In this document: piece after piece, positions 1-64,000 of the stretch
Layout: each line of letters begins with the position of its first letter
Position numbering within the stretch: the stretch's first letter is position 1
Translations under genes and position numbers: made by a program
Notes under the pieces: generated by a model
The model's input: the letters and a program-made list of their open reading frames with translations, nothing else
Told to the model about the DNA's origin: nothing
Database searches by the model: none
Assembly (NCBI RefSeq): GCF_014647375.1
Contig: NZ_BMPB01000008.1
Coordinates: 310,001 to 374,000, forward strand
Direction: 5' to 3'
DNA length: 64,000 nucleotides
Source of the DNA: Parabacteroides faecis
GTDB taxonomy: Bacteria; Bacteroidota; Bacteroidia; Bacteroidales; Tannerellaceae

Positions 1-2
1 TC

Positions 3-323
3 TTAGAATAACAAAGATAGAAGTTCTCTTAAATGTTCCAAGTCCTGCCTGGTATCTTTTACCAAAGCTATATAGAGAAAATCCTCTTGTATAAAATAGT
101 AGACTTTACTTTTTTTGTTGACAACTATAAAACGGTATTGATGGTTTTCATCAGATAAATCCGGATCGACTTTACCCATATATGGATTAAATGTCAATAG
201 GTCGACTTGCTTTCTAATCATTTGCCATACTTTACGGGCAGAAGCATCCCCCGTTCTCAGTCTGATATAATAGAGTGTTTCAGCAAAACTTTTTTCAGCC
301 GGAGATGTCCAAATTACATCCAT
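3..323 (-). CDS. RelE/ParE-family toxin of a type II toxin-antitoxin pair
   Basis: A small 106-aa protein with the ParE/RelE-fold pattern: an early WTSPAEKSF segment, a helical region with VDLLTFNPYMG near residues 41-51, and a closing set of strands (YRFIVVNKKSKVYYF, then FLYIALVKDTRQD). Members act as mRNA interferases or gyrase poisons, and the target cannot be told from sequence. It overlaps the 3' end of the antitoxin gene (314..565) by 10 bp, so the two are probably translationally coupled. It is the last gene before the left edge, downstream of the capsule operon and on the same strand. A related toxin lies at 61768..62091, sharing the NP-MG segment. Confidence 0.75.
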   Translation of the reverse strand: MDVIWTSPAEKSFAETLYYIRLRTGDASARKVWQMIRKQVDLLTFNPYMGKVDPDLSDENHQYRFIVVNKKSKVYYFIQEDFLYIALVKDTRQDLEHLRELLSLLF

Positions 324-565
324 CCCATCTCCTTCCCCAACCGTTCCATCACCTCTTCAGTAGAATGAAATTCACCACGCTTATGAGCTTTAACCGCATA
401 ATCGGCCGAAGCATCCAACATTTCCTTTAAAATAAGCGTTTCTGAATTTCCTTTTGAAGCCAATTCTTTAACATACTTATAAACTTCAGATAACTTTTCT
501 TGATCCAAGTTTATAAGCTCTTTAAAAATATCGACTCTCAATGTATCTACACTAAAGGTATTCAT
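314..565 (-). CDS. Antitoxin partner of the ParE/RelE-like toxin
   Basis: An 83-aa, highly charged, mostly helical protein immediately upstream of and overlapping the toxin gene. The N-terminal segment (VDIFKELINLDQEKL) resembles the start of the antitoxin at 61481..61783 (LELFNEIINLD), suggesting a shared family. The C-terminal part (HSTEEVMERLGKEMGW) looks like a toxin-binding tail. No clear DNA-binding fold can be named by eye. The operon order, antitoxin first and then toxin with overlapping frames, supports the call more than the sequence does. Confidence 0.65.
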   Translation of the reverse strand: MNTFSVDTLRVDIFKELINLDQEKLSEVYKYVKELASKGNSETLILKEMLDASADYAVKAHKRGEFHSTEEVMERLGKEMGWM

Positions 566-644
566 ATCGTTTTATATTTGTAGTTCCTTTTTACAAAAGT
601 AGTAAATCATTTAGAATAATCATTCTCTCTTCTTTATTTAACAT

Positions 645-1793
645 TTACACCTCTTCAAAATAAGTATCCGGCCGGGTTGGGTCGAAAGGTTCGTTGGCCC
701 ACATAAAAGTCACCAGTTCTTCCGTATCGGAAAGATTAATGATGTTATGCGTATAACCGGGAATCATTTCCACGACCTCTATCTTTTCCCCGCTGACCTC
801 AAAATCGATCACTTCATCCGTTCCGATCTTACGAAGCCGGATCAAGCCATGACCGCTCACCACCACGAATTTCTCATTCTTGGTATGATGCCAGTGCTGA
901 CCTTTCATTACCCCCGGTTTGGAGATATTGACTGAAAACTGTCCCCGGTCAGGCGTACGGATAATCTCCGTAAAACTACCACGATCATCTGTTTTCATCT
1001 GTACCGGATAGCTGAATTTCTCTTTCGGCAGATAAGACAGATAGGTCGAATACAACTTCTTCGTGAAAGGATCACCCAAATCAGGTACACTTAAATTATC
1101 TGGCATTTCCTTAAAAGAATAAAGCAGGTCAACAATACCTCCCAACGTGATCGTATGAACCACAGGAACGGCACAAAAGTCTCCCTCGTGATGTTCCCCA
1201 CCCGACAAAGCAGCAATCAGTTCATCCACCACATCATCCACATACACCAGGTTCATAACCACACTCGAATCATTCACCCGGATAGGCAGATCATTGGCTA
1301 TATTGTTACAGAAAGTAGCGACAGCACTGTTATAGTTTGGTCTGCACCATTTTCCGAACACATTCGGGAAACGATAAACCAGGACTTTCGCTCCGGTTTC
1401 TTTTGCATACTCGAATAATAAGTTCTCTCCCGCCCTCTTCGATTCACCATACGGATTATCCAAGGCCGCCTGCGTAGACGAAGAGATCATTACAGGACAA
1501 GTATTGTTATACTTTTTCAATGTTTCCTGCAAAGTAGATGCAAAGCCAAAGTTACCTTTCATAAATTCCGATTGATCTTTCGGACGGTTCACACCCGCCA
1601 GGTTAAAGACGAAATCGGCATTCTTGCAATAGACATCCAACTCAGCCGGATCGCTGTCAATATCATATTCGAAAACCTTTAGTTCAGTTCCCGAAACAGG
1701 GTAATTCCGTGCTTTCCCCGACTGGATATTATGGAGTTGGGAAACAAGATTTCGACCGACGAATCCTTTAGCACCGGTAACTAATATATTCAT
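645..1793 (-). CDS. capF: CapF-type UDP-2-acetamido-2,6-dideoxy-hexulose reductase (SDR + cupin)
   Basis: A 382-aa two-domain protein. Residues 1-250 are an extended SDR/epimerase fold with the NAD(P) motif GAKGFVGRNL (about 7-16) and the YGESK active-site pair. Residues about 260-382 form a cupin with the metal-binding segment GQHWHHTKNEKF. This arrangement is diagnostic of CapF/WbjC, which reduces the 4-keto sugar made by CapE during UDP-L-FucNAc synthesis. It lies 42 bp downstream of the CapE-like gene, so they are co-transcribed. The third enzyme of the pathway, the CapG/WbjD C2-epimerase, is not in the window. Without it the product would be the L-talo (pneumosamine) nucleotide sugar. 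The function is known for the family; the end product here is inferred. Confidence 0.9.
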   Translation of the reverse strand: MNILVTGAKGFVGRNLVSQLHNIQSGKARNYPVSGTELKVFEYDIDSDPAELDVYCKNADFVFNLAGVNRPKDQSEFMKGNFGFASTLQETLKKYNNTCPVMISSSTQAALDNPYGESKRAGENLLFEYAKETGAKVLVYRFPNVFGKWCRPNYNSAVATFCNNIANDLPIRVNDSSVVMNLVYVDDVVDELIAALSGGEHHEGDFCAVPVVHTITLGGIVDLLYSFKEMPDNLSVPDLGDPFTKKLYSTYLSYLPKEKFSYPVQMKTDDRGSFTEIIRTPDRGQFSVNISKPGVMKGQHWHHTKNEKFVVVSGHGLIRLRKIGTDEVIDFEVSGEKIEVVEMIPGYTHNIINLSDTEELVTFMWANEPFDPTRPDTYFEEV

Positions 1794-1835
1794 TACATTA
1801 AAATTTTAAGTTTGGAGGCTTGACATGAAGCTAAT

Positions 1836-2909
1836 TTATTCGCTTCTGATTTCTCTTGGTTTTGCCCGTTCAATCAGTCCTAGATCTTCCTGAATAAAAC
1901 GTAAGCGGAGTAATAGTTTTTTCATACCTTCCACATCCAGACGTGTGGTATTATGGCTATGATAATCTTCTATCTTAGACAGACATTCGCTACCTTCGGT
2001 AAAGAACTTGTCATAATTCAGATCGCGTGTATCACAAGGAATGCGGTAATACTCTCCCATATCGATCGCTTTCGCCATCTCTTCACGTGTTACCAGTGTT
2101 TCATACAGTTTCTCTCCGTGACGCGTACCGATCACCTTCACTTCTGTATCCAGATACTTCGGATCGATCTGTGCGTATGTCTCTTTCAATGCCTGTGCCA
2201 GAACAGACAGAGTTGCTGCCGGAGCTTTCTGAACAAACAGGTCACCGTTATGACCATGTGTAAAGGCATAGATCACCAAATCGACTGCATCATCCAGAGT
2301 CATCATAAAGCGGGTCATTTCCGGATCGGTAACAGTGATCGGTTTCCCTTGTTCTATCTGTTCCACCCAAAGAGGGATCACCGAACCACGGCTTGCCATT
2401 ACATTGCCGTAGCGGGTACAGCAGATCGTCGTCTGCGCCCCTTCACCCAACTCACGCCCTTTTGCAATCGCCACCTTTTCCATCAACGCCTTGGAGATTC
2501 CCATCGCATTGATCGGATAAGCCGCTTTATCGGTCGAAAGGACGACTACATTTTTTACGCCATGTTCGATAGCGGAAAGCAACACATTTTCCGTTCCTTC
2601 TACATTTGTACGGGTAGCTTCCATTGGGAAGAACTCGCAACTGGGAACCTGCTTCAATGCAGCTGCACTAAACACATAATCCACACCGCGCATAGCAATA
2701 TCTACCGATGTCTTGTTACGTACATTTCCGATATAGAATTTCACTTTAGGATTCTGCAAAGCGTGACGCATATCGTCTTGCTTCTTTTCATCCCGGCTAA
2801 AGATTCGGATTTCTTTGATATCGGAATCCAAGAAACGCCGAAGGACAGCATTACCGAAAGAGCCGGTGCCGCCGGTGATTAGGAGGGTTTTGTCTTTAAA
2901 AACTGACAT
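1836..2909 (-). CDS. capE: CapE-type UDP-GlcNAc 4,6-dehydratase/5-epimerase
   Basis: A 357-aa SDR-superfamily nucleotide-sugar dehydratase. It shows GGTGSFGNAVL near the N-terminus (NAD binding), AAALKQVPSCEF, and an MGISK segment. The latter is typical of the FlaA1/CapE group, where Met replaces the usual SDR tyrosine. CapE converts UDP-GlcNAc to UDP-2-acetamido-2,6-dideoxy-L-arabino-hexulose, the substrate of CapF encoded just downstream. Soluble, without membrane segments, unlike the long dehydratase at 22899..24815. It sits 31 bp after the aminotransferase gene in the capsule operon. Confidence 0.9.
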   Translation of the reverse strand: MSVFKDKTLLITGGTGSFGNAVLRRFLDSDIKEIRIFSRDEKKQDDMRHALQNPKVKFYIGNVRNKTSVDIAMRGVDYVFSAAALKQVPSCEFFPMEATRTNVEGTENVLLSAIEHGVKNVVVLSTDKAAYPINAMGISKALMEKVAIAKGRELGEGAQTTICCTRYGNVMASRGSVIPLWVEQIEQGKPITVTDPEMTRFMMTLDDAVDLVIYAFTHGHNGDLFVQKAPAATLSVLAQALKETYAQIDPKYLDTEVKVIGTRHGEKLYETLVTREEMAKAIDMGEYYRIPCDTRDLNYDKFFTEGSECLSKIEDYHSHNTTRLDVEGMKKLLLRLRFIQEDLGLIERAKPREIRSE

Positions 2910-2940
2910 AATATATTATTCTATTAAAATTTCAATTATT

Positions 2941-4185
2941 TCACTTCTGAATCGCCTTCTTGATCTCTTGTACAATATAAACCACATCCTCATCCGTCAC
3001 ACATGGTCCACTCGGCAAACAAAGTCCTTGTTTGAACAAAGATTCACTTACACCGTTCACATAACAAGGATTATTTTTATAAACGGGTTGCAAATGCATC
3101 GGTTTCCATAGCGGACGAGATTCGATACCGACAGCATCCAAAGCCATACGCATCGCCTCTACATTCTTGTTCGGCTCACAATCCGTATGCAAAGAAGAAG
3201 CTTCGTGTGTCACACCGGCAGCACCACCTACAGCTCCCTGAACTACCGCTTCATATGCATATTCTTCCCCATTCACATGTAAGTCAGGATCAAGTAAAAT
3301 CGTATTCAGCCAATAGTTGCTATCGAACTGGGAAGAAGGATTTTCATGCAGTACAATTCCCTCTACTCCGGCAAGTAACTCCTTATAAAGACAGAAAGTA
3401 TGCTGATGGTGAGCGATATGTTCTTCCAATACTGTCATCTGCCCGCATCCGATACCGGCACAGATATTCGACATACGATAGTTATAACCGATCTTTTCAT
3501 GCTGGTAATAAGGATATGACTCGCGAGCTTGGGTAGCATAGAACATGATTTTCCTTTTTGCCTCTTCATTGGGACAAATTAATGCACCGCCTCCGGAAGT
3601 CGTAATCATCTTATTCCCATTGAAAGAAAGTACCCCATACCGTCCGAACGTACCGCAAACCTGTCCATCATACCGGCTACCCAATCCTTCGGCAGCATCC
3701 TCAATAATCGGAATATCATACTTATTGGCAATCGCCATAATCTCCTCAATCTTGGCAGGCATACCATACAGATAAACAGGAACGATAGCCTTCGGCTTCT
3801 TACCTGTTTTAGATATGCGATCTTTAATAGCCTCTTCCAACAACTCCGGGTCCATATTCCAAGTATCTACCTCCGAATCGACAAACACCGGAGTAGCCCC
3901 TAGATAAGTCACCGGATGCGAAGATGCACAGAAAGTAAAGCTCTGTACGATCACTTCATCCCCCGGTCTCACACCACAAGCCAACAGTGCAAGATGGACG
4001 GCTGCCGTACCGGCAGAAAGGGCAACAACTTGTTTATTTTCCCCTATAAATGTTTCCAAATCTTTTTCAAAAGCGTTTACATTAGGACCTAAAGGGACCA
4101 CCCAGTTGGTATCGAAGGCTTCTTTTATAAAAGCCTGCTCTTTGCCGCTCATGTGGGCGAGACAAAGGTAAATTCGTTTGTTCAT
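2941..4185 (-). CDS. DegT/DnrJ/EryC1-family sugar aminotransferase (PglE-like)
   Basis: A 414-aa PLP-dependent sugar aminotransferase. The N-terminal IYLCLAHMSGKEQ block, the AGTAAVHLAL substrate/PLP region, the IEDAAEGLGS block and the Schiff-base lysine segment FNGNKMITTSGGG are all present. Length and the internal insertion before the C-terminal third fit PglE/WbpE-like enzymes. These aminate UDP-4-keto-6-deoxy sugars at C4. With the PglF-like dehydratase (22899..24815), the PglD-like acetyltransferase (N-terminus of 4844..6490) and the PglC-like transferase (6497..7105), it would complete a bacillosamine-type pathway. The substrate is inferred from these neighbours. Confidence 0.87.
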   Translation of the reverse strand: MNKRIYLCLAHMSGKEQAFIKEAFDTNWVVPLGPNVNAFEKDLETFIGENKQVVALSAGTAAVHLALLACGVRPGDEVIVQSFTFCASSHPVTYLGATPVFVDSEVDTWNMDPELLEEAIKDRISKTGKKPKAIVPVYLYGMPAKIEEIMAIANKYDIPIIEDAAEGLGSRYDGQVCGTFGRYGVLSFNGNKMITTSGGGALICPNEEAKRKIMFYATQARESYPYYQHEKIGYNYRMSNICAGIGCGQMTVLEEHIAHHQHTFCLYKELLAGVEGIVLHENPSSQFDSNYWLNTILLDPDLHVNGEEYAYEAVVQGAVGGAAGVTHEASSLHTDCEPNKNVEAMRMALDAVGIESRPLWKPMHLQPVYKNNPCYVNGVSESLFKQGLCLPSGPCVTDEDVVYIVQEIKKAIQK

Positions 4186-4203
4186 TATTATTTATGATTA
4201 AAT

Positions 4204-4854
4204 CTACAAAGACAATAATTCTTTCAGAGTATGTATCTTTACATTAGGCAGGTACTCTTCCGGACAGGAAAAGTCCTGACGGTGGATATTTCTTCCATCA
4301 TCCAACAGGCAGATCGTTTTCCACCCCAGCTTATTAGGTGTAATAAAATCTTTCCGAAGGTTATCCCCGACATAGATAAACTCCACATCGGCATATTTAT
4401 CCTGAAAAAACATGAAATTCCTCTCCGATGGTTTTTCAGAGCCAAACTCTTCGGATATAACCAAGTTCTCGTTTTCGATAAATTGTTCAAGTCTCAATGC
4501 CTGGAACTTATTTCGTTGGGTTATAGAGCGTCCATCCGTGATCATCCCCAGTGTAAAATCCTGCTTCAAAACCTCCAATGCCTTCAAGGTGTCAAGCTCC
4601 AACCGGATATTAGGACGATGAGACCTGTAGACAGACAGTAAATCCGCTTTCGTCAACGACAAATCGTAAGTATCGATCAAACGAGAAAAAACATCCGCTT
4701 TCTCTTTATAGGTTTCCAACATAAAAGTATAGATCCCTTTCAAGGAAAACTTCAATTCTATCCATCCTGCAATTTCCCGATAAGCAGAGTATAAGAAATT
4801 AATTTCCTTATACAACGTATCATCCAGATCAAAAATGAGAATCTTATTTTTCAT
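4204..4854 (-). CDS. HAD-superfamily hydrolase of the capsule operon
   Basis: A 216-aa HAD protein with motif I DLDDTLYKE (about residues 9-17), motif II in MITDGRS, the conserved lysine in FGSEKPS, and motif IV as VGDNLRKDF. The C1 cap is helical. It overlaps the start of this gene with the end of the upstream ATP-grasp fusion gene by 11 bp, a sign of translational coupling. HAD proteins paired with CarB-like ATP-grasp proteins recur in Bacteroidetes polysaccharide loci. The substrate is unknown; a phosphosugar or a phosphorylated intermediate made by the neighbouring ATP-grasp enzyme is possible. Confidence 0.8.
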   Translation of the reverse strand: MKNKILIFDLDDTLYKEINFLYSAYREIAGWIELKFSLKGIYTFMLETYKEKADVFSRLIDTYDLSLTKADLLSVYRSHRPNIRLELDTLKALEVLKQDFTLGMITDGRSITQRNKFQALRLEQFIENENLVISEEFGSEKPSERNFMFFQDKYADVEFIYVGDNLRKDFITPNKLGWKTICLLDDGRNIHRQDFSCPEEYLPNVKIHTLKELLSL

Positions 4855-6490
4855 ATACGATCACCTCGCTGTCATACCGGAGCATCAAAGTATTGTCCGC
4901 CCAAGTATCCATATAGTCCAACGTTTCACCCAACATATACTCTCTTACGACATATTCTGGAAAGTTGGCTCCCGCATAATAGGAAAGTGGATATCCCCCG
5001 CCGAACCGTGGATTGATCTCGATCCCGACCACATCATCGTCCGACTTCCTATAGAACAATTGGATACAGATGCAACCGACCACACCCGGCAAATAGCCTA
5101 ACCGTTCCTTCAAGAACCGAACCAAATAGTTTTTGCGGGTAAACCCTTTGTTGATCTCACCGGCACGGATCTCTATTCTTTCGCGGGGCACGATAGCTTT
5201 CACCCTATTATCCTTGCCATAATACATATCGACCGTAAATTCCTTGTATTCCTGTTTGTCGATATATTCCATAAAGATCAACTTCGGATGATTCAATATT
5301 TCCGATGTCAGTTCCTCTTTACACCTCACGACATACAGATCTTTGCTTAAGGAACCGTCATACGGTTTGGCGAAAAGTGGAAAAGTCGGATGATATTTAT
5401 CCACTGGAGCCGGGACGCGAATATCACGACTATTCAAGAATGTACCGGTATTCCGCTTATCCCGGCAAGCTTGTATGAAAGGCAATTCCGATACCATTGA
5501 TTCTATCCCATTTTTCTGAAACAGTTCCTTATTCTCCGCCAAAACCAGCAACTCGGTATCGATAGTCGGCACGATAACCCGAATTCCTTTTTCTTTACAT
5601 ATTGTCAGCAACATCTCTATATAACCGGAATCGGTTACCCTCGGTACAGCTATACACCCGTCTGAAACAATCCCGGCAGGAGCCATCGCAGGATTCATAT
5701 CTGTCGTGAACACCTTCGCTTCTGGATAAAAACGCTTCAATGTTTCTTGAAACTGCTTTGTCAGTGTGACCCGCTTTCCGGCGGAGGTGATTAAGATATT
5801 AGTATTCCCTCGAAGATCATGATACTCCAAAGCAGCTTTTGCAGCCAAAAGTGGTTTAAGAAGGTAATTTACCCCCCCCCCGTTAACACTGGTTAACATT
5901 TTAATATTCAATGTTTTTATCGTTTTGCATCTATTTCCAACAGCCAAAACCCCATCCGGAATATCCTTGGCAACAACCGAACCTGCACCGATCACAGACC
6001 ATTTTCCGATCTTGACACCCGGTAGAACCGTCGTACCTGCACCGATCCAACTTCCTTCACCAACATGAACGTTTCCACAAAGCGTACTATGCGGAGAGAT
6101 ATGCACATAATCTCCTATCACACATTCGTGATCGACAGATGTTCCAGTGTTAACAATGCAATGTTTCCCTATACAGACACAAGACTGAACAACTGCTCCC
6201 TGCATGATGACCGATCCTTCCTGTACGGTAGCATATGGAGAGACTACCGCAAGCGGATGTATCGCCGTTCCAAACTCAACATTCAGTTTATGAGCGATCA
6301 TCTGACGTATTTTATTATCGCCTATACTTATTATCAGAGGTGAAATATCTTCCTTCCCATGAAAAACCGGATAACCCAACAGTTCATTTATCTCCGGATT
6401 ATCATCGACAAGGCCCTCTATCTCTATATGATTCGCTTTTAATATATCTATGATCACTTTAGCATGACCACTCGCACCGTATAAATACAT
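4844..6490 (-). CDS. PglD/NeuD-like acetyltransferase fused to an ATP-grasp domain
   Basis: A 548-aa chimera. Residues 1-203 form a complete PglD/NeuD-type protein: LYGASGHAKV for the nucleotide-sugar-binding N-domain, then left-handed beta-helix hexapeptide repeats ending in GVLAVGN. Residues about 230-548 form a CarB-like ATP-grasp ligase (NILITSAGKRVTL start, FAKPYDGS, GIEINPRFGGG). The junction is three glycines encoded by a run of ten G (5872..5881 on the plus strand as C10). With nine G the acetyltransferase would stop immediately; with eleven it would stop after five further codons. The fusion may therefore be one state of a slippage-controlled pair. PglD-like enzymes N-acetylate UDP-4-amino sugars; the role of the ligase is unknown. 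Confidence 0.85.
   Translation of the reverse strand: MYLYGASGHAKVIIDILKANHIEIEGLVDDNPEINELLGYPVFHGKEDISPLIISIGDNKIRQMIAHKLNVEFGTAIHPLAVVSPYATVQEGSVIMQGAVVQSCVCIGKHCIVNTGTSVDHECVIGDYVHISPHSTLCGNVHVGEGSWIGAGTTVLPGVKIGKWSVIGAGSVVAKDIPDGVLAVGNRCKTIKTLNIKMLTSVNGGGVNYLLKPLLAAKAALEYHDLRGNTNILITSAGKRVTLTKQFQETLKRFYPEAKVFTTDMNPAMAPAGIVSDGCIAVPRVTDSGYIEMLLTICKEKGIRVIVPTIDTELLVLAENKELFQKNGIESMVSELPFIQACRDKRNTGTFLNSRDIRVPAPVDKYHPTFPLFAKPYDGSLSKDLYVVRCKEELTSEILNHPKLIFMEYIDKQEYKEFTVDMYYGKDNRVKAIVPRERIEIRAGEINKGFTRKNYLVRFLKERLGYLPGVVGCICIQLFYRKSDDDVVGIEINPRFGGGYPLSYYAGANFPEYVVREYMLGETLDYMDTWADNTLMLRYDSEVIVYEK
5872..5881 (-). repeat. G10 homopolymer tract at the acetyltransferase/ATP-grasp junction
   Basis: Ten consecutive C on the plus strand (G on the coding strand) code for Gly204-Gly206 and the first base of Val207. 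The tract sits exactly between two complete domains. Loss of one G puts TAA directly after three glycine codons; gain of one gives a stop after Gly-Lys-Leu-Pro-Ser. Either shift yields a normal-length PglD-like protein of about 206-211 residues and removes the ATP-grasp domain unless translation restarts. The next in-frame ATG (codon 265) lies inside that domain. A sequencing-length error cannot be excluded. Confidence 0.9.
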
Positions 6491-6496
6491 ATCCGT

Positions 6497-7105
6497 TTAA
6501 TTATTACCCGTAAAAAACTCCATCGTAGCCTGTCCCTCTTGTGAAATACCTTCCCGGACAAACACTTTTTTTATCGTTAAAAAGATGATTTTCACATCCA
6601 ACAGAAACGAACAATGATCCACATACCAAACATCCAATTCAAACTTTTTCGTCCAACTAATCGCATTGCGTCCGTTTACCTGTGCCCATCCGGTAATACC
6701 CGGCCGCACGTCATGACGACGCGCCTGCTCCTTACTATATAATGGCAGATATTGAACCAATAAAGGACGAGGCCCAATCAATGCCATATCTCCTTTCAGG
6801 ACATTTATCAACTGGGGCAACTCATCGATCGAAGTGGAACGGACAAAACGTCCCACGTTCGTCAACCGATCTGCATCAGTAAGTAAATTACCGCCAGCAT
6901 CCCGTTCATCCGTCATAGTCTTGAACTTGATTACTCGAAAAATCTTTCCGTTCTTTCCGGGACGCTCTTGAAAGAAGAACGCACCGGTACCCTTGTTGGC
7001 GAAATACAACCAAAGGGTAACAAGAAACAGTATCGGCCAGATGACAGCCAACACACAGAACACGAGTATAAAATCAATTACCCTTTTGAAAAAAATTTTA
7101 TACAT
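6497..7105 (-). CDS. Initiating phosphoglycosyltransferase (PglC/bacterial sugar transferase type)
   Basis: A 202-aa monotopic phosphoglycosyltransferase. One N-terminal hydrophobic segment (about residues 9-33) is followed by the family core: [13 protein letters not shown], the VIKFKTM block, the SIDELPQL segment with the catalytic Asp-Glu pair, GPRPLL, and [14 protein letters not shown]. Such enzymes transfer a phosphosugar from a UDP-sugar to undecaprenyl phosphate at the inner membrane, starting repeat-unit assembly. The short PglC-like length and the presence of PglF-, PglE- and PglD-like genes suggest a diacetamido-trideoxyhexose as first sugar. It ends 6 bp before the acetyltransferase fusion gene, so they are co-transcribed. 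A longer WbaP-like enzyme lies at 39057..40454. Confidence 0.92.
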
Positions 7106-7135
7106 AGATGTCCAAACATTTATTAAAAGTTATCT

Positions 7136-7840
7136 TTATTTACTCATCTTATTAAGTATGTAATACCCTACGAGTCCTATAACCAGTGTACATATCAAAC
7201 TAACACATAGCGTATTTTCACAATAGAAAAGCAAGCTATACAAAGCCATAAATGACAGTAAGATATAACAAATGAAAAAGAGAATCACACAAATCATTTG
7301 TGTACTTTTCCAATCTATAGTAGCCGGATAAGCAGGATTATGCCAAATTTTGCTCTTATTCTCAAATCCAAAAGGTTTGTCTTTGAAGACATTTCGACGA
7401 TGTTCATTCAAATATCGCCCCATAAGCACAAAATATGTTCGGTTACGCATGATTGCTGCTAAAGTCAAAAAGACAAAACAGGTTGACAATGCGAGTATTC
7501 CACCAACAATATAGTTGGAAATACCATCTTTGTAAACATCCAACAATGTTTTATCAGCCTCTCTTTCGTAGTTTAATATAGTCCAACAAGCACCTATTAC
7601 CACAAGAATCTGTCCGAAAGAAAATTTTGTCAAATCCCAATTAACAGAATCGTAATGCCTCAACATATACATACATTGCTGAAAATCATTAACTAACAAG
7701 TCTTTTTGAAAGGTTTGTTCCAAAGACTGTTTGGTAATTGATACATCATCCTGTTGTTTAAATTCAAACACTGTACTTAACTTTTCTGCATTACGGTTCA
7801 AAGACGAAAGAATTACCTTATCAATCCATTCTCGTATCAT
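7136..7840 (-). CDS. Uncharacterised four-helix membrane protein next to HAD and MBL genes
   Basis: A roughly 234-aa protein that I do not recognise. The first 75 residues are soluble and polar, rich in Gln, Asp and Lys. Then come two hydrophobic segments (FGQILVVIGACWTI and IVGGILALSTCFVFLTLAAI) separated by a short charged loop, a basic cytoplasmic stretch of about 45 residues (RNRTYFVLMGRYLNEHRR), and two more segments near the C-terminus. I place the start at 7840 because it gives a 4-bp ATGA overlap with the HAD gene, as at other junctions in this operon; an ATG at 7849 is also open. Layout of two TM pairs around a basic loop, beside an MBL enzyme, would suit an effector or signalling protein, but this is inference. 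Confidence 0.7.
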   Translation of the reverse strand: MIREWIDKVILSSLNRNAEKLSTVFEFKQQDDVSITKQSLEQTFQKDLLVNDFQQCMYMLRHYDSVNWDLTKFSFGQILVVIGACWTILNYEREADKTLLDVYKDGISNYIVGGILALSTCFVFLTLAAIMRNRTYFVLMGRYLNEHRRNVFKDKPFGFENKSKIWHNPAYPATIDWKSTQMICVILFFICYILLSFMALYSLLFYCENTLCVSLICTLVIGLVGYYILNKMSK

Positions 7841-8193
7841 TGCTCCCATGTTTTAAAACGATTAATTTTATTTACTGTTTCCACCCAATCCCCTTCAAAT
7901 GTAATGGCTCTATCATCTATATAGACATCAGCTATCGGTTTCCCTCCAAGAGCATTGCCTGGTTGATTAGGGTTCTGATTAATACTGTCAAAACAAACAC
8001 CATGACGAATCAAAAATGACTTTATCGCTTCTTTGTTTCCTCGTGTTGTATAGATGATAATATACCACCCTTGTTCTTTTAATTGCCGCATGGCATCTAC
8101 AGCTCCAGGCACAAGCGAACCAAAATGATTATCCCCTTGCCAGTCTTCATAATGCACCAAAGTACCATCAATATCCACACATATTGTCTTCAT
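7837..8193 (-). CDS. Small HAD-like phosphatase (capsule-biosynthesis phosphatase type)
   Basis: A 118-aa minimal HAD fold: motif I VDIDGTLV (about residues 6-13), a TTRG motif II equivalent, and the YIDDRAI motif IV near residue 92. There is no cap domain. Small phosphatases like this are frequent in capsule clusters and are annotated as capsule biosynthesis phosphatases or hydrolases of unknown substrate. Encoded between an MBL-fold protein (8 bp upstream) and a membrane protein (overlapping at its 3' end), so the three genes form a tight sub-operon. Whether it serves sugar-phosphate metabolism or the MBL/membrane pair is unresolved. Confidence 0.8.
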   Translation of the reverse strand: MKTICVDIDGTLVHYEDWQGDNHFGSLVPGAVDAMRQLKEQGWYIIIYTTRGNKEAIKSFLIRHGVCFDSINQNPNQPGNALGGKPIADVYIDDRAITFEGDWVETVNKINRFKTWEQ

Positions 8194-8201
8194 TTTTTTA
8201 T

Positions 8202-9281
8202 TTATTGAGCTTTTCCATCCATTTTATGATGTATTCCTTGTGGAGTTTGTGGAGAGGCATTTATTTTAACTCCCTTATGAAAAACAAATCGATGTTCCTT
8301 CGTTACAAATATTCTACTTCGATAGTTTATTTCCAACAGTTTGTTAATTAGTCGACGGGATGGATGTCCCTCTTTTTCACCTTCAGGAGGACAAGAGATT
8401 ATAAAACTACATGGATTCAGTCTCCTTAACAATTCAGGATTTACATTCTTCCTGCTTCCATGATGGGGCAACTGTACTGTTGTAAAATCATTTGTACTGT
8501 TTTTTTTATTCAACTTTTCATATTGATTAAAAGCTTCTTCTAACGCCTCTTTTCCCGCATCTCCGGTAAAAAGAAACTTTTCATTTCCAACTTCAAGCAA
8601 AATAATCAAGCTCGTTTGATTTACCTCCGAAGTATTTTCTTCATCAAACCATTCAATTTCTCCATTATTCGGGTCATAATCATCCTCAGTCATCGTAGCC
8701 TTCACATACGGTTTATTCCATTCATTAATCCATGTTTCAGGGGTTTTATCCGAAGCCAAAAGATATTTTTGGTAAAAAGATTTAGAAGGTCCTAAAATAG
8801 ACAAGACTCCTGGAATCAGTTCGTCTTCGCTATATGCAGGACTTAATATAATCTTTCTGCATTTGGCTATATTTTCTATCTCATCAGCCATAGAAAACGA
8901 ATTTTTTATACGCTCAGCCAAACTGTTTGGAGTAATCCTTTTATCCTTGAAATGCTCTGGCTTTAATTTTCCATCCTTCCAAGGACGATTCATAACGATT
9001 TTTTCTACTGTAATATCTCTATCTTCCAAAATCGCTTTCAATCCCGACAAATGATCCAAATCAGGATGCGTATTAATCATCATGTAAATGATAGGTTTTT
9101 GATATTTCCTTTTTAAAAATTCAGCTATTGCTCTACCTGTCTCTTCGTAACCTCCATCGATTAAAAATACATATGGATTATCATCCTCGTCATATAATTC
9201 TATCAAGATAGCATCACCACCTTTTGAGCCAGTCCCCACGGGGAAGAACCATACACAATATTTATTCTGATTTAAAGACAT
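8202..9281 (-). CDS. ComEC-type metallo-beta-lactamase-fold hydrolase
   Basis: A 359-aa stand-alone MBL-fold protein. The metal site is of the ComEC variety: NTHPDLDHLSG at about residues 70-80 (H-x-D-x-D-H rather than H-x-H-x-D-H), LFTGDAGKEA later, and a PHHGSRKN motif near residue 272. No signal peptide or membrane segment is visible, so it is probably cytoplasmic. ComEC-like MBL domains act on nucleic acids or nucleotides; free-standing versions occur in several predicted defence and signalling contexts. It is the first gene of a tight MBL-HAD-membrane trio lying inside the capsule operon, which is not a standard polysaccharide function. Substrate unknown. Confidence 0.82.
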   Translation of the reverse strand: MSLNQNKYCVWFFPVGTGSKGGDAILIELYDEDDNPYVFLIDGGYEETGRAIAEFLKRKYQKPIIYMMINTHPDLDHLSGLKAILEDRDITVEKIVMNRPWKDGKLKPEHFKDKRITPNSLAERIKNSFSMADEIENIAKCRKIILSPAYSEDELIPGVLSILGPSKSFYQKYLLASDKTPETWINEWNKPYVKATMTEDDYDPNNGEIEWFDEENTSEVNQTSLIILLEVGNEKFLFTGDAGKEALEEAFNQYEKLNKKNSTNDFTTVQLPHHGSRKNVNPELLRRLNPCSFIISCPPEGEKEGHPSRRLINKLLEINYRSRIFVTKEHRFVFHKGVKINASPQTPQGIHHKMDGKAQ

Positions 9282-9307
9282 ATTTCACATTGGTTTAATC
9301 ATCAATA

Positions 9308-10180
9308 CTACAATAAAATTTTATTCTCAAACGTCAATTGGTTATCTGCATCTTCCAAACTAACAAATGACGCACTATTTAATAATTTTTGCATTTTTTC
9401 AAAAGCACCTTTAGTTCCTATGCTGGATTTCACATAACGCATCATCCGATTTTTCACACTTCCATTTTCTCGGAAATAAGTTTCATATTCTATCCTTGTC
9501 ATCATGCCATCTTGATTATGAATCAAATCTCCTATATGGAAATAAGCAATAAAATAATTATTATGAGACATTTTATATTTTATGAACTGCAAAGGGAAAA
9601 GGCGAAAATATCCTCCACCTGAAAAAGCAAAATCCTTGCCTAACATGTGTGTCAACGCAATGGGAAATTCTTTCAATTGAACATTATTATATTCTATTAA
9701 AACTGGATTGTTAGCAGGGAAAGCTGGAAAACCACCAAAATCTCTCACGGCCGGATAGATAGAAGAATCTCTCTCTATACCACATTCTGCCAAAATTTCA
9801 ATAGCCCATTTATTTTTTTCTCCAATAGAAAAAGCCGGTGCACGATAGCTTACGACAGATTGTCCACTTACATCTTGTAGTGCATCAATAGCTTCTTTCG
9901 TATCTTCTTGCAATTGTTTTGGAGTCATTTGAGTTAACCATAAATGTTCGTTGGAATGGCAACCAATCTCATGTCCTCTCTCCGATATTTTTCTTATAAC
10001 ATAATGAAAATCAGCGGCGATTCTTCCTACACAAAAAAAAGTTGCCTTCTGATTATTTTCATCAAGAATGTCAAGTATCTTGTTTAAATAAGAATCAAAC
10101 TTCCTATATTTTTCCACCCGACCTCCACAAAACTTCTTTTCGATATACCATTCCTCTATATCAAACGATAGTATATTCAT
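9308..10180 (-). CDS. Polysaccharide deacetylase (NodB family, DUF3473-like)
   Basis: A 290-aa NodB-fold carbohydrate esterase. The metal-binding Asp lies in FDIEEWYIEK at the N-terminus and the His pair in GCHSNEHLWL near residues 93-102; SYRAPAFSIG is the third conserved block. The C-terminal third with GGGYFRLFP and FHIGDL matches the DUF3473-containing deacetylases found in exopolysaccharide loci. No signal peptide is seen, so it probably acts on lipid-linked sugars at the cytoplasmic face. Its ATG overlaps the stop of the upstream acyltransferase gene (ATGA at 10177..10180). Confidence 0.88.
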   Translation of the reverse strand: MNILSFDIEEWYIEKKFCGGRVEKYRKFDSYLNKILDILDENNQKATFFCVGRIAADFHYVIRKISERGHEIGCHSNEHLWLTQMTPKQLQEDTKEAIDALQDVSGQSVVSYRAPAFSIGEKNKWAIEILAECGIERDSSIYPAVRDFGGFPAFPANNPVLIEYNNVQLKEFPIALTHMLGKDFAFSGGGYFRLFPLQFIKYKMSHNNYFIAYFHIGDLIHNQDGMMTRIEYETYFRENGSVKNRMMRYVKSSIGTKGAFEKMQKLLNSASFVSLEDADNQLTFENKILL

Positions 10181-10764
10181 AACTCTTCGCGCTTTTGTAT
10201 TTGTTTTATTACTTTAGCTGGACGCCCCATCGCTATAGTCCATGCCGGAACATCCTTGATCACTAATGAACCGGCACCAACAATAGCCCCTTCACCCACT
10301 GTTACACCAGGCATCACAAAAGACTCCATACCAATCAAGCACCCCTTTTTCAAAACAATTGGTTTCAGTACATATCCTAAAGCTAAATATTCATCACCCA
10401 CACAGTAATCTGAAAAATCACGTTGATGACATAGCAGACGTGTTCCACCAGCAATACTTACACCGTCTTCAATGATAATTAAATCCGAATGACCAGAATC
10501 AATCTTTACTGTATCTCCAATAAATACGTCCTTTCCCACATGACATCCTATTTGCCGCAATACCCATGGGCGTACTTTTCGAGGCAATAAGGGAGATAAC
10601 ATCCAATTATTCATCACCCAACTCAAAAGAAAAGAGTCTCTAAAAGTTTTATGTACCCGTTTTATCAATTGCCATAATGTAACTTGACCATAATCCTTTT
10701 CAGAATAATGCATTCCAAGAATACGCAAAAAACGATAAGTTAAACTTAATTTTTCAGAATTCAT
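10177..10764 (-). CDS. Hexapeptide-repeat O-acyltransferase (WcaF/LacA-like)
   Basis: A 195-aa trimeric left-handed beta-helix acetyltransferase. Hexapeptide repeats run from about residue 75 to 185 (GKDVFIGDTVKIDSG, IEDGVSIAGGTRLLCHQRD, GCLIGMESFVMPGVTVGEG, IVGAGSLV), ending in the family tail AMGRPAKVIKQI. The His in LLCHQRD is the likely catalytic base. It probably O-acetylates a sugar of the repeat unit using acetyl-CoA. It is coupled downstream to the deacetylase by a 4-bp overlap and follows the GT4 gene by 2 bp. Confidence 0.87.
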   Translation of the reverse strand: MNSEKLSLTYRFLRILGMHYSEKDYGQVTLWQLIKRVHKTFRDSFLLSWVMNNWMLSPLLPRKVRPWVLRQIGCHVGKDVFIGDTVKIDSGHSDLIIIEDGVSIAGGTRLLCHQRDFSDYCVGDEYLALGYVLKPIVLKKGCLIGMESFVMPGVTVGEGAIVGAGSLVIKDVPAWTIAMGRPAKVIKQIQKREEL

Positions 10765-10766
10765 AA

Positions 10767-11942
10767 CTATGCTTCTATTACATTAATAATATGTGGCCAT
10801 ACCACAGATGAATCAAAATTTTCGCATATCCAACTACGTGAATAGCGTCCCATAGAAGTCCGAATCTCTCCATTTTTTAGCATTAGTTCAATTTTGTCAG
10901 CAATAGACTCTGGCGTAATTTCACAATACACACCGGTTTTATCCTCAATTATCGAATCTATACAGCCTGTTGATTTTGATACGATTGCAGGTACTTCCAT
11001 AGCCCCACATTCAATTGTAACCATACCAAACCCCTCTCTATATGAAGGCAACACCATTATGCTAAACAATGCAAAATACTTGTGAATCTCAGTATACTCA
11101 ACACGTTCCACATGTATTACATCATTACAAGTATCTATATATTTACGCAGTCCAACGCTAATACTATCACGCGATTCACTACTGCCAATAATAAACAATT
11201 TAAGATTATTACCATCACTATATTTTTGCTTGAGTAACTTAAAAGCATCTACAAGTTCAGCCACTCCCTTGTCTCGCACTAAGCGTCCACAAAAACCAAT
11301 CACAAAGTCACCGTCTTTTATTCCTAGTTTTTTTTTCAAAACATCCTGCTCCGAGTCTATCAATCTATCAGGATTAAATCTGTTGACAGTGTCAATGCCA
11401 CCACAAGTACCGGCACCAAGGAAATATTCTTGTGCACTGGATTCTATTCGATACTTTTGTCTAATATTTGCGACCGATTTACTTACACATACTGTCTTAT
11501 GTGCCATCATTGCAACAATCTTATCCATCAAAATGACAAATATTCGCTTGCCCCCATTTAGGGTCTCAAAAAGTACGCCATGAGCAAAAATAATTCTATT
11601 TGGAACACGCATCAGAAATGCAGCCATTGTTCCCAAAAGCCTAGCTTTAGCTTGATGAGCAATAACTGTGTCAATATTATTTCGTCTTATATATTTGCAA
11701 ATTGCTACAAATGCCTTAATATCACTCCATGGAGACAACGTACGCACCAGTTGAACGGGATGATATTTGATTTGATTTTGCGTTGCATAGTCTTGTATCA
11801 TGTCGTCAGGGCTACATATCAAATGCATATCATATCCATTTTGACGAAGATACATAAACTGACCACCAATGAAATTTCTGGCACTACTTGCCAGATTAAT
11901 AATTTCAAGTATATTATGAGCCTTACTCTTATTAGTATTCAT
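10767..11942 (-). CDS. Glycosyltransferase family 4
   Basis: A 391-aa GT-B transferase. The N-terminal domain contains NTDVIAHQ-like and IIFAHGVLFETLNGG segments; the donor domain shows IGFCGRLVRDKGV (about residue 218) and the E-x7-E region YREGFGMVTIECGAMEVP. It adds one sugar of the repeat unit on the cytoplasmic side; donor and linkage are not predictable. The start overlaps the stop of the preceding GT gene (ATGA at 11939..11942). Confidence 0.88.
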   Translation of the reverse strand: MNTNKSKAHNILEIINLASSARNFIGGQFMYLRQNGYDMHLICSPDDMIQDYATQNQIKYHPVQLVRTLSPWSDIKAFVAICKYIRRNNIDTVIAHQAKARLLGTMAAFLMRVPNRIIFAHGVLFETLNGGKRIFVILMDKIVAMMAHKTVCVSKSVANIRQKYRIESSAQEYFLGAGTCGGIDTVNRFNPDRLIDSEQDVLKKKLGIKDGDFVIGFCGRLVRDKGVAELVDAFKLLKQKYSDGNNLKLFIIGSSESRDSISVGLRKYIDTCNDVIHVERVEYTEIHKYFALFSIMVLPSYREGFGMVTIECGAMEVPAIVSKSTGCIDSIIEDKTGVYCEITPESIADKIELMLKNGEIRTSMGRYSRSWICENFDSSVVWPHIINVIEA

Positions 11943-13222
11943 AATTTATCACCTAAAACTTTATTAAAAAATATTTTTTTAATCATATCTGCATTGTGAT
12001 TCTTCTCACCACAAATTCGAGCATTGGTTGCCATTTCCCTTTGCAAAGTCGGATTCTCTATCAGATTTTGCAACCTCGTCAAAATTTCATCTTCTGTATT
12101 GCATATAATGGCAGCCTTCTGTTCGGTAAAATATTCCATTGAAGCTATATCATTGGGACCTATAGCCAAAATACAACGCCCCTGACTCAAATAGTCTGTT
12201 ATTTTTGTTGAAAATGACAGCCTCGCTGTCTTATTGTGAATATCATATATATCTTCCACAAACACTAAAATATCAGACTTTATCTGCTCCTCTTTCACCT
12301 GATCCTGTGGGATCGTACCTTTTAAATAACTTGTACCATCGACAGCCAATTGTTTCACTTGCACCTCAGTCAGCAGAGTCTGTGTGTATATATCTAAATA
12401 GGCCTTACATCCTTTCTCGTTAATCTTCTTTAGAGCTCGCACAATGGCCATCACAACCCTATCGCGACCTATATTCAATTTACCCGTATATATTAATCGA
12501 TATGGTTGTATTGGATTGTAAACTTCTGACACTTGCGGTAGTGACACAATGGGTTTTGTGACAATAGTAGAATTGACTCCAAATTCCTTGTCACACTCAG
12601 CCTTCATTTTAGGGCATATTGTAAGAATTTCATCACACTGATAAACAAGGCTTTTTACAGAACGACGCGTAAAGAAACGCCCTATCTTATATGACAATTT
12701 ACTACTTTGTTTATATGTAAAATTGTCATCCCATAATACTCCAATTACACGTTTGGGATTACAATATTTGATAATGAATTCATTCAGATTGTTAAAATAA
12801 ATATAACTCTCTATAGGGAAGACAAGTACATCAGGATTAAAGTCGTCCAAAAATTCCATAAGTTCCTTAGTCTTCCAGTTTCCCAACATCCATGCTATCT
12901 CACGTACAGCAAGAAATAACAGATTCCTATTGCGCGAAAAATATGCATAGCGTTTCTTTTCCAATTGCAATTCCGTACTTATTTCATTTGAAAAAATAGA
13001 AACTTCTGAACCAGTCATTGCTCCGCGTTTGAATACGCTTTTTACGACCTTCCCTTCCAATATTTGAAAGTACCTTGAGCACACATCCGAGTCTGGTAAT
13101 TCAGCACGCATATAGATGTTGGCAAATTCATGCTCTATATTACCCTCAAGCAATGTGCTAAAGGAGTCATAGCCTGTCTTTTTACTCCAAGCAGGTATAG
13201 ATGTGATAAGTATTCTTGACAT
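11939..13222 (-). CDS. Glycosyltransferase, GT4-like
   Basis: A 427-aa GT-B-like protein with a divergent N-terminal domain. The C-terminal donor-binding half is clearer: PYRLIYTGKLNIGRDR at about residue 242 and RLSFSTKITDYLSQGRCILAIGP near residue 347, then NTEDEILTRLQNLIENP. Similar proteins occur in Bacteroidetes capsule loci as hypothetical or group 1 transferases. Donor and acceptor unknown. Translationally coupled to the next GT by a 4-bp overlap; the polymerase gene ends 12 bp upstream. The region is visibly more AT-rich than the housekeeping genes further right. Confidence 0.8.
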   Translation of the reverse strand: MSRILITSIPAWSKKTGYDSFSTLLEGNIEHEFANIYMRAELPDSDVCSRYFQILEGKVVKSVFKRGAMTGSEVSIFSNEISTELQLEKKRYAYFSRNRNLLFLAVREIAWMLGNWKTKELMEFLDDFNPDVLVFPIESYIYFNNLNEFIIKYCNPKRVIGVLWDDNFTYKQSSKLSYKIGRFFTRRSVKSLVYQCDEILTICPKMKAECDKEFGVNSTIVTKPIVSLPQVSEVYNPIQPYRLIYTGKLNIGRDRVVMAIVRALKKINEKGCKAYLDIYTQTLLTEVQVKQLAVDGTSYLKGTIPQDQVKEEQIKSDILVFVEDIYDIHNKTARLSFSTKITDYLSQGRCILAIGPNDIASMEYFTEQKAAIICNTEDEILTRLQNLIENPTLQREMATNARICGEKNHNADMIKKIFFNKVLGDKL

Positions 13223-13234
13223 TTAGAATTACAT

Positions 13235-14467
13235 TTAAGAGCTCTGTTTTACTGTATACATACTGCATGTATATATTACAACTGGCACAAAAATAGAAAT
13301 CATAAACCACCCCTCTTCACCAAACAATCCTTTAGTATATAGGAATACAGTAGCAATACATATACCTAAGTAATAATAACTTCGCGATAAATGGTTACAG
13401 AACTTTTTTTTCCAAACTATTATCTGACTAATAAGAAGCATAATGAAAGGGATACCAGCCAAAAGCCCCATACCACCTAATCTATCCAAAATAACAGAAT
13501 GGCCGCCTACTTGATCCCCACCCCAAATCATATTAGACAGAAATGAATCCATTGAAATAGCATGCAAATTTTCTCGACCAGTTACAGCCCCTATTTCATC
13601 CTCTCCTCCTCGATAGAGAGCCAAAAATGATTCCATTTTTGGTTGCACTGCAGTGCCTTCAAACCAACCACATAAGAACTCTAAAAAATGCTCTACCACA
13701 TTGAAAGAATATATTATGAGTACGCAAACCATTATTATTACAAGACGAAAGAAATTGATACCACTTTTCTTTCCATATGAAAGAAAAAAAATAATACAAA
13801 TCAACATCGCTACTAAAGATGTTGTAACATTGGTATTTAAAACAAGTATAATATTACAAATTAATAGGACGAGTGCAACCAGTTTATGCTTCCCTTCTGC
13901 TGATATATAACCCATAAATGCTACAGGCAAAGACATTGCAAAAGCATGCATCAATGTATACCCAGGCAATCCCAAGACATGGATATCTAATTCGGCTTGG
14001 GTTGCCAATAATCTCATATCATAATGCATAACGATGGGAAGTACAGAAACAAAAGAAATTAGATAAACAGCGACTGATATCAAAGCGACATAGTTATATA
14101 CTTTTAGATTATTACGATACCACAATATACTAACAATACTAAATGAAGGCAGTGTCCATGCTATCTCTATTAATAGTTTCTTCGATACAGTAGCTTTCCC
14201 AATACCAATAGTTATATCTGCCCCAAAGAGGAAAAACAATGTCAATATACCAAAATAACAAAGAGCCCAACCCATTAACTTGTTTTTATACGCATTAGGG
14301 TATAATATAACACACATTAGAAATACAAATATATCAACCGTCTGGCTATCTAATGGGAAATAATCTGACAGCAACGGGAATAAAATAAACGCTGCAAAAA
14401 ATGTATATACAGTAAGAAATATTTTATCTTTTCTTGTTAAAATATCTGTATTTAGGTATTCCATCAA
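13235..14467 (-). CDS. O-antigen/capsule polymerase, Wzy-like
   Basis: A 410-aa integral membrane protein with about ten or more hydrophobic segments spread along its length and a large hydrophilic loop at about residues 265-330 (CGWFEGTAVQPKMESF to GGDQVGGHSVILDRLGGMG). A long periplasmic loop in the C-terminal half with DRLGGMGLLAGIPF is typical of O-antigen ligase/polymerase proteins. It would join flipped repeat units in the periplasm. Sequence conservation in Wzy is low, so the call rests on topology and on its place among GT genes and a flippase. Confidence 0.8.
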   Translation of the reverse strand: MMEYLNTDILTRKDKIFLTVYTFFAAFILFPLLSDYFPLDSQTVDIFVFLMCVILYPNAYKNKLMGWALCYFGILTLFFLFGADITIGIGKATVSKKLLIEIAWTLPSFSIVSILWYRNNLKVYNYVALISVAVYLISFVSVLPIVMHYDMRLLATQAELDIHVLGLPGYTLMHAFAMSLPVAFMGYISAEGKHKLVALVLLICNIILVLNTNVTTSLVAMLICIIFFLSYGKKSGINFFRLVIIMVCVLIIYSFNVVEHFLEFLCGWFEGTAVQPKMESFLALYRGGEDEIGAVTGRENLHAISMDSFLSNMIWGGDQVGGHSVILDRLGGMGLLAGIPFIMLLISQIIVWKKKFCNHLSRSYYYLGICIATVFLYTKGLFGEEGWFMISIFVPVVIYTCSMYTVKQSS

Positions 14468-14478
14468 ATATTTGAATA

Positions 14479-15501
14479 TTAGAAAGTATCAATATCCATG
14501 AAAGATAAAGCCCAATTCTGAGGATTCAGGCAAATCTGTTTCATTTCGTCTGTAAGAACCTTGACACCATGATTAGCAAATTTTTTAGACTGTAAAAAAC
14601 CAAGCTTTTTATAAAATTTATACAAAGGATGGTTTAATGTCATATCTGCAAGGACTAACTCAGGCTTAATTTCCTTATTGAATGCTTTAAACAAAGCTTT
14701 GAGGTCGACTCTTGTGTATTTATACAAGAATACTTCACCAATAAAAACAACTACAGTTCCATGAGGCTTCTTACCTATTTTGTATATAATACAACCAAGT
14801 CCATCCTTGCTCCACATCTTGATTCCACTTTGCGATTTCATACGCCACAAGAATGTCTCCTTATCATAGCGGATATGTATAGTATCACTCTTCAGCATTT
14901 CTGCCTCTCGAATATCTAACAAGTGCTCATCTATTGATATTATATGAGATTCAATATCCCAAATAGGAGTTCCTGCAAGTTTACGAATATCAAAACGAAG
15001 TTTCCACAATGTTTTCAACGGATTTAGATATTTTTTAAAGCCTGTCAAAGACTTAATGTAAACCCATCCCAATTTTTCGTAAGCTTTACGAGAAGCCTCT
15101 ACACTAATGTTATAAATTAACTCACCACCTGCCTCATTAAAATATTCATTTAGAAAAGCTTCATTCAGTCTCAAGAATAAATGTTTTCCTCTACATTCCT
15201 TTGATACACAAGAATCAGCATATTGTACACAGATTAATTTCCTGTTACCATAATAGGCATTCATAAAAAATGACGTACGACTACCTACAATTTTTCCATT
15301 TTTTTCCGCCAAATAGCTTACGCCTGTCGATTCTTTCATTACAAAGCTAGCCTTTCTTTCCCAAGAAGTGAAGTGCTCAGACTTCCCCTCACATGACTTT
15401 GCAGGCCATACTTCACAATATAGTTTTACCAAATTATCAAAATCGCTAGGTTCAACTTTTCTTATAATAATATCATCTTTTTCCATCATCTCAAATTTCA
15501 A
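14479..15501 (-). CDS. GNAT-family N-acyltransferase of the capsule operon
   Basis: A 340-aa protein whose first 170 residues are a GNAT fold: IIIRKVEPSDFDNLVKLY at the start, VQYADSCVSKECRGKHLFL for the acetyl-CoA-binding segment, and ASRKAYEKLGWVYI near residue 168. The second half looks like a degenerate or second GNAT-like domain ending in PLYKFYKKLGFLQSKK. It probably acylates an amino sugar of the repeat unit or a nucleotide sugar. It is embedded between a GT4 gene and wzy, with 10-11 bp gaps on each side. The ATG at 15486 (codon 6) is an alternative start. Confidence 0.78.
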   Translation of the reverse strand: MKFEMMEKDDIIIRKVEPSDFDNLVKLYCEVWPAKSCEGKSEHFTSWERKASFVMKESTGVSYLAEKNGKIVGSRTSFFMNAYYGNRKLICVQYADSCVSKECRGKHLFLRLNEAFLNEYFNEAGGELIYNISVEASRKAYEKLGWVYIKSLTGFKKYLNPLKTLWKLRFDIRKLAGTPIWDIESHIISIDEHLLDIREAEMLKSDTIHIRYDKETFLWRMKSQSGIKMWSKDGLGCIIYKIGKKPHGTVVVFIGEVFLYKYTRVDLKALFKAFNKEIKPELVLADMTLNHPLYKFYKKLGFLQSKKFANHGVKVLTDEMKQICLNPQNWALSFMDIDTF

Positions 15502-15511
15502 ATTGTTTCAT

Positions 15512-16645
15512 TTACAAATCGTTCAACAAATCTCGCCACTGCTTACTTATACTTTGTATTGAAAAGTTTTCAGATTTTGAAACAGCTGCTTTTTGCATGG
15601 CTTTTAATTTTGATGGATTTGACATCAATGCATCCAAACGCTCGACATATTGTTCAACACTGAATGCATCTACCAAGACTCCATTTTTATCATCATCAAT
15701 TATGTCAAAAGCCGCTTCATAAGATGAAAAAAGAATAGGACAAACCGCGTAACACATTGATTCACACAAACTTAAAAGCCACCCCTCATATATACTTGAC
15801 ATAGTGAGTATGGAGGCTCTCTTATAATATGACACTACATTTGTTTGGAAACCTTCAAATGAAACAGATTCATGAAGATTATTTTTGTCGACATATAGTT
15901 TCATCCATTCAAGTTTTTCTCCATCACCTAAAATTTCAAGCTTCCAATCTGGATGCATTTTTGAAATTCTATTCCAAACCTCTACTAACAGATGAACACC
16001 CTTTTGTGGCACCAAACGTCCAGAAAAGAGACATAACTTTTCTTTATTATCCAAATCAACAACAACATTATCCGGCTTCTGACATGTTACTGGATTATTT
16101 ATATATGTAAGTTTGGTAGGGTTCGAAATACAGGTTATATATTTGAATATTGGAATAAAACGCTTTGACAACAAAACATATTTGTCTGCATTCTTATACA
16201 TTTTCCTATGGCGTTTCATTGAATATAACCATATTCCAAATCGTTTTACAAGAGCTAACGGTGTATTACCATAATGAAACTTATTACTTAACAAATAACA
16301 GTTAGGTGTATTATGTTCAACAATAATCAACTTTGGACGCTTGTTTACCATTCGTATAGCTGCAAAAACATCATCCTCTTTCCCATAATAGGAATCTTGA
16401 TAAATAATACAGTCTATATGTTCATTATTAATAACCTGTAACAAATCATCACTCAGGTTGTTCTTTTGTTCAAAGTATTTTACATTTTGATCAAGATTGT
16501 TTAATAGTATCTTATCACTCAGCGGATACACAGAAAAAATAGAAATACTGTAGTCTATACACAACTCGTTAGCTAGATACTCAGTAACCTTTTCTATCCC
16601 TCCCAATCCAGGGTAACGAGTACAAAAAAAAAGTATTTTTTTCAT
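15512..16645 (-). CDS. Glycosyltransferase family 4
   Basis: A 377-aa GT-B transferase with the acceptor-side glycine-rich loop TRYPGLGGIEKVTEYLA at residues 8-24, LCLFSGRLVPQKGVHLLVEV at the donor domain start, and MSSIYEGWLLSLCESMCYAVCP in the donor-phosphate region. It acts at the cytoplasmic face on the lipid-linked repeat unit. The gap to the upstream deacetylase gene is only 4 bp. Sugar specificity unknown. Confidence 0.88.
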   Translation of the reverse strand: MKKILFFCTRYPGLGGIEKVTEYLANELCIDYSISIFSVYPLSDKILLNNLDQNVKYFEQKNNLSDDLLQVINNEHIDCIIYQDSYYGKEDDVFAAIRMVNKRPKLIIVEHNTPNCYLLSNKFHYGNTPLALVKRFGIWLYSMKRHRKMYKNADKYVLLSKRFIPIFKYITCISNPTKLTYINNPVTCQKPDNVVVDLDNKEKLCLFSGRLVPQKGVHLLVEVWNRISKMHPDWKLEILGDGEKLEWMKLYVDKNNLHESVSFEGFQTNVVSYYKRASILTMSSIYEGWLLSLCESMCYAVCPILFSSYEAAFDIIDDDKNGVLVDAFSVEQYVERLDALMSNPSKLKAMQKAAVSKSENFSIQSISKQWRDLLNDL

Positions 16646-16649
16646 GCTA

Positions 16650-17435
16650 TTATTTACCAGTTAAAGCCACAATCCTATTGACTAAAGTACTGAATATATT
16701 AAAATACCCTAACACCTTATATATAAATACTCTCATAGGCTCCTCATTCACAATCGAATTACGACCGAAAATAATCTTATCCTCTTTCATATATGAGTAA
16801 TTCATATCTGATGTGTAAATTCTCATATAATTAGAATACTTTACCAAATAATCGTTGGAAGCCTCAGAATAATAGCCAAATGGATAACAAAAGTCATGAG
16901 GTTCATAACCAAGTTCTTTTTTAAACTTTTGATCAACTTCAATAATTTCTAAATTAGGATTAATTGCATTTATATCTGCCATTGAAGGATGTGTAAAAGA
17001 ATGTGCTCCAAAACCAACAATACCACTATTATGCATTTCGCGCACACTATCCCACGTCAAGTAGCTTTTATCTACACCAATCTTCCCCATTGATAGAAAG
17101 ATGTTATACTTAAGTTTCAGAGATTTCATAAAGTCGAAAATCTCTGTATAATTTGAAATCCATCCATCATCAAAAGTAATCACAATATGTTTGTAACAGA
17201 ATTTCAAGTTTTCAGTATTTTCCAACTCATCAAATGTGTATGTGACATATCCGTTATCGTGAAGATATTTCATCTGCTTCTTAAATATATCCACATTTGT
17301 TTGTTGACTACTATATCCCTTGCCCCTAACTATGTCATGATAGTAAATGACGTTTACAAACTTACTCCGTTTATTAAATATACTCCCAATCAACGGGACA
17401 ATATTAAAATATATCACCTTTTTGACAAAATTCAT
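16650..17435 (-). CDS. Polysaccharide deacetylase (NodB family)
   Basis: A 261-aa NodB-fold protein, smaller than and different from the one at 9308. VNVIYYHDIV at the start, IVITFDDGWISNY near residues 79-91 with the metal Asp pair, the metal His pair in FGAHSFTHPSM, and HDFCYPFGYYSE are all canonical blocks. A weak hydrophobic N-terminus could be a membrane anchor. It may remove an N- or O-acetyl from the growing glycan. Two deacetylases plus two acyltransferases in one operon suggest heavy acyl-group tailoring of the repeat unit. Confidence 0.87.
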   Translation of the reverse strand: MNFVKKVIYFNIVPLIGSIFNKRSKFVNVIYYHDIVRGKGYSSQQTNVDIFKKQMKYLHDNGYVTYTFDELENTENLKFCYKHIVITFDDGWISNYTEIFDFMKSLKLKYNIFLSMGKIGVDKSYLTWDSVREMHNSGIVGFGAHSFTHPSMADINAINPNLEIIEVDQKFKKELGYEPHDFCYPFGYYSEASNDYLVKYSNYMRIYTSDMNYSYMKEDKIIFGRNSIVNEEPMRVFIYKVLGYFNIFSTLVNRIVALTGK

Positions 17436-17443
17436 ATCACAAT

Positions 17444-18622
17444 TTACTGATAGAGTAAAATATATTCGTTAAACCGACTTTTTTGATCAAACGCTTTAGA
17501 AGCCTCCAAAATATCTTCTTTCACAAATCTTTTAGTCGAACATATAGATTCAATTTGTAGCTGCAAAGTAACTACATCATTACACTCAACAATAGCACCG
17601 ATCTTTTCGTTTATAATTTCCGGACTACCGCCAGTACGAAAAGTGACTACCGGAGTTCCACAAGCAATTGCCTCCATATTGACCGTAGGATAAGTATCCT
17701 GTCTGGTTGCATTAACAAAAACATCTGCTGCTGAATAAATTTGAGCAAGTTCTTGCTGGCTTGTCGTTTTATGGATAGAAATAATATTTGAAGGCAATTG
17801 TTTATCAGTATCAGCATTAGTACCAACAAGAACAACTTGATAATCGCAAGGTAATCGTTCCGCAAGTTTGATAAAAACATCCAATCCTTTGCTATATCCC
17901 CAACCAAATGACACACCAAGAACAATATGTTTATTACCTACACCATATTTAATCTTGAAATCACTTGATACTGGTTTGAATACAGAAAGGTCTATACCAT
18001 TATTAATTACAATGACTGGATAATCCTTAAACATAGACTGCTTTACCAAACCTGCCAACCATTTTGATGGAGTAATAATGGTTAAATCAAGTCCTCTCCG
18101 TATTGCGTACTTCTTACGTTTATACAACTCCGTACTCCTGTCAAACAACCAACTATATACTTTTCGCTGTGGACAATTATGACACTGAATTTTCCATTTG
18201 TCACAATCAGCAATCACAAAATGTGAACAATAACCAGTAAAAGCCCAACAATCATGAAAAGTCCAATATACTTTGAGTTTTTTCTTGCGTAAATAATTGA
18301 ACAATATCCCAATGTTGCAGTTATGGTTGTGAATATTGTGTAAATGCACAATGTCTGGAGCTAAAGATTCCAATTCAAATATTAACTGATGAGTTACCCT
18401 TGTTGCATTAAACCCATATCCACCAAAAAGTTTAGCTTTAAGAGCCTGCCATTTTACATATCTATCGCTTGAATACTTAATGCCACAAAAATGATTAGAA
18501 TGACCACTTGTATACAAGATATAGTTTTCTATACCTTGTTTTGTAAGCAAGTCACTGACTGCAACACATATTCTACCAATGCTTCCTGCATCACAAGTTG
18601 CATTTATCTGCACTACCTTCAT
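17444..18622 (-). CDS. Glycosyltransferase family 4 (WcaC/WcfG-like)
   Basis: A 392-aa GT-B transferase beginning with VVQINATCDAGSIGRIC, the usual start of Bacteroides group 1 transferases in capsule loci. VHLHNIHNHNCNIG and the Cys-rich CDKWKIQCHNCPQR segment (about residues 140-153) are family-typical. The donor domain has VLGVSFGWGYSKGLDVFI and RQDTYPTVNMEAIACGTPVV. The start codon directly abuts the stop of the upstream transferase (no spacer). Donor sugar unknown. Confidence 0.9.
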   Translation of the reverse strand: MKVVQINATCDAGSIGRICVAVSDLLTKQGIENYILYTSGHSNHFCGIKYSSDRYVKWQALKAKLFGGYGFNATRVTHQLIFELESLAPDIVHLHNIHNHNCNIGILFNYLRKKKLKVYWTFHDCWAFTGYCSHFVIADCDKWKIQCHNCPQRKVYSWLFDRSTELYKRKKYAIRRGLDLTIITPSKWLAGLVKQSMFKDYPVIVINNGIDLSVFKPVSSDFKIKYGVGNKHIVLGVSFGWGYSKGLDVFIKLAERLPCDYQVVLVGTNADTDKQLPSNIISIHKTTSQQELAQIYSAADVFVNATRQDTYPTVNMEAIACGTPVVTFRTGGSPEIINEKIGAIVECNDVVTLQLQIESICSTKRFVKEDILEASKAFDQKSRFNEYILLYQ

Positions 18623-19642
18623 CTATTTAATGTACTTTCTAAACCATTTACCAACTCTATAAAACATCGGAATTTGACGTAATGGATAGTAAACGAACAA
18701 ATCTTTTACTGCCCAAAAATATGATTTATTAAATAAGGCACGCTGAACGAACATGCTTTCTTCAAATTTTGGATCAATAACTATATTATCATTGTATACA
18801 ATTTCTCCTAACTCCTCTGTTGGTCTATTACCATAAACAGCAGCCATACCATGGTCATAAGAGGGGTCATAATTCGTTGCTTCCGCATCAAATCCTATAT
18901 TCGACACCATATTCACCTGTGGGTAAATATTATAAAGCCCATACTTAAATGATATATATAACATCTGTATATCATAACTTCTACTAATTCTGCCATTTCT
19001 CTTTTCACTTAAATGTCGTTCAAATTTCTTGGTGTACCAAATACGTTCGAACCAACTATTGAAATTAGCCTTATAACTTGGAGTCTTGAAACAATCATAA
19101 AATGTATCTATCCCAAATTCATACTTTTGGTGGGTACGCTTCCATGTTGCCATGCCATAAGTAGAAGCTGGAATTCTTGAATAATAATAAGATGCACTAC
19201 CATAATGCTGTCCAAAATTTACACCTCCAATATAACCAATATTATCATTGTCTTTATATCGTTCCAACAAATCCTGACAATAAAAAAAGAATGATTTAAC
19301 AGGAAGAGAATCATCTTCTAAGAAAATCATTCTATCCTCATATTCGAAGAGCCAACTCCAAGCAGAGTATCCACCCATTGCACACCCCTGATTCTTCTCA
19401 TGGAATAAGTAATGAGCGTCACAATCCCAATCTACATTCTTTACGATTTGCCTAACTTTATCGCAAGCCTTTCGTTCATCTGGTCTGTCTTCACGAGGTG
19501 CATCTGCTGCTACATATAGTTTTGTTGGACGAACTGAACGTATTATGTCAAAAATTATCTTCGTTTTATCAGGTCTATTAAAAACCAATAAAAGTACAGG
19601 AGTTATAAGTTTTTGATTCGCAATCATATTTTCTAAATTCAT
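18623..19642 (-). CDS. Glycosyltransferase, GT2/GT-A-like
   Basis: A 339-aa GT-A-fold protein. It starts after a short lead with PVLLLVFNRPDKTKIIFD, followed by KLYVAADAPRED; the metal-binding acidic triad is in MIFLEDDSLPVKSFF (about residues 111-125). WLFEYEDRM and IGYIGGVNFG match the putative sugar transferases common in Bacteroidetes polysaccharide clusters. Probably a retaining or inverting nucleotide-sugar transferase acting on the repeat unit. It lies 6 bp downstream of the flippase gene. Confidence 0.83.
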   Translation of the reverse strand: MNLENMIANQKLITPVLLLVFNRPDKTKIIFDIIRSVRPTKLYVAADAPREDRPDERKACDKVRQIVKNVDWDCDAHYLFHEKNQGCAMGGYSAWSWLFEYEDRMIFLEDDSLPVKSFFFYCQDLLERYKDNDNIGYIGGVNFGQHYGSASYYYSRIPASTYGMATWKRTHQKYEFGIDTFYDCFKTPSYKANFNSWFERIWYTKKFERHLSEKRNGRISRSYDIQMLYISFKYGLYNIYPQVNMVSNIGFDAEATNYDPSYDHGMAAVYGNRPTEELGEIVYNDNIVIDPKFEESMFVQRALFNKSYFWAVKDLFVYYPLRQIPMFYRVGKWFRKYIK

Positions 19643-19648
19643 TTACAA

Positions 19649-20893
19649 TTACTTTTTTCTATCTTTTTTTATTTGGAATAAAAGGCACAAAATATTTGTA
19701 ACAATGAATAGCATAAATGTAACAATATGCCCATAAGCAGCTCCATAATAAGACCCAATCCTCACAAGAGAACTAATCACCAATACAGATAATAAACTGG
19801 CAATTACTTTAGTTGTCAAAACGCTTTTAGAATAGCCGGCAGCAACAGTTATATCGTTCACTAAATAAAACCCAACAACAAAAATTTGTGCAACAGATAA
19901 TATTTGAGAATATTTAGCTGATTCAATATATCTTCCAGCGGTCAATATGTCAATTACGAATGGAGCTAGTATAATATAAAATAATACAACCAATGTTTCG
20001 GCAGCAAGCAAAATAACACAAACTCTGATGAGTTTTGATTTATTAAACTTTGCAACGGATTCATACAAATCAGGATTGAATGTAGAATACAATGCCATTG
20101 TAAAAATATTTATGTATCTCGCGAATTGATCTCCTACACAATAAATACCATATTCATTTGTATCACCAACACGCTCTAATAAAACTCTACTATAACCATT
20201 AGTAAAAAACTCTAAGCATCCAGCAATAGCTAAAGGCCAACAAAAAGACAATAGCTTTCTTAACAATATTAAATCTATTCGTTTAAAAATATATTTTTTC
20301 AATCTAAAAAAAGTAATAAGAAAGAATACAAATGATGAAACAAATGTTGCAAATTCATACCCCCATGCTCCTTGATGAAGTAAAACAACGCATATTAATA
20401 TTGTTATTACTCTAAATATACCACTTGATATACAATATTTACAATACTCCCTTGTTTTTCTTTCTATTCGATACTCAGCAAGCTGAAAACTAAATAAACC
20501 ACTTATCCAAATAGCACCTATGGAGAATAATAATAATGGAAAAAGTGGTATATTTGATTCTGTATTAAACAAATAATGATAAAAACATATGCCACCCCCA
20601 ACAATTATTGACATAAAAAGCGAAAATAAAATCAACGATTGAACCACCAACGTTTTTAACCGCATTCGCTCTTCTAAATCAATCTTATAGTAATTTGAAA
20701 GGTAAAATCTCGTTATAAAGAATTGGATTAATGGAGTCTCTATCGCAGCAAAGGATGACAAATAACCTATAATCCCATAATCAAATGGAGATAAATTCTT
20801 TGCAAGAAATGGATTAATAGCAACCAACAATACCATCGGGATAAGCGATGATAGCAAATATAATCCTGTATCTCTTACAATTTTCTTCAGCAT
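19649..20893 (-). CDS. Repeat-unit flippase, Wzx-like (MOP/MATE superfamily)
   Basis: A 414-aa polytopic membrane protein with about 12 hydrophobic segments and the N-terminal arrangement of Wzx/RfbX proteins: YLLSSLIPMVLLVAINPFLAKNLSPFDYGIIGYLSSF. It would move undecaprenyl-linked repeat units to the periplasmic face for the Wzy-type polymerase at 13235..14467. It is the first classic assembly gene of the operon after the interruption by the MntA-HepT pair and two broken genes. Confidence 0.88.
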   Translation of the reverse strand: MLKKIVRDTGLYLLSSLIPMVLLVAINPFLAKNLSPFDYGIIGYLSSFAAIETPLIQFFITRFYLSNYYKIDLEERMRLKTLVVQSLILFSLFMSIIVGGGICFYHYLFNTESNIPLFPLLLFSIGAIWISGLFSFQLAEYRIERKTREYCKYCISSGIFRVITILICVVLLHQGAWGYEFATFVSSFVFFLITFFRLKKYIFKRIDLILLRKLLSFCWPLAIAGCLEFFTNGYSRVLLERVGDTNEYGIYCVGDQFARYINIFTMALYSTFNPDLYESVAKFNKSKLIRVCVILLAAETLVVLFYIILAPFVIDILTAGRYIESAKYSQILSVAQIFVVGFYLVNDITVAAGYSKSVLTTKVIASLLSVLVISSLVRIGSYYGAAYGHIVTFMLFIVTNILCLLFQIKKDRKK

Positions 20894-20932
20894 TATTTTA
20901 TTAACACAATTCTATTTTAACCATCTTATCCA

Positions 20933-21112
20933 TCACTCCCATATAGTTATAATCTTCACTATTTTAATTGAAGCATCTTCCACATATACAAAAACGGAAA
21001 TACCATGATCGCCTTCTTTGTTCATCTCTATCGCTGTTTCTACGAATTACATAAAATGGTTCGCATCAATACTACCTCTAAAATATCCTTTCTCTATTTC
21101 TACAACTTCCAT
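20933..21112 (-). pseudogene. Small open-frame remnant with an in-frame TAA
   Basis: An ATG at 21112, three bases after the phosphatase-family gene stop, opens a frame MEVVEIEKGYFRGSIDANHF that meets TAA at 21047..21049. It then continues in the same frame for 37 codons (FVETAIEMNKEGDHGISVFV and so on) to TGA at 20933. The protein-like composition on both sides of the stop suggests one former gene of about 58 residues or the end of a longer one. I do not recognise the family. The lesion type, a single in-frame TAA, is the same as in the gene immediately upstream. Confidence 0.4.
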
Positions 21113-21115
21113 TAA

Positions 21116-22168
21116 CTATCTATTTGCTATTCCTTTCCAAACCACCATATTATGATCACTATAAGATGTCTCCGGCGAATAGCATTCACACCCTTTCAAC
21201 GATTCCGAATAAAAAACATAATCAATCCTCCAGAGCTTGTATAACTGGCGGAACGTATATTGGTAACCACTCCCACAATCATGGAAACCGTCAACCAGAT
21301 CTTTTCGCACTCGATGATATGTATAAGAAGCTGGTGTATCATTGAAGTCACCGCAAACCAGCACCGGATAAGGTGAGCATTTGATCTCAGCATGGATCGT
21401 ATCGGCCTGTTCAGCTCGTTTCCGATAGTTACTTTTCATTTTTAACACCAAATCTTTGACTGCTTTTGCACGAATTTCCAAACTCTTACCGGGAGTGGTA
21501 ATGATACCGCGATAAGCATTGACGCTTGTTGTCTCGAAATGGTTGTTGACTACACGGATGTATTAATTGTTTATCCGTACATCAGCTATCAATGACATAT
21601 TCCGAGAATTTTCATAATAAAGAGCCTTTACCAAATGGATGGGGTAACGGCTGTAAATCATTGTTGGCAAATGGTCGGTACGCCGACTGATATATTTATA
21701 CAAAACATAATCAAAAGCGTATCGGATACTGTCACGGTGGTAATAACCATCACCGGGTACTTCCTGAAAACAGACAATATCCGGCTGAAGTTCCTTTATG
21801 TAAGCTGCAGCTTCATTCATTATGTACATCTTATTCCAACTAAAATGACTGGTATTGTAAGTGACTACAGTCAGAGGCGTCCCTTCCGAATCTACAACTT
21901 CTAGTTTATTCCAATAGAGTGGCTGATAAACTGCCAATAAATAATCTATATGTAGTAGAATGGCAAACAGAGAAATAAGGCTTCTCCACTTCTTCTTTGT
22001 AAACAATTGGATTATTCCCATCAACAGATTACCCGCCAATATTGGCCAAACAGCTAATGTCAGAAGAGAAAGCCAAATACAAATACCCTCTACATAGTAC
22101 CCTCCGATCAAACAAAGAAAGGATAAGATAACAAAGAATATCTGAAAAAAGTTATTTAAACTTTTCAA
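21116..22168 (-). pseudogene. Endonuclease/exonuclease/phosphatase-family gene broken by one in-frame TAA
   Basis: One continuous frame of 351 codons encodes an EEP-domain membrane protein. The N-terminal 70 residues are hydrophobic (three short TM segments); then come VVTYNTSHFSW, the metal-binding Glu in DIVCFQEVPG, PVLVCGDFNDTPASY, RIDYVFYS and the final SYSDHNMVV His motif. The only defect is TAA at 21563..21565, between ADVRINN and YIRVVNNHFE, so a CAA or similar codon was probably lost by a point change. All catalytic blocks on both sides remain intact, so the mutation is recent. The family cleaves phosphodiesters of nucleic acids or lipids. The gene is not an obvious capsule function. 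Confidence 0.85.
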
Positions 22169-22200
22169 AGGTATAAAAAGACGAATTCTTAAAGTTGGAA

Positions 22201-22578
22201 TTAATTTTCCGTTAAGTCATTAATCATTTTGTCAATGACAGATAATAGTTCTGGAACATTTTCTTTACTAATTCGAAAAATCTCAAGAGCATCCACATCA
22301 AAATAATGATGAACAATGATATCACGTATTCCCATCACATTTTTCCAAGGAATTTCCGGATAATTAATCAGAAACTGTCTATTGGTTATTTTGTCTAAAT
22401 TCTTTAAACTTTCTCCGATAGCTGTCAATTTCATACAAATACTATCGAGAAGAGTAACACCACTCTCGCTTAACAAAAAATCATCAGGTGAATGGATAGC
22501 AGAAGAACGCTTGATGATTTGTATCAAAGAGTCATGAAGCAACTGCAAGATATGGAGTACTACTAGTTTATTACACAT
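22201..22578 (-). CDS. hepT: HepT-like HEPN toxin RNase
   Basis: A 125-aa all-helical HEPN protein (DUF86 group). The catalytic R-x4-H-x-Y motif is present as GIRDIIVHHYFDVD near residues 85-98. In MntA-HepT systems HepT is an RNase toxin that MntA neutralises by adding AMP to the Tyr of this motif. The gene overlaps the upstream nucleotidyltransferase by 8 bp, the usual order for this module. It sits inside the capsule operon, downstream of the first gene, so its transcription would follow the phase state unless it has its own promoter. Confidence 0.87.
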   Translation of the reverse strand: MCNKLVVLHILQLLHDSLIQIIKRSSAIHSPDDFLLSESGVTLLDSICMKLTAIGESLKNLDKITNRQFLINYPEIPWKNVMGIRDIIVHHYFDVDALEIFRISKENVPELLSVIDKMINDLTEN

Positions 22579-22864
22579 AAATACCCTCCTTTAAAATTCG
22601 ATCACGCAAAAAAGAGTCCATTTGCTTTCGCAAACGTACGATATCTACTTTACAACCTAATAGTTCTTCCAATTCACATTTAATGCCTGACAAAACAAAG
22701 AAGCCGCGTAACTCTCCCTCCACATATATATCTACATCACTATTTTCAGTCTGTTCATTACGCGCAACAGAACCAAATATCCCCATCCGGGTAATACCGT
22801 AATTGTCGGCATTCCTCTGCATATATCCTCGCAGTAAAGCGATGTATTCTGTTGTTGATTTCAT
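22571..22864 (-). CDS. mntA: MntA-like minimal nucleotidyltransferase antitoxin
   Basis: A 97-aa minimal nucleotidyltransferase with the signature GIFGSVARNEQTENSDVDIYVE (G-S-x10-D-x-D) at about residues 29-50 and a third acidic residue in CKVDIVRLRK. These antitoxins polyadenylylate the partner HEPN toxin and so silence it. It is the upstream member of the pair and is separated by only 34 bp from the end of the WbpM-like gene. The pair is complete and intact, in contrast to the two broken genes downstream. Confidence 0.87.
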   Translation of the reverse strand: MKSTTEYIALLRGYMQRNADNYGITRMGIFGSVARNEQTENSDVDIYVEGELRGFFVLSGIKCELEELLGCKVDIVRLRKQMDSFLRDRILKEGIYV

Positions 22865-22898
22865 ATGTTATAAATTTCTTATTTACAAAGATAGAAAT

Positions 22899-24815
22899 TT
22901 ATTCCTTATCCAACACCTCATACTCCGAATTCTTACTCTTGAACTCCGGTACAATCCCTTTCATCATTTGGACTGTTCCCATCTTATCGACTTTAATCGC
23001 CAATGTAATCAGCGGGTTCATAACCGTACAAATATCATTGTAATCATATTCTCTCACTTGGGCACGATATATTTTGGCATTATTGGTAGAAAGGGTATTT
23101 TCTTTCGTTGCCAGAAGTTCCTCATACAGCTTTTCACCTGGGCGAAGACCGGTATATTGGATTTCGATATCCTCGCCGGGAACAAGACCAGCCAGTTCGA
23201 TCATACGACGAGCCAGATCAGCGATCTTTACAGGGGTTCCCATATCGAATACAAAGATTTCATTACCCTTACCCATAAAGGCCGCTTCGAGTACCAAACG
23301 ACACGCTTCCGGGATTGTCATAAAGTAGCGGATGATGTCGGGATGAGTCACTGTTAAAGGACCTCCTTTTGCCAATTGCTCACGGAAACGGGGAATAACA
23401 GAACCGTTACTTCCTAAAACATTACCAAAACGGGTCGTGATAAAACGGGTTTTACCCGGATGCAAGCCTTTGCTGATAGCGATACTTAAACTTTGTACAT
23501 AGATTTCAGCCAGGCGTTTGGAAGCGCCCATTACGTTAGTCGGATTAACCGCCTTATCGGTAGAAATCATTATAAATTTATCTACATTGTATTTGACAGC
23601 CATATCCGCTACATTGCGAGTACCATATACATTCGTATGAACAGCCTCACAAGGATTTTCCTCCATCAAAGGTACGTGCTTATAAGCAGCCGCATGAAAC
23701 ACATATTGAGGTTGAAAACGCACGAAAAGAGATTCTACACGGTCGATCATCCGGATATCTCCCATTACAGGAGTAAACTCTACCTGAGGAAATTTTTCTT
23801 CCAGTTCCAGACGTATATTATGCATGGGAGTTTCAGCACTGTCGAATAAGATCAATTGTTTCAGATTGAATGTACATAATTGACGACAGAGTTCGCTGCC
23901 AATAGAACCGGCAGCTCCAGTGACTAAAACCACTTTACCTTTTAAGGATGCGGCGATTTCAGCCATATTGATACAGATTTCCTCACGGCCCAATAAATCT
24001 TCTATATGTACTTCAGGAAGATTGTGAAAATTAACCCTGCCTTTCTTCAATTCATCGACAGAAGGGAGTATCAACATACGAACCTTCTTCTTTTCACAAT
24101 AACGGACTAAACGCTCACTCTCTTCTTTTACTAAATGATAGTCAGTAAACAGAACAGCTTTAATATTTTTCCTGTTAACCAAATGATTAAAGTCTACCTG
24201 TTTTTTGATTGAGTAAATTCTGTATTTTCCTACACGTAAACAGGTGTGATCGCCAAAACGTAGGAAACCACAAACTTTATACAGCAGTTTGTCGCTCAGG
24301 GAAGCATCAAACAAGAAAGTCCCGGATTTATCACCCTGATAAATCAATAGTTTTCCTTGATTTAAGGATACACTATTGACTATAATCGTATAGAAAACAA
24401 TCATGAAGACACGGAGTATTGTTAAAAGGAAGAATGTGAGGGATAAGTCTACTACAGCTCCTAAGGCTAATTCACGAGGAGATTGAATCGTCGTGGTCAG
24501 GTAGACCAAAACAACGATGAAAAGTACCTTTATTAATGAGGATAAAGCGAGACGTCCGGCTTCTGTAAATGCAGAGTGCCGGATCACACCTTTATAGGTC
24601 TGGCACAAAAAGAAACTTGCCAGACTACTGCAGAAAGAAATGAATAATATATGAAAAAGAGAATCGTCTACAAGCTCTGTCCCAAGGATATACCACAGGA
24701 ATGACAGAGAAGTAGCAGTTGCCAGAATTGATAAAAATAAATCAATAAATAGGACGATCCAACGGTTAAAAAATTTAACGCGTGATAATACTAGTGCAAA
24801 ACCATTGATATTCAT
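22899..24815 (-). CDS. WbpM/PglF-type membrane nucleotide-sugar 4,6-dehydratase
   Basis: A 638-aa protein. Residues 1-145 contain four hydrophobic segments; 150-280 form a CoA-binding-like domain; the SDR catalytic domain starts at VVLVTGAAGSIGSELCRQL (about 295), with FHAAAYKHVPLME and NPTNVMGASKRLAE. Met replaces the SDR tyrosine, as in UDP-GlcNAc 4,6-dehydratases of the CapD/WbpM group. It makes UDP-4-keto-6-deoxy-GlcNAc, the substrate of the PglE-like aminotransferase. It is the promoter-proximal gene of the capsule operon, 99 bp from the left palindrome of the invertible-promoter candidate. No UpxY/UpxZ-type antiterminator gene precedes it, unlike many Bacteroides capsule loci. Confidence 0.92.
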   Translation of the reverse strand: MNINGFALVLSRVKFFNRWIVLFIDLFLSILATATSLSFLWYILGTELVDDSLFHILFISFCSSLASFFLCQTYKGVIRHSAFTEAGRLALSSLIKVLFIVVLVYLTTTIQSPRELALGAVVDLSLTFFLLTILRVFMIVFYTIIVNSVSLNQGKLLIYQGDKSGTFLFDASLSDKLLYKVCGFLRFGDHTCLRVGKYRIYSIKKQVDFNHLVNRKNIKAVLFTDYHLVKEESERLVRYCEKKKVRMLILPSVDELKKGRVNFHNLPEVHIEDLLGREEICINMAEIAASLKGKVVLVTGAAGSIGSELCRQLCTFNLKQLILFDSAETPMHNIRLELEEKFPQVEFTPVMGDIRMIDRVESLFVRFQPQYVFHAAAYKHVPLMEENPCEAVHTNVYGTRNVADMAVKYNVDKFIMISTDKAVNPTNVMGASKRLAEIYVQSLSIAISKGLHPGKTRFITTRFGNVLGSNGSVIPRFREQLAKGGPLTVTHPDIIRYFMTIPEACRLVLEAAFMGKGNEIFVFDMGTPVKIADLARRMIELAGLVPGEDIEIQYTGLRPGEKLYEELLATKENTLSTNNAKIYRAQVREYDYNDICTVMNPLITLAIKVDKMGTVQMMKGIVPEFKSKNSEYEVLDKE

Positions 24816-24914
24816 AAGTCACAAATTAGGGGTGTTATGTAAAAAAGTTCGTCAGTCCCAAGCGGCCAACCTACATAAACAACTGAAAATCTTATACTTG
24901 AAGGTTATTGGAGT
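24816..24914 (-). promoter_or_regulatory. Constant part of the capsule-operon leader
   Basis: The 99 bp between the first capsule gene and the left palindrome hold no leftward TTTG/TAnnTTTG promoter that I can find. If the adjacent segment were inverted, transcription would start at about 24952 and this stretch would form most of a leader of roughly 137 nt. In the present orientation the operon appears to have no promoter of its own. Confidence 0.5.
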
Positions 24915-24944
24915 GACTAAAAAAAACGATCGTTTTTTCTAGTC
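24915..24944. repeat. Left 30-bp palindrome of the invertible segment
   Basis: An inverted repeat with 14 of 15 base pairs, centred on CGATCG and flanked by A7 and T6 runs, ending in TCTAGTC. It differs from the right copy at one position (A instead of G at 24920). The imperfect position gives this copy a direction that the right copy lacks. Confidence 0.85.
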
Positions 24945-25045
24945 AGCTTTATTTGACTAATATATGTTAACCTATGATTGAAGCGGCATTTTGAAAAAAC
25001 AAGATCAAAACATTGAAAAACAAATAGATAAAATTCCCAAAACCT

Positions 25046-25076
25046 TTTGTATTTCAATAAATATCTCCTACATTTG
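25046..25076 (+). promoter_or_regulatory. Bacteroidetes promoter inside the invertible segment
   Basis: TTTG at 25046..25049 and TACATTTG at 25069..25076 (consensus TAnnTTTG) are separated by exactly 19 bp. Predicted start is near 25083, just before the right palindrome. It points to the plus strand, towards the terminator at 25209..25245 and away from the capsule genes. Confidence 0.8.
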
Positions 25077-25085
25077 CAGCACAAA

Positions 25086-25125
25086 AAAATGACTAGAAAA
25101 AACGATCGTTTTTTCTAGTCATTTT
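25086..25125. repeat. Right palindrome of the invertible segment, 40 bp perfect
   Basis: The central 30 bp (25091..25120) match the left copy at 29 positions and are a perfect palindrome; five further flanking pairs extend it to 40 bp. AT-rich arms with A6/T6 around CGATCG make a transcription terminator less likely than a protein-binding or recombination site, although a hairpin role is possible. Confidence 0.85.
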
Positions 25126-25208
25126 AATTTCAAGACCTTTCAAAATTTTATAAGATTCACAAGAACTAACATATTAATTCATCTGCAACATCATTTTTAA
25201 CCATAAAA

Positions 25209-25245
25209 AAAGCCCTGAAAAGTATTATAAACTTCTCTGGGCTTT
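25209..25245. terminator. Hairpin downstream of GH92 and of the OFF-state promoter
   Basis: AAAGCCC at 25209..25215 pairs with GGGCTTT at 25239..25245, extended by further imperfect pairs (GAAAAG with CTTCTC). On the minus strand a T-run follows, fitting the end of the GH92 transcript. On the plus strand CTTTCTTTAT follows, so it could also stop transcripts from the OFF-orientation promoter before they run antisense into the GH92 gene. Confidence 0.65.
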
Positions 25246-25266
25246 CTTTATAAGAATTGATTCCTT

Positions 25267-27510
25267 CTATTTATGCGTATCTTCTAAAATAAATTTCAAT
25301 GTTCCGGCATTCACCAGTTCTTCCTGAGAAATAGTATAGCCTTTCAACTTCTTTCCTCCGGCTGTTACCTCTTTAATGTAGATATCTTCCGGAGTTTGAT
25401 GCATCGACTCGATCACCAGTTCACCTTTCGGATAGAATTTCTTGTCCAGATCGATTGTTACCTTATTAAAGGTCGGTGATGTTAATACATAATCCATATC
25501 ACCCGGACAGGCCGGATAAAATCCCATCATAGAGAATACAGCCCAGGTAGACATTGTACCGGTATCATCGTTACCAGGGAGACCGTTCGGTGCATTATGA
25601 TAGTATTTACTTAACAATTCACGAACGAGTTTCTGTGTACGCCAGGCATCGCCTTTGAAATAGCTGAACAGGTAAGGATAAGCGATATCCGGTTCGTTAG
25701 CCATATCATAGTGGCCTTCGTCGAATACCATCTGCAGCTTATCTACAAATTTCTTCTGACCACCCATCAGCTTAACAAGACCGGGGATATCGTGAGGTAC
25801 ATAGAATGTATAGTTCCAGGCACTTCCTTCGTGGAAGCCAGGATTCGGTTCGAAGTTTTCTCCTTGTTTCGGGTTGAACGGAGAATAGAACGTTCCGTCA
25901 GGCAGAAGCGGACGAAGGGTTCCGAACTCTTTGCTATAATAGTTCTTATATCCCATAGAACGATCGTGGAATAACTTGGCATCTTCTTTCTTTCCTAATG
26001 CTTTGGCAAACTGAGAAAGGTTCCAGTCGGCAATATAATATTCCAGGGCGTGAGATACAGAGTTATCGTACTGTTCACGAAGAGGAACATAGCCTTTACT
26101 CATATAATCGTTATTGTCCGGACGAAGCAGGTTGAACTCTCCCGGAGTTGTGGCTCCCTTACGCATCGCTTCATAAGCTGTTTCGACATCGAAATCGCGA
26201 AGACCGCGCATCCAGGCATCTACTATATAAGGTATAGAAGGATCGCCTTCCATCGTCAGAGTTTCACGTCCGTAAAGTTCCCATTTAGGCAACCATCCGC
26301 TTTCTTTATACATATCGATCATCGTACGGATAATGTCGAGCTGGCGTTCAGGGAAAAGAAGAGTCATCAGGGTACTTACATTACGATAAGTATCCCACAA
26401 TGAGAATACAGTGTAACGGTTGCCTGTGGTATGGCCCACTTTCAGGCTTTCCATCATCGGATATTCGCCGTTCACATCCTGGATAATGTTCGGATGGATC
26501 AACAGGTGGTATAAGGCGGTATAGAAGATCGTTTTATCGTCTTTGGAACCTCCTTCAACCTTTACACGGGACAGATCGCTGTTCCACATATTGCTGGCGG
26601 TAGCTTTTACTTTATCGAAGTTAAAGTCCGGCTGTTCCGTATTCATGTTCAGGCGGGCATTTTCGATACTGACGAAAGAGACGCCCATCTTCACTTCGAT
26701 TGCTTCGTTTTCTTCCGTATCGTAGGTAAACCATACACCGATATCGTCACCGCTCATGTCACGATTGTATTTGGTATACAACTTATATTTACCTGAATAG
26801 ATATCCCATTCGGCTTCCACACCCTTCATTTCACGCTGTTTTTTCCAATATCCCATCGATTTAGGAGCCTTGCTGACCTTCATCACAAAATAGATAGGGA
26901 AAACAGCCTGTGGGTTATAGCAGAAAGTTCCCAGCAGTTTACTACCTTCGATCTCGGTCTCATTAACGATACGAACGGTGGCTCCGGTCTCGTTGGTCAG
27001 TCCTTCACCCAGATTTAAAAGGATATTGCCTTGCCCTTTCGGGAAGGTGAAACGGCTGAGACCTGTACGCATACTGGCTGTTGCTTCTGTCTTGATATTA
27101 TATTTTGTCAGGACATTGCTGTAATAACCGGGATGGGCGACTTCATCTTTATATTTACTGCCGTATTCACGGTAATCGACTTTCAGTTCACCGGCTGTAG
27201 GCATCAACAAAAGACTTCCTAGTTCAGGACAACCGACGCCGCTCAGATTGACATGAGCAAACCCTGTCATGAAATCATTGTCGGAAGAGTATGGAGTGGA
27301 CCACCATTGGCTGTCTTTATCGAAGCGGTTACTCTCCGACCCCATCACATTGAATGGAGTGACACTCATCATACCTTGGGGACAAATAGCTCCGGGATTG
27401 GTTGTCCCGTAGTTACTGGTCCCGATAAAGGGGTTTACATAATCTACCGGCTGTTGCGCTGCCGCCATCAGGCTGCCACACAGCAGAAGGCTCATTACTT
27501 GCTTCTTCAT
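25267..27510 (-). CDS. GH92 alpha-mannosidase, secreted
   Basis: A 747-aa glycoside hydrolase with an N-terminal signal peptide (QVMSLLLCGSLMAAAQQ). The GH92 hallmarks are visible: YVNPFIGTSNYGTTNPGAICP at the start of the mature protein, SLWDTYRNVSTLMTL, and the calcium/catalytic block GNDDTGTMSTWAVFSMMGFYP near residue 655. Family members are calcium-dependent exo-alpha-mannosidases acting on N-glycans or yeast mannan; linkage preference is not readable. It is 81 bp downstream of the GH20 gene, on the same strand, so the two probably work together on host N-glycans. Confidence 0.93.
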   Translation of the reverse strand: MKKQVMSLLLCGSLMAAAQQPVDYVNPFIGTSNYGTTNPGAICPQGMMSVTPFNVMGSESNRFDKDSQWWSTPYSSDNDFMTGFAHVNLSGVGCPELGSLLLMPTAGELKVDYREYGSKYKDEVAHPGYYSNVLTKYNIKTEATASMRTGLSRFTFPKGQGNILLNLGEGLTNETGATVRIVNETEIEGSKLLGTFCYNPQAVFPIYFVMKVSKAPKSMGYWKKQREMKGVEAEWDIYSGKYKLYTKYNRDMSGDDIGVWFTYDTEENEAIEVKMGVSFVSIENARLNMNTEQPDFNFDKVKATASNMWNSDLSRVKVEGGSKDDKTIFYTALYHLLIHPNIIQDVNGEYPMMESLKVGHTTGNRYTVFSLWDTYRNVSTLMTLLFPERQLDIIRTMIDMYKESGWLPKWELYGRETLTMEGDPSIPYIVDAWMRGLRDFDVETAYEAMRKGATTPGEFNLLRPDNNDYMSKGYVPLREQYDNSVSHALEYYIADWNLSQFAKALGKKEDAKLFHDRSMGYKNYYSKEFGTLRPLLPDGTFYSPFNPKQGENFEPNPGFHEGSAWNYTFYVPHDIPGLVKLMGGQKKFVDKLQMVFDEGHYDMANEPDIAYPYLFSYFKGDAWRTQKLVRELLSKYYHNAPNGLPGNDDTGTMSTWAVFSMMGFYPACPGDMDYVLTSPTFNKVTIDLDKKFYPKGELVIESMHQTPEDIYIKEVTAGGKKLKGYTISQEELVNAGTLKFILEDTHK

Positions 27511-27591
27511 TCTTGATTTATTTAGTTACTAATTAATATATTGTATTCTGTTATCATTAATAATTTACTAATGGAAATAGCAAAGTGAATC

Positions 27592-29769
27592 CTACCAAAC
27601 AACAATCTCATCGACAAAAATAAACCCTTTGTTGGCTTCGTCAGCCTTCAAGCGAACGTAACGGGCTTTCCAGTCTCCCTGGAAGAGATATTCCTGGAAA
27701 GAGAGGTCTGCATCTTTATTGGAGATAGTTGTCGGGATAATTCCCTGAGAGGTGAAGTTTGTACCGTCTTCCGAGGTCAGCAGCTCGACACTGGCCGGTT
27801 GGTAAACACCCGGACCGATCAACTGCATAAAGCGAGCCGATACTTTGTGTATGTCGGTCACTTCTTCCATATCGATCACACAATCGAGATCGTTCAGATA
27901 TCCCTGCCAGCGGCCATCCAGATAAGTCAGTCCACCACGGTATCCGTCGATCAGGGCATTCATACCTCCCGCCATATAGCCGGGATACAACTTACTATTA
28001 TAATGTATAGACTTATTGATCGCACGATGATAATCGACTTTCTTTTCCGTCGGTGCTCCCTGCAACTGACCGTTTCTGAAAATAGCAGCTTTGACATAAG
28101 CAGAATCTTTTACCACAATCACGCCATCATAAAGGGCGGAAGAAGCAGTCGGAACAGTCCCGTCTGTCGTATAACGGATCTCTGCCGGATATTTCTCTGC
28201 ATCCAGGAATACTTCTATCTGTTTCTTTACTGTATCGACAGACATGGTAACTTCCAGTTCGTCGGAAAGGGTAAAGGTGTTTATACCCATCTGCTGCAAT
28301 TTTGAAATATGAGCGTTCATACGAGGTTTGAAGTCATTCCACTCACGCTTTTCCTGAGGAGTCCAGCCAATCTCGGCAACAGCAAGCGCACGCGGGAACA
28401 TCATATATTCCAGATGTTTCTCATTCGTGATATATTCTGTCCAGGTATTCGCCTGTACACCTATAATATGTTTACTTTCTTCTGCAGTCAATGAATCGAC
28501 CGGAACCGGGTTATAGCTATATACTTTCTTGATCGGGGTATATCCGCCGATAGCATAAGGCTGTGTCTTCGGATCAGCCTGATAGAAATCCAAATACATA
28601 TAATTGCCCGGTGTCATAACCACATCGTGTCCCATACGGGCAGATTTAATTCCACCGCTTTCACCACGCCAGGACATAACGGTAGCTTCCGGAGCAAGAC
28701 CTCCTTCGAGGATCTCATCCCAACCGATCAACTTACGGCCTTTAGAGATCAGATGTTCTTCCGCTTTATGGATCATATAACTCTGCAGTTCATCCACACT
28801 CTTCATGCCATTCTTTTTCATCAAAGCCTGACATTTAGAACAGGTCTTCCAAGCTCCTTTACCGGCTTCATCTCCTCCCGCATGAATATATTCGGAAGGG
28901 AAAAGTTCGATCACTTCATCCAGCACATCTTCCATAAAGGTAAACGACTTCGGGTTGCCTATGCAGAAATCACCATTCTTATAAAGCTGACCGGAACAAC
29001 TTAACTCCGGATAGGCAAACAATACTTCTTCCGAGTGACCAGGAAATTCGATCTCCGGTATTACATTTATATGTTTAGAGGCTGCATAAGCAACGATCTC
29101 ACGTATATCATCTTTCGTATAATAACCGCCATAAGCACCCGGAGTGCCTTCGGGAAGATATTTACGATCCTTTCCATCCCACCATTTCCGCCAGTCGGAT
29201 TCTGTCCGGAAAGCCGTCTCTGTTGTCAGTTTAGGATATTTATCCATCTGTATACGCCAGCCACCGGCATCCGTAAGATGGAAATGCAGATTATTCAGTT
29301 TGTAGAAAGACATCACATCCAGCAGTTTGAACACTTCTTCTTTCGGAAAGAAGTGGCGGGACACATCCAAATGCAATCCACGGTACTTGAGACGAGGTTC
29401 GTCCTGTATGGATACATAAGGGAAGCCCTGTGGAGTAAATAATTGTCGGAGAGTCTGCTCACCATAGAAGAGGCCCGTTTCTGTAGCCGCTTTCAAGTCG
29501 ATACCTTTGTCATTAACTGTAAGCTGATATCCTTCCGGATTTCCTCCCAATGACTTATCGACAACAAAATGAACATTTGCAGGTTTTTCCGTAGAGAAGA
29601 CCGCAGCACTGTCTGCCTTGAAAAAACCATCGGCCACAGTGAATTGTGCCGGTAACGGGATTAGATTCAACTGCACTGTTTCCTTCGGAGAACAGGCTAC
29701 AAGGAACAACGAACATGCTACGGTAATCCCAGCCATCGTCATGCGCGATTGTTTTGGCAATAACATCAT
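27592..29769 (-). CDS. GH20 beta-N-acetylhexosaminidase, lipoprotein
   Basis: A 725-aa exo-hexosaminidase. The signal peptide ends in the lipobox LVAC (Cys about 26), predicting an outer-membrane or periplasmic lipoprotein. A GH20b N-domain is followed by the catalytic barrel (RGLHLDVSRHFFPKEEV near residue 130; catalytic Asp-Glu in HAGGDEAGKGAW near 300). A chitobiase C-terminal-like domain (about 510-590) and a discoidin/F5-8-type carbohydrate-binding domain (about 590-725) complete it. It removes terminal GlcNAc or GalNAc, exposing mannose for the GH92 enzyme encoded next. Confidence 0.93.
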   Translation of the reverse strand: MMLLPKQSRMTMAGITVACSLFLVACSPKETVQLNLIPLPAQFTVADGFFKADSAAVFSTEKPANVHFVVDKSLGGNPEGYQLTVNDKGIDLKAATETGLFYGEQTLRQLFTPQGFPYVSIQDEPRLKYRGLHLDVSRHFFPKEEVFKLLDVMSFYKLNNLHFHLTDAGGWRIQMDKYPKLTTETAFRTESDWRKWWDGKDRKYLPEGTPGAYGGYYTKDDIREIVAYAASKHINVIPEIEFPGHSEEVLFAYPELSCSGQLYKNGDFCIGNPKSFTFMEDVLDEVIELFPSEYIHAGGDEAGKGAWKTCSKCQALMKKNGMKSVDELQSYMIHKAEEHLISKGRKLIGWDEILEGGLAPEATVMSWRGESGGIKSARMGHDVVMTPGNYMYLDFYQADPKTQPYAIGGYTPIKKVYSYNPVPVDSLTAEESKHIIGVQANTWTEYITNEKHLEYMMFPRALAVAEIGWTPQEKREWNDFKPRMNAHISKLQQMGINTFTLSDELEVTMSVDTVKKQIEVFLDAEKYPAEIRYTTDGTVPTASSALYDGVIVVKDSAYVKAAIFRNGQLQGAPTEKKVDYHRAINKSIHYNSKLYPGYMAGGMNALIDGYRGGLTYLDGRWQGYLNDLDCVIDMEEVTDIHKVSARFMQLIGPGVYQPASVELLTSEDGTNFTSQGIIPTTISNKDADLSFQEYLFQGDWKARYVRLKADEANKGFIFVDEIVVW

Positions 29770-29810
29770 AATTTATTTTTTGTGTATTTATTCTTGGTGC
29801 GGTAAATATA

Positions 29811-29849
29811 CAAAGAAAAAGGGAAAATCCCGTAAGAGATTTTCCCTTT
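29811..29849 (-). terminator. Intrinsic terminator of the Bacteroidales-1-like RNA
   Basis: A perfect 12-bp stem (29818..29829 with 29838..29849) with an 8-nt loop is followed on the minus strand by TTTTTCTTTG. It marks the 3' end of the small RNA and separates it from the GH20 gene. Confidence 0.85.
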
Positions 29850-30043
29850 ATATGAGAAGAAAGCCGCACCCTAGATATGAACAAACTCCGTATGACAGGA
29901 TTTGAGTGCTTTGCCACCTTTGTAATCCGCTGTGCGATGCATCCCCGAAGGGTGCGGCCCGCCATTAGCGACAAGAGCTGTGTCTCGGAATTAAAATAAA
30001 CTGATGAGTTTCCCAATCGAACAAGTGCGGCTAACTCATTTTT
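29815..30043 (-). ncRNA. Bacteroidales-1-like structured small RNA
   Basis: A roughly 230-nt independent transcription unit directly downstream of rplT, flanked by a strong promoter and an intrinsic terminator. That is the location and layout described for the Bacteroidales-1 RNA motif. The 5' end (ATGAG, then GCCGCAC; plus-strand 30025..30039) pairs with the 3' end (GTGCGGC, then CTCAT; 29852..29869), giving a closed rod. The same 3' GGGTGCGGC (29863..29871) can alternatively pair over 9 bp with an internal GCCGCACCC (29950..29958). A rod with ends paired is also 6S-RNA-like; I cannot decide between these from sequence alone. Confidence 0.75.
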
Positions 30044-30050
30044 CTTATTA

Positions 30051-30082
30051 CAAAGATATGTAAAGCCTTTGAATCTTCCAAA
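30051..30082 (-). promoter_or_regulatory. Promoter of the small RNA
   Basis: On the minus strand TTTG (30079..30082), a 20-bp spacer and TATCTTTG (30051..30058) match the Bacteroidetes consensus fully. Predicted start is around 30043, about 180 bp past the rplT stop. Confidence 0.8.
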
Positions 30083-30221
30083 CAAAATGTCAACAATTTC
30101 CCCTTAAATAATGAATAAAAAAGTGAAGTCGCAGTGTTTCAGAAGGTATGAATTGTAAAAAGCTAACAAAAAAAGGGTCCCGTTATCGGAACCCTTCCCC
30201 TATTGACATTTATATATCAAT

Positions 30222-30566
30222 TTACTTTACTTTCGCTACGATTGCTTTGAAAGCTTCCGGATGGTTCATTGCCAAGTCGGCCAACACTTTACGGTTGATC
30301 TCGATACCTGCAGCATGCAAAGCTCCCATCAAACGAGAGTAAGACATACCTTCCAGACGAGCGGCAGCATTGATACGCTGGATCCACAATGCGCGGAAGT
30401 TACGTTTCTTGTTACGACGGTCACGGAATGCATAAGTCAAACCTTTTTCCCAGGTATTTTTTGCTACGGTCCACACATTCTTACGTGCACCATAATAACC
30501 TCTGGTAAGTTTTAAAATCCGTTTTCTTTTTGCTCTTGAAGCAACATGATTTACTGATCTAGGCAT
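30222..30566 (-). CDS. rplT: 50S ribosomal protein L20
   Basis: A 114-aa protein with the L20 pattern: [19 protein letters not shown] at the N-terminus, the basic RNA-binding arm [31 protein letters not shown] and [20 protein letters not shown]. It binds 23S rRNA early in 50S assembly. It is the last gene of the thrS-infC-rpmI-rplT operon. The short interval after it leads to the structured RNA. Confidence 0.98.
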
Positions 30567-30672
30567 AATTCTAATCTGTTTTGAATGTTAGCGTCATCCT
30601 TTATGATGATCTTACTTGCTAAATACATTCGGTTAATAAAAATCTTTGTAAAACTCGCTTAATTTAAGAAGA

Positions 30673-30870
30673 TTACTTCATGCCAAGCATTAGCTTAACA
30701 CTTCTTACATCAACAGTAGCAACAAGGCCGGTATGAGTAAGATTTCTCTTAGCTTTTTTAGTCTTCTTCGTCAAAATATGACTTTTAAAAGCGTGTTTTC
30801 TTTTGATCTTTCCTGTTCCGGTAAGGGCGAACCTCTTTTTGGCACCGGAATTAGTCTTCATCTTAGGCAT
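30673..30870 (-). CDS. rpmI: 50S ribosomal protein L35
   Basis: A 65-aa basic protein, [20 protein letters not shown] at the start and [16 protein letters not shown] at the end. I use the ATG at 30870; an in-frame ATG at 30903 would add eleven residues absent from the family. It lies between infC and rplT in the conserved order. Confidence 0.97.
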
Positions 30871-30921
30871 TTTCCAATTTGTTTTAATTATTAAACTTGA
30901 CACCCTCTAACGGGCGGTTTT

Positions 30922-31569
30922 TTATTCTTTGTTTCCCTCTGCGTCAGACTCTGTCCTCGGCTTCAAGGTTATAACTTTCTTAGCCACAGGCTTTGCAGGT
31001 CCGGCAGATGCAGCAGGTTTCGGAGTAGCAGTAGCAGCAGGTGCGCCTGCCTTTTTCGGTGTCAACATGATGATCATGCGTTTACCTTCCAATACCGGCA
31101 ACTGTTCGACTTTACCGTAGTCTTCCAGGTCATTAGCAAAACGAAGTAACAAAACTTCTCCCTGCTCTTTGAAAAGAATGGAACGTCCTTTAAAGAACAC
31201 ATATGCTTTAACCTTAGCTCCTTCTTCCAGAAATCCTTTGGCATGTTTCAATTTAAAGTTATAATCATGATCATCAGTCTGAGGTCCGAAACGAATCTCC
31301 TTCACTACAACTTTAACTGACTTCGCTTTCTGCTCTTTCTGTCGTTTTTTCTGCTGATAGAGGAATTTCTGGTAATCGGTTACTCTACAAACGGGGGGCG
31401 CAGCATTGGGTGAAATCTCAACCAGGTCCAATCCCATATCTTCAGCCATTTTTAAAGCTTGCGATGTCGGGTATACGCCCTGTTCTACATTGTCACCTAC
31501 TAGACGAACTTCACGAACACGAATACGTTCGTTAATTCTATACTGTTCTTTCAGATTGTCATTCTTCAT
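30922..31569 (-). CDS. infC: Translation initiation factor IF-3
   Basis: A 215-aa protein: N-domain from [17 protein letters not shown], the linker of Lys and Gln residues near 75-90, and the C-domain from [20 protein letters not shown]. The C-terminal 40 residues are a low-complexity Ala/Pro/Lys tail ([15 protein letters not shown]) that goes beyond the E. coli length. IF-3 binds the 30S subunit and checks the start codon. The start context reads TTCATTC on the plus strand, an ATG here, with no non-AUG start visible as in enterobacteria. The gap to thrS is 33 bp. Confidence 0.97.
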
Positions 31570-31602
31570 TCAAAAAGATTTATTCTCCTCGTTATTAGTT
31601 AT

Positions 31603-33558
31603 TTATTTATTACTTTTTTGCCAACGATTCATCATGTCCTCTACTTCATCGTTCAAAAGCGCTGCAAAGGTAGCAATTTTCATCGAACCTTTATCACCTT
31701 CGCCCTGTTTTCTTACAGAAACTTCATTATTTTCTGCTTCTTTTTCTCCAACGATGAGCATGTAAGGAATACGTTTCAATTCATTGTCACGAATTTTACG
31801 GCCAATTTTCTCGTTTCTGTCGTCTACCAGTACACGAATATCCTGTTCTTCCAGTTGACGAGCGATATTCCATGCATATTCATTGAATTTTTCACTGATA
31901 GGCATGATACATACCTGATCCGGAGTCAACCACAACGGGAACTTACCGCCTGTATGTTCGATCAGCACAGCAACGAAACGCTCCATTGAGCCGAACGGTG
32001 CACGGTGGATCATTACGGGACGATGCTTTTTATTGTCTTCGCCTGTATATTCCAGTTCAAAACGTTCCGGCAGGTTATAGTCTACCTGGATTGTTCCGAG
32101 CTGCCAGCGACGGCCGATAGCATCTTTCACCATAAAGTCAAGTTTCGGACCATAGAAAGCGGCTTCACCGTATTCGATCTTTGCTTTCAGGCCTTTTTCC
32201 TGACAGGCTTCGATGATGGCGGTTTCTGCTTTTTCCCAGTTATCTTCCGAACCGATATATTTATCTCTGTTTACTTTATCACGTAAAGAAATCTGAGCTT
32301 CGAAGTTTTCAAAGTCAAGTGCCTTAAAGATGATAAAGATAATATCCATTACTTTCAGGAATTCGTCTTTCAGCTGATCCGGACGACAGAATAAGTGAGC
32401 GTCATCCTGAGTAAAGCCACGAACCCTTGTCAAACCGTGCAACTCACCGCTCTGTTCATAACGATATACAGTACCGAACTCTGCGAAACGTAAAGGCAGG
32501 TCTTTATATGAACGCGGGAATGACTTGAAGATCTCACAGTGGTGAGGGCAGTTCATCGGTTTCAACAGAAATTCTTCACCTTCCTGCGGAGTATGGATCG
32601 GTTGGAATGAATCCTTGCCGTATTTTGCATAGTGACCTGATGTCACATACAACTGCTTTGCACCGATATGCGGAGTCATCACCTGTTGGTAACCGTATTT
32701 CTTCTGAATACGTTTCAGGAAGTCTTCCAGTTTCAAACGTAACTGAGTACCGCGGGGTAACCATAAAGGCAAGCCTGCTCCTACTGCAGTAGAGAATGTA
32801 AATAATTCCAGTTCCTTACCGATCTTACGGTGGTCACGTTTTTTGGCTTCTTCCAATAACGCCAGGTATTCATCCAGCATTTTCTTTTTCGGGAAAGTAA
32901 TACCATACAAACGAACCAACTGTTTACGTTTTTCATCACCACGCCAGTATGCACCAGCCACGCTCAGAATTTTAACAGCTTTCAGGTAAGATGTGTTAGG
33001 CAAGTGCGGTCCACGGCACAGGTCAGTAAAAGAGCCCTGTGTATAGGTGGTTATTTTACCGTCTTCCAGTTCGCTGATCAACTCAGTCTTATATTCTTCA
33101 CCTCTGTCACCAAACATTTTCATAGCGTCTGCTTTGGAAATGTCCTGACGTTTGATTTCTTCTTTCTTTGCTACCAGTTCAAGCATTTTTGCTTCAATAG
33201 CTGCAAAATCACCTTCTTTGATTGTAGCTTCACCCGGATCTACATCATAGTAGAATCCATTTTCAATAGCCGGACCGATACCGAACTTGATACCAGGATA
33301 AAGTTCCTGCAGGGCTTCTGCCATCAGGTGGGCACTCGAGTGCCAGAATGCATGTTTACCTTCTTCGTCGTCCCACTTCAGCAGATTCACTGTCGAATCC
33401 TGCATAATAGGGCGAGACAGGTCCCATGTTTCTCCGTTCACACTTGCGGCCAAAACTTCCTGAGCCAAACGGGAACTGATACTTTCTGCGATCTGCATTG
33501 CAGTAGTTCCTTCAGCGTATTCTCTTACGGAATTATCCGGAAATGTAATCTTTATCAT
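31603..33558 (-). CDS. thrS: Threonyl-tRNA synthetase
   Basis: A 651-aa class II aminoacyl-tRNA synthetase. TGS domain (1-62), editing domain with [12 protein letters not shown] (about 74), the catalytic core with [18 protein letters not shown] (zinc Cys) and [20 protein letters not shown] (motif 2), motif 3 in [14 protein letters not shown], and a C-terminal anticodon-binding domain (about 545-651) are all in order. It charges tRNA-Thr. First gene of the thrS-infC-rpmI-rplT operon; a TAAATTTG element on the minus strand at 33591..33598 is a plausible -7 box, without a good -33 partner. Confidence 0.98.
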
Positions 33559-33653
33559 AATCTGTTCTCTATAATTCTTTAATTAGCATGCAAATTTAGC
33601 ATTCTTTTTCGTAAAATGATATTTTTAGTCTAAAAGATATATGCTTTAAACCC

Positions 33654-33690
33654 AAAACAGACATGTTTTGTTGGAAAACATGTCTGTTTT
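33654..33690 (-). terminator. Perfect 16-bp hairpin after the TPR gene
   Basis: AAAACAGACATGTTTT (33654..33669) pairs perfectly with 33675..33690 across a 5-nt loop. It lies 23 bp downstream of the TPR gene stop and 96 bp upstream of thrS, so it probably ends the TPR transcript and insulates thrS. The symmetry would allow function in both directions. Confidence 0.75.
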
Positions 33691-33712
33691 GATTCAAAAA
33701 AACTGATTCATA

Positions 33713-35839
33713 TCAATTGCTTGTCATACGTTTGATGATACTGTAAGCATTAATAATACCCAGCTCACCGGCTTTACTTAGGTCGGCAATTCCCTGATTG
33801 GCATCACCCAAAGACAAGCGTGCCAGCCCACGATTAAAATAGGCTTCTGCAAAATCGGGATCACGCTTGACTGCTTCGTCATAATCCTGTATGGCAGCCC
33901 GGAAATCACGCTGTACGCAACGCAGGTTTCCACGGTTGAAGTAAGCATATACGAAACCGGGATTCAGACGGATTACCATGTCATAATCGCGTGTGATCAT
34001 TTCGTGTTCGTAAGCTCTCTTTTTATCCTTTACCTCTGCCGATGCCACATCGGATGAAGTTTTAGGTGCCGGGGCCTGTCCCATCTTGAAGTTCATACTA
34101 TTCATAGACATAGACAAATCATCGGTACTGGATACCTGTGACATATTATAAACCAACTGTTTGTAACGCACCACCGCACGGTTGAAATAAGCCATGGTAT
34201 AGGTTGGATCGAGTTCCACTACTTTATTGAAGTCTTTAATCGCTTCGGTAAAATCCTGTACCAACATATAGTCGACAGCACGTCCAAACCATGCATCAGC
34301 GTTATTCGGCTGAGTTTCTATTTTAGCTGAATAGTCATTTATGGATGCAAAGTGCACCGCAATCTGATCTTCCGTAAGAGCTGCTTCTTCGTTAGTGATA
34401 CGCAACTTACGGGACAAAACCATGCGGGCATTATATTCCTCGATCATCTTATCATAATAGACGATCTTCTTGACCGGATCGATCTTTTCATAATAAGTCA
34501 GGACGAACTGAGGTTCCAGGTCTACACGCACATTACGATCCTGCACACGTCCACGCACATCGCTTTGATATTTATTTCTGCGCTCTTCATCCTTATCATA
34601 TACCACCAAACGGTTAAATTTGCTGATGTTTTTATCTGACTTTTCACGCGTATTCTCCTCTTTACTGTCCGGAGAGGTGGCATCATTCCCCTGCCCCGTC
34701 GTATTATTGGAAGCCATAGCGTTGCCGGTCTGACCGGAAGCATTCCCTTTCTTACTATTATTTTCCATTTCGATAGCGGTCCAGTAATCGCGGTCGGCAC
34801 CGACCTGATCATTCATCTTACGCTTCGCTTCCGAACGGCTGTAATAGCCCGGGGTAAAGTTCGGATATTGTCCCAGGACAACATCGAAGTCGCGGACAGC
34901 ACCCCGATAATCACCGGTTTCAAAACGTAAAAGAGCACGGTTATAGTAAGCCATATAGTTATCCGGTTCTTGTTGGATAACCACATCGAAATCTTCGATA
35001 GCACGGTTGTTGTCACCAACCTGGTAACGAAGCAATCCACGGTTAAAACGGGCGATGAGATTATTTTTATCCATGCTGATTACCTGGTCGTAATCGTCCA
35101 TTGCACCGCGAAGGTCGTTCTTCTGATAACGAACCAAACCACGATTTATATAATAACCGCTTTCACGCGTATTCAAACGGATGGCTTCATTCAGGTCTGC
35201 CAGAGCTCCGTCGAGGTCGTTGGTCTGGTAGAGCAATATAGCACGGTTACCATAAGAAGGTGCATAATATGGATCCATTTCAATCGCCTTATTATAATCG
35301 GCAAGCGCTTTCACCGTATCTCCCTTTTCACTGTACATCGCACCACGGGTCAGATAATTCATAGAATATTTAGGATGCGCTCTCATCAGCACATCGAATG
35401 TCTTCTCCGCATCATTATAGTCTTTTCGCTGAATATTGGCAACAGCCTTATTGACAAGCATCTGACGATCGTCAGGCTTGAATTCAAGTCCTTTATCATA
35501 ATCGGCAATCGCTTCCACATATTTTTCCTGGCTCTGGCGGGCAATACCGCGGGCATAATAAGCTTGCACCAAAAAGGGATTCCGCTCAAGACATAACGTA
35601 CAATCTTCTTCGGCCCCTTTGTAATCATCCAGATTGATTTTCGCGACAGCACGATAAAAATAGGGTTCCGCAATCCAGGGCTTCGCTTTGATTACCTGGT
35701 TAAAATACTGTATGGACAGCACGTAATCTTCAAAATATAAAGCATTACGCCCAATTGCCAGCACACGATCCGTATTGATCTGGGCCGACATCGCCAACGA
35801 AAATGCGATAAACATCAGAAAAAGGAATATTTTTTTCAT
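33713..35839 (-). CDS. Secreted tetratricopeptide-repeat protein
   Basis: A 708-aa protein with a signal peptide (IFLFLMFIAFSLAMSAQ). At least eight TPR units fill residues 25-360 (for example DYDKGLEFKPDDRQML, DYNKAIEMDPYYAPSYGNRA, DFDVVIQQEPDNYMAYYNRA). A low-complexity Asn/Thr/Gly/Glu linker (about 365-405) leads to a second region with four further TPRs near residues 510-700. TPR arrays form protein-interaction scaffolds; in Bacteroidetes such periplasmic proteins are often essential-looking but uncharacterised. Single-gene unit. The leader contains a 9-bp stem GTGTCGAAA/TTTCGACAC (35868..35899). Confidence 0.9.
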   Translation of the reverse strand: MKKIFLFLMFIAFSLAMSAQINTDRVLAIGRNALYFEDYVLSIQYFNQVIKAKPWIAEPYFYRAVAKINLDDYKGAEEDCTLCLERNPFLVQAYYARGIARQSQEKYVEAIADYDKGLEFKPDDRQMLVNKAVANIQRKDYNDAEKTFDVLMRAHPKYSMNYLTRGAMYSEKGDTVKALADYNKAIEMDPYYAPSYGNRAILLYQTNDLDGALADLNEAIRLNTRESGYYINRGLVRYQKNDLRGAMDDYDQVISMDKNNLIARFNRGLLRYQVGDNNRAIEDFDVVIQQEPDNYMAYYNRALLRFETGDYRGAVRDFDVVLGQYPNFTPGYYSRSEAKRKMNDQVGADRDYWTAIEMENNSKKGNASGQTGNAMASNNTTGQGNDATSPDSKEENTREKSDKNISKFNRLVVYDKDEERRNKYQSDVRGRVQDRNVRVDLEPQFVLTYYEKIDPVKKIVYYDKMIEEYNARMVLSRKLRITNEEAALTEDQIAVHFASINDYSAKIETQPNNADAWFGRAVDYMLVQDFTEAIKDFNKVVELDPTYTMAYFNRAVVRYKQLVYNMSQVSSTDDLSMSMNSMNFKMGQAPAPKTSSDVASAEVKDKKRAYEHEMITRDYDMVIRLNPGFVYAYFNRGNLRCVQRDFRAAIQDYDEAVKRDPDFAEAYFNRGLARLSLGDANQGIADLSKAGELGIINAYSIIKRMTSN

Positions 35840-35863
35840 CAGATTGCCTTAAGTGTTAAAAAG

Positions 35864-35904
35864 AGGTGTGTCGAAAGGTTTCAACGGACTTTTCGACACC
35901 CCTC
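35864..35904 (-). promoter_or_regulatory. Leader hairpin upstream of the TPR gene
   Basis: GTGTCGAAA (35868..35876) pairs with TTTCGACAC (35891..35899), and after one mismatch the stem continues with GAG/CTC pairs. It lies 25-65 bp upstream of the TPR start codon on its leader. It could be a transcript-stabilising stem or a remnant terminator; there is no convincing U-tract. Confidence 0.4.
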
Positions 35905-36010
35905 CTTGTTCAGCGAACAAAAATAAGCAATTCGGATGAATGTTAAAACGGTTCTTGGTAAAATTATCCTCAACAAATCGTAATCTAGTCAAAAAACATA
36001 AACCGGACAT

Positions 36011-36057
36011 AAAAAAGGTTGCGTTACAAAGTGCAGAACACCTCTAACGCAACCTTT
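36011..36057 (-). terminator. Terminator of the acyl-CoA carboxylase operon
   Basis: A 13-bp stem AAAGGTTGCGTTA (36014..36026) with 36045..36057, an 18-nt loop, and TTTTTT on the minus strand immediately after. It lies 25 bp past the stop of the biotin-carrier gene. Confidence 0.8.
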
Positions 36058-36081
36058 CTCTACATTTATATATAGCCGGTT

Positions 36082-36408
36082 TTACTTCGGCTGTATTTTT
36101 GCCATCAAATGATCTTTTGTGATCTTGTCACCTTCCTTTACGCCCAACTCGGTAATCACCCCGGATACCGGAGCAACGATCCGGTTGTACATCTTCATCG
36201 CCTGATGGATGAGAAGCAACTGGCCGGCTTCAACTTCCTGACCCTGCTCCACATAAATCTTCACGATGGTTCCCGGGAGGTTGGAAATCACATCACCAAC
36301 GAAGGGCTTATGCCACATCTTACGGTTCTTATATTTCTCTGTCAGCAGCGTTTTGTACTTACGGGCGGTAACTACAAAATCTACATATTCATTTTCTTTA
36401 TTTTCCAT
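36082..36408 (-). CDS. Biotin carboxyl carrier protein of an acyl-CoA carboxylase/decarboxylase
   Basis: A 108-aa protein with a biotinyl domain in the second half. The biotin-acceptor lysine is in the HQAMKMYNRI segment (A-M-K-M), preceded by VEQGQEVEAGQ and followed by VSGVITELGVKEGDKI. The first 35 residues form a short docking segment (VVTARKYKTLLTEKY). It carries CO2 between the biotin-carboxylating or decarboxylating partner and the carboxyltransferase encoded 28 bp upstream. Confidence 0.92.
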   Translation of the reverse strand: MENKENEYVDFVVTARKYKTLLTEKYKNRKMWHKPFVGDVISNLPGTIVKIYVEQGQEVEAGQLLLIHQAMKMYNRIVAPVSGVITELGVKEGDKITKDHLMAKIQPK

Positions 36409-36436
36409 ATTTCAAAAAGTATATGTACGGATTTAA

Positions 36437-37984
36437 TTAGAACGGAGGGATTCCGTGCTTTTTGGCCGGTCTGCATTCCTCTTTCAAAACAGAAAGTTTC
36501 AGAGCGTGAAGCAACAGCGCACGTGTTTCTTTCGGCTCGATAACAGAATCAATAAATCCTTTTGAAGCTGCCACATAAGGATTAGCGAACTTCTCGATAT
36601 ACTCTTTTACTTTTTCCTGACGCATTGCATTCTGGTCTTCAGCTTCCATAATTTCCTTACGGAAAATAATGTTTGCTGCACCTTCCGGTCCCATCACGGC
36701 AATCTCCGCACTCGGCCATGCAAACATAAAGTCAGCACCCAGGTGACGTGAGTTCATCGCGATATAACCACCACCGTAAGCCTTACGCAGGATCACAGTA
36801 ATCTTAGGTACAGTTGCTTCAGAATAAGCATACAGAACTTTTGCTCCGTGACGGATCACACCGGCATGTTCCTGGTCTACGCCCGGCAGATAACCCGGCA
36901 TATCTTCCAATGTAATAATAGGAATATTGAATGAATCGCAGAAACGGATGAAACGTGCGGCTTTATCAGCACTATCGCAATCCAGTACGCCTGCCAGTAC
37001 CATCGGTTGGTTAGCTACGAAACCTACTGTTTCACCAGCCATACGACCGAAACCGACCACGATATTGGCGGCCCACAGTTCCTGAACTTCCAGGAAATCG
37101 GAGTCGTCGACGATGCATTTAACGACATCACGTACATCATACGGCTGTTTAGGATCAGCTGGAACAACTTCTTCGATGTTCAACATAGCTGTCGGCTCTT
37201 TCGGTTCAGTAGTCTTGGCACGCTGCTGATTGTTCCAGGGGATAAAGCTTACCAGACGTTTAACCTGTTCGAAACATTCCTGTTCGCTCAATGCATAGAA
37301 GTGAGCGTTACCTGTTGTTTCTGCATGAACACGGGCACCACCCAGATCCTCCATAGAGATATCTTCACCCAAAACAGTTTTGATCACATTCGGACCGGTG
37401 ATAAACATCTTGGAGATGTTTTCTACCACGAATACGAAGTCGGTCAAAGCCGGAGAATAAACTGCACCACCGGCACACGGTCCCAGGATCAATGAGATCT
37501 GAGGGATAACACCTGATGCAATCGTATTTCTATAGAATATTTCTCCATATCCGGCCAAAGCGCCAACACCTTCCTGAATACGTGCACCACCAGAGTCATT
37601 GATACCGATTATCGGGCATTTCATCTTCAGTGCATGATCCATGATCTTTGTGATCTTACGGGCATGTTGCAAACCTAATGAACCACCGGCAACAGTAAAG
37701 TCCTGTGCATAGATACATACCGGAGCACCGAAAATAGTACCCGTACCTGTAACCACACCATCACCCGGAAAGTCTTTCTTATCCATTCCGAAATCACGGC
37801 CATCATGCTTTACAAACAAATCGTACTCATGAAAAGAGTTTTTGTCCAGCAAGGAAAGAATACGATCACGGGCAGTCAGTTTACCCATTGCGATCTGCTT
37901 TTCGATAGCAGCCTCGCCTCCCCCCATCTCTACGACGGCTTTCTTCTCCCTGAGGGCCTGAATGTTTTTACTTAAATCTGTCAT
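36437..37984 (-). CDS. Acyl-CoA carboxyltransferase (PccB/MmdA-type)
   Basis: A 515-aa carboxyltransferase of the propionyl-CoA carboxylase beta / methylmalonyl-CoA decarboxylase alpha group. The N-half shows GKLTARDRILSLLDKNSFHE and the oxyanion-hole region INDSGGARIQEG; the C-half has LEDMPGYLPGVDQEHAGVIR and RKAYGGGYIAM. It would move CO2 between biotin and propionyl/methylmalonyl-CoA in the succinate-propionate pathway. Neither a biotin carboxylase nor the membrane decarboxylase subunits are adjacent, so the direction of the reaction cannot be fixed from this window. Confidence 0.93.
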   Translation of the reverse strand: MTDLSKNIQALREKKAVVEMGGGEAAIEKQIAMGKLTARDRILSLLDKNSFHEYDLFVKHDGRDFGMDKKDFPGDGVVTGTGTIFGAPVCIYAQDFTVAGGSLGLQHARKITKIMDHALKMKCPIIGINDSGGARIQEGVGALAGYGEIFYRNTIASGVIPQISLILGPCAGGAVYSPALTDFVFVVENISKMFITGPNVIKTVLGEDISMEDLGGARVHAETTGNAHFYALSEQECFEQVKRLVSFIPWNNQQRAKTTEPKEPTAMLNIEEVVPADPKQPYDVRDVVKCIVDDSDFLEVQELWAANIVVGFGRMAGETVGFVANQPMVLAGVLDCDSADKAARFIRFCDSFNIPIITLEDMPGYLPGVDQEHAGVIRHGAKVLYAYSEATVPKITVILRKAYGGGYIAMNSRHLGADFMFAWPSAEIAVMGPEGAANIIFRKEIMEAEDQNAMRQEKVKEYIEKFANPYVAASKGFIDSVIEPKETRALLLHALKLSVLKEECRPAKKHGIPPF

Positions 37985-38003
37985 ATTATTTAATAGATTT
38001 TTA

Positions 38004-38561
38004 TTATTTACCGACAGCTTTTGCTCTGTATGAACAACGAGCGGTCCCTTTAATAATACTATTTAGTTTTCCTTTATTCAATTGACGACGGATAGCCGAC
38101 ACATTATCAATGAACACATGACCTTCCAGATGCTCACATTCATGCTGTACAACACGTGCAGCAAAACCATCCACGACTTCATCATGTTCCACCCAATTTT
38201 CATCCATATATTTCACACGGATCTTACTGGCACGGGATACCTTTTCATGTACGCCCGGAAGGCTCAGACAGCCTTCTTCCATAGCTATTTCTTCTTCACT
38301 GCGTTCAACAATGTCCGGATTGATCATTGCACGCTTGAAACCTTTACATTCAGGAAAATCATCTCCCATCACATCTGCATCGATTACGAGCAAACGGATC
38401 GACAGACCAACCTGGGGAGCGGCCAAGCCTACTCCATCGGCATTGTACATCGTGTCGAACATATTTGTTACTAACTGCTTTAATTCCGGATAATCTTTTG
38501 GTACTTCTTCAGCCTCTTTTCTTAATACGGGCTGTCCATATAAATATACTGGTAAAATCAT
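38004..38561 (-). CDS. def: Peptide deformylase
   Basis: A 185-aa metalloenzyme with the three deformylase motifs: [10 protein letters not shown] (about 43-52), EGCLSLPG (with the metal Cys), and [12 protein letters not shown] (H-E-x-x-H). It removes the formyl group from nascent N-termini. It ends 20 bp upstream of the carboxyltransferase gene and begins 4 bp after ruvX, so ruvX-def is a small operon that may read on. Confidence 0.97.
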
Positions 38562-38564
38562 AAA

Positions 38565-38987
38565 CTATAACTGATATTTTTTATTTTCCAAATATGATTG
38601 TAGGATAATAACTGCACTGATTTCATCAACAAGACCTTTATCCTGTCTTTTTTTCTTCTTCAGACCTCCATCCAGCATTGCCTTATGTGCCAGGACAGAT
38701 GTAAAACGTTCGTCGTAATACTCAACCGGAACGCCCGGTATTGTCCGTTTCAGATGTGTAACGAAAGCTTCTACATACTTCATATTCTCCGAAGGTTCAT
38801 TATTCATCTGTTTCGGCAAGCCGACCACAAACAAATCAACCGGTTCTTTTGAAACATAAACAGACAACCAGGGGACAAGCTCACCGCTCGGCACTGTCGT
38901 CAACCCATTTGCAATCATTTGCAAGGTGTCTGTAACCGCTAATCCGGTCCGTTTCCGACCATAATCAATTGCTAGTATCCTTCCCAT
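38565..38987 (-). CDS. ruvX: RuvX/YqgF Holliday-junction resolvase-like nuclease
   Basis: A 140-aa RNase H-fold protein. It starts at MGRILAIDYGRKRTGLAVTD (metal Asp in IDYG); FVVGLPKQMNN and YYDERFTSVLAHKAM are the other conserved blocks; the final Asp lies in KGLVDEISAVIIL. I chose the ATG at 38987 because the family begins with this motif; an upstream ATG at 39005 adds six residues. It is implicated in 16S rRNA processing and in DNA repair. Confidence 0.95.
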   Translation of the reverse strand: MGRILAIDYGRKRTGLAVTDTLQMIANGLTTVPSGELVPWLSVYVSKEPVDLFVVGLPKQMNNEPSENMKYVEAFVTHLKRTIPGVPVEYYDERFTSVLAHKAMLDGGLKKKKRQDKGLVDEISAVIILQSYLENKKYQL

Positions 38988-39056
38988 CGGCTGCAAAGAT
39001 AACACAAATATGCATTTATATTACACAAATACGCAAAAAGTGTGCAGCTTATAAGT

Positions 39057-40454
39057 TTAATAGGCATTCTTTTCACCTTTCGACATATTCAAAACCGTCA
39101 CCACAATGATCTTCAGATCCAGGAAAAAGGACCAATTCTCAATGTACCACACATCTCTTTTCACACGACCTTCCATTTGCTCCAGAGTCTTTGTTTCTCC
39201 CCGGTAACCGGTTACTTGCGCCCAGCCTGTAACACCAGGCTTCACCAAATGACGCACCATATATTTATCGATAAGCGCCGAATATTGCTCGGTATGTTTC
39301 AGCATATGAGGACGGGGACCGACTACTGACATGTCTCCTTTCAACACATTGATAAATTGAGGAAATTCATCCAGATTCGTGCGGCGCAGAAAATCTCCGA
39401 TCCTCGTTTTACGGGGATCGTCTTTTACCGCCTGCAATTTATCTGCATCCGAATTAACCCTCATAGTACGGAATTTATAACATTCAAATTCTTGTCCATA
39501 CAAACCGGTTCGTTTTTGTTTAAAAAGGACGGGGCCCGGAGACGTTATTTTTATCAATGTCCCGACAATTACATAAAGTATCGGGTAAATTGTCAAGAGA
39601 ATTCCCAAGGAGAAGACAATATCAAAAGACCTCTTCAACGCCCGATTATAGGCTGCTTGCAACGGTTCACGGCGTACGGCTAATAATGGTATTGACTCCA
39701 TTATTTCCATAACGAGACTCTTCTTGATATTTCGATAGAATTCGGGCACAATATAGAAACGGATCATATGCTTTTCAGCAAAATTCATTATCCGCAATAT
39801 CTTCTCATCCTGTGTTCCCGGCAATGTACAATATATTTCATCGATATCGTTAGCTTCCACATACTCCTCCACTTCATGCGTCATACCCAAATAATTCGGC
39901 AACACACTCTGCAAAGACAAATTATCATCAAAAAATCCCATGATACTGAAACCATAGGAAAGATCATTTTTCATGACCCGATATAACTCCATCCCATTTT
40001 TACCGGCTCCTACAATAATAATTCTTTTGAAATTATGGCCTTTTCTACGATACATCTTCAACGTGACACGAACAAAAACACGCCAAAGAGCAAAAATGAC
40101 AACCGTTATTATATAATAAATCAACAGAAATGTAGCCAAAGCGTCACCTATATTCAGAAATATGAGGCAGGTTGCAAACAGAAATACTAATATAGAAACT
40201 AAAGCAAAAGCACGCTGAACAATTTTATCAATAAAGACTACAGCCACATGCAATTGCATGGGGACAAAATATAAAGCAAAGAAGTAACAAAAATTTAATA
40301 AGAGAACAACCTCTCTTAAGCTATTAGATAGTGCCTTTGTATAAAAATCCCCTAATCCATAAAAAACAGCAAAGAACAACAGATTTAATACTAACAAATC
40401 TCCTATTCCTATCAGCCACTGGATAAGGTAACCATGTTTCTTGTCGAATTCCAT
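39057..40454 (-). CDS. WbaP/WcaJ-type undecaprenyl-phosphate sugar phosphotransferase
   Basis: A 465-aa polytopic phosphoglycosyltransferase: four to five N-terminal TM segments (to about residue 125), a CoA-binding-like domain (about 140-240, GKNGMELYRVMKND), one further TM near residue 280, and the catalytic domain with FKQKRTGLYGQEFECYKFRTM, TNLDEFPQFINVLKGD and GVTGWAQVTGYRG. It attaches the first sugar phosphate, often glucose or galactose, to undecaprenyl phosphate. It is separate from the capsule operon and probably belongs to another exopolysaccharide or glycosylation pathway fed by the GDP-fucose genes near 42-45 kb. Second initiating enzyme in this window. Confidence 0.9.
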   Translation of the reverse strand: MEFDKKHGYLIQWLIGIGDLLVLNLLFFAVFYGLGDFYTKALSNSLREVVLLLNFCYFFALYFVPMQLHVAVVFIDKIVQRAFALVSILVFLFATCLIFLNIGDALATFLLIYYIITVVIFALWRVFVRVTLKMYRRKGHNFKRIIIVGAGKNGMELYRVMKNDLSYGFSIMGFFDDNLSLQSVLPNYLGMTHEVEEYVEANDIDEIYCTLPGTQDEKILRIMNFAEKHMIRFYIVPEFYRNIKKSLVMEIMESIPLLAVRREPLQAAYNRALKRSFDIVFSLGILLTIYPILYVIVGTLIKITSPGPVLFKQKRTGLYGQEFECYKFRTMRVNSDADKLQAVKDDPRKTRIGDFLRRTNLDEFPQFINVLKGDMSVVGPRPHMLKHTEQYSALIDKYMVRHLVKPGVTGWAQVTGYRGETKTLEQMEGRVKRDVWYIENWSFFLDLKIIVVTVLNMSKGEKNAY

Positions 40455-40500
40455 AACTGTGTTCTAAAATTCTACAAAAGTAATCAATATTCTGTGCAAA

Positions 40501-40534
40501 AAAAAGGCTGCACAACATAATGTGCAGCCTTTTT
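40501..40534 (-). terminator. Terminator of the OmpA-family gene
   Basis: A 14-bp perfect stem AAAAAGGCTGCACA (40501..40514) with 40521..40534 and a 6-nt loop lies just after the OmpA stop at 40555. On the minus strand the stem runs into T5 followed by further T, a strong intrinsic terminator. The next gene (39057..40454) thus needs its own promoter. Confidence 0.87.
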
Positions 40535-40554
40535 CAGGATATAATCGAAATAAA

Positions 40555-41700
40555 TTATTCGTTAGCAGACATAATAACAACACGGTTCCAGTTGTTTTCG
40601 CTATACGGTTGTTCATCAGAACCTCTCCATTCGATAGAAATCTGATTAGAGTTAACGCCGTATTTTTCGATCAATTCTTTAGCAACGGCTTTAGCACGTT
40701 TTTCAGAAAGACCCATATTATATTTAGATGTACCTGTGTTCTTATCAGCAAAACCAATAACCTTGATAGGTGCATTGTTAGATTTCATGAATTCAGCAGT
40801 ATTGTAAATATTGATCTGCTGGTTCTTGTCAATCTTAGAACTGTTCAAACGGAAGTAAACTACATTGTCTACATAGTTATTTACAACATTAGTTACAACT
40901 TCTTCGCATTCAGGACAAGATTCTGGACGTTTGCTCAATTCATCGTTAGCTGCACGCAGAGAGTTGATCTGATTGTTCAGGTCATTCAACAAAGCGTAAT
41001 CCATCGGTTCCAAAACTTCGAAATCAGTTTTACCCAGTTTGAAAGTCAAACCTGCACTCAACTGTGCGATACCGTCTGTCAAGTGATACATGCTAACACG
41101 GTTGAACTGTTCATTCAACAAAGAACCCTGAACTTCCACGTTCAAATCAACACGTTTGCTCAAACGGAAAGCAGTAAGAATACCGGCATTCAACGTCGGA
41201 GATTCTGTTCTTGCACGGCCTTGATTTTCGAAACGCTGTGCATAACCGAAACCTACCCAAGGAATCAAACGGAATACTCTTTTTTCATTATAAACTCCCC
41301 AGAAATTGGTAACATCCCACAACAAATCTACATGAGCTGCTGCATATTTATTATGCTGCATGAACTCCGCATTGTCGCCTTCAAATCCGTGTAAAATACC
41401 ACCGTTCAACTGAGCACGGAAAGCCAGATACGGATTGAACCACTTACCAAATGAGAACTGCGGAGCAAAATTCAGACGGTTTCCAAAATCTGCTTTATTA
41501 TTTTGGTCACCCAACAACATACTTGCACCACCGGCAACAGAAATAAACCAGTTGTCGCCAGCTTTGTTTTTCTTGAAATTTGTCTTATAACCTTTTTCAG
41601 TACTAAAACCAACTTGTGGTTTAAATTCCTGTGCTGACACAGAGAAAACAAAACCTGACAACAAAGCTAAAAGTAATACTTTAGTCTTCATATTCATCAA
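40555..41700 (-). CDS. OmpA-family outer-membrane porin
   Basis: A 381-aa protein with a signal peptide (LLLALLSGFVFSVSAQE), an N-terminal beta-barrel of about 200 residues (repeated amphipathic strands such as FAPQFSFGKWFNPYLAFRAQ), a short coiled linker (DLNNQINSLRAANDELSKR), and a C-terminal OmpA/peptidoglycan-binding domain (VVYFRLNSSKIDKNQ, VIGFADKNTGTSKYNMGLSEKRA). It anchors the outer membrane to the wall and is probably abundant: it has a strong promoter and a strong terminator. Two extra Met precede MKTK; the third ATG may be the real start. Confidence 0.93.
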   Translation of the reverse strand: MMNMKTKVLLLALLSGFVFSVSAQEFKPQVGFSTEKGYKTNFKKNKAGDNWFISVAGGASMLLGDQNNKADFGNRLNFAPQFSFGKWFNPYLAFRAQLNGGILHGFEGDNAEFMQHNKYAAAHVDLLWDVTNFWGVYNEKRVFRLIPWVGFGYAQRFENQGRARTESPTLNAGILTAFRLSKRVDLNVEVQGSLLNEQFNRVSMYHLTDGIAQLSAGLTFKLGKTDFEVLEPMDYALLNDLNNQINSLRAANDELSKRPESCPECEEVVTNVVNNYVDNVVYFRLNSSKIDKNQQINIYNTAEFMKSNNAPIKVIGFADKNTGTSKYNMGLSEKRAKAVAKELIEKYGVNSNQISIEWRGSDEQPYSENNWNRVVIMSANE

Positions 41701-41748
41701 CTTTTTAATTAAACAATCAATTACCTTAAATAACGCTCAAATTTAGAG

Positions 41749-41779
41749 CAAAATTAACTCTTTTTTTAACTAAAACAAA
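41749..41779 (-). promoter_or_regulatory. Promoter of the OmpA-family gene
   Basis: Minus-strand TTTG (41776..41779), 19-bp spacer, TAATTTTG (41749..41756): a full match to the Bacteroidetes consensus, about 50 bp upstream of the ATG. Confidence 0.8.
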
Positions 41780-41803
41780 TTAAATCTATGTTTTGTTCTT
41801 AAT

Positions 41804-42955
41804 TTATTCAAAATAATTCAGAATTTTATATCCTCCTTCTCGCAGGTAGGACTCTTTTTTCATCAGTTTTATATCATTCTGCATCATATCCTGAATAAGA
41901 GCATCAAGGGTGTATTTGGGTTCCCATCCCAAACGGGTACGGGCCTTTGTAGCATCCCCAATAAGCAAATCCACCTCGGTCGGACGGAAGTATTGAGGAT
42001 CGATTCCCACAACTTCCTCACCTATCCGTTCTTTAAAACGTTCGAGATAAGCCTCACCTACTTTCTCTATAAACATTTTTTCGTCAATATAGTTTAATAC
42101 TGCGACCTCATTAACATTTTCTCCTTTGAAAATAATTTCTACACCTATTTCATTAAAGGCTTTACGGATAAAATCACGAATAGTCGTCGTTATTCCGGTA
42201 GCTATTACATAATCAGACGGTTCATCCTGCTGAAGAATGGCATACATCGCACGAACATAATCCTTAGCATGCCCCCAGTCTCGTTTGGAAGATAAATTTC
42301 CCATATAAACTTTTTCCTGCATACCCAAAGCGATACGCGAAACAGCACGAGTCACTTTACGGGTAACAAAAGTTTCCCCGCGAAGCGGAGATTCATGGTT
42401 AAACAAAATCCCGTTGGACGCATGCATCTTATAGGCTTCCCGGTAATTGACCGTAATCCAGTAACCATACAATTTAGCTACTGCATAAGGACTTCTGGGA
42501 TAAAAAGGAGTTGTTTCTTTCTGAGGCACTTCCTGAACCAATCCGTACAATTCGGATGTTGAAGCCTGATAAATACGGGTTTTAGGGATCAGGTTCAAGA
42601 GCCGTACGGCTTCCAGGATACGCAAAACCCCGAGCCCATCGGCATTAGCAGTATATTCCGGTGTATCAAAACTAACTTTCACATGGCTCATAGCCGCCAG
42701 ATTATATATTTCATCAGGTTGTACCTCACCTATTATACGAGTCAGATTCAGGCTATCGGTCAGATCACCATAATGGAGAATCAGATTCCGGTTCTCTACA
42801 TGAGGATCCTGATACAGATGGTCGATACGATCCGTATTAAACATAGAGGAACGACGTTTGATGCCATGTACTGTATATCCTTTTTTGACAAGATATTCCG
42901 CCAAATAAGCTCCATCCTGCCCCGTTATGCCTGTTATTAAAGCAACTTTACTCAT
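41804..42955 (-). CDS. gmd: GDP-mannose 4,6-dehydratase
   Basis: A 383-aa SDR with the Gmd signature start [54 protein letters not shown] and the Y-x3-K in [12 protein letters not shown]. It converts GDP-mannose to GDP-4-keto-6-deoxymannose, the substrate of the fucose synthase encoded upstream with a 13-bp gap. The product, GDP-L-fucose, is used in capsule and in protein O-glycosylation in Bacteroides. Confidence 0.97.
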
Positions 42956-42968
42956 TATACTAAGTTTA

Positions 42969-44042
42969 TTATTGTTTGTTTAAATACCAATTATATAAAA
43001 TTTCCACACCATCGGCTATCTCTATTTGATGATGCCATCCCAAAGCATGCAGTTTACTTACATCTGTCAATTTTCGCAATGTTCCGTCGGGTTTGGATGC
43101 GTCAAAAGCGAGTTCACCCTGAAAACCGATCTTATCCTGAATCAGTTTTGCAACTTCCTTGATGGATAATTCTTTACCCGTACCTATATTTATATGGGTA
43201 TTGCGCACTTCATTGCCTTCCGGACGCACATCAGAAAAATTAATATGTTCCATAATGTATACTGAAGCATCGGCCATTTCTTCGCTCCACAAGAATTCAC
43301 GAAGCGGCTTCCCTGTTCCCCAAAGTTGTACTTTTCCTTGAAAAATACCATATTTCCCAAGAACAGCCAGAATATCCTTCTCCGGAGCATCACCCGAGAT
43401 TCCTTCTACCGGACGCGCATTCAAATCCTTTCGCAAAGCATCCCAATTATTTGAATGAAGACATTTGGCTAGATGAATTTTGCGAATCATAGCCGGAAGT
43501 ACATGAGAAGTTTCCAGATTGAAATTATCGTTCGGACCATACAGGTTGGTTGGCATCACGGCAATATAATTCGTGCCATATTGCAGATTATAACTTTCGC
43601 ACATCTTTATACCTGCAATCTTTGCTATGGCATAAGGTTCGTTGGTATATTCCAGCGGAGAGGTCAGCAAACAATCCTCAGGCATCGGCTGCGGAGCTTC
43701 GCGAGGATAAATACAAGTACTTCCCAGAAACAGCAATTTCTTTACATTATTAATATAAGAAGCATGGATCACATTATTCTGTATCATCAGATTGATATAA
43801 ATAAAATCTGCACGATACAAGCTATTTGCCATGATTCCTCCCACATGGGCGGCCGACAAGAATACATATTCCGGTTTCTCGGTTGCAAAGAACTCATTCA
43901 CCGCACACTGGTCTGTCAAATCCAGTTCGGCATGGGTACGCAAAATAAAGTTTGTATATCCTTTCTGCTTCAGGTTTTTCAGGATAGCCGATCCAACCAG
44001 CCCCCGATGTCCTGCTACAAATATTTTGCTGTCCTTATTCAT
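42969..44042 (-). CDS. fcl: GDP-L-fucose synthase
   Basis: A 357-aa epimerase/reductase: [17 protein letters not shown] at the N-terminus, [34 protein letters not shown], and the Y-x3-K in [13 protein letters not shown]. It acts on the Gmd product at C3, C5 and C4 to give GDP-L-fucose. The gene start overlaps the stop of rfbA by 4 bp (ATGA). Confidence 0.97.
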
Positions 44043-44914
44043 TCCTTTACTAATTTCAATAAATACTGACCATATTGATTTTTAATCATTGGAGTGGCCA
44101 CTTCTTTTAGTTTTCCGTCATCTATCCAACCTTTCCGGTAAGCAATTTCTTCCAGGCAGGCCACTTTCAAGCCCTGACGCTTCTCTATCACTTCCACAAA
44201 GGTCGAAGCTTCCGACAAAGAATCGTGTGTACCGGTGTCGAGCCAGGCAAAACCACGTCCTAACAACTGGACTTTCAGTTCCCCGTCTTTAAGGAACTCC
44301 TGATTCACAGTCGTGATCTCCAATTCTCCGCGTGCCGAGGGCTTAATCTGCGTTGCCACCTCAACCACTTTATTCGGATAAAAATAGAGTCCGACAACAG
44401 CATAATTCGACTTAGGAGACTGAGGTTTTTCTTCAATACTCAGCACATTCCCTTCTTTATCGAATTCGGCTACACCATAGCGTTCCGGATCGTTGACGTA
44501 GTAACCGAACACAGTTGCTTTTTGTTCGTTCTCCACATTGTTAACGGCCTCTTTTAACATAGCCGTAAAACTTTGTCCATAAAAGATATTGTCGCCCAAC
44601 ACCAGGCAAACCGAATCATTTCCAATAAATTTATTCCCTATAATAAAAGCTTGTGCCAGCCCGTCGGGTGAGGGTTGTTCGGCATACTCGAAATGCACAC
44701 CATAATCCGAACCGTCCCCCAGCAGTCGACGGAATCCCGGCAGATCCTGCGGGGTCGAAATAATCAATATCTCCCGTATCCCGGCCAACATCAGGACAGA
44801 GATAGGGTAATAGATCATCGGTTTGTCATAAATCGGCAATAATTGCTTAGATACACCTTTTGTAATCGGATACAAACGGGTTCCGGAACCTCCGGCCAAT
44901 ACAATTCCTTTCAT
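44039..44914 (-). CDS. rfbA: Glucose-1-phosphate thymidylyltransferase
   Basis: A 291-aa RmlA nucleotidyltransferase with [20 protein letters not shown] (nucleotide loop), [22 protein letters not shown] and the [15 protein letters not shown] block. It makes dTDP-glucose, the precursor of dTDP-rhamnose and related sugars. No rfbB, rfbC or rfbD accompanies it here, which is unusual; instead it heads the GDP-fucose operon. A TACATTTG element at 44949..44956 on the minus strand is a likely -7 box, lacking a clear -33. Confidence 0.96.
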
Positions 44915-45125
44915 TAGGTTCAGACTTTTTAATTATTAAAATAGAGTACAAATGTATACAAAATATTCGATTTGTCCTTATTCGACAAAGACCTCTTTCC
45001 GATGTGTTTAAAGGGAAGAAGACAATTTAAGAGAGAACTGACCATAATGTATATAAAAGAAGATTTTTACAACCTTTCATTCCTGCCTTTTGTTACAGTA
45101 GAAATAATTTTAATAACAAATTGAT

Positions 45126-45698
45126 ATGAACACATTTGACGAAAGAATTAGTTCCGCCGTAAAAAACTGGTGGGTTTCACTTCTACTGGGATTATTATAT
45201 ATCCTGATTGCAATATGCCTGATGTTCACGCCGATGGCTAGTTACGTTGCATTAAGTATTTTATTCAGCGTTGCCATGTTTGTGAGCGGAACACTTGAAA
45301 TCCTTTTTGCCGTATCCAACCGGAAACATATTTCCAGCTGGGGCTGGTATCTGGCCGGTGGTATCATCGACCTCATACTGGGTATTTACCTGATGGCAAG
45401 CCCTGGGCTGAGCATGACCGTCCTTCCGTTTATCCTCGCATTCTGGTTAATGTTCAGAGGTTTCTCTTCTACAGGTTATGCAATGGATCTGAAACGGTTC
45501 GGAACCGGAAACTGGGGTTGGTATATGGCTTTCGGAATTCTGGCTATTATCTGTAGCATCGCCATTATCTGGCAGCCGGGATTAGGAGTCTTTACACTCG
45601 TTTATATGATCGCTTACGCGCTGCTTATCATCGGTATCTTCCGCGTAATGCTTTCTTTTGAACTGAGAAGCCTGCATAAGAAAAACGAAAAAGAATAA
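45126..45698 (+). CDS. HdeD-like DUF308 membrane protein
   Basis: A 190-aa protein with six hydrophobic segments arranged in three similar hairpins (for example SLLLGLLYILIAICLMFTP, GGIIDLILGIYLMASPGLS, FGILAIICSIAIIWQPGLG). The repeated G-x-L-x-L-G-I-x-L pattern with a following Pro/Gly is typical of the HdeD/DUF308 family. In enterobacteria HdeD is linked to acid resistance; the role here is unknown. Single gene on the plus strand, divergent from the rfbA-fcl-gmd operon. Confidence 0.87.
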   Translation: MNTFDERISSAVKNWWVSLLLGLLYILIAICLMFTPMASYVALSILFSVAMFVSGTLEILFAVSNRKHISSWGWYLAGGIIDLILGIYLMASPGLSMTVLPFILAFWLMFRGFSSTGYAMDLKRFGTGNWGWYMAFGILAIICSIAIIWQPGLGVFTLVYMIAYALLIIGIFRVMLSFELRSLHKKNEKE

Positions 45699-45723
45699 TT
45701 TCATCATTTCCCCAGGAGGACAC

Positions 45724-45828
45724 TGTAGTTTCCTCCGGAAGAAATTCTGGTTCCCTGCGGAGGAAATTGCAATTCCCTCCGCAGGGAATTACAGTTTCCT
45801 TACCCGGGAATTACGAGGAAACTGTAAT
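45724..45828. repeat. Cluster of three adjacent palindromes between the HdeD-like and OPT genes
   Basis: The intergenic interval 45699..46006 holds a compact palindrome cluster. An imperfect one (TTTCCTCCGGAAGAAA, about 45729..45745) is followed by a perfect 13-bp stem TTCCCTGCGGAGG/CCTCCGCAGGGAA (45751..45763 with 45776..45788). A 13-bp stem based on TTACAGTTTCCT/AGGAAACTGTAA (45788..45800 with 45816..45828) comes next. Their loops are themselves palindromic (AATTGCAATT, CCCGGG). Words GGAAATT, TTCC and AATTAC recur. It could end the HdeD transcript, but the layered symmetry goes beyond a simple terminator. The rest of the interval holds the OPT promoter. Confidence 0.7.
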
Positions 45829-45914
45829 AAATTCATAATCAACCGATAAAAGGAATACGCCACACACACTGCTTTCATATAAACCTCGAGCCCTCCATTC
45901 TTACCACCCTAATC

Positions 45915-45945
45915 ATTGTTCTATAAAAAAAATAACGTAGTTTTG
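45915..45945 (+). promoter_or_regulatory. Probable promoter of the OPT gene
   Basis: ATTG at 45915..45918, a 19-bp spacer and TAGTTTTG at 45938..45945; one mismatch from the consensus -33. About 60 bp upstream of the GTG start. Confidence 0.6.
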
Positions 45946-46006
45946 TAACGCTATAGATACAGAAAAACACATTTGAGATTAAATCTAACTAAAAATAATA
46001 GTCACC

Positions 46007-48004
46007 GTGAAGAAGGAAGATGAAGAAAAGGTAAGCGGGCTACCGGAAAATGCCTACAGAGAACTCAAAGAAGGAGAAGTATATAACCCTATCATGTCAC
46101 CCAATAAACAGTACAAAGAAGTGACACCCTGGTCTGTGTTTTGGGGACTTGTGATGGCCGTGATATTCAGTGCGGCTGCAGCTTATCTGGGACTGAAAGT
46201 CGGACAGGTCTTTGAAGCAGCCATCCCGATCGCTATCATTGCCGTCGGACTGTCGAGCGGCTTTAAACGAAAAAATGCATTAGGGGAAAATGTTATTATC
46301 CAGTCTATCGGAGCTTGTAGTGGCGTGATCGTAGCCGGAGCGATCTTTACCCTTCCTGCTTTATATATCCTGCAGGATAAATATCCGGAAATCACCATCA
46401 ACTTTTTTGAAGTATTTATGAGCTCGCTGTTGGGTGGTATCCTCGGCATTCTGTTGTTGATTCCTTTCCGGAAATATTTTGTTTCGGACATGCACGGTAA
46501 ATACCCGTTCCCGGAAGCTACAGCAACGACACAAGTGCTCGTTTCAGGTGAAAAAGGCGGAAGCCAGGCCAAGCCGCTTATCCTGGCCGGACTGATCGGA
46601 GGTTTATATGATTTTATCATCGCCACATTCGGATGGTGGAGCGAAACGATAAGTACACGGATCGTCAGTGCCGGTGAAATGCTGGCGGACAAGGCTAAAG
46701 TCGTTCTGAAAGTAAATACAGGTGCAGCCGTACTGGGGTTAGGTTATATTATCGGTTTAAAATATTCAATGATTATCTGTGCCGGTTCATTCCTGGTTTG
46801 GTTGGTGATCATTCCGTTGATGTCCGCCTTTTTCGGTGCAGATGTACTGACACTAGGCAACGACGCGATCACCGCAACAGTCGGAAGCATGAGTGCAGAA
46901 CAGATATTTACCACTTATGCCCGCCATATCGGTATCGGGGGTATTGCTACAGCCGGAGTAATCGGTATTATCAATTCCTGGGGAATTATCCGCGGAGCCG
47001 TGGGATTGGCAGCCAAAGAACTGAAAGGGAAAAATACGGAAGCCGACACAGAAACGGTACGCACACAAAAAGATTTATCCATGAAGATCATCTCGATCGG
47101 TATCTTTGCGACACTGATCGTTACCTATTTGTTCTTCCATTTCGGTGTGCTGGATAACTGGTATTATGCCCTGATCGGTCTGTTGATCGTCGGGATCATC
47201 GCTTTTCTGTTCACAACCGTTGCCGCCAATGCGATTGCGATTGTCGGAACCAATCCGGTATCTGGTATGACATTGATGACACTGATCTTATCGTCGATCA
47301 TTCTGGTTGCTGCCGGACTGAAAGGAACAGCCGGTATGGTCTCGGCTCTGATCATCGGAGGTGTTGTATGTACGGCACTTTCTATGGCGGGAGGCTTCAT
47401 TACCGACCTGAAAATCGGTTACTGGCTCGGGAGTACACCGGCAAAACAACAAACCTGGAAATTCCTCGGTACACTGGTTTCTGCTGCAACCGTTGGCGGT
47501 GTTATCCTTATCCTGAACCAGACATACGGGTTTACCACCGGGCAACTGGCAGCTCCGCAGGCAAATGCAATGGCAGCTGTTATCGAACCTCTGATGAGTG
47601 GTTCGGGAGCCCCCTGGATACTGTACGGAATCGGAGCCGTATTGGCTATCATCCTGAATTTCTGCAAAATCCCGGCATTGGCTTTCGCATTAGGTATGTT
47701 CATTCCGATGGAATTGAATACCCCCTTGTTGATCGGTGGTGCTATCAGCTGGTATGTTGGAAGCCGCAGCAAAGACAAGGCATTGAATACTGCCCGTCTT
47801 GAAAAGGGTACATTGCTTGCTTCCGGATTCATTGCCGGTGGAGCTTTAATGGGTGTTGTCAGCGCAGCATTGCGTTTCGGTGGCATTAACCTGGTAAATG
47901 AAAAATGGCTGGAAGGAAACTTTGCCGAGCCTTTAGCTGTTCTTATGTATATTGCATTAATGGCTTATCTGGCGATAAGCTCGATGAAAGCGAAAAAAGA
48001 ATAA
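46007..48004 (+). CDS. OPT-family oligopeptide transporter
   Basis: A 665-aa polytopic inner-membrane transporter with about 16 hydrophobic segments. The N-terminal block RELKEGEVYNPIMSPNK, GLKVGQVFEAAIPIAI, GKYPFPEATATTQVL, and the late SGSGAPWILYGIGAV are OPT features. It imports oligopeptides, probably with protons. The start is GTG at 46007; no ATG occurs before codon 31. It is followed after 8 bp by the SpoIID gene, so the two are probably co-transcribed. Confidence 0.93.
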   Translation: MKKEDEEKVSGLPENAYRELKEGEVYNPIMSPNKQYKEVTPWSVFWGLVMAVIFSAAAAYLGLKVGQVFEAAIPIAIIAVGLSSGFKRKNALGENVIIQSIGACSGVIVAGAIFTLPALYILQDKYPEITINFFEVFMSSLLGGILGILLLIPFRKYFVSDMHGKYPFPEATATTQVLVSGEKGGSQAKPLILAGLIGGLYDFIIATFGWWSETISTRIVSAGEMLADKAKVVLKVNTGAAVLGLGYIIGLKYSMIICAGSFLVWLVIIPLMSAFFGADVLTLGNDAITATVGSMSAEQIFTTYARHIGIGGIATAGVIGIINSWGIIRGAVGLAAKELKGKNTEADTETVRTQKDLSMKIISIGIFATLIVTYLFFHFGVLDNWYYALIGLLIVGIIAFLFTTVAANAIAIVGTNPVSGMTLMTLILSSIILVAAGLKGTAGMVSALIIGGVVCTALSMAGGFITDLKIGYWLGSTPAKQQTWKFLGTLVSAATVGGVILILNQTYGFTTGQLAAPQANAMAAVIEPLMSGSGAPWILYGIGAVLAIILNFCKIPALAFALGMFIPMELNTPLLIGGAISWYVGSRSKDKALNTARLEKGTLLASGFIAGGALMGVVSAALRFGGINLVNEKWLEGNFAEPLAVLMYIALMAYLAISSMKAKKE

Positions 48005-48012
48005 TATAAACA

Positions 48013-49326
48013 ATGGATGCACCGTTAGTTAATGTTGGGATTATGACGGAAAAGGCACTCTCATTCGTATTCAACGGAGAATATATCCACACCGAGAGCA
48101 GTTCTTTTCTGACGGGAGAACAACGGGCGTTGTTCGTAAACGGGAATATAGTATACAACGGCAAGCTGTATAAGGAGCTTTTCTTTGAACCGGCTTCGCC
48201 TGATTCTTCATTCGACCTGAAAGCTGTTACGATCGGAGTTGATTTTCACTGGCAAAGACAGGAAGACCAACGATTCAAAGGTGCATTGAACCTGGTAGCG
48301 GGGAATGAAGGTATTGTGGTGATCAACAGCATCGATGTTGAAGAATATCTCACCAGTGTGATCTCGTCGGAAATGAGTGCCACAGCTTCAAAAGAGTTGC
48401 TGAAGGCACACGCCGTGATCTCTCGCAGTTGGTTGCTGGCGCAGATTGAAAAGACGTTCCGCCTGGGAAAAGCACCGGAGAAATACAAAAGTTGTGAACG
48501 CGACCGTGACCAATTGATCCGTTGGTATGACCGCGATGATCATGGTATGTTCGATGTCTGTGCCGATGATCATTGCCAACGTTACCAGGGTATCACCCGC
48601 GCCTCCACTCCGATAGTGGAAGAAGTGATCCACGAAACACGCGGCGAAATACTGACCGATGGCGAATCGATTTGCGATACCCGCTTTTCCAAATGCTGCG
48701 GAGGCGTAACCGAGCAATTCGAACATTGCTGGGAGCCTGTGCCCCACTCCTATCTGACAGCCGTTCGCGACAGCAAGGAGAGCGCTTTTCCTGACCTGAC
48801 CGATCCGGTCGAAGCAGAAATGTGGATACGCAATTCGCCCGATGCTTTTTGCAATACGACAGATCAAAAGATATTGAGCCAGGTGCTGAACAATTATGAT
48901 CAGGAAACAACTAATTTCTATCGTTGGAAAGTGACTTATACACAGGAGGAACTTGCCGAACTGATCCACCGCAAAAGTGGCATCGACTTCGGCGAGATAC
49001 AAGATCTGATCCCATTGGAAAGAGGGAGTTCCGGACGTATCGAAAAGTTACAGATCGTAGGAACACGCCGTATTTATACGATCGGCAAGGAGTTGGAAAT
49101 ACGGCGGACCTTATCGGAAACCCATCTGTATAGTTCTGCTTTCGTTGTTGATAAGGAAAATATGCGCCTCAACATCCCGCAGCGTTTCGTACTGACGGGT
49201 GCCGGTTGGGGACATGGTGTAGGGCTTTGCCAGATCGGCGCAGCAGTTATGGGCGAACAGGGCTATTCTTATACGGAGATATTGTCACATTATTTCCGGG
49301 GAGCTAAAATTGAGAAAAGATATTAG
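48013..49326 (+). CDS. SpoIID/LytB-domain protein
   Basis: A 437-aa protein with the SpoIID core: INSIDVEEYLTSVISSEMS near residues 106-124 (catalytic Glu in SSEMS), LLKAHAVISRSWLLAQIEK, and the C-terminal GAGWGHGVGLCQIGAAVMGEQG. SpoIID-domain proteins cleave denuded peptidoglycan or enhance an amidase during sporulation, yet Bacteroidales do not sporulate. There is no visible signal peptide, so export is unclear. An inserted region (about 160-320) with CSxD-type cysteines (CERDRDQ, CADDHCQ, CFSKCCGG-like) distinguishes it from Bacillus SpoIID. Its function here is unknown. Confidence 0.88.
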   Translation: MDAPLVNVGIMTEKALSFVFNGEYIHTESSSFLTGEQRALFVNGNIVYNGKLYKELFFEPASPDSSFDLKAVTIGVDFHWQRQEDQRFKGALNLVAGNEGIVVINSIDVEEYLTSVISSEMSATASKELLKAHAVISRSWLLAQIEKTFRLGKAPEKYKSCERDRDQLIRWYDRDDHGMFDVCADDHCQRYQGITRASTPIVEEVIHETRGEILTDGESICDTRFSKCCGGVTEQFEHCWEPVPHSYLTAVRDSKESAFPDLTDPVEAEMWIRNSPDAFCNTTDQKILSQVLNNYDQETTNFYRWKVTYTQEELAELIHRKSGIDFGEIQDLIPLERGSSGRIEKLQIVGTRRIYTIGKELEIRRTLSETHLYSSAFVVDKENMRLNIPQRFVLTGAGWGHGVGLCQIGAAVMGEQGYSYTEILSHYFRGAKIEKRY

Positions 49327-49368
49327 TTCCTTTCCACAAGCATTCAGATACAAACATATTAAAATCTA

Positions 49369-49404
49369 AAAAGGTCGCTAATCTCACGATAGCGGCCTTT
49401 TTTT
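49369..49404 (+). terminator. Terminator of the OPT-SpoIID unit
   Basis: Stem 49369..49380 with 49390..49401 (one G-U pair) and a 9-nt loop, followed by T-rich sequence; 43 bp after the SpoIID stop. Confidence 0.8.
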
Positions 49405-49564
49405 GTGTTTACCTATCTTTCCGGCTCCTAGTGGTAGCCGGTTGTCTTTACTCTCACGAGCTCTAACTGATTACAAAGGAATAAATAACTCTACAAGTAA
49501 CCAAGCAAAATAGATTAATAAGGGTATTTTCCCCACAAAATGGGGAAAAATACCGATAAAATTA

Positions 49565-51130
49565 TTAATAACCTTTGTTCTGTATCAGATTCTTACTCTT
49601 TGATATCTCGTTTGTTGGTATAGGGAATACATGATTGACCGATGCATTGAATGTACGGGACGGCCAGGCTTCTATTTCTGTTATCTCCAAATCGTCTTTC
49701 GACTGAGGAACCGGGATTTTAGCTTTAACACTATATCCATGTAAAGGTTTCTCCACATAATTCTTCGCAACACCCCAACGGATCAGATCCAACATACGAT
49801 TCGAAAACTCTCCGGCCAACTCACAACGGCGTTCATTCATCAAATCTTCCTTCGTTGCATTCTGCTTAGGAGACAAACCGGCACGTTTACGTACTTCATT
49901 CAAAGAGGCATCTCCGTTCTGACCTTGCCAAATCAAAGCTTCGGCCTTCATTAGCAACACTTCGGCATAACGAATCAACGGTATATTCAGACTTGTTGTC
50001 GGATTATCGCCGTTCGGATTGACAGTCGTACCGATAGCATCTGCCGCCTTGAACGGATCCATATATTTATTGAACTGCATACCGGACAAACTTTCATTGG
50101 AGTAATATACCTTTTCCTGTCCCAGGAAAAAGAACTTGTCACCTGGTTGAAGAATAGTGGCAGGCAGACGTTTATCGCCTACTTCGAAAGCTTCGACCAA
50201 CTCGATTGTCGGAGTAAAATACCCCCAACCGTTATATTGCCCCCAACCTTTATTCTCCAACAATGCGCCGGGAAGGAAAGAACCGGCCACTTCCGAAGAC
50301 GGAGAAGAGAAAATATATTCATCACTGTAATTATTCTCGATCTTGAATACATCGGCGAAATTATCCAACAGGCGGTTCTTTCCTGAGTTGATAACCTTAT
50401 CACAATATTCAATAGTGGTTGCATAAGAAGATGCATCATACTGAGCATCGAACAAAGCAACTTTAGCAATATATGCCCAACAAGCAGTTTTATGCGGACG
50501 GCCGTAATCAGCCTCTCCCCATTCTTTAAAGTCAGGCAATAATGCGGCTGCCTTTTCAAAATCTTCTATGCAATAAGTATAGTTATCGCGTACACTCTTG
50601 ACACGGGGTACATCCAGTTCATCTACTGCCAGACCCGGCTCTACAATAGGTATACCTCCGTTTTCTCCATTATCCCCGTAATAAGGAGCGATCCAAAAGT
50701 AAGCCCAGGCACGGAAAAAATAAGCTTGTCCCAAGACTTTATCCTTTGTATCTTCACTGATATTCATATCGGGAACATTTAAAATAATATCGTTACAACG
50801 TTTGATCAACTGGTACATTTTCGGCCAGTTATCCACGACATCACGGCTATAATCCGCCGTAAAATTCTTCATGGCAGCACAACCGGCTTGTGTACGTCCT
50901 GTTACCACATCATCACTACAATTATAATAATGCATAAAGCCACGCCCGACAACACCGGCTTCCCCGGTCCAGAAATAAAGTCCGTCAGCTGCACGAAGCG
51001 CATCATTCTCCGTCATCCAGAAACGGTCGCTGGAAGGTTCTCCATATTTATTATAGGTAAGGAAATCCTCACAAGATGTTAATCCGGCCAATGCCAGACA
51101 AAGAATTCCTATTTTCAATACTGTTTTCAT
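49565..51130 (-). CDS. SusD/RagB-family surface glycan-binding lipoprotein
   Basis: A 521-aa lipoprotein; the signal peptide ends in the lipobox LTSC (Cys 20). SusD features include SSDRFWMTENDALRAADGLY, LGQAYFFRAWAYFWIAPYYGD (TPR-like helices), NIPLIRYAEVLLMKAEALI and MNERRCELAGEFSNRMLDLIRWG. It caps the SusC channel on the cell surface and delivers its ligand. Third gene of the operon 56253..49565, 20 bp after SusC. The ligand is not readable, but the operon starts with a phosphodiesterase-phosphatase, suggesting a phosphorylated substrate. Confidence 0.93.
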   Translation of the reverse strand: MKTVLKIGILCLALAGLTSCEDFLTYNKYGEPSSDRFWMTENDALRAADGLYFWTGEAGVVGRGFMHYYNCSDDVVTGRTQAGCAAMKNFTADYSRDVVDNWPKMYQLIKRCNDIILNVPDMNISEDTKDKVLGQAYFFRAWAYFWIAPYYGDNGENGGIPIVEPGLAVDELDVPRVKSVRDNYTYCIEDFEKAAALLPDFKEWGEADYGRPHKTACWAYIAKVALFDAQYDASSYATTIEYCDKVINSGKNRLLDNFADVFKIENNYSDEYIFSSPSSEVAGSFLPGALLENKGWGQYNGWGYFTPTIELVEAFEVGDKRLPATILQPGDKFFFLGQEKVYYSNESLSGMQFNKYMDPFKAADAIGTTVNPNGDNPTTSLNIPLIRYAEVLLMKAEALIWQGQNGDASLNEVRKRAGLSPKQNATKEDLMNERRCELAGEFSNRMLDLIRWGVAKNYVEKPLHGYSVKAKIPVPQSKDDLEITEIEAWPSRTFNASVNHVFPIPTNEISKSKNLIQNKGY

Positions 51131-51150
51131 ACTTTGATTCGTTTATATGC

Positions 51151-54100
51151 TTAAAATGTAAGATTCAATCCAAAAGAAACTACACGGGATACAGGATATG
51201 TACCGCCATCTACTCCGTAATTACCCACTTCCGGGTCCATTCCTGAATATTTAGTGAAAGTCAACAGGTTTTCACCACTTGCATACACACGCAGATTGGG
51301 TGCTCCGGGTGCATTTCCGAACAAACTTTTAGGTAAAGTATAACCAAGCGTAATATTTTTTACACGAAGGTAACTACCGTTTTCCAGGAAAAAGTCAGAA
51401 ACCGTACTGTAATTCCCGTTCGTATCCGACATACTGATCAAAGGGATATCCGAATTATGATTATACCCCCATGAATCCAAAACGTCGGCAGACATATTCC
51501 AACCCTGGCCGGCAGCATAGGTCATTACCTTGACTCCGTTGAATATTTTATTTCCGGCAACACCTTGCAGGGCTATGTTCAGATCGAAATTCTTATAACC
51601 GAAAGATGCATTCAAACCATATGTAAACTTCGGAGTGTAACTACCCATATATTCGCGGTCATTATCATTGATGATTCCATCTCCATTCAGGTCTACGAAT
51701 TTTTGATCACCAGGTTTTGCATTTGGCTGTATCTTCGTGATATTTCCATTCTGGTCCGTATGAGTATAGGCATCTATTTCCGCTTGTGATTGAAAAATAC
51801 CATCTGTCTTTACTACATAATAAGAATACCAGGGTTGTCCGACTTTGGAACGTAACGGTTGCATAGCACGGATAGTCAATCCATGAGCAAAGAAATCACG
51901 ATCTCCCAAATCCTTTACCTCCGAACGGAGAAAAGAAAAATTCGCATCCACATGATAAGAAAAACCTCCCTTTGATGTATCTCCATAACCTAATGTAAAC
52001 TCAACTCCACTATTCTGCACTTTACCTACATTTCCCAGCGGAGCAACCGACACGCCACCGACAGATGCAAGCGGAACTTCCTCGATTAAGTCCTTTGTAT
52101 TCTTAATAAAATAATCAGCCCCGAAAGCCAGTTTTCCTTCTAAAAATTCAATATCGAATCCTAAGTCTGTTTGTTCTGAAGTCTCCCATTTTAAATCAGG
52201 ATTAGGAAATGTCGTCAATCCCAGTCCCAGAATCGGGTTTTGGTGGCTATTTCCCAAATATGTATAATCACCGGTCTGTGACAAGTTAGACATATAAGAG
52301 TAGTTACGCACACCGGCTACATTACCTATCTGCCCCCAGCTAACACGTAGCTTCAACAATGAAATCACCGGATTATCCTTCAAAAACTTCTCGGAAGAGA
52401 TCTTCCAGGCACCGGACACTGCGGGAAAAATACCGGAATTATTCTTGTAATACAATTTTGATGAAGCATCACGGCGGATACTCGCAGTCAGGAAATAACG
52501 GTCATCATAAGAATAAGAGCCACGGGCATATACAGATACCTGCGATTCCTGTGTACGGCTTTCACTTGGTTTTGTCTTTGTCCAATCCGTACCGTTTACC
52601 AGATTTTGTGAATACTCATCCTCGTCAGGGAAATTATATACAGTTACATTCGCATCTCTGTAAGAGTTATAACTCATTGAATAACCACCCATCACATTCA
52701 CCTGATGCTTACCAAACATCTGATCATACGTTGCGACCGTTTCCCACAACCAATTATTTGTACGTGAATACATCAGATTCCGTGAGTTCTCATCATTTGT
52801 TTTACCGATCTCAAGTACACGGACGCTAAAATTTTCATAATAATTATTTTTTGTCCCGGCTGAAAACTCTGAACGAATCTTCAAATGCTCGATAGGATCT
52901 ATCACCAGGCTTGTCGTTGAAAACAGTTGCTGATTCGGGCGATTCTGGTTTAAACGCATCAGGGTTGCCACAGGATTCACTACTTCTCCGAAAGTTCCGG
53001 CTACTCCCAGGTCTTTTGCCCACAAAGGGACTGTCCCTCCAAATTTTCTTTTCCCATAATCATCCAAAACATAATTACCCTCCTGGTCCATTTCATAAAC
53101 AGTAGCGGAAGGAGGCATAAACATAGCTGAAGCTGTGACCCCCGTATGACTGGAAGTATTTATATCGCCTCGTCCGTTTGTATATACATAGTTGACACGT
53201 TCGGAAAGAGATACCCATTTATTAATCTTGAAATCGATATTTGCTTTTACCCCCAGGTTTTCCGCATAGGTATTAAGTAAAGTACCCTCTGTCTTGTTAT
53301 ATTCAGCGGAAAGATAAGATTTCAAAGATTCACTACCTCCATTCAAGGAAAGAGCATATCGTTGTATCTTACCAGTACGAAATATTTCATCGATCCAGTT
53401 CGTATGAGTTTGCTGCCCATAAGGATAAATATCGGGATCGATGCCGGCCGGTATCGAAACTCCGTCCACATTGGCTGCATCGGTACGAACTTTCACATAT
53501 TCTTCGGCTGTCAGCACTTTCGGTTTTCGCCAAGCCGACTGAACGCCATAACTGGCACGAGCAGAAACAGTAATTTTACCCTCCTTCGCCTTTTTAGTCG
53601 TTACAAGGATCACACCACCCGAACCGACATTCGTTCCATAAATAGCAGCAGAAGCCGCATCCTTCAGGATCGTGATGGATTCCACATCTTCCATATTGAA
53701 AGGAGCGCCGGATACACCATCTACTACATATAAAGGTGCTTCTCCGTCACGCGAACCTTTTCCGCGAATCGTTACAGAAGGTGACGACATCGGATCGCCG
53801 CTATTATTAGCGATCGTCACACCGGCTATCTGCCCCTGTAAAGCTCCGATCACACTTGTCGAACGGCTTTTTACATCATCTCCGATATCTTTTTTGGATA
53901 CGGCAACAGAAAGATTCGATTTACGGGATTCCTGTCCGTAACCGATAACAACCACCTCTTCCAGATTCACCAGGTCATCTTCCAGTGAAACATTGATTTG
54001 CGAACGACCGCTCACTTTAGTTGTAAAAGGTTTATATCCCAGATAACTGATTTGCAATTCTGCATCCGCAGGGACTTCCAACTGATATTCCCCATCGATA

Positions 54101-54270
54101 TTCGTGAGTGCTCCATTGGCAGTTCCAGTCTGTACAACAGTTGCTCCAATGATAGGTTCCGATGTTTTTGCATCAAAAACCACTCCTCTCACGCTGATTT
54201 GTTGCGCAAACAACACGCTCACGCAACAAAACGTGAGAAGAAAATAAGTAACCAACAATCTCATGTTCAA
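51151..54270 (-). CDS. SusC/RagA-family TonB-dependent transporter
   Basis: A 1039-aa outer-membrane receptor. A signal peptide (to about residue 22) is followed by a carboxypeptidase-regulatory-like domain (VRGVVFDAKTSEPIIGATVV), the TonB-box region (NLEEVVVIGYGQ), the plug (ALQGQIAGVTIANNSG, PLYVVDGVSGAPFNM) and the beta-barrel, which ends in an aromatic residue (RVVSFGLNLTF). No N-terminal FecR-interacting extension is seen. It imports the ligand captured by the SusD partner. The stop of the phosphatase fusion gene is only 9 bp upstream of this start. Confidence 0.95.
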   Translation of the reverse strand: MNMRLLVTYFLLTFCCVSVLFAQQISVRGVVFDAKTSEPIIGATVVQTGTANGALTNIDGEYQLEVPADAELQISYLGYKPFTTKVSGRSQINVSLEDDLVNLEEVVVIGYGQESRKSNLSVAVSKKDIGDDVKSRSTSVIGALQGQIAGVTIANNSGDPMSSPSVTIRGKGSRDGEAPLYVVDGVSGAPFNMEDVESITILKDAASAAIYGTNVGSGGVILVTTKKAKEGKITVSARASYGVQSAWRKPKVLTAEEYVKVRTDAANVDGVSIPAGIDPDIYPYGQQTHTNWIDEIFRTGKIQRYALSLNGGSESLKSYLSAEYNKTEGTLLNTYAENLGVKANIDFKINKWVSLSERVNYVYTNGRGDINTSSHTGVTASAMFMPPSATVYEMDQEGNYVLDDYGKRKFGGTVPLWAKDLGVAGTFGEVVNPVATLMRLNQNRPNQQLFSTTSLVIDPIEHLKIRSEFSAGTKNNYYENFSVRVLEIGKTNDENSRNLMYSRTNNWLWETVATYDQMFGKHQVNVMGGYSMSYNSYRDANVTVYNFPDEDEYSQNLVNGTDWTKTKPSESRTQESQVSVYARGSYSYDDRYFLTASIRRDASSKLYYKNNSGIFPAVSGAWKISSEKFLKDNPVISLLKLRVSWGQIGNVAGVRNYSYMSNLSQTGDYTYLGNSHQNPILGLGLTTFPNPDLKWETSEQTDLGFDIEFLEGKLAFGADYFIKNTKDLIEEVPLASVGGVSVAPLGNVGKVQNSGVEFTLGYGDTSKGGFSYHVDANFSFLRSEVKDLGDRDFFAHGLTIRAMQPLRSKVGQPWYSYYVVKTDGIFQSQAEIDAYTHTDQNGNITKIQPNAKPGDQKFVDLNGDGIINDNDREYMGSYTPKFTYGLNASFGYKNFDLNIALQGVAGNKIFNGVKVMTYAAGQGWNMSADVLDSWGYNHNSDIPLISMSDTNGNYSTVSDFFLENGSYLRVKNITLGYTLPKSLFGNAPGAPNLRVYASGENLLTFTKYSGMDPEVGNYGVDGGTYPVSRVVSFGLNLTF

Positions 54271-54279
54271 TGATTTTAA

Positions 54280-56253
54280 TTAATGTATTTGTTTTATGCT
54301 ATTTAATATTTTATGAAAGATTTCAGTATTGGGATAAATTCCACAGAAATGTGAAGCTCCGGGACCATAGGCGAAAACAGGAACCATTATCGGTGTATGA
54401 TCATCAGTCATATAACGAGCTGTAATATGTCCAGACTCACGATCTCCATCAACCAAAGTCAGCCCACCGGTCTCATGGTCGGCTGTCACAATAACCAACG
54501 TTTCTCCATTACTGTCGGCAAATTTCATTGCTTCAGCTACTGCTTTATCAAAACTAAGTGTCTCCATAACAGAGCCAGGTAAAGAATTGGCGTGCCCGGC
54601 ATAATCAACTTTAGCACCTTCCACCATCAGAAAAAAACCTTTTTCATTCGTTTCTTTCAGTTTATCAATAGCAGCATGAGTTGCATCCGCAAGCAATGAT
54701 AGCGACTCCTCGGTTGTAGCCTGCCCCATCCGTTCATCTATACAGATAACCTTTCCTTTGAGCTCGTTAATATCATCTATAGTAGTCGTTATATTATATT
54801 GAGGTCTCAACTCTTCAACCAAATTACGGCTATCTTTCCTTTTGGTAAGTACATTCATTCCACTGCCGTTCAATAAAGTCAGAGTACCTTTCAGAAGCCA
54901 ATCGGTTATTTCATCCGTATTGTCACGCTCCGTTGCATGACCGTAAAAAGCAGCAGGGGTTGCATCTGCAATATTGCCTAATGTAACGACTCCACAGGCA
55001 AATCCGTCAGAAGCCAATACCTCCGACAGAGAAGGATATACCTCACCATCTTCACTCATGCTGATATAACGGTTACAATTAGATTGTCCTGTAGCAATCG
55101 AACTTCCGGCACCCGCCGAATCTGTGGTGTACTGGTCTTTCGCATTGGTCTGCTGTAACCCTACATATTTACATTGCAGAAAAGAAAGACCTTTATTTAC
55201 CGTCTGGGCAGCACAAATCTGAGCCAGTCCCATTCCATCACCAATCAAAAGGATCACATTTTTAATCGGTTTTTCAGTACCGTCATTCAGGTAAGTCGGC
55301 GTGTAAATTTCCACTGGCTTTGTCAGCATCCTGTTCTTTTTACCGAAGCCCCGGAAACCGGCAGTGGTTTTATCCAGCCTGTCGGTTCGGGTAACTTCTT
55401 CACTTAAATTGAGCGTATCAGAAATAATCGAGAAATTCTTACTTTCAAAATTGTGAAAGAAATCGGAGCAAGCTTCCGGTTTATCCGTATTAATGATATC
55501 CACTCCCATATTATGGAATGTATTCCACGCTGTGATACCATCCGGAGCTCCCCAAAAACGAATCGGTTTTCCCAAGGCATGAACCTTTTCTATCACGTTT
55601 GCAACCAGTTTCTTTTCCGGAGCAATCATGGCTCCTTTTCCATTCCATACAGAATAGCGACCGAAAGCATCGCTGATTATCCCGACTCGTTCCAATTGTT
55701 CCGGGGTATAGTCAACGCCGATTTGTCCATCGAAATAGATATAAGACGGATATTTGGAAAAATCAGACGGAGACGGACAGTTTCCGGTAATTACAATACG
55801 AACTGCTGCCGGATTAACAGCCGGATCAAAAACTTCCGGATATTTATTCAACTTGGAAACTAGACAATCGAGAGTCGGTTTTTCCGGTGTTTTGAGTTCA
55901 ATCAGTAATTGCAGTCTATTATCGGAGTTTTTCCAGGGACGTCCGTTATTTCGTTTATATAAAGAGAGTATAGGCTCTATATATAATTCATCCAGTGTAG
56001 ATGCCGTACCCAATTCTTCCGGATCATGTGCAACCAGAAGTTCTCCGGTTTCCTCTACTGCGTACACATCCGCTTCGATTGAGTACAACTGCTGCGAATA
56101 GGCCTGATAAAAAGGAACCCGCTGACGGTAATCATTATGAGAATGAATCAGGACAGCCTGTTGTGCTGATAAATTTCCGAGTGGAAAAACAGTCAAAAAG
56201 CCAGCGATTAAAAGCGAGTTAAAAACAGAAAAGCGTCTTTTATTTATTTCCAT
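54280..56253 (-). CDS. Phosphodiesterase (PI-PLC/GDPD-like) fused to alkaline phosphatase
   Basis: A 657-aa exported two-enzyme protein. After a signal peptide (SLLIAGFLTVFPLGNLSAQQ), residues about 35-270 form a PLC/GDPD-like barrel: LIHSHNDYRQRVPF, SIEADVYAVEETGELLVAHD, LQLLIELKTPEK. Residues about 330-657 are an alkaline phosphatase: NVILLIGDGMGLAQI, the nucleophile Ser in TTDSAGAGSSIATG, and the metal block VTADHETGG. It could split a phosphodiester and then remove the exposed phosphate. The start at 56253 is preferred; an upstream ATG at 56298 lacks a signal-peptide context. It heads the SusCD operon and is divergent from a symporter gene. Confidence 0.88.
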   Translation of the reverse strand: MEINKRRFSVFNSLLIAGFLTVFPLGNLSAQQAVLIHSHNDYRQRVPFYQAYSQQLYSIEADVYAVEETGELLVAHDPEELGTASTLDELYIEPILSLYKRNNGRPWKNSDNRLQLLIELKTPEKPTLDCLVSKLNKYPEVFDPAVNPAAVRIVITGNCPSPSDFSKYPSYIYFDGQIGVDYTPEQLERVGIISDAFGRYSVWNGKGAMIAPEKKLVANVIEKVHALGKPIRFWGAPDGITAWNTFHNMGVDIINTDKPEACSDFFHNFESKNFSIISDTLNLSEEVTRTDRLDKTTAGFRGFGKKNRMLTKPVEIYTPTYLNDGTEKPIKNVILLIGDGMGLAQICAAQTVNKGLSFLQCKYVGLQQTNAKDQYTTDSAGAGSSIATGQSNCNRYISMSEDGEVYPSLSEVLASDGFACGVVTLGNIADATPAAFYGHATERDNTDEITDWLLKGTLTLLNGSGMNVLTKRKDSRNLVEELRPQYNITTTIDDINELKGKVICIDERMGQATTEESLSLLADATHAAIDKLKETNEKGFFLMVEGAKVDYAGHANSLPGSVMETLSFDKAVAEAMKFADSNGETLVIVTADHETGGLTLVDGDRESGHITARYMTDDHTPIMVPVFAYGPGASHFCGIYPNTEIFHKILNSIKQIH

Positions 56254-56350
56254 TTTCTTTTTGTTTTTCTTTGTTTTTTTACGACCGCAAAGGAACAATG
56301 CGTATATTAAGAAGAAGTTTACATGATATTACATTTTTGTAAAATGTTGT

Positions 56351-56358
56351 TATCTTTG
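56351..56358 (+). promoter_or_regulatory. -7 element of the symporter gene
   Basis: TATCTTTG matches TAnnTTTG about 60 bp upstream of the symporter ATG. No TTTG lies at the usual spacing, so a regulator may be needed. The opposite strand between here and 56253 must carry the start of the divergent phosphatase-SusCD operon. Confidence 0.5.
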
Positions 56359-56416
56359 TCCCCGAACGTTCGACAGGGATTAAACTTCCCTGCTCTACTT
56401 AATTAAATACCGATTA

Positions 56417-57865
56417 ATGAATAGCTATATCATCCTCTCCATAATTGCCGTTTATTTTGGCATATTGTTGCTGATTGCCTGGATCACAGGTAGGAAAAGC
56501 ACAAGCAATGACGCGTTCTTCCTGGGCAACCGTAAATCACCGTGGTATATCGTTTCCATCGGGATGATCGGGACATCGCTTTCAGGCGTGACTTTCGTCT
56601 CGGTCCCGGGAATGGTACGGAGCATAGATATGACTTATATGCAAACGGTTTTCGGCTTTTTCTTCGGATATATATTAATAGCTAAAGTATTGTTGCCTCT
56701 CTATTATAAGCTACAACTGACATCGATCTACTCCTACCTCGGAGACCGTATCGGACGAAGAAGTTACAAAACAGGGGCTTCCTTCTTTCTGCTTTCAAAG
56801 ATCGTCGGGGCAGCAGCACGACTTTATCTGGTTGTCCTGATCTTGCAGCATTACGTATTCAGCACCTGGAATATTCCTTTTTGGGTAACCGTCATTATCA
56901 GTATTTTCCTGGTATGGCTATACACGTACCGAAGCGGCATAAAGACGATCATCTGGACAGATACACTCCAGGCTCTTTGCCTGGTCGCTATGCTGGTCGT
57001 TATTATATGGAAAGTAAAAGATGCCATGGAGCTAGATATGGGAGGCATGGTGCGGACATTGACAGAGAATCCCCATTTCCGTATTTTTGAATTCGATGAT
57101 TGGCACAGTACGCAACATTTCGTGAAACAGTTTTTCAGCGGAATCTTTATCACTATCGTCATGACCGGACTCGATCAGGATATGATGCAAAAGAACTTGT
57201 CCTGCAAAAGTCTGAAAGATGCACAAAAAAATATGTACACTTATGGTTTTGCCTTTACGCCGGTGAACTTCCTGTTCCTTGCCCTCGGTGTATTGTTACT
57301 AAGCCTTGCCTCACAAAAGAATATCGAATTGCCGGTATTAAATGACGATATCCTGCCGATGTTTTGTACTTCCGGCATATTGGGACATTCCATTCTGATC
57401 TTCTTTACGATCGGTATCATAGCGGCGGCTTTCAGCAGTGCCGATTCAGCATTGACGGCATTGACTACCTCTTTCTGTGTCGACATCCTCGGAGTGGAAA
57501 AGGAAGAAGCAACCAAGGCTAAGCGCACCCGCCTGATGAGCCATTTGCTCATCTCTGTCTTATTTGCCATAATTATCCTTATCTTTAAGGCCGTAAACAG
57601 CCGTAGTGTGATCGATGCCATCTATATGATTGCTTCCTATACTTACGGTCCTTTACTGGGATTATTTGTCTTTGGATTATTCACAAAAAAACATCCGCGT
57701 GACAAATATGTTCCTTATATATGTATCTTTTCACCGCTGATCTGCTTTGCAACGGATTATCTGGTGAAACAACATACAGGCTATGCCTTCGGTTATGAAA
57801 TGCTGATGCTGAACGGAGCGATCACATTCTTCGGATTATGGGCGGCCTCAGTCAAACACAAATAA
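56417..57865 (+). CDS. Sodium:solute symporter (SSS family)
   Basis: A 482-aa polytopic protein with about 13 hydrophobic segments and SSS motifs: AWITGRKSTSNDAFFLGNRK after the first TM segment, GMIGTSLSGVTFVSVPGM, and the late AAAFSSADSALTALTTSFCVDIL with the conserved Ser residues for sodium. It would take up a small polar product, sugar, inositol or amino acid. Divergent from the phosphatase-SusCD operon with a 163-bp shared intergenic region, so it may import what that system releases. Confidence 0.9.
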   Translation: MNSYIILSIIAVYFGILLLIAWITGRKSTSNDAFFLGNRKSPWYIVSIGMIGTSLSGVTFVSVPGMVRSIDMTYMQTVFGFFFGYILIAKVLLPLYYKLQLTSIYSYLGDRIGRRSYKTGASFFLLSKIVGAAARLYLVVLILQHYVFSTWNIPFWVTVIISIFLVWLYTYRSGIKTIIWTDTLQALCLVAMLVVIIWKVKDAMELDMGGMVRTLTENPHFRIFEFDDWHSTQHFVKQFFSGIFITIVMTGLDQDMMQKNLSCKSLKDAQKNMYTYGFAFTPVNFLFLALGVLLLSLASQKNIELPVLNDDILPMFCTSGILGHSILIFFTIGIIAAAFSSADSALTALTTSFCVDILGVEKEEATKAKRTRLMSHLLISVLFAIIILIFKAVNSRSVIDAIYMIASYTYGPLLGLFVFGLFTKKHPRDKYVPYICIFSPLICFATDYLVKQHTGYAFGYEMLMLNGAITFFGLWAASVKHK

Positions 57866-58000
57866 GAAAAACGAAATGGCTTATATCGCATAATCGCAAA
57901 TAAATTCATTTAATATTAATTAACAATCGTAAAAAACAATAAGCTATCTTGTTCACACGTTTTATATAACAAAAGATTTAAACTTTTAAATATTTAGATT

Positions 58001-58756
58001 ATGACACAAATAAAAATCTAGCAACTTTAAAGAATTCACCTATCACAACAGACTAGTCTATGTAAAAGGATACAACAATTCAGGTGATGGTAGTGACGGT
58101 TATTTTATATGGAGGAGAAAAGGGTATAAATTATCTTTTACCTAATCAATTTAATATTTTTGAAAACATAAGTGTTTCAAAAAATAGTGATTATACATAT
58201 GATCTATAATATGACTGGACAAAATGCACTTTGGTTCATTAAATGCGCCTAACAATATAAAAGCAGGCAATGTATTTCTCTATTGACAAATCATTTGTAA
58301 GTATTTATAATAATACTATAAATGTATCTGATCCAAATTGATAATACTTCAATAACAATTTTTTTATATATGGGAACAATAATGTTATGAGCGAAATAAA
58401 TGTAGGATATAATGTCTTTAATTATGCCAAACCGGGGAAAATATATGGCATAATGACAACTGTCAATATCACAAATAATATAATTGATTACTCTAACAAT
58501 AAAATAGTTTTTGTTAATGACTCAAATTCTCCAATCACAAAAATAAAATCTTCAATAAACGTAGATGAATTAATCAATATTAGAACGGATGCAACATCAG
58601 TAACATAAAAAACATTTATATATGACAAATAACGCAAATCGATCATTCACTCCAGAAAACGGGAGCAATGCGACTTTTATTAAAATTAATTATCACCTAA
58701 GCAGTGATATTTATGAGACTTATCAATTAATATCAGTCATAAAAAAATTATCATAA
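58001..58756 (+). pseudogene. Decayed right-handed beta-helix gene (pectate-lyase_3/tailspike-like)
   Basis: The 943-bp interval 57866..58808 has no intact gene. One frame (58023..58145) reads FTYHNRLVYVKGYNNSGDGS then DGYFIWRRKG, which resembles the start motif V-x-G-Y-x-x-x-G-D-G-G-G-G-x-F-x-W of pectate-lyase_3/tailspike-like beta-helix proteins. Further frames to about 58605 show repeated N-N-x-I coil motifs (IYNNTINVSDPN, TVNITNNIIDYSNNKIVF), broken by several stops and frame changes. A piece at 58622..58756 may be the former C-terminus. It is very AT-rich. Call by motif only; no catalytic residues can be assigned. Confidence 0.5.
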
Positions 58757-58808
58757 TACAACACAAACAGTTTATAATTACTCTTCCTATATTGAAATAT
58801 TATATCAT

Positions 58809-60551
58809 ATGAAATATTTATACAACAGTTTTATAATAATTAATCTACTCATAATCCTAACTTCATGTTTAAAAGAAGATAGTATAGATAAGCCTGAACC
58901 TCCTGAACCTACAAGTAAAATGGACTGGTGGGATGAAGCGAAGTTCGGTATGTTTATTCATTTCGGGGTATATTCCGTTCCTGCCGGTGAATTTGCAGGA
59001 ACAGATCTTGATGGAGTAGTCTATCCTACCGATTCACCTAAATTGTCAGGAGGTGTAGGTGCAGAGTGGATTATGTACACTGCTAAAATTCCAAGAGAAA
59101 CTTATAAATTATATGCAAAAGATTTCACTTGCCATAATTTTAATGCAAACCAAATAGCCGATTTAGCAAAATCTTGTGGAATGAATTATCTGGTTATTAC
59201 GTTAAAACATCATGATGGATTCGTCATGTATCCTACAAAATTAACAGACTGGAACATATCAAATAGTGGAGCAAAAGGATTGGATGTTATTAAAGAGATG
59301 CAGGAAGCATGCCTCAACAGAGGTTTAAAATTCGGTGTATATTTTTCACAAAATATTGATTGGATGACCAACGAATCGTATGGTTATGTTCCGGAAATAA
59401 AAGGCAGGTATAAAGAACACAAACAGTATGATGACTATACTGAAAATTTAATACGTGAATTTGTTACCAGATATCCATCCGTCGATTTAATATGGTGGGA
59501 TGGATATCTTGAAAATACAAATACCAATTCAGCCAACCGTTTTTTACAAGCAGCTGAAAGTATAAGGCCAGACATTATATTTAATGATAGGTTATATTCA
59601 AAACATGAAGGAGATTATATTACTCCTGAGATGTCTTTAAATTTATCTATTCAAAAATTCAAGCGATTTGAATTATGTACATCAATAAACGAAAAAAGCT
59701 GGGGATACAGTAAGTCTAAAAATCAAAACTCTTATATGACCAAAGAAGAAATCATCATCGACCTATTAAGATGTATCCAATACGGAGGCAATTTTCTTCT
59801 TAACATAGGTCCCAAAAACGATGGAAGTATACCTGTACAACAATCTGAACCTTTAGAAAAAGCGGGATACATAATTCAAAAGATAGGAGGAATACAAGGT
59901 GCAAAAAGTCTAAACCAAATATATGGACAACATAATTGTTTCTGTAGATATACTGTAAAAAGCAGTAATACAAAGTTGTATATAACAAAGATGCCTAATG
60001 TAAACAATTCAGAAATAAAAGTAACAGGGATCAAAAATTCCATTATCTCAATGGAAACCAATCATACAGCAAAAAAAGAAGGAGATGACGTTATTATAAG
60101 CGGTTTCAACGGAGAATTCGATACGGCATGCCTTCTGCTATCCGGAGAAATTGATTCTTACGACGCAGGAATAAATATCCCATGCAACGAAATAATATCA
60201 TCTTTATCGGCCTTTGCCAACGGAGAATTCGGCATAGAGACAGGGGATAACAATCAGTTTATGCTTACAAATTGGAAAGGAGAACTTTCCAATTCCATAG
60301 AATATTGTGTTAATTCAAAAGAAAACAGATCATATAATATATCCATTTATACAGCTGAAATGAGTGATTATGAAATATCAGTGGATATTGATGGAGAAAA
60401 ATACGACAGAACAATAAAAAGAGGATATCAACGCCATAAATCAAAAATAATGGAGAATTACAATTTAAATCAGGGAACTCATTGTATAAAATTGACAATA
60501 AAACCAAGCGAGGGGAAATGGGCTAATTTTTATGGGATAGAATTCGAATAA
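58809..60551 (+). CDS. GH29 alpha-L-fucosidase, lipoprotein
   Basis: A 580-aa protein with a lipoprotein signal (IINLLIILTSCLKED, Cys about 21) and a Pro-rich linker. The GH29 barrel begins with MDWWDEAKFGMFIHFGVYSVPAGE; YLVITLKHHDGFVMYPTK, and the nucleophile Asp in VDLIWWDGYLEN follow; the C-terminal 200 residues are beta-sandwich modules. It releases alpha-L-fucose from host or dietary glycans. Codon use is notably AT-rich compared with engB and the SusC operon, and it follows a decayed gene, suggesting acquisition by transfer. No acid/base residue assignment by eye. Confidence 0.92.
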   Translation: MKYLYNSFIIINLLIILTSCLKEDSIDKPEPPEPTSKMDWWDEAKFGMFIHFGVYSVPAGEFAGTDLDGVVYPTDSPKLSGGVGAEWIMYTAKIPRETYKLYAKDFTCHNFNANQIADLAKSCGMNYLVITLKHHDGFVMYPTKLTDWNISNSGAKGLDVIKEMQEACLNRGLKFGVYFSQNIDWMTNESYGYVPEIKGRYKEHKQYDDYTENLIREFVTRYPSVDLIWWDGYLENTNTNSANRFLQAAESIRPDIIFNDRLYSKHEGDYITPEMSLNLSIQKFKRFELCTSINEKSWGYSKSKNQNSYMTKEEIIIDLLRCIQYGGNFLLNIGPKNDGSIPVQQSEPLEKAGYIIQKIGGIQGAKSLNQIYGQHNCFCRYTVKSSNTKLYITKMPNVNNSEIKVTGIKNSIISMETNHTAKKEGDDVIISGFNGEFDTACLLLSGEIDSYDAGINIPCNEIISSLSAFANGEFGIETGDNNQFMLTNWKGELSNSIEYCVNSKENRSYNISIYTAEMSDYEISVDIDGEKYDRTIKRGYQRHKSKIMENYNLNQGTHCIKLTIKPSEGKWANFYGIEFE

Positions 60552-60593
60552 TCATATGATGGCAAAAACAGATATCCTCAAAATCCACCAAAG

Positions 60594-60622
60594 TTTGAAT
60601 TCTAAATATTTTTATACCTTTG
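60594..60622 (+). promoter_or_regulatory. Probable engB promoter
   Basis: TTTG at 60594..60597 and TACCTTTG at 60615..60622 are separated by 17 bp, slightly short. About 50 bp before the ATG. Confidence 0.5.
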
Positions 60623-60672
60623 TACATCATAAATTGTTTGTATTAAACACAAAACAATAAAAGCGTAAGAAT

Positions 60673-61275
60673 ATGGAAATCAAAAGTGCAGAATTTGTTA
60701 TCAGTAACACAGACGTAAAGAAATGCCCCGCAGGTAACTTTCCGGAGTATGCCTTTATCGGGCGAAGCAATGTTGGCAAATCCTCCCTTATCAATATGTT
60801 GACAGGCAAGAAAGGATTGGCTATGACTTCACAGAAGCCGGGAAAAACTTTGCTTATCAATCATTTTATAATCAACAACAACTGGTTTCTGGTCGACCTG
60901 CCAGGTTATGGTTTTGCCCAGCGCGGAAAAGAAGGCAGGGAGAATATCCAGCGGATCATCGAAGATTATATCCTGGAACGTGAACAACTCACAAACCTGT
61001 TTGTCTTGATCGACTGCCGCCATGAAGCACAAAAGATCGACCTGGAATTTATGGAATGGCTGGGTGAAAACGGCATCCCTTTCTCTATCATCTTCACAAA
61101 GATCGACAAGATCAGCAAAGGACGCTTACAGGAAAATCTGAAAGCTTATCAGGAAAAGTTACTTGAAACATGGGAAGAACTCCCTCCGATGCTTTTCTCT
61201 TCTTCCGAGAAAAAAGAAGGACGGGACGAAATACTTAACTACATAGATACAATAAATAAAAGTTTGAAAGGTTAG
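60673..61275 (+). CDS. engB: Ribosome biogenesis GTPase EngB/YsxC
   Basis: A 200-aa small GTPase: G1 [15 protein letters not shown] (about 28-42), G2 [12 protein letters not shown]3 [10 protein letters not shown]4 IFTKIDKI, G5 SSSEKKEG. It is needed for 50S subunit maturation. Stand-alone gene after the AT-rich fucosidase region, where base composition returns to that of the housekeeping genes. A 9-bp stem at 61328..61336/61343..61351 lies 53 bp downstream, without a T-tract. Confidence 0.97.
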
Positions 61276-61480
61276 ATCATCCGGGAGCGACATGGCTCTG
61301 GTTACATGGATATCGCCACAGTTATACCGGAGCGGAATGCTCTCCGCTCCGTAAGGTCACGCTTCACCAAGTATAATTGCCGTGTGACCGCAGCCTCCTG
61401 AAAGAAAAAAGTTTATTTCATTGTCTTTATTAAAAAAATAAATACATTTGTACTTTATCAAAACCGGAAGGAGTAAATAT

Positions 61481-61783
61481 ATGAAAGCAATGGAATTACA
61501 GGGTGAACGCCTGGAACTGTTCAACGAAATTATCAACCTTGACACAGAAAGTATCGAGAGAGTAAAAAAGTATGTCAAGCGGATTGCATCCAACAAATCT
61601 AAAATATCCCGTAGGGTAACTGTTGACGATATCGACTTCGTTACCGATGAAGAAATAGAAAGTGCCATGCACCCGTTATCCCATGAAGAAAAGATGGAAA
61701 GTCTTAGGTTGGCAGAGGAAGATTCGGTCTATTACACACAAGATGAAATGCGAAAAGCTGTCACTTCATGGAGGAATCTTTAG
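61481..61783 (+). CDS. Antitoxin of a RelE/ParE-type pair
   Basis: A 100-aa charged, helical protein. ERLELFNEIINLDTESIERV near the start resembles the antitoxin at 314..565. The C-terminal part (LSHEEKMESLRLAEEDSVYY) is acidic. I start it at 61481, where GGAAGGAG lies eight bases upstream; an ATG at 61448 is less likely because it overlaps the -7 element (TACATTTG, 61443..61450; with ATTG at 61420..61423, 19-bp spacer). It overlaps the toxin by 16 bp. Confidence 0.7.
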   Translation: MKAMELQGERLELFNEIINLDTESIERVKKYVKRIASNKSKISRRVTVDDIDFVTDEEIESAMHPLSHEEKMESLRLAEEDSVYYTQDEMRKAVTSWRNL

Positions 61784-62091
61784 TTATTGCATGGAAACGC
61801 ACAGCAAGAAAACAAGCTCGAACAATTTATGCCTGGTACAAAAAAGAAATGGGACTTAGAGCTGCAGATAAATTCATTAATGGGATTTTAGAAACCGTAG
61901 ACTTGCTGGCATTAAATCCCAATATGGGATCTTATGAACCGGAAACCGAAACATGTAAAAGAAATTATCGTTCCTTTGTCGAACATAGAAACCATAAAAT
62001 CCTTTACTATGTAGAAAAAAAGACAATCTACATTGTTAGCATTTGGCCTAACAGCCAGAATCCAGAAAGCTTTATCAAACAACTAAAATAA
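61768..62091 (+). CDS. RelE/ParE-family toxin
   Basis: A 107-aa toxin-fold protein: IAWKRTARKQARTIYAWYKK helical N-terminus, ETVDLLALNPNMGSYEPE, and the closing strands RSFVEHRNHKILYYVEKKTIYIVSIW. The pattern VDLL-x2-NP-x-MG is shared with the toxin at 3..323. Likely an mRNA interferase or gyrase poison neutralised by the upstream protein. A hairpin terminator follows. Confidence 0.8.
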   Translation: MEESLVIAWKRTARKQARTIYAWYKKEMGLRAADKFINGILETVDLLALNPNMGSYEPETETCKRNYRSFVEHRNHKILYYVEKKTIYIVSIWPNSQNPESFIKQLK

Positions 62092-62096
62092 ACAAC

Positions 62097-62122
62097 AAAG
62101 GAAAGCCCGGCAGCTTTCCTTT
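62097..62122. terminator. Shared terminator between the toxin and HIT genes
   Basis: A 10-bp stem AAAGGAAAGC (62097..62106) with 62113..62122, loop of 6, then TTGTTTTTATTTTT. It lies between two convergent genes and could serve both. Confidence 0.75.
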
Positions 62123-62133
62123 TGTTTTTATTT

Positions 62134-62565
62134 TTATCCCAACGCTTCCTTTAACTTCGCAATCATACCTTCATACTCCTTATCCGACAAATAAACCTTC
62201 TGCGGATTCATAGTGAACGTACCTCCGAAGTCAGGGCCGTCCTCATATTTGGGAGCCAGATGGAAATGAAGATGTGAAAGTTTATCGGAATAAGCACCGT
62301 AATTTATTTTTTGCGGATTGAATACCTTCTGCATGGCACGTGTTACCTTTACCACATCTGCCATAAACGCATTTCTTTCCTCATCGCTCAACATATTCAG
62401 ATCATGCACATGGTCCTTATAAGAAACCAGGCAACGCCCATAATATGTTTGTTCCTTGAAAAGAAACAGTCTGGATACGGATAAAGGAGCTATTTCGATC
62501 ATCAGATCGTGTAATGTCTGATTGTTCGTGCAATACAAACAATCCTTAGGATCACTTAAATTCAT
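62134..62565 (-). CDS. HIT-family nucleotide hydrolase
   Basis: A 143-aa histidine-triad protein. The triad H-x-H-x-H is in DKLSHLHFHLAPKYEDGP near residues 95-112, and CLYCTNNQTLHDLM at the N-terminus is an aprataxin/HIT-like Cys pair. HIT enzymes hydrolyse AMP-linked or dinucleoside polyphosphate substrates. Single gene, convergent with the toxin-antitoxin pair. Confidence 0.88.
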   Translation of the reverse strand: MNLSDPKDCLYCTNNQTLHDLMIEIAPLSVSRLFLFKEQTYYGRCLVSYKDHVHDLNMLSDEERNAFMADVVKVTRAMQKVFNPQKINYGAYSDKLSHLHFHLAPKYEDGPDFGGTFTMNPQKVYLSDKEYEGMIAKLKEALG

Positions 62566-62603
62566 GTTATATAGATTTATTAAATTGACGCTAAAGTAAA
62601 CAT

Positions 62604-62640
62604 AAAGCCCGGTAAAAGCAAGGAACTTCTACCGGGCTTT
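62604..62640 (-). terminator. Terminator of the TonB-dependent receptor gene
   Basis: Stem AAAGCCCGGTA (62604..62614) with 62630..62640 and a 15-nt loop, 25 bp after the receptor stop. Confidence 0.75.
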
Positions 62641-62664
62641 CCCGAATATTTTTATATCAGCCTA

Positions 62665-64000
62665 TCAATAACTGATCTTACATCCGATAAAATAACTGCG
62701 CGGAATACCCGGACCATAGATATATCCGGCATCACGTTTCTCGTATTTATCAAAATCATCCTGATAGGAATTAAAGATATTCTGAACACCTGCATTTACC
62801 TGCAAAGTAACAGACTGGTAAAGAGGGAAATCGTATGCTACCTTCACATTCAGGTCAAAGAAATCTTTTGTCTTCTCTTCCCGGTCTTCCGGAATATAAC
62901 CAGCCAGATGCTGAACCAGCATGCTCCCGGTATAAGTACCGGTCAACGAAGCCGTAAATCTTTTCACCGGAGTAAATGAGGAAGTGAAGTAGCCATACAC
63001 ATCCGGCGAACGGAACATCTTTTTCTGAGGTTCCAGATTCTTATTCTCGCTCCAACTTTCCGGCTCTTTATAACGGCTGCGCTGGATAGTTGCACCTGCC
63101 TGTATCTGCATCCACGAATATACCGCCTTTGCTTCCAGGTTAATCCCCATTACACGAGCCCCTTTCCCGTTACGGCGTTCCATCAGCAGGTTGTTATCAT
63201 TGTCACGTCCTATCTCTTCCAGGATGAATACATTTCGTAAATCCGTATAGAAACCTTCTACCAGGAAATTAGTCTGGACCGGACCGAAACGACGATAAAA
63301 ATCAGCAGAAAGACTCACACTCTGCGAGTTTTCCTCTTTCAGGTCGGGAGATATCTGAATAATAGCCACATCACCACCTACAGCCGTGATATGCAAATCT
63401 TCATCGAACGCCTGCGGAGCACGGAAACCGCTTGAATAGGACATACGCAGATTCACATCGCTGATCGGATTAAAACGCACATTGGCACGCGGACTGAATA
63501 TAGCATGATCGATCAGGTTATGCTTATCCATACGCGCCCCGACAAGAAAACTCCATTTCTCATTCTTCCATTCGTTCTGCAGGAAAACACTTCCGATATG
63601 CACTGTCTGCTCGATCGTACGGTGATAACCCAGCATCTTATCCTGCAAATCATCGTAGTTATATTCAGCACCACCGGTAAATTCGGCAGGCATAAACAGG
63701 CATTTATCCCATTCATACGAATATTGGGCACCACCTACAAAAGTCATATCCGTCGTGCTGCCATAAGCATTCGGATTTTTATCGGCACCGTAATAACTGC
63801 TTCTTTGCGTATGTTGGGCAGAAGTATATACATTCAAACGATGCTTATAATCTTTCGAGAAGAGATCGAACTTCAACCCGCCCCCATTGATATTATGCTC
63901 CGTTTGCTCGGCTATATCCGCTTCATGAGGAGGCAGATCCAATAAGTTACCGCCACGACGGTATTCATTGATATTATGATATTCGAAAGTCAACTTCGAA
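62665..64000 (-). CDS. TonB-dependent receptor, C-terminal part (cut by window edge)
   Basis: About 445 residues of the beta-barrel of an outer-membrane receptor; the open frame continues past the right edge, so signal peptide, plug and TonB box lie outside. Barrel strands are evident (FLVGARMDKHNLIDHAIFSP, LRMSYSSGFRAPQAFDEDLH, KRFTASLTGTYTGSMLVQHL) and the protein ends with GIPRSYFIGCKISY, with a terminal aromatic. SGFRAPQAFDEDLH and MGINLEAKAVYSWMQIQAG resemble FecA/colicin-receptor-like (vitamin or metal-chelate) receptors more than SusC. The ligand is not readable from this part. Confidence 0.85.
   Translation of the reverse strand, partial: SKLTFEYHNINEYRRGGNLLDLPPHEADIAEQTEHNINGGGLKFDLFSKDYKHRLNVYTSAQHTQRSSYYGADKNPNAYGSTTDMTFVGGAQYSYEWDKCLFMPAEFTGGAEYNYDDLQDKMLGYHRTIEQTVHIGSVFLQNEWKNEKWSFLVGARMDKHNLIDHAIFSPRANVRFNPISDVNLRMSYSSGFRAPQAFDEDLHITAVGGDVAIIQISPDLKEENSQSVSLSADFYRRFGPVQTNFLVEGFYTDLRNVFILEEIGRDNDNNLLMERRNGKGARVMGINLEAKAVYSWMQIQAGATIQRSRYKEPESWSENKNLEPQKKMFRSPDVYGYFTSSFTPVKRFTASLTGTYTGSMLVQHLAGYIPEDREEKTKDFFDLNVKVAYDFPLYQSVTLQVNAGVQNIFNSYQDDFDKYEKRDAGYIYGPGIPRSYFIGCKISY

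Follow-up and report, generated by a model that had tools for sequence, protein, structure and literature searches.

The window, by which we mean the whole 64,000-nucleotide stretch of DNA analysed here, carries on its minus strand a putative 24-kb polysaccharide operon (645-24815), followed on the right by a short segment bounded by two palindromes and then by a GH92 gene (Table 1). Judged from the predicted functions of its genes, a polysaccharide is well supported as the product of the operon and a capsule is likely. The first gene belongs to the Polysacc_synt_2 family and is not upxY, which comes first, along with upxZ, in capsule loci of the B. fragilis type. Further inside, the MntA/HepT-like pair adjoins what appears by eye to be a broken Exo_endo_phos gene (21116-22168). 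The GH92 gene likewise reads leftward, which places it upstream of the operon and codirectional with it; on the plus strand, the first frame of at least 100 aa to the right of the segment starts at 26050 and overlaps the GH92 gene. When the whole window is searched with Rfam at gathering score, a single family is returned, Bacteroidales-1 (29856..30032, minus strand, 179 bits), a suggested 6S RNA.

Table 1. Coordinates of the operon, the neighbouring gene and the features between them
Feature	Coordinates	Strand	Remarks
Left recombination site	24914..24945	.	32-bp palindrome, one mismatch, core CGATCG
Right recombination site	25090..25121	.	perfect 32-bp palindrome, core CGATCG
Putative invertible segment, both sites included	24914..25121	.	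208 bases
Bacteroidales-type promoter TTTG-N19-TACATTTG	25046..25076	+	points away from operon (OFF)
Right palindrome, terminator-like read leftward	25086..25125	-	hairpin then T run
Shared leader element GGACTGACGAACTTT	24844..24858	-	predicted 3' arm of leader hairpin
First operon gene	22899..24815	-	638 aa, Polysacc_synt_2 (NDP-sugar dehydratase/epimerase family)
Remainder of putative polysaccharide operon	645..22898	-	glycosyltransferases, DegT aminotransferase, epimerases among its genes
MntA/HepT-like pair	22201..22864	-	below NCBIfam cut-offs; HepT above Pfam cut-off
Flippase-like gene	19649-20893	-	in putative polysaccharide operon
Wzy_C-like frame	13235-14467	-	score below cut-off
Sugar transferase gene	6497-7105	-	in putative polysaccharide operon
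GH92 gene	25267-27510	-	right of segment

Palindromes and promoter upstream of the operon

A first-pass annotation of this DNA had described two 30-bp palindromes 146 bp apart. The feature is real, although one base had been trimmed from each end: the palindromes measure 32 bp and lie 144 bp apart, and with its flanks the symmetry of the right one reaches 40 bp. A pattern for these sites that tolerates up to three mismatches occurs at just these two places in the window and in none of 100 window shuffles, and both sites rank among the best-scoring of the genome. Each has AT as its central dinucleotide. Since the cores are self-complementary, the orientation of the pair is unreadable; inverted and direct arrangements look the same, and the geometry alone would permit excision too. 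The same annotation had referred to repeats close to ARACGTWCGT as those of the invertible promoters at Bacteroides and Parabacteroides capsule loci. The palindromic pair stands, but neither site matches the consensus exactly, their central dinucleotide being AT. As a definition of the sites the exact consensus was rejected, as its 54 matches in the genome equal those of the reversed control (30+24 vs 34+20) and none falls on a window site; exact matches do fall on both sites of the element at C15:210067 and on one of those at C8:294732. A site model derived from 19 sites of the genome itself took its place.

Between the palindromes lies a consensus promoter aimed away from the operon, as had been noticed at first inspection. 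It scores 10 of 10, and no leftward candidate in 24816..25266 exceeds 7 of 10, in agreement with the earlier statement that no leftward promoter is visible in this interval. The motif is weak on its own, because its two matches in the window (0.53 expected) are equalled by 7 of 100 shuffles. The call is instead carried by its location, with 13 bp separating it from the right site's inner edge, and by its conservation in three related genomes, in which the promoter is aligned, with ATTG as the -33 box in one of them (G019). In the present orientation the promoter would fire away from the operon, which should then be silent. Once flipped, it would drive transcription of the operon, down to its end at 645, with a leader of about 138 nt; this leader length, close to the 137 nt first proposed, presumes a start 6 nt past the -7 box, an offset that is our assumption. 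The right palindrome folds strongly, and in the OFF orientation it could shield the operon from read-through out of the GH92 gene. A role as a general OFF-state terminator was rejected, as the T run is interrupted in G019 and at two other elements of the kind described below (L067 and L077), and the suggestion is kept for the window only.

Site pairs in four genomes and the Mpi-family recombinase

With the best 150 of 7830 candidates scored, the site model gives at least 105 strand matches up to E 0.5 in the 6.66-Mb genome, which is that of a Parabacteroides close to P. goldsteinii and P. gordonii, and these resolve into at least 24 pairs and a few singles. The analysis below covers 68 pairs, namely 24 of the window's own genome (G000) and 44 of G019, G022 and G024, the latter being the pairs around a subset of their sites, among the matches listed. 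The central dinucleotide is identical within the pair in all 68. Thirty-one pairs have the self-complementary AT core, and the other 37 are inverted without exception (37/37). Two pairings at L130, a G024 locus with three sites (G024:C11, 5567-5949), had been left out before this count: 5567/5744, which is direct with the sites 177 bp apart, and 5567/5918, which is inverted with the sites 351 bp apart. The last two of the three sites are inverted and 174 bp apart. A recombinase that crosses over at two bases requires a dinucleotide that is matched and inverted; a terminator does not.

Start-to-start distances of the 68 pairs cluster at 140-144, 150-155, 162-166 and 172-177, with gaps between the clusters. 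When periods between 10 and 11 bp are tested against uniform spacings, the best one has p 0.0035 for the own genome (11 distinct values) and p 0.002 for all pairs (19 distinct values), with a range of 0.0015-0.0035 across reduced sets. Spacing in steps of about one helical turn is a lead only, because periods from 10.5 to 11.5 fit about equally and because the elements are related. Synapsis of a short loop in a fixed helical phase would account for such clusters; no titles on site spacing of this kind appeared in the part of the literature searched.

Promoter boxes accompany most of the pairs. Of the 68 elements, 59 have a full TAnnTTTG box no more than 16 bp from an inner site edge; when the middles are shuffled the average is 2.1, and among 539 stretches outside the elements 12 have one. 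At 5 of 6 positions, a box is present in 62 elements (21.7 with shuffled middles; 77/539 outside) and missing from the other 6. Scripted calls on the 62 boxed elements returned 35 OFF, 1 ON, 24 with genes on both sides and 2 with no target. The 24 two-sided elements were read by hand from the nearest gene start, skipping short frames that overlap the segment (L073, L100), and gave 20 OFF and 4 ON (L083, L085, L105, L110). Two of these ON calls are doubtful, L085 because its target, a CAT-family acetyltransferase gene (L085:5529-6197) at which its box aims, is 371 nt away, and L110 because its box has 5 of 6 positions. Partly by hand reading, then, 55 of the 60 callable elements in the four genomes are OFF and 5 are ON.

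The cargo beside these elements is varied. In a Pfam scan of first genes, Polysacc_synt_2 was found at L067 and L083, glycosyltransferase family 4 at L068 and L080, DUF6383 in four large proteins of 987-1366 aa at L064, L069, L071 and L075, TonB receptor plugs at L066 and L087 (in the second gene at L087), sigma factors beside L076 and L078, and DUF3575 beside L077. Elements of 173 bp (164 bp at L075) stand beside large open frames at L064, L065, L069-L075, L079 and L086. Among the large-frame elements of the own genome, DUF6383 is present in the four scanned, and by our reading 11 are OFF and one (L074) has no target. A single AT-core site on C12 (L081:2687-2718; G000:C12:2687) has a G019 counterpart, L103, that belongs to a pair, and its right flank matches L103. 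Its interpretation as an excision scar was rejected: the left flank matches none of the loci compared, and the other side of L103 matches none of the own loci compared next to the site, so that the flank comparison supports neither excision nor recombination between loci.

One sister element is found in both orientations. The inner segment of L105 (G022) is reversed relative to L075 (G000), L100 (G019) and L128 (G024), while the flanks on both sides can be aligned. In two of the comparisons the gene-side alignment is short (84-93 bp at 98%); that of the far flank extends over 1.5-1.8 kb. This element carries the same AT core as the window (CGATCG). Two further pairs of loci are discordant on one flank only: L099/L123, with a weak inner match of 72% over 71 bp and L123 at a contig end, and L105/L117, with a weak inner match of 75% over 55 bp, the two being probably paralogues. 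In all four genomes the window locus stands OFF, and because of this its inversion is something that we infer rather than see.

The constant orientation of the window bears on two other explanations. In one, the promoter is fixed and serves a short rightward RNA, the palindromes are terminators and no inversion takes place; besides the single orientation in four of four genomes, the strong, terminator-like fold of the right palindrome read leftward would suit it. However, terminators leave unexplained both the matched cores, which are inverted wherever readable, and the sister element with two orientations, and the first plus-strand frame of sufficient length to the right overlaps the GH92 gene. 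We therefore consider this the least probable of the explanations weighed here. In the other, a switch that once worked is now locked OFF at this locus, as the shared OFF state might indicate. Yet OFF in four genomes is no surprise, because most callable elements in these genomes are OFF, and the high scores of both window sites also argue against this reading; a locked switch is very unlikely.

With regard to the enzyme, the genome has four places with a Resolvase domain. One of them, P0001 on C13, scores 323 bits against a cut-off of 272 on the NCBIfam model of the master DNA invertase Mpi family, and G019, G022 and G024 each encode a counterpart with 95-97% identity to it. It is the only one of the three serine recombinases scanned that passes this cut-off, the other two (C2:147148 and C7:327453) reaching 187 and 183 bits; the fourth place is a 621-aa frame on C20. 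An invertible promoter driven by one of these other three, or by a tyrosine recombinase, is an unlikely alternative. Such serine recombinase genes are indeed present, and two of them do match the Mpi model, but below its cut-off; moreover, in four genomes the P0001 start is preceded, at a distance of 57-58 bp, by a degenerate copy of the site, and the matched central dinucleotide fits a serine recombinase. Across the genus, P0001 has a match at E 1e-10 or better in 35 of 39 genomes, and sites at E 0.001 or better are present in 20 of 39. A P0001 homologue of at least 60% identity, a level that two of the 15 reach over part of their length, occurs in 15 of the 16 genomes with at least five site matches vs 11 of the 23 with fewer (p 0.003, kinship not corrected for), and one genome, G004, has 41 site matches without a homologue of this identity. 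Recombinase and sites are thus only loosely tied across the genus.

The degenerate site upstream of the Mpi gene is solo (L082:6374-6405; G000:C13:214873) and identical in the four genomes. As proof of Mpi autoregulation it was rejected: its surroundings are nearly as conserved in the four genomes, its genome-wide E is only 0.147, and the 3.6-kb loci of 11 P0001 homologues from other species of the genus have no such upstream site. The Mpi gene adjoins a fucose-pyrophosphorylase/GHMP-kinase gene.

Taken together, the segment at 24914-25121 is very probably an invertible promoter that is flipped by a serine recombinase of the Mpi family, whose gene lies at another place in the genome, and stands here in the OFF orientation for the 24-kb polysaccharide operon. 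The proposal of a phase-variable promoter captured OFF, made in the first-pass annotation, is thereby supported by the 24 or more site pairs of the genome with their matched cores, the Mpi-family recombinase, the sister element in both orientations and the presence of an operon in front of the mirror-image promoter. The recombinase, for which P0001 is the best candidate, would pair the two palindromes, cut at the central dinucleotide AT and flip the intervening DNA. Elements with these sites would then number at least two dozen, the window segment included, and their neighbours are capsule-type operons and genes for DUF6383 proteins, TonB-dependent receptors and sigma factors.

A leader element shared by polysaccharide operons

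Downstream of the segment, the first base of GGACTGACGAACTTT lies 43 nt upstream of the start codon of the window operon, and the leader element GGACTGACGAAC is common to polysaccharide operons of the genus (loci L168-L197), polysaccharide genes having been tested for at five own loci and assigned elsewhere by frame length. The pattern KGACTGACGAMCNTT, derived from own loci, matches 31 times across 12 of the 39 genomes, with 5 of the matches in the own genome, whereas its reversed control matches 4 times. Of 30 leader-element loci, 23 have the element starting 39-44 nt upstream of an open frame and 6 have it 25 or 78-163 nt upstream; L173 was set aside because it resembles coding sequence. Among the own-genome switches that precede such operons, one is ON (L083) and four are OFF (the window, L067, L068 and L080).

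Together with the preceding 26 nt, the motif is predicted to form a hairpin, with a mean energy of -10.1 over 20 non-redundant leaders (a set in which the G022 orthologue stands in for the window leader). When the upstream parts are shuffled the mean is -4.9 (-6.6 in the lowest of 200 sets), and when they are displaced it is -3.9. In a more stringent comparison, with the entire stretch shuffled by dinucleotides, the mean z over 30 leaders is only -1.5, and the window's leader is among the weakest hairpins (-7.8, z +0.4). Because the 3' arm is invariant, two-sided compensatory changes are not possible. There is no Rfam match at the window leader, and the literature searched, with partial coverage, contains no such element; at E up to 1, Rfam gives 11 matches for 8 of the 30 leader loci, and all of them lie off the element: a tRNA, a weak S15 leader and microRNA models that fall short of their gathering scores.

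Two NusG-domain genes were found in the own genome, neither of them in the window operon. One is NusG (175 bits vs a cut-off of 136), located by eye between tuf and rplK. The other, the only UpxY-family gene found in the genome (L199:1477-1974; 119 bits vs a cut-off of 100), precedes a CpsB/CapC-family gene. UpxY-family homologues occur in 12 of 12 genomes with the leader motif and in 11 of 27 without it, two of them near 30% identity (p 0.0003, kinship not corrected for), a co-occurrence hinting at one trans-acting antiterminator.

These observations allow a broader model, which we offer tentatively and with somewhat less than even confidence. Two controls would act in series on polysaccharide operons in this Parabacteroides branch: inversion of the promoter by Mpi, and a leader hairpin common to the operons, with the invariant 3' arm GGACUGACGAAC, the latter read by a single unlinked UpxY-family antiterminator that would gate those operons left ON. 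Sites would be stepped by about one helical turn, and the central dinucleotide would sort the loci into groups that recombine only among themselves.

Relation to known systems

The invertible promoter is of a known type, and the shared leader element is the less expected part. In B. fragilis, Mpi is a master serine recombinase that acts in trans on at least thirteen regions, with seven polysaccharide loci (PMC5903667). The likeness to that system lies in a promoter segment between inverted repeats and in one master serine recombinase for many loci (PMC5903667). By contrast, the window sites are 32-bp palindromes with the core CGATCG and not ARACGTWCGT, and the operon does not start with upxY as the capsule loci of B. 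fragilis do. The findings suggest that surface variation in the P. goldsteinii/P. gordonii branch is likewise governed by an Mpi-style global switch like that of B. fragilis; a single genome has at least 24 elements, most of them OFF in the assemblies.

A related system is found in P. distasonis, for which it is reported that inversion sites were detected (PMC5903667), that promoter inversion was suggested (PMC9409006), and that strain ATCC 8503 has 13-14 putative capsule loci, recognised by upxY-like genes (PMC9409006). The same genus, many capsule loci and inversion sites are shared. Unlike P. distasonis, the window genome has two NusG-domain genes, one of the UpxY family, outside the window operon. 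Phase-variable surface glycoproteins of P. distasonis were reportedly described by Fletcher in 2007; their switches are perhaps of the same kind as the elements beside DUF6383 genes, although their cargo is other than a capsule operon.

For the leader element, the nearest parallels are LoaP with the dfn leader hairpin and RfaH with ops, NusG paralogues that read leader elements (PMC12691694). Both share with the window a leader element before long operons and a NusG paralogue as its reader, here predicted, while sequence, host and paralogue family differ. A simple model of how read-through into capsule operons is gated would follow from the leader element together with the one UpxY-family gene, and it would be distinct from the locus-linked UpxY of B. 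fragilis.
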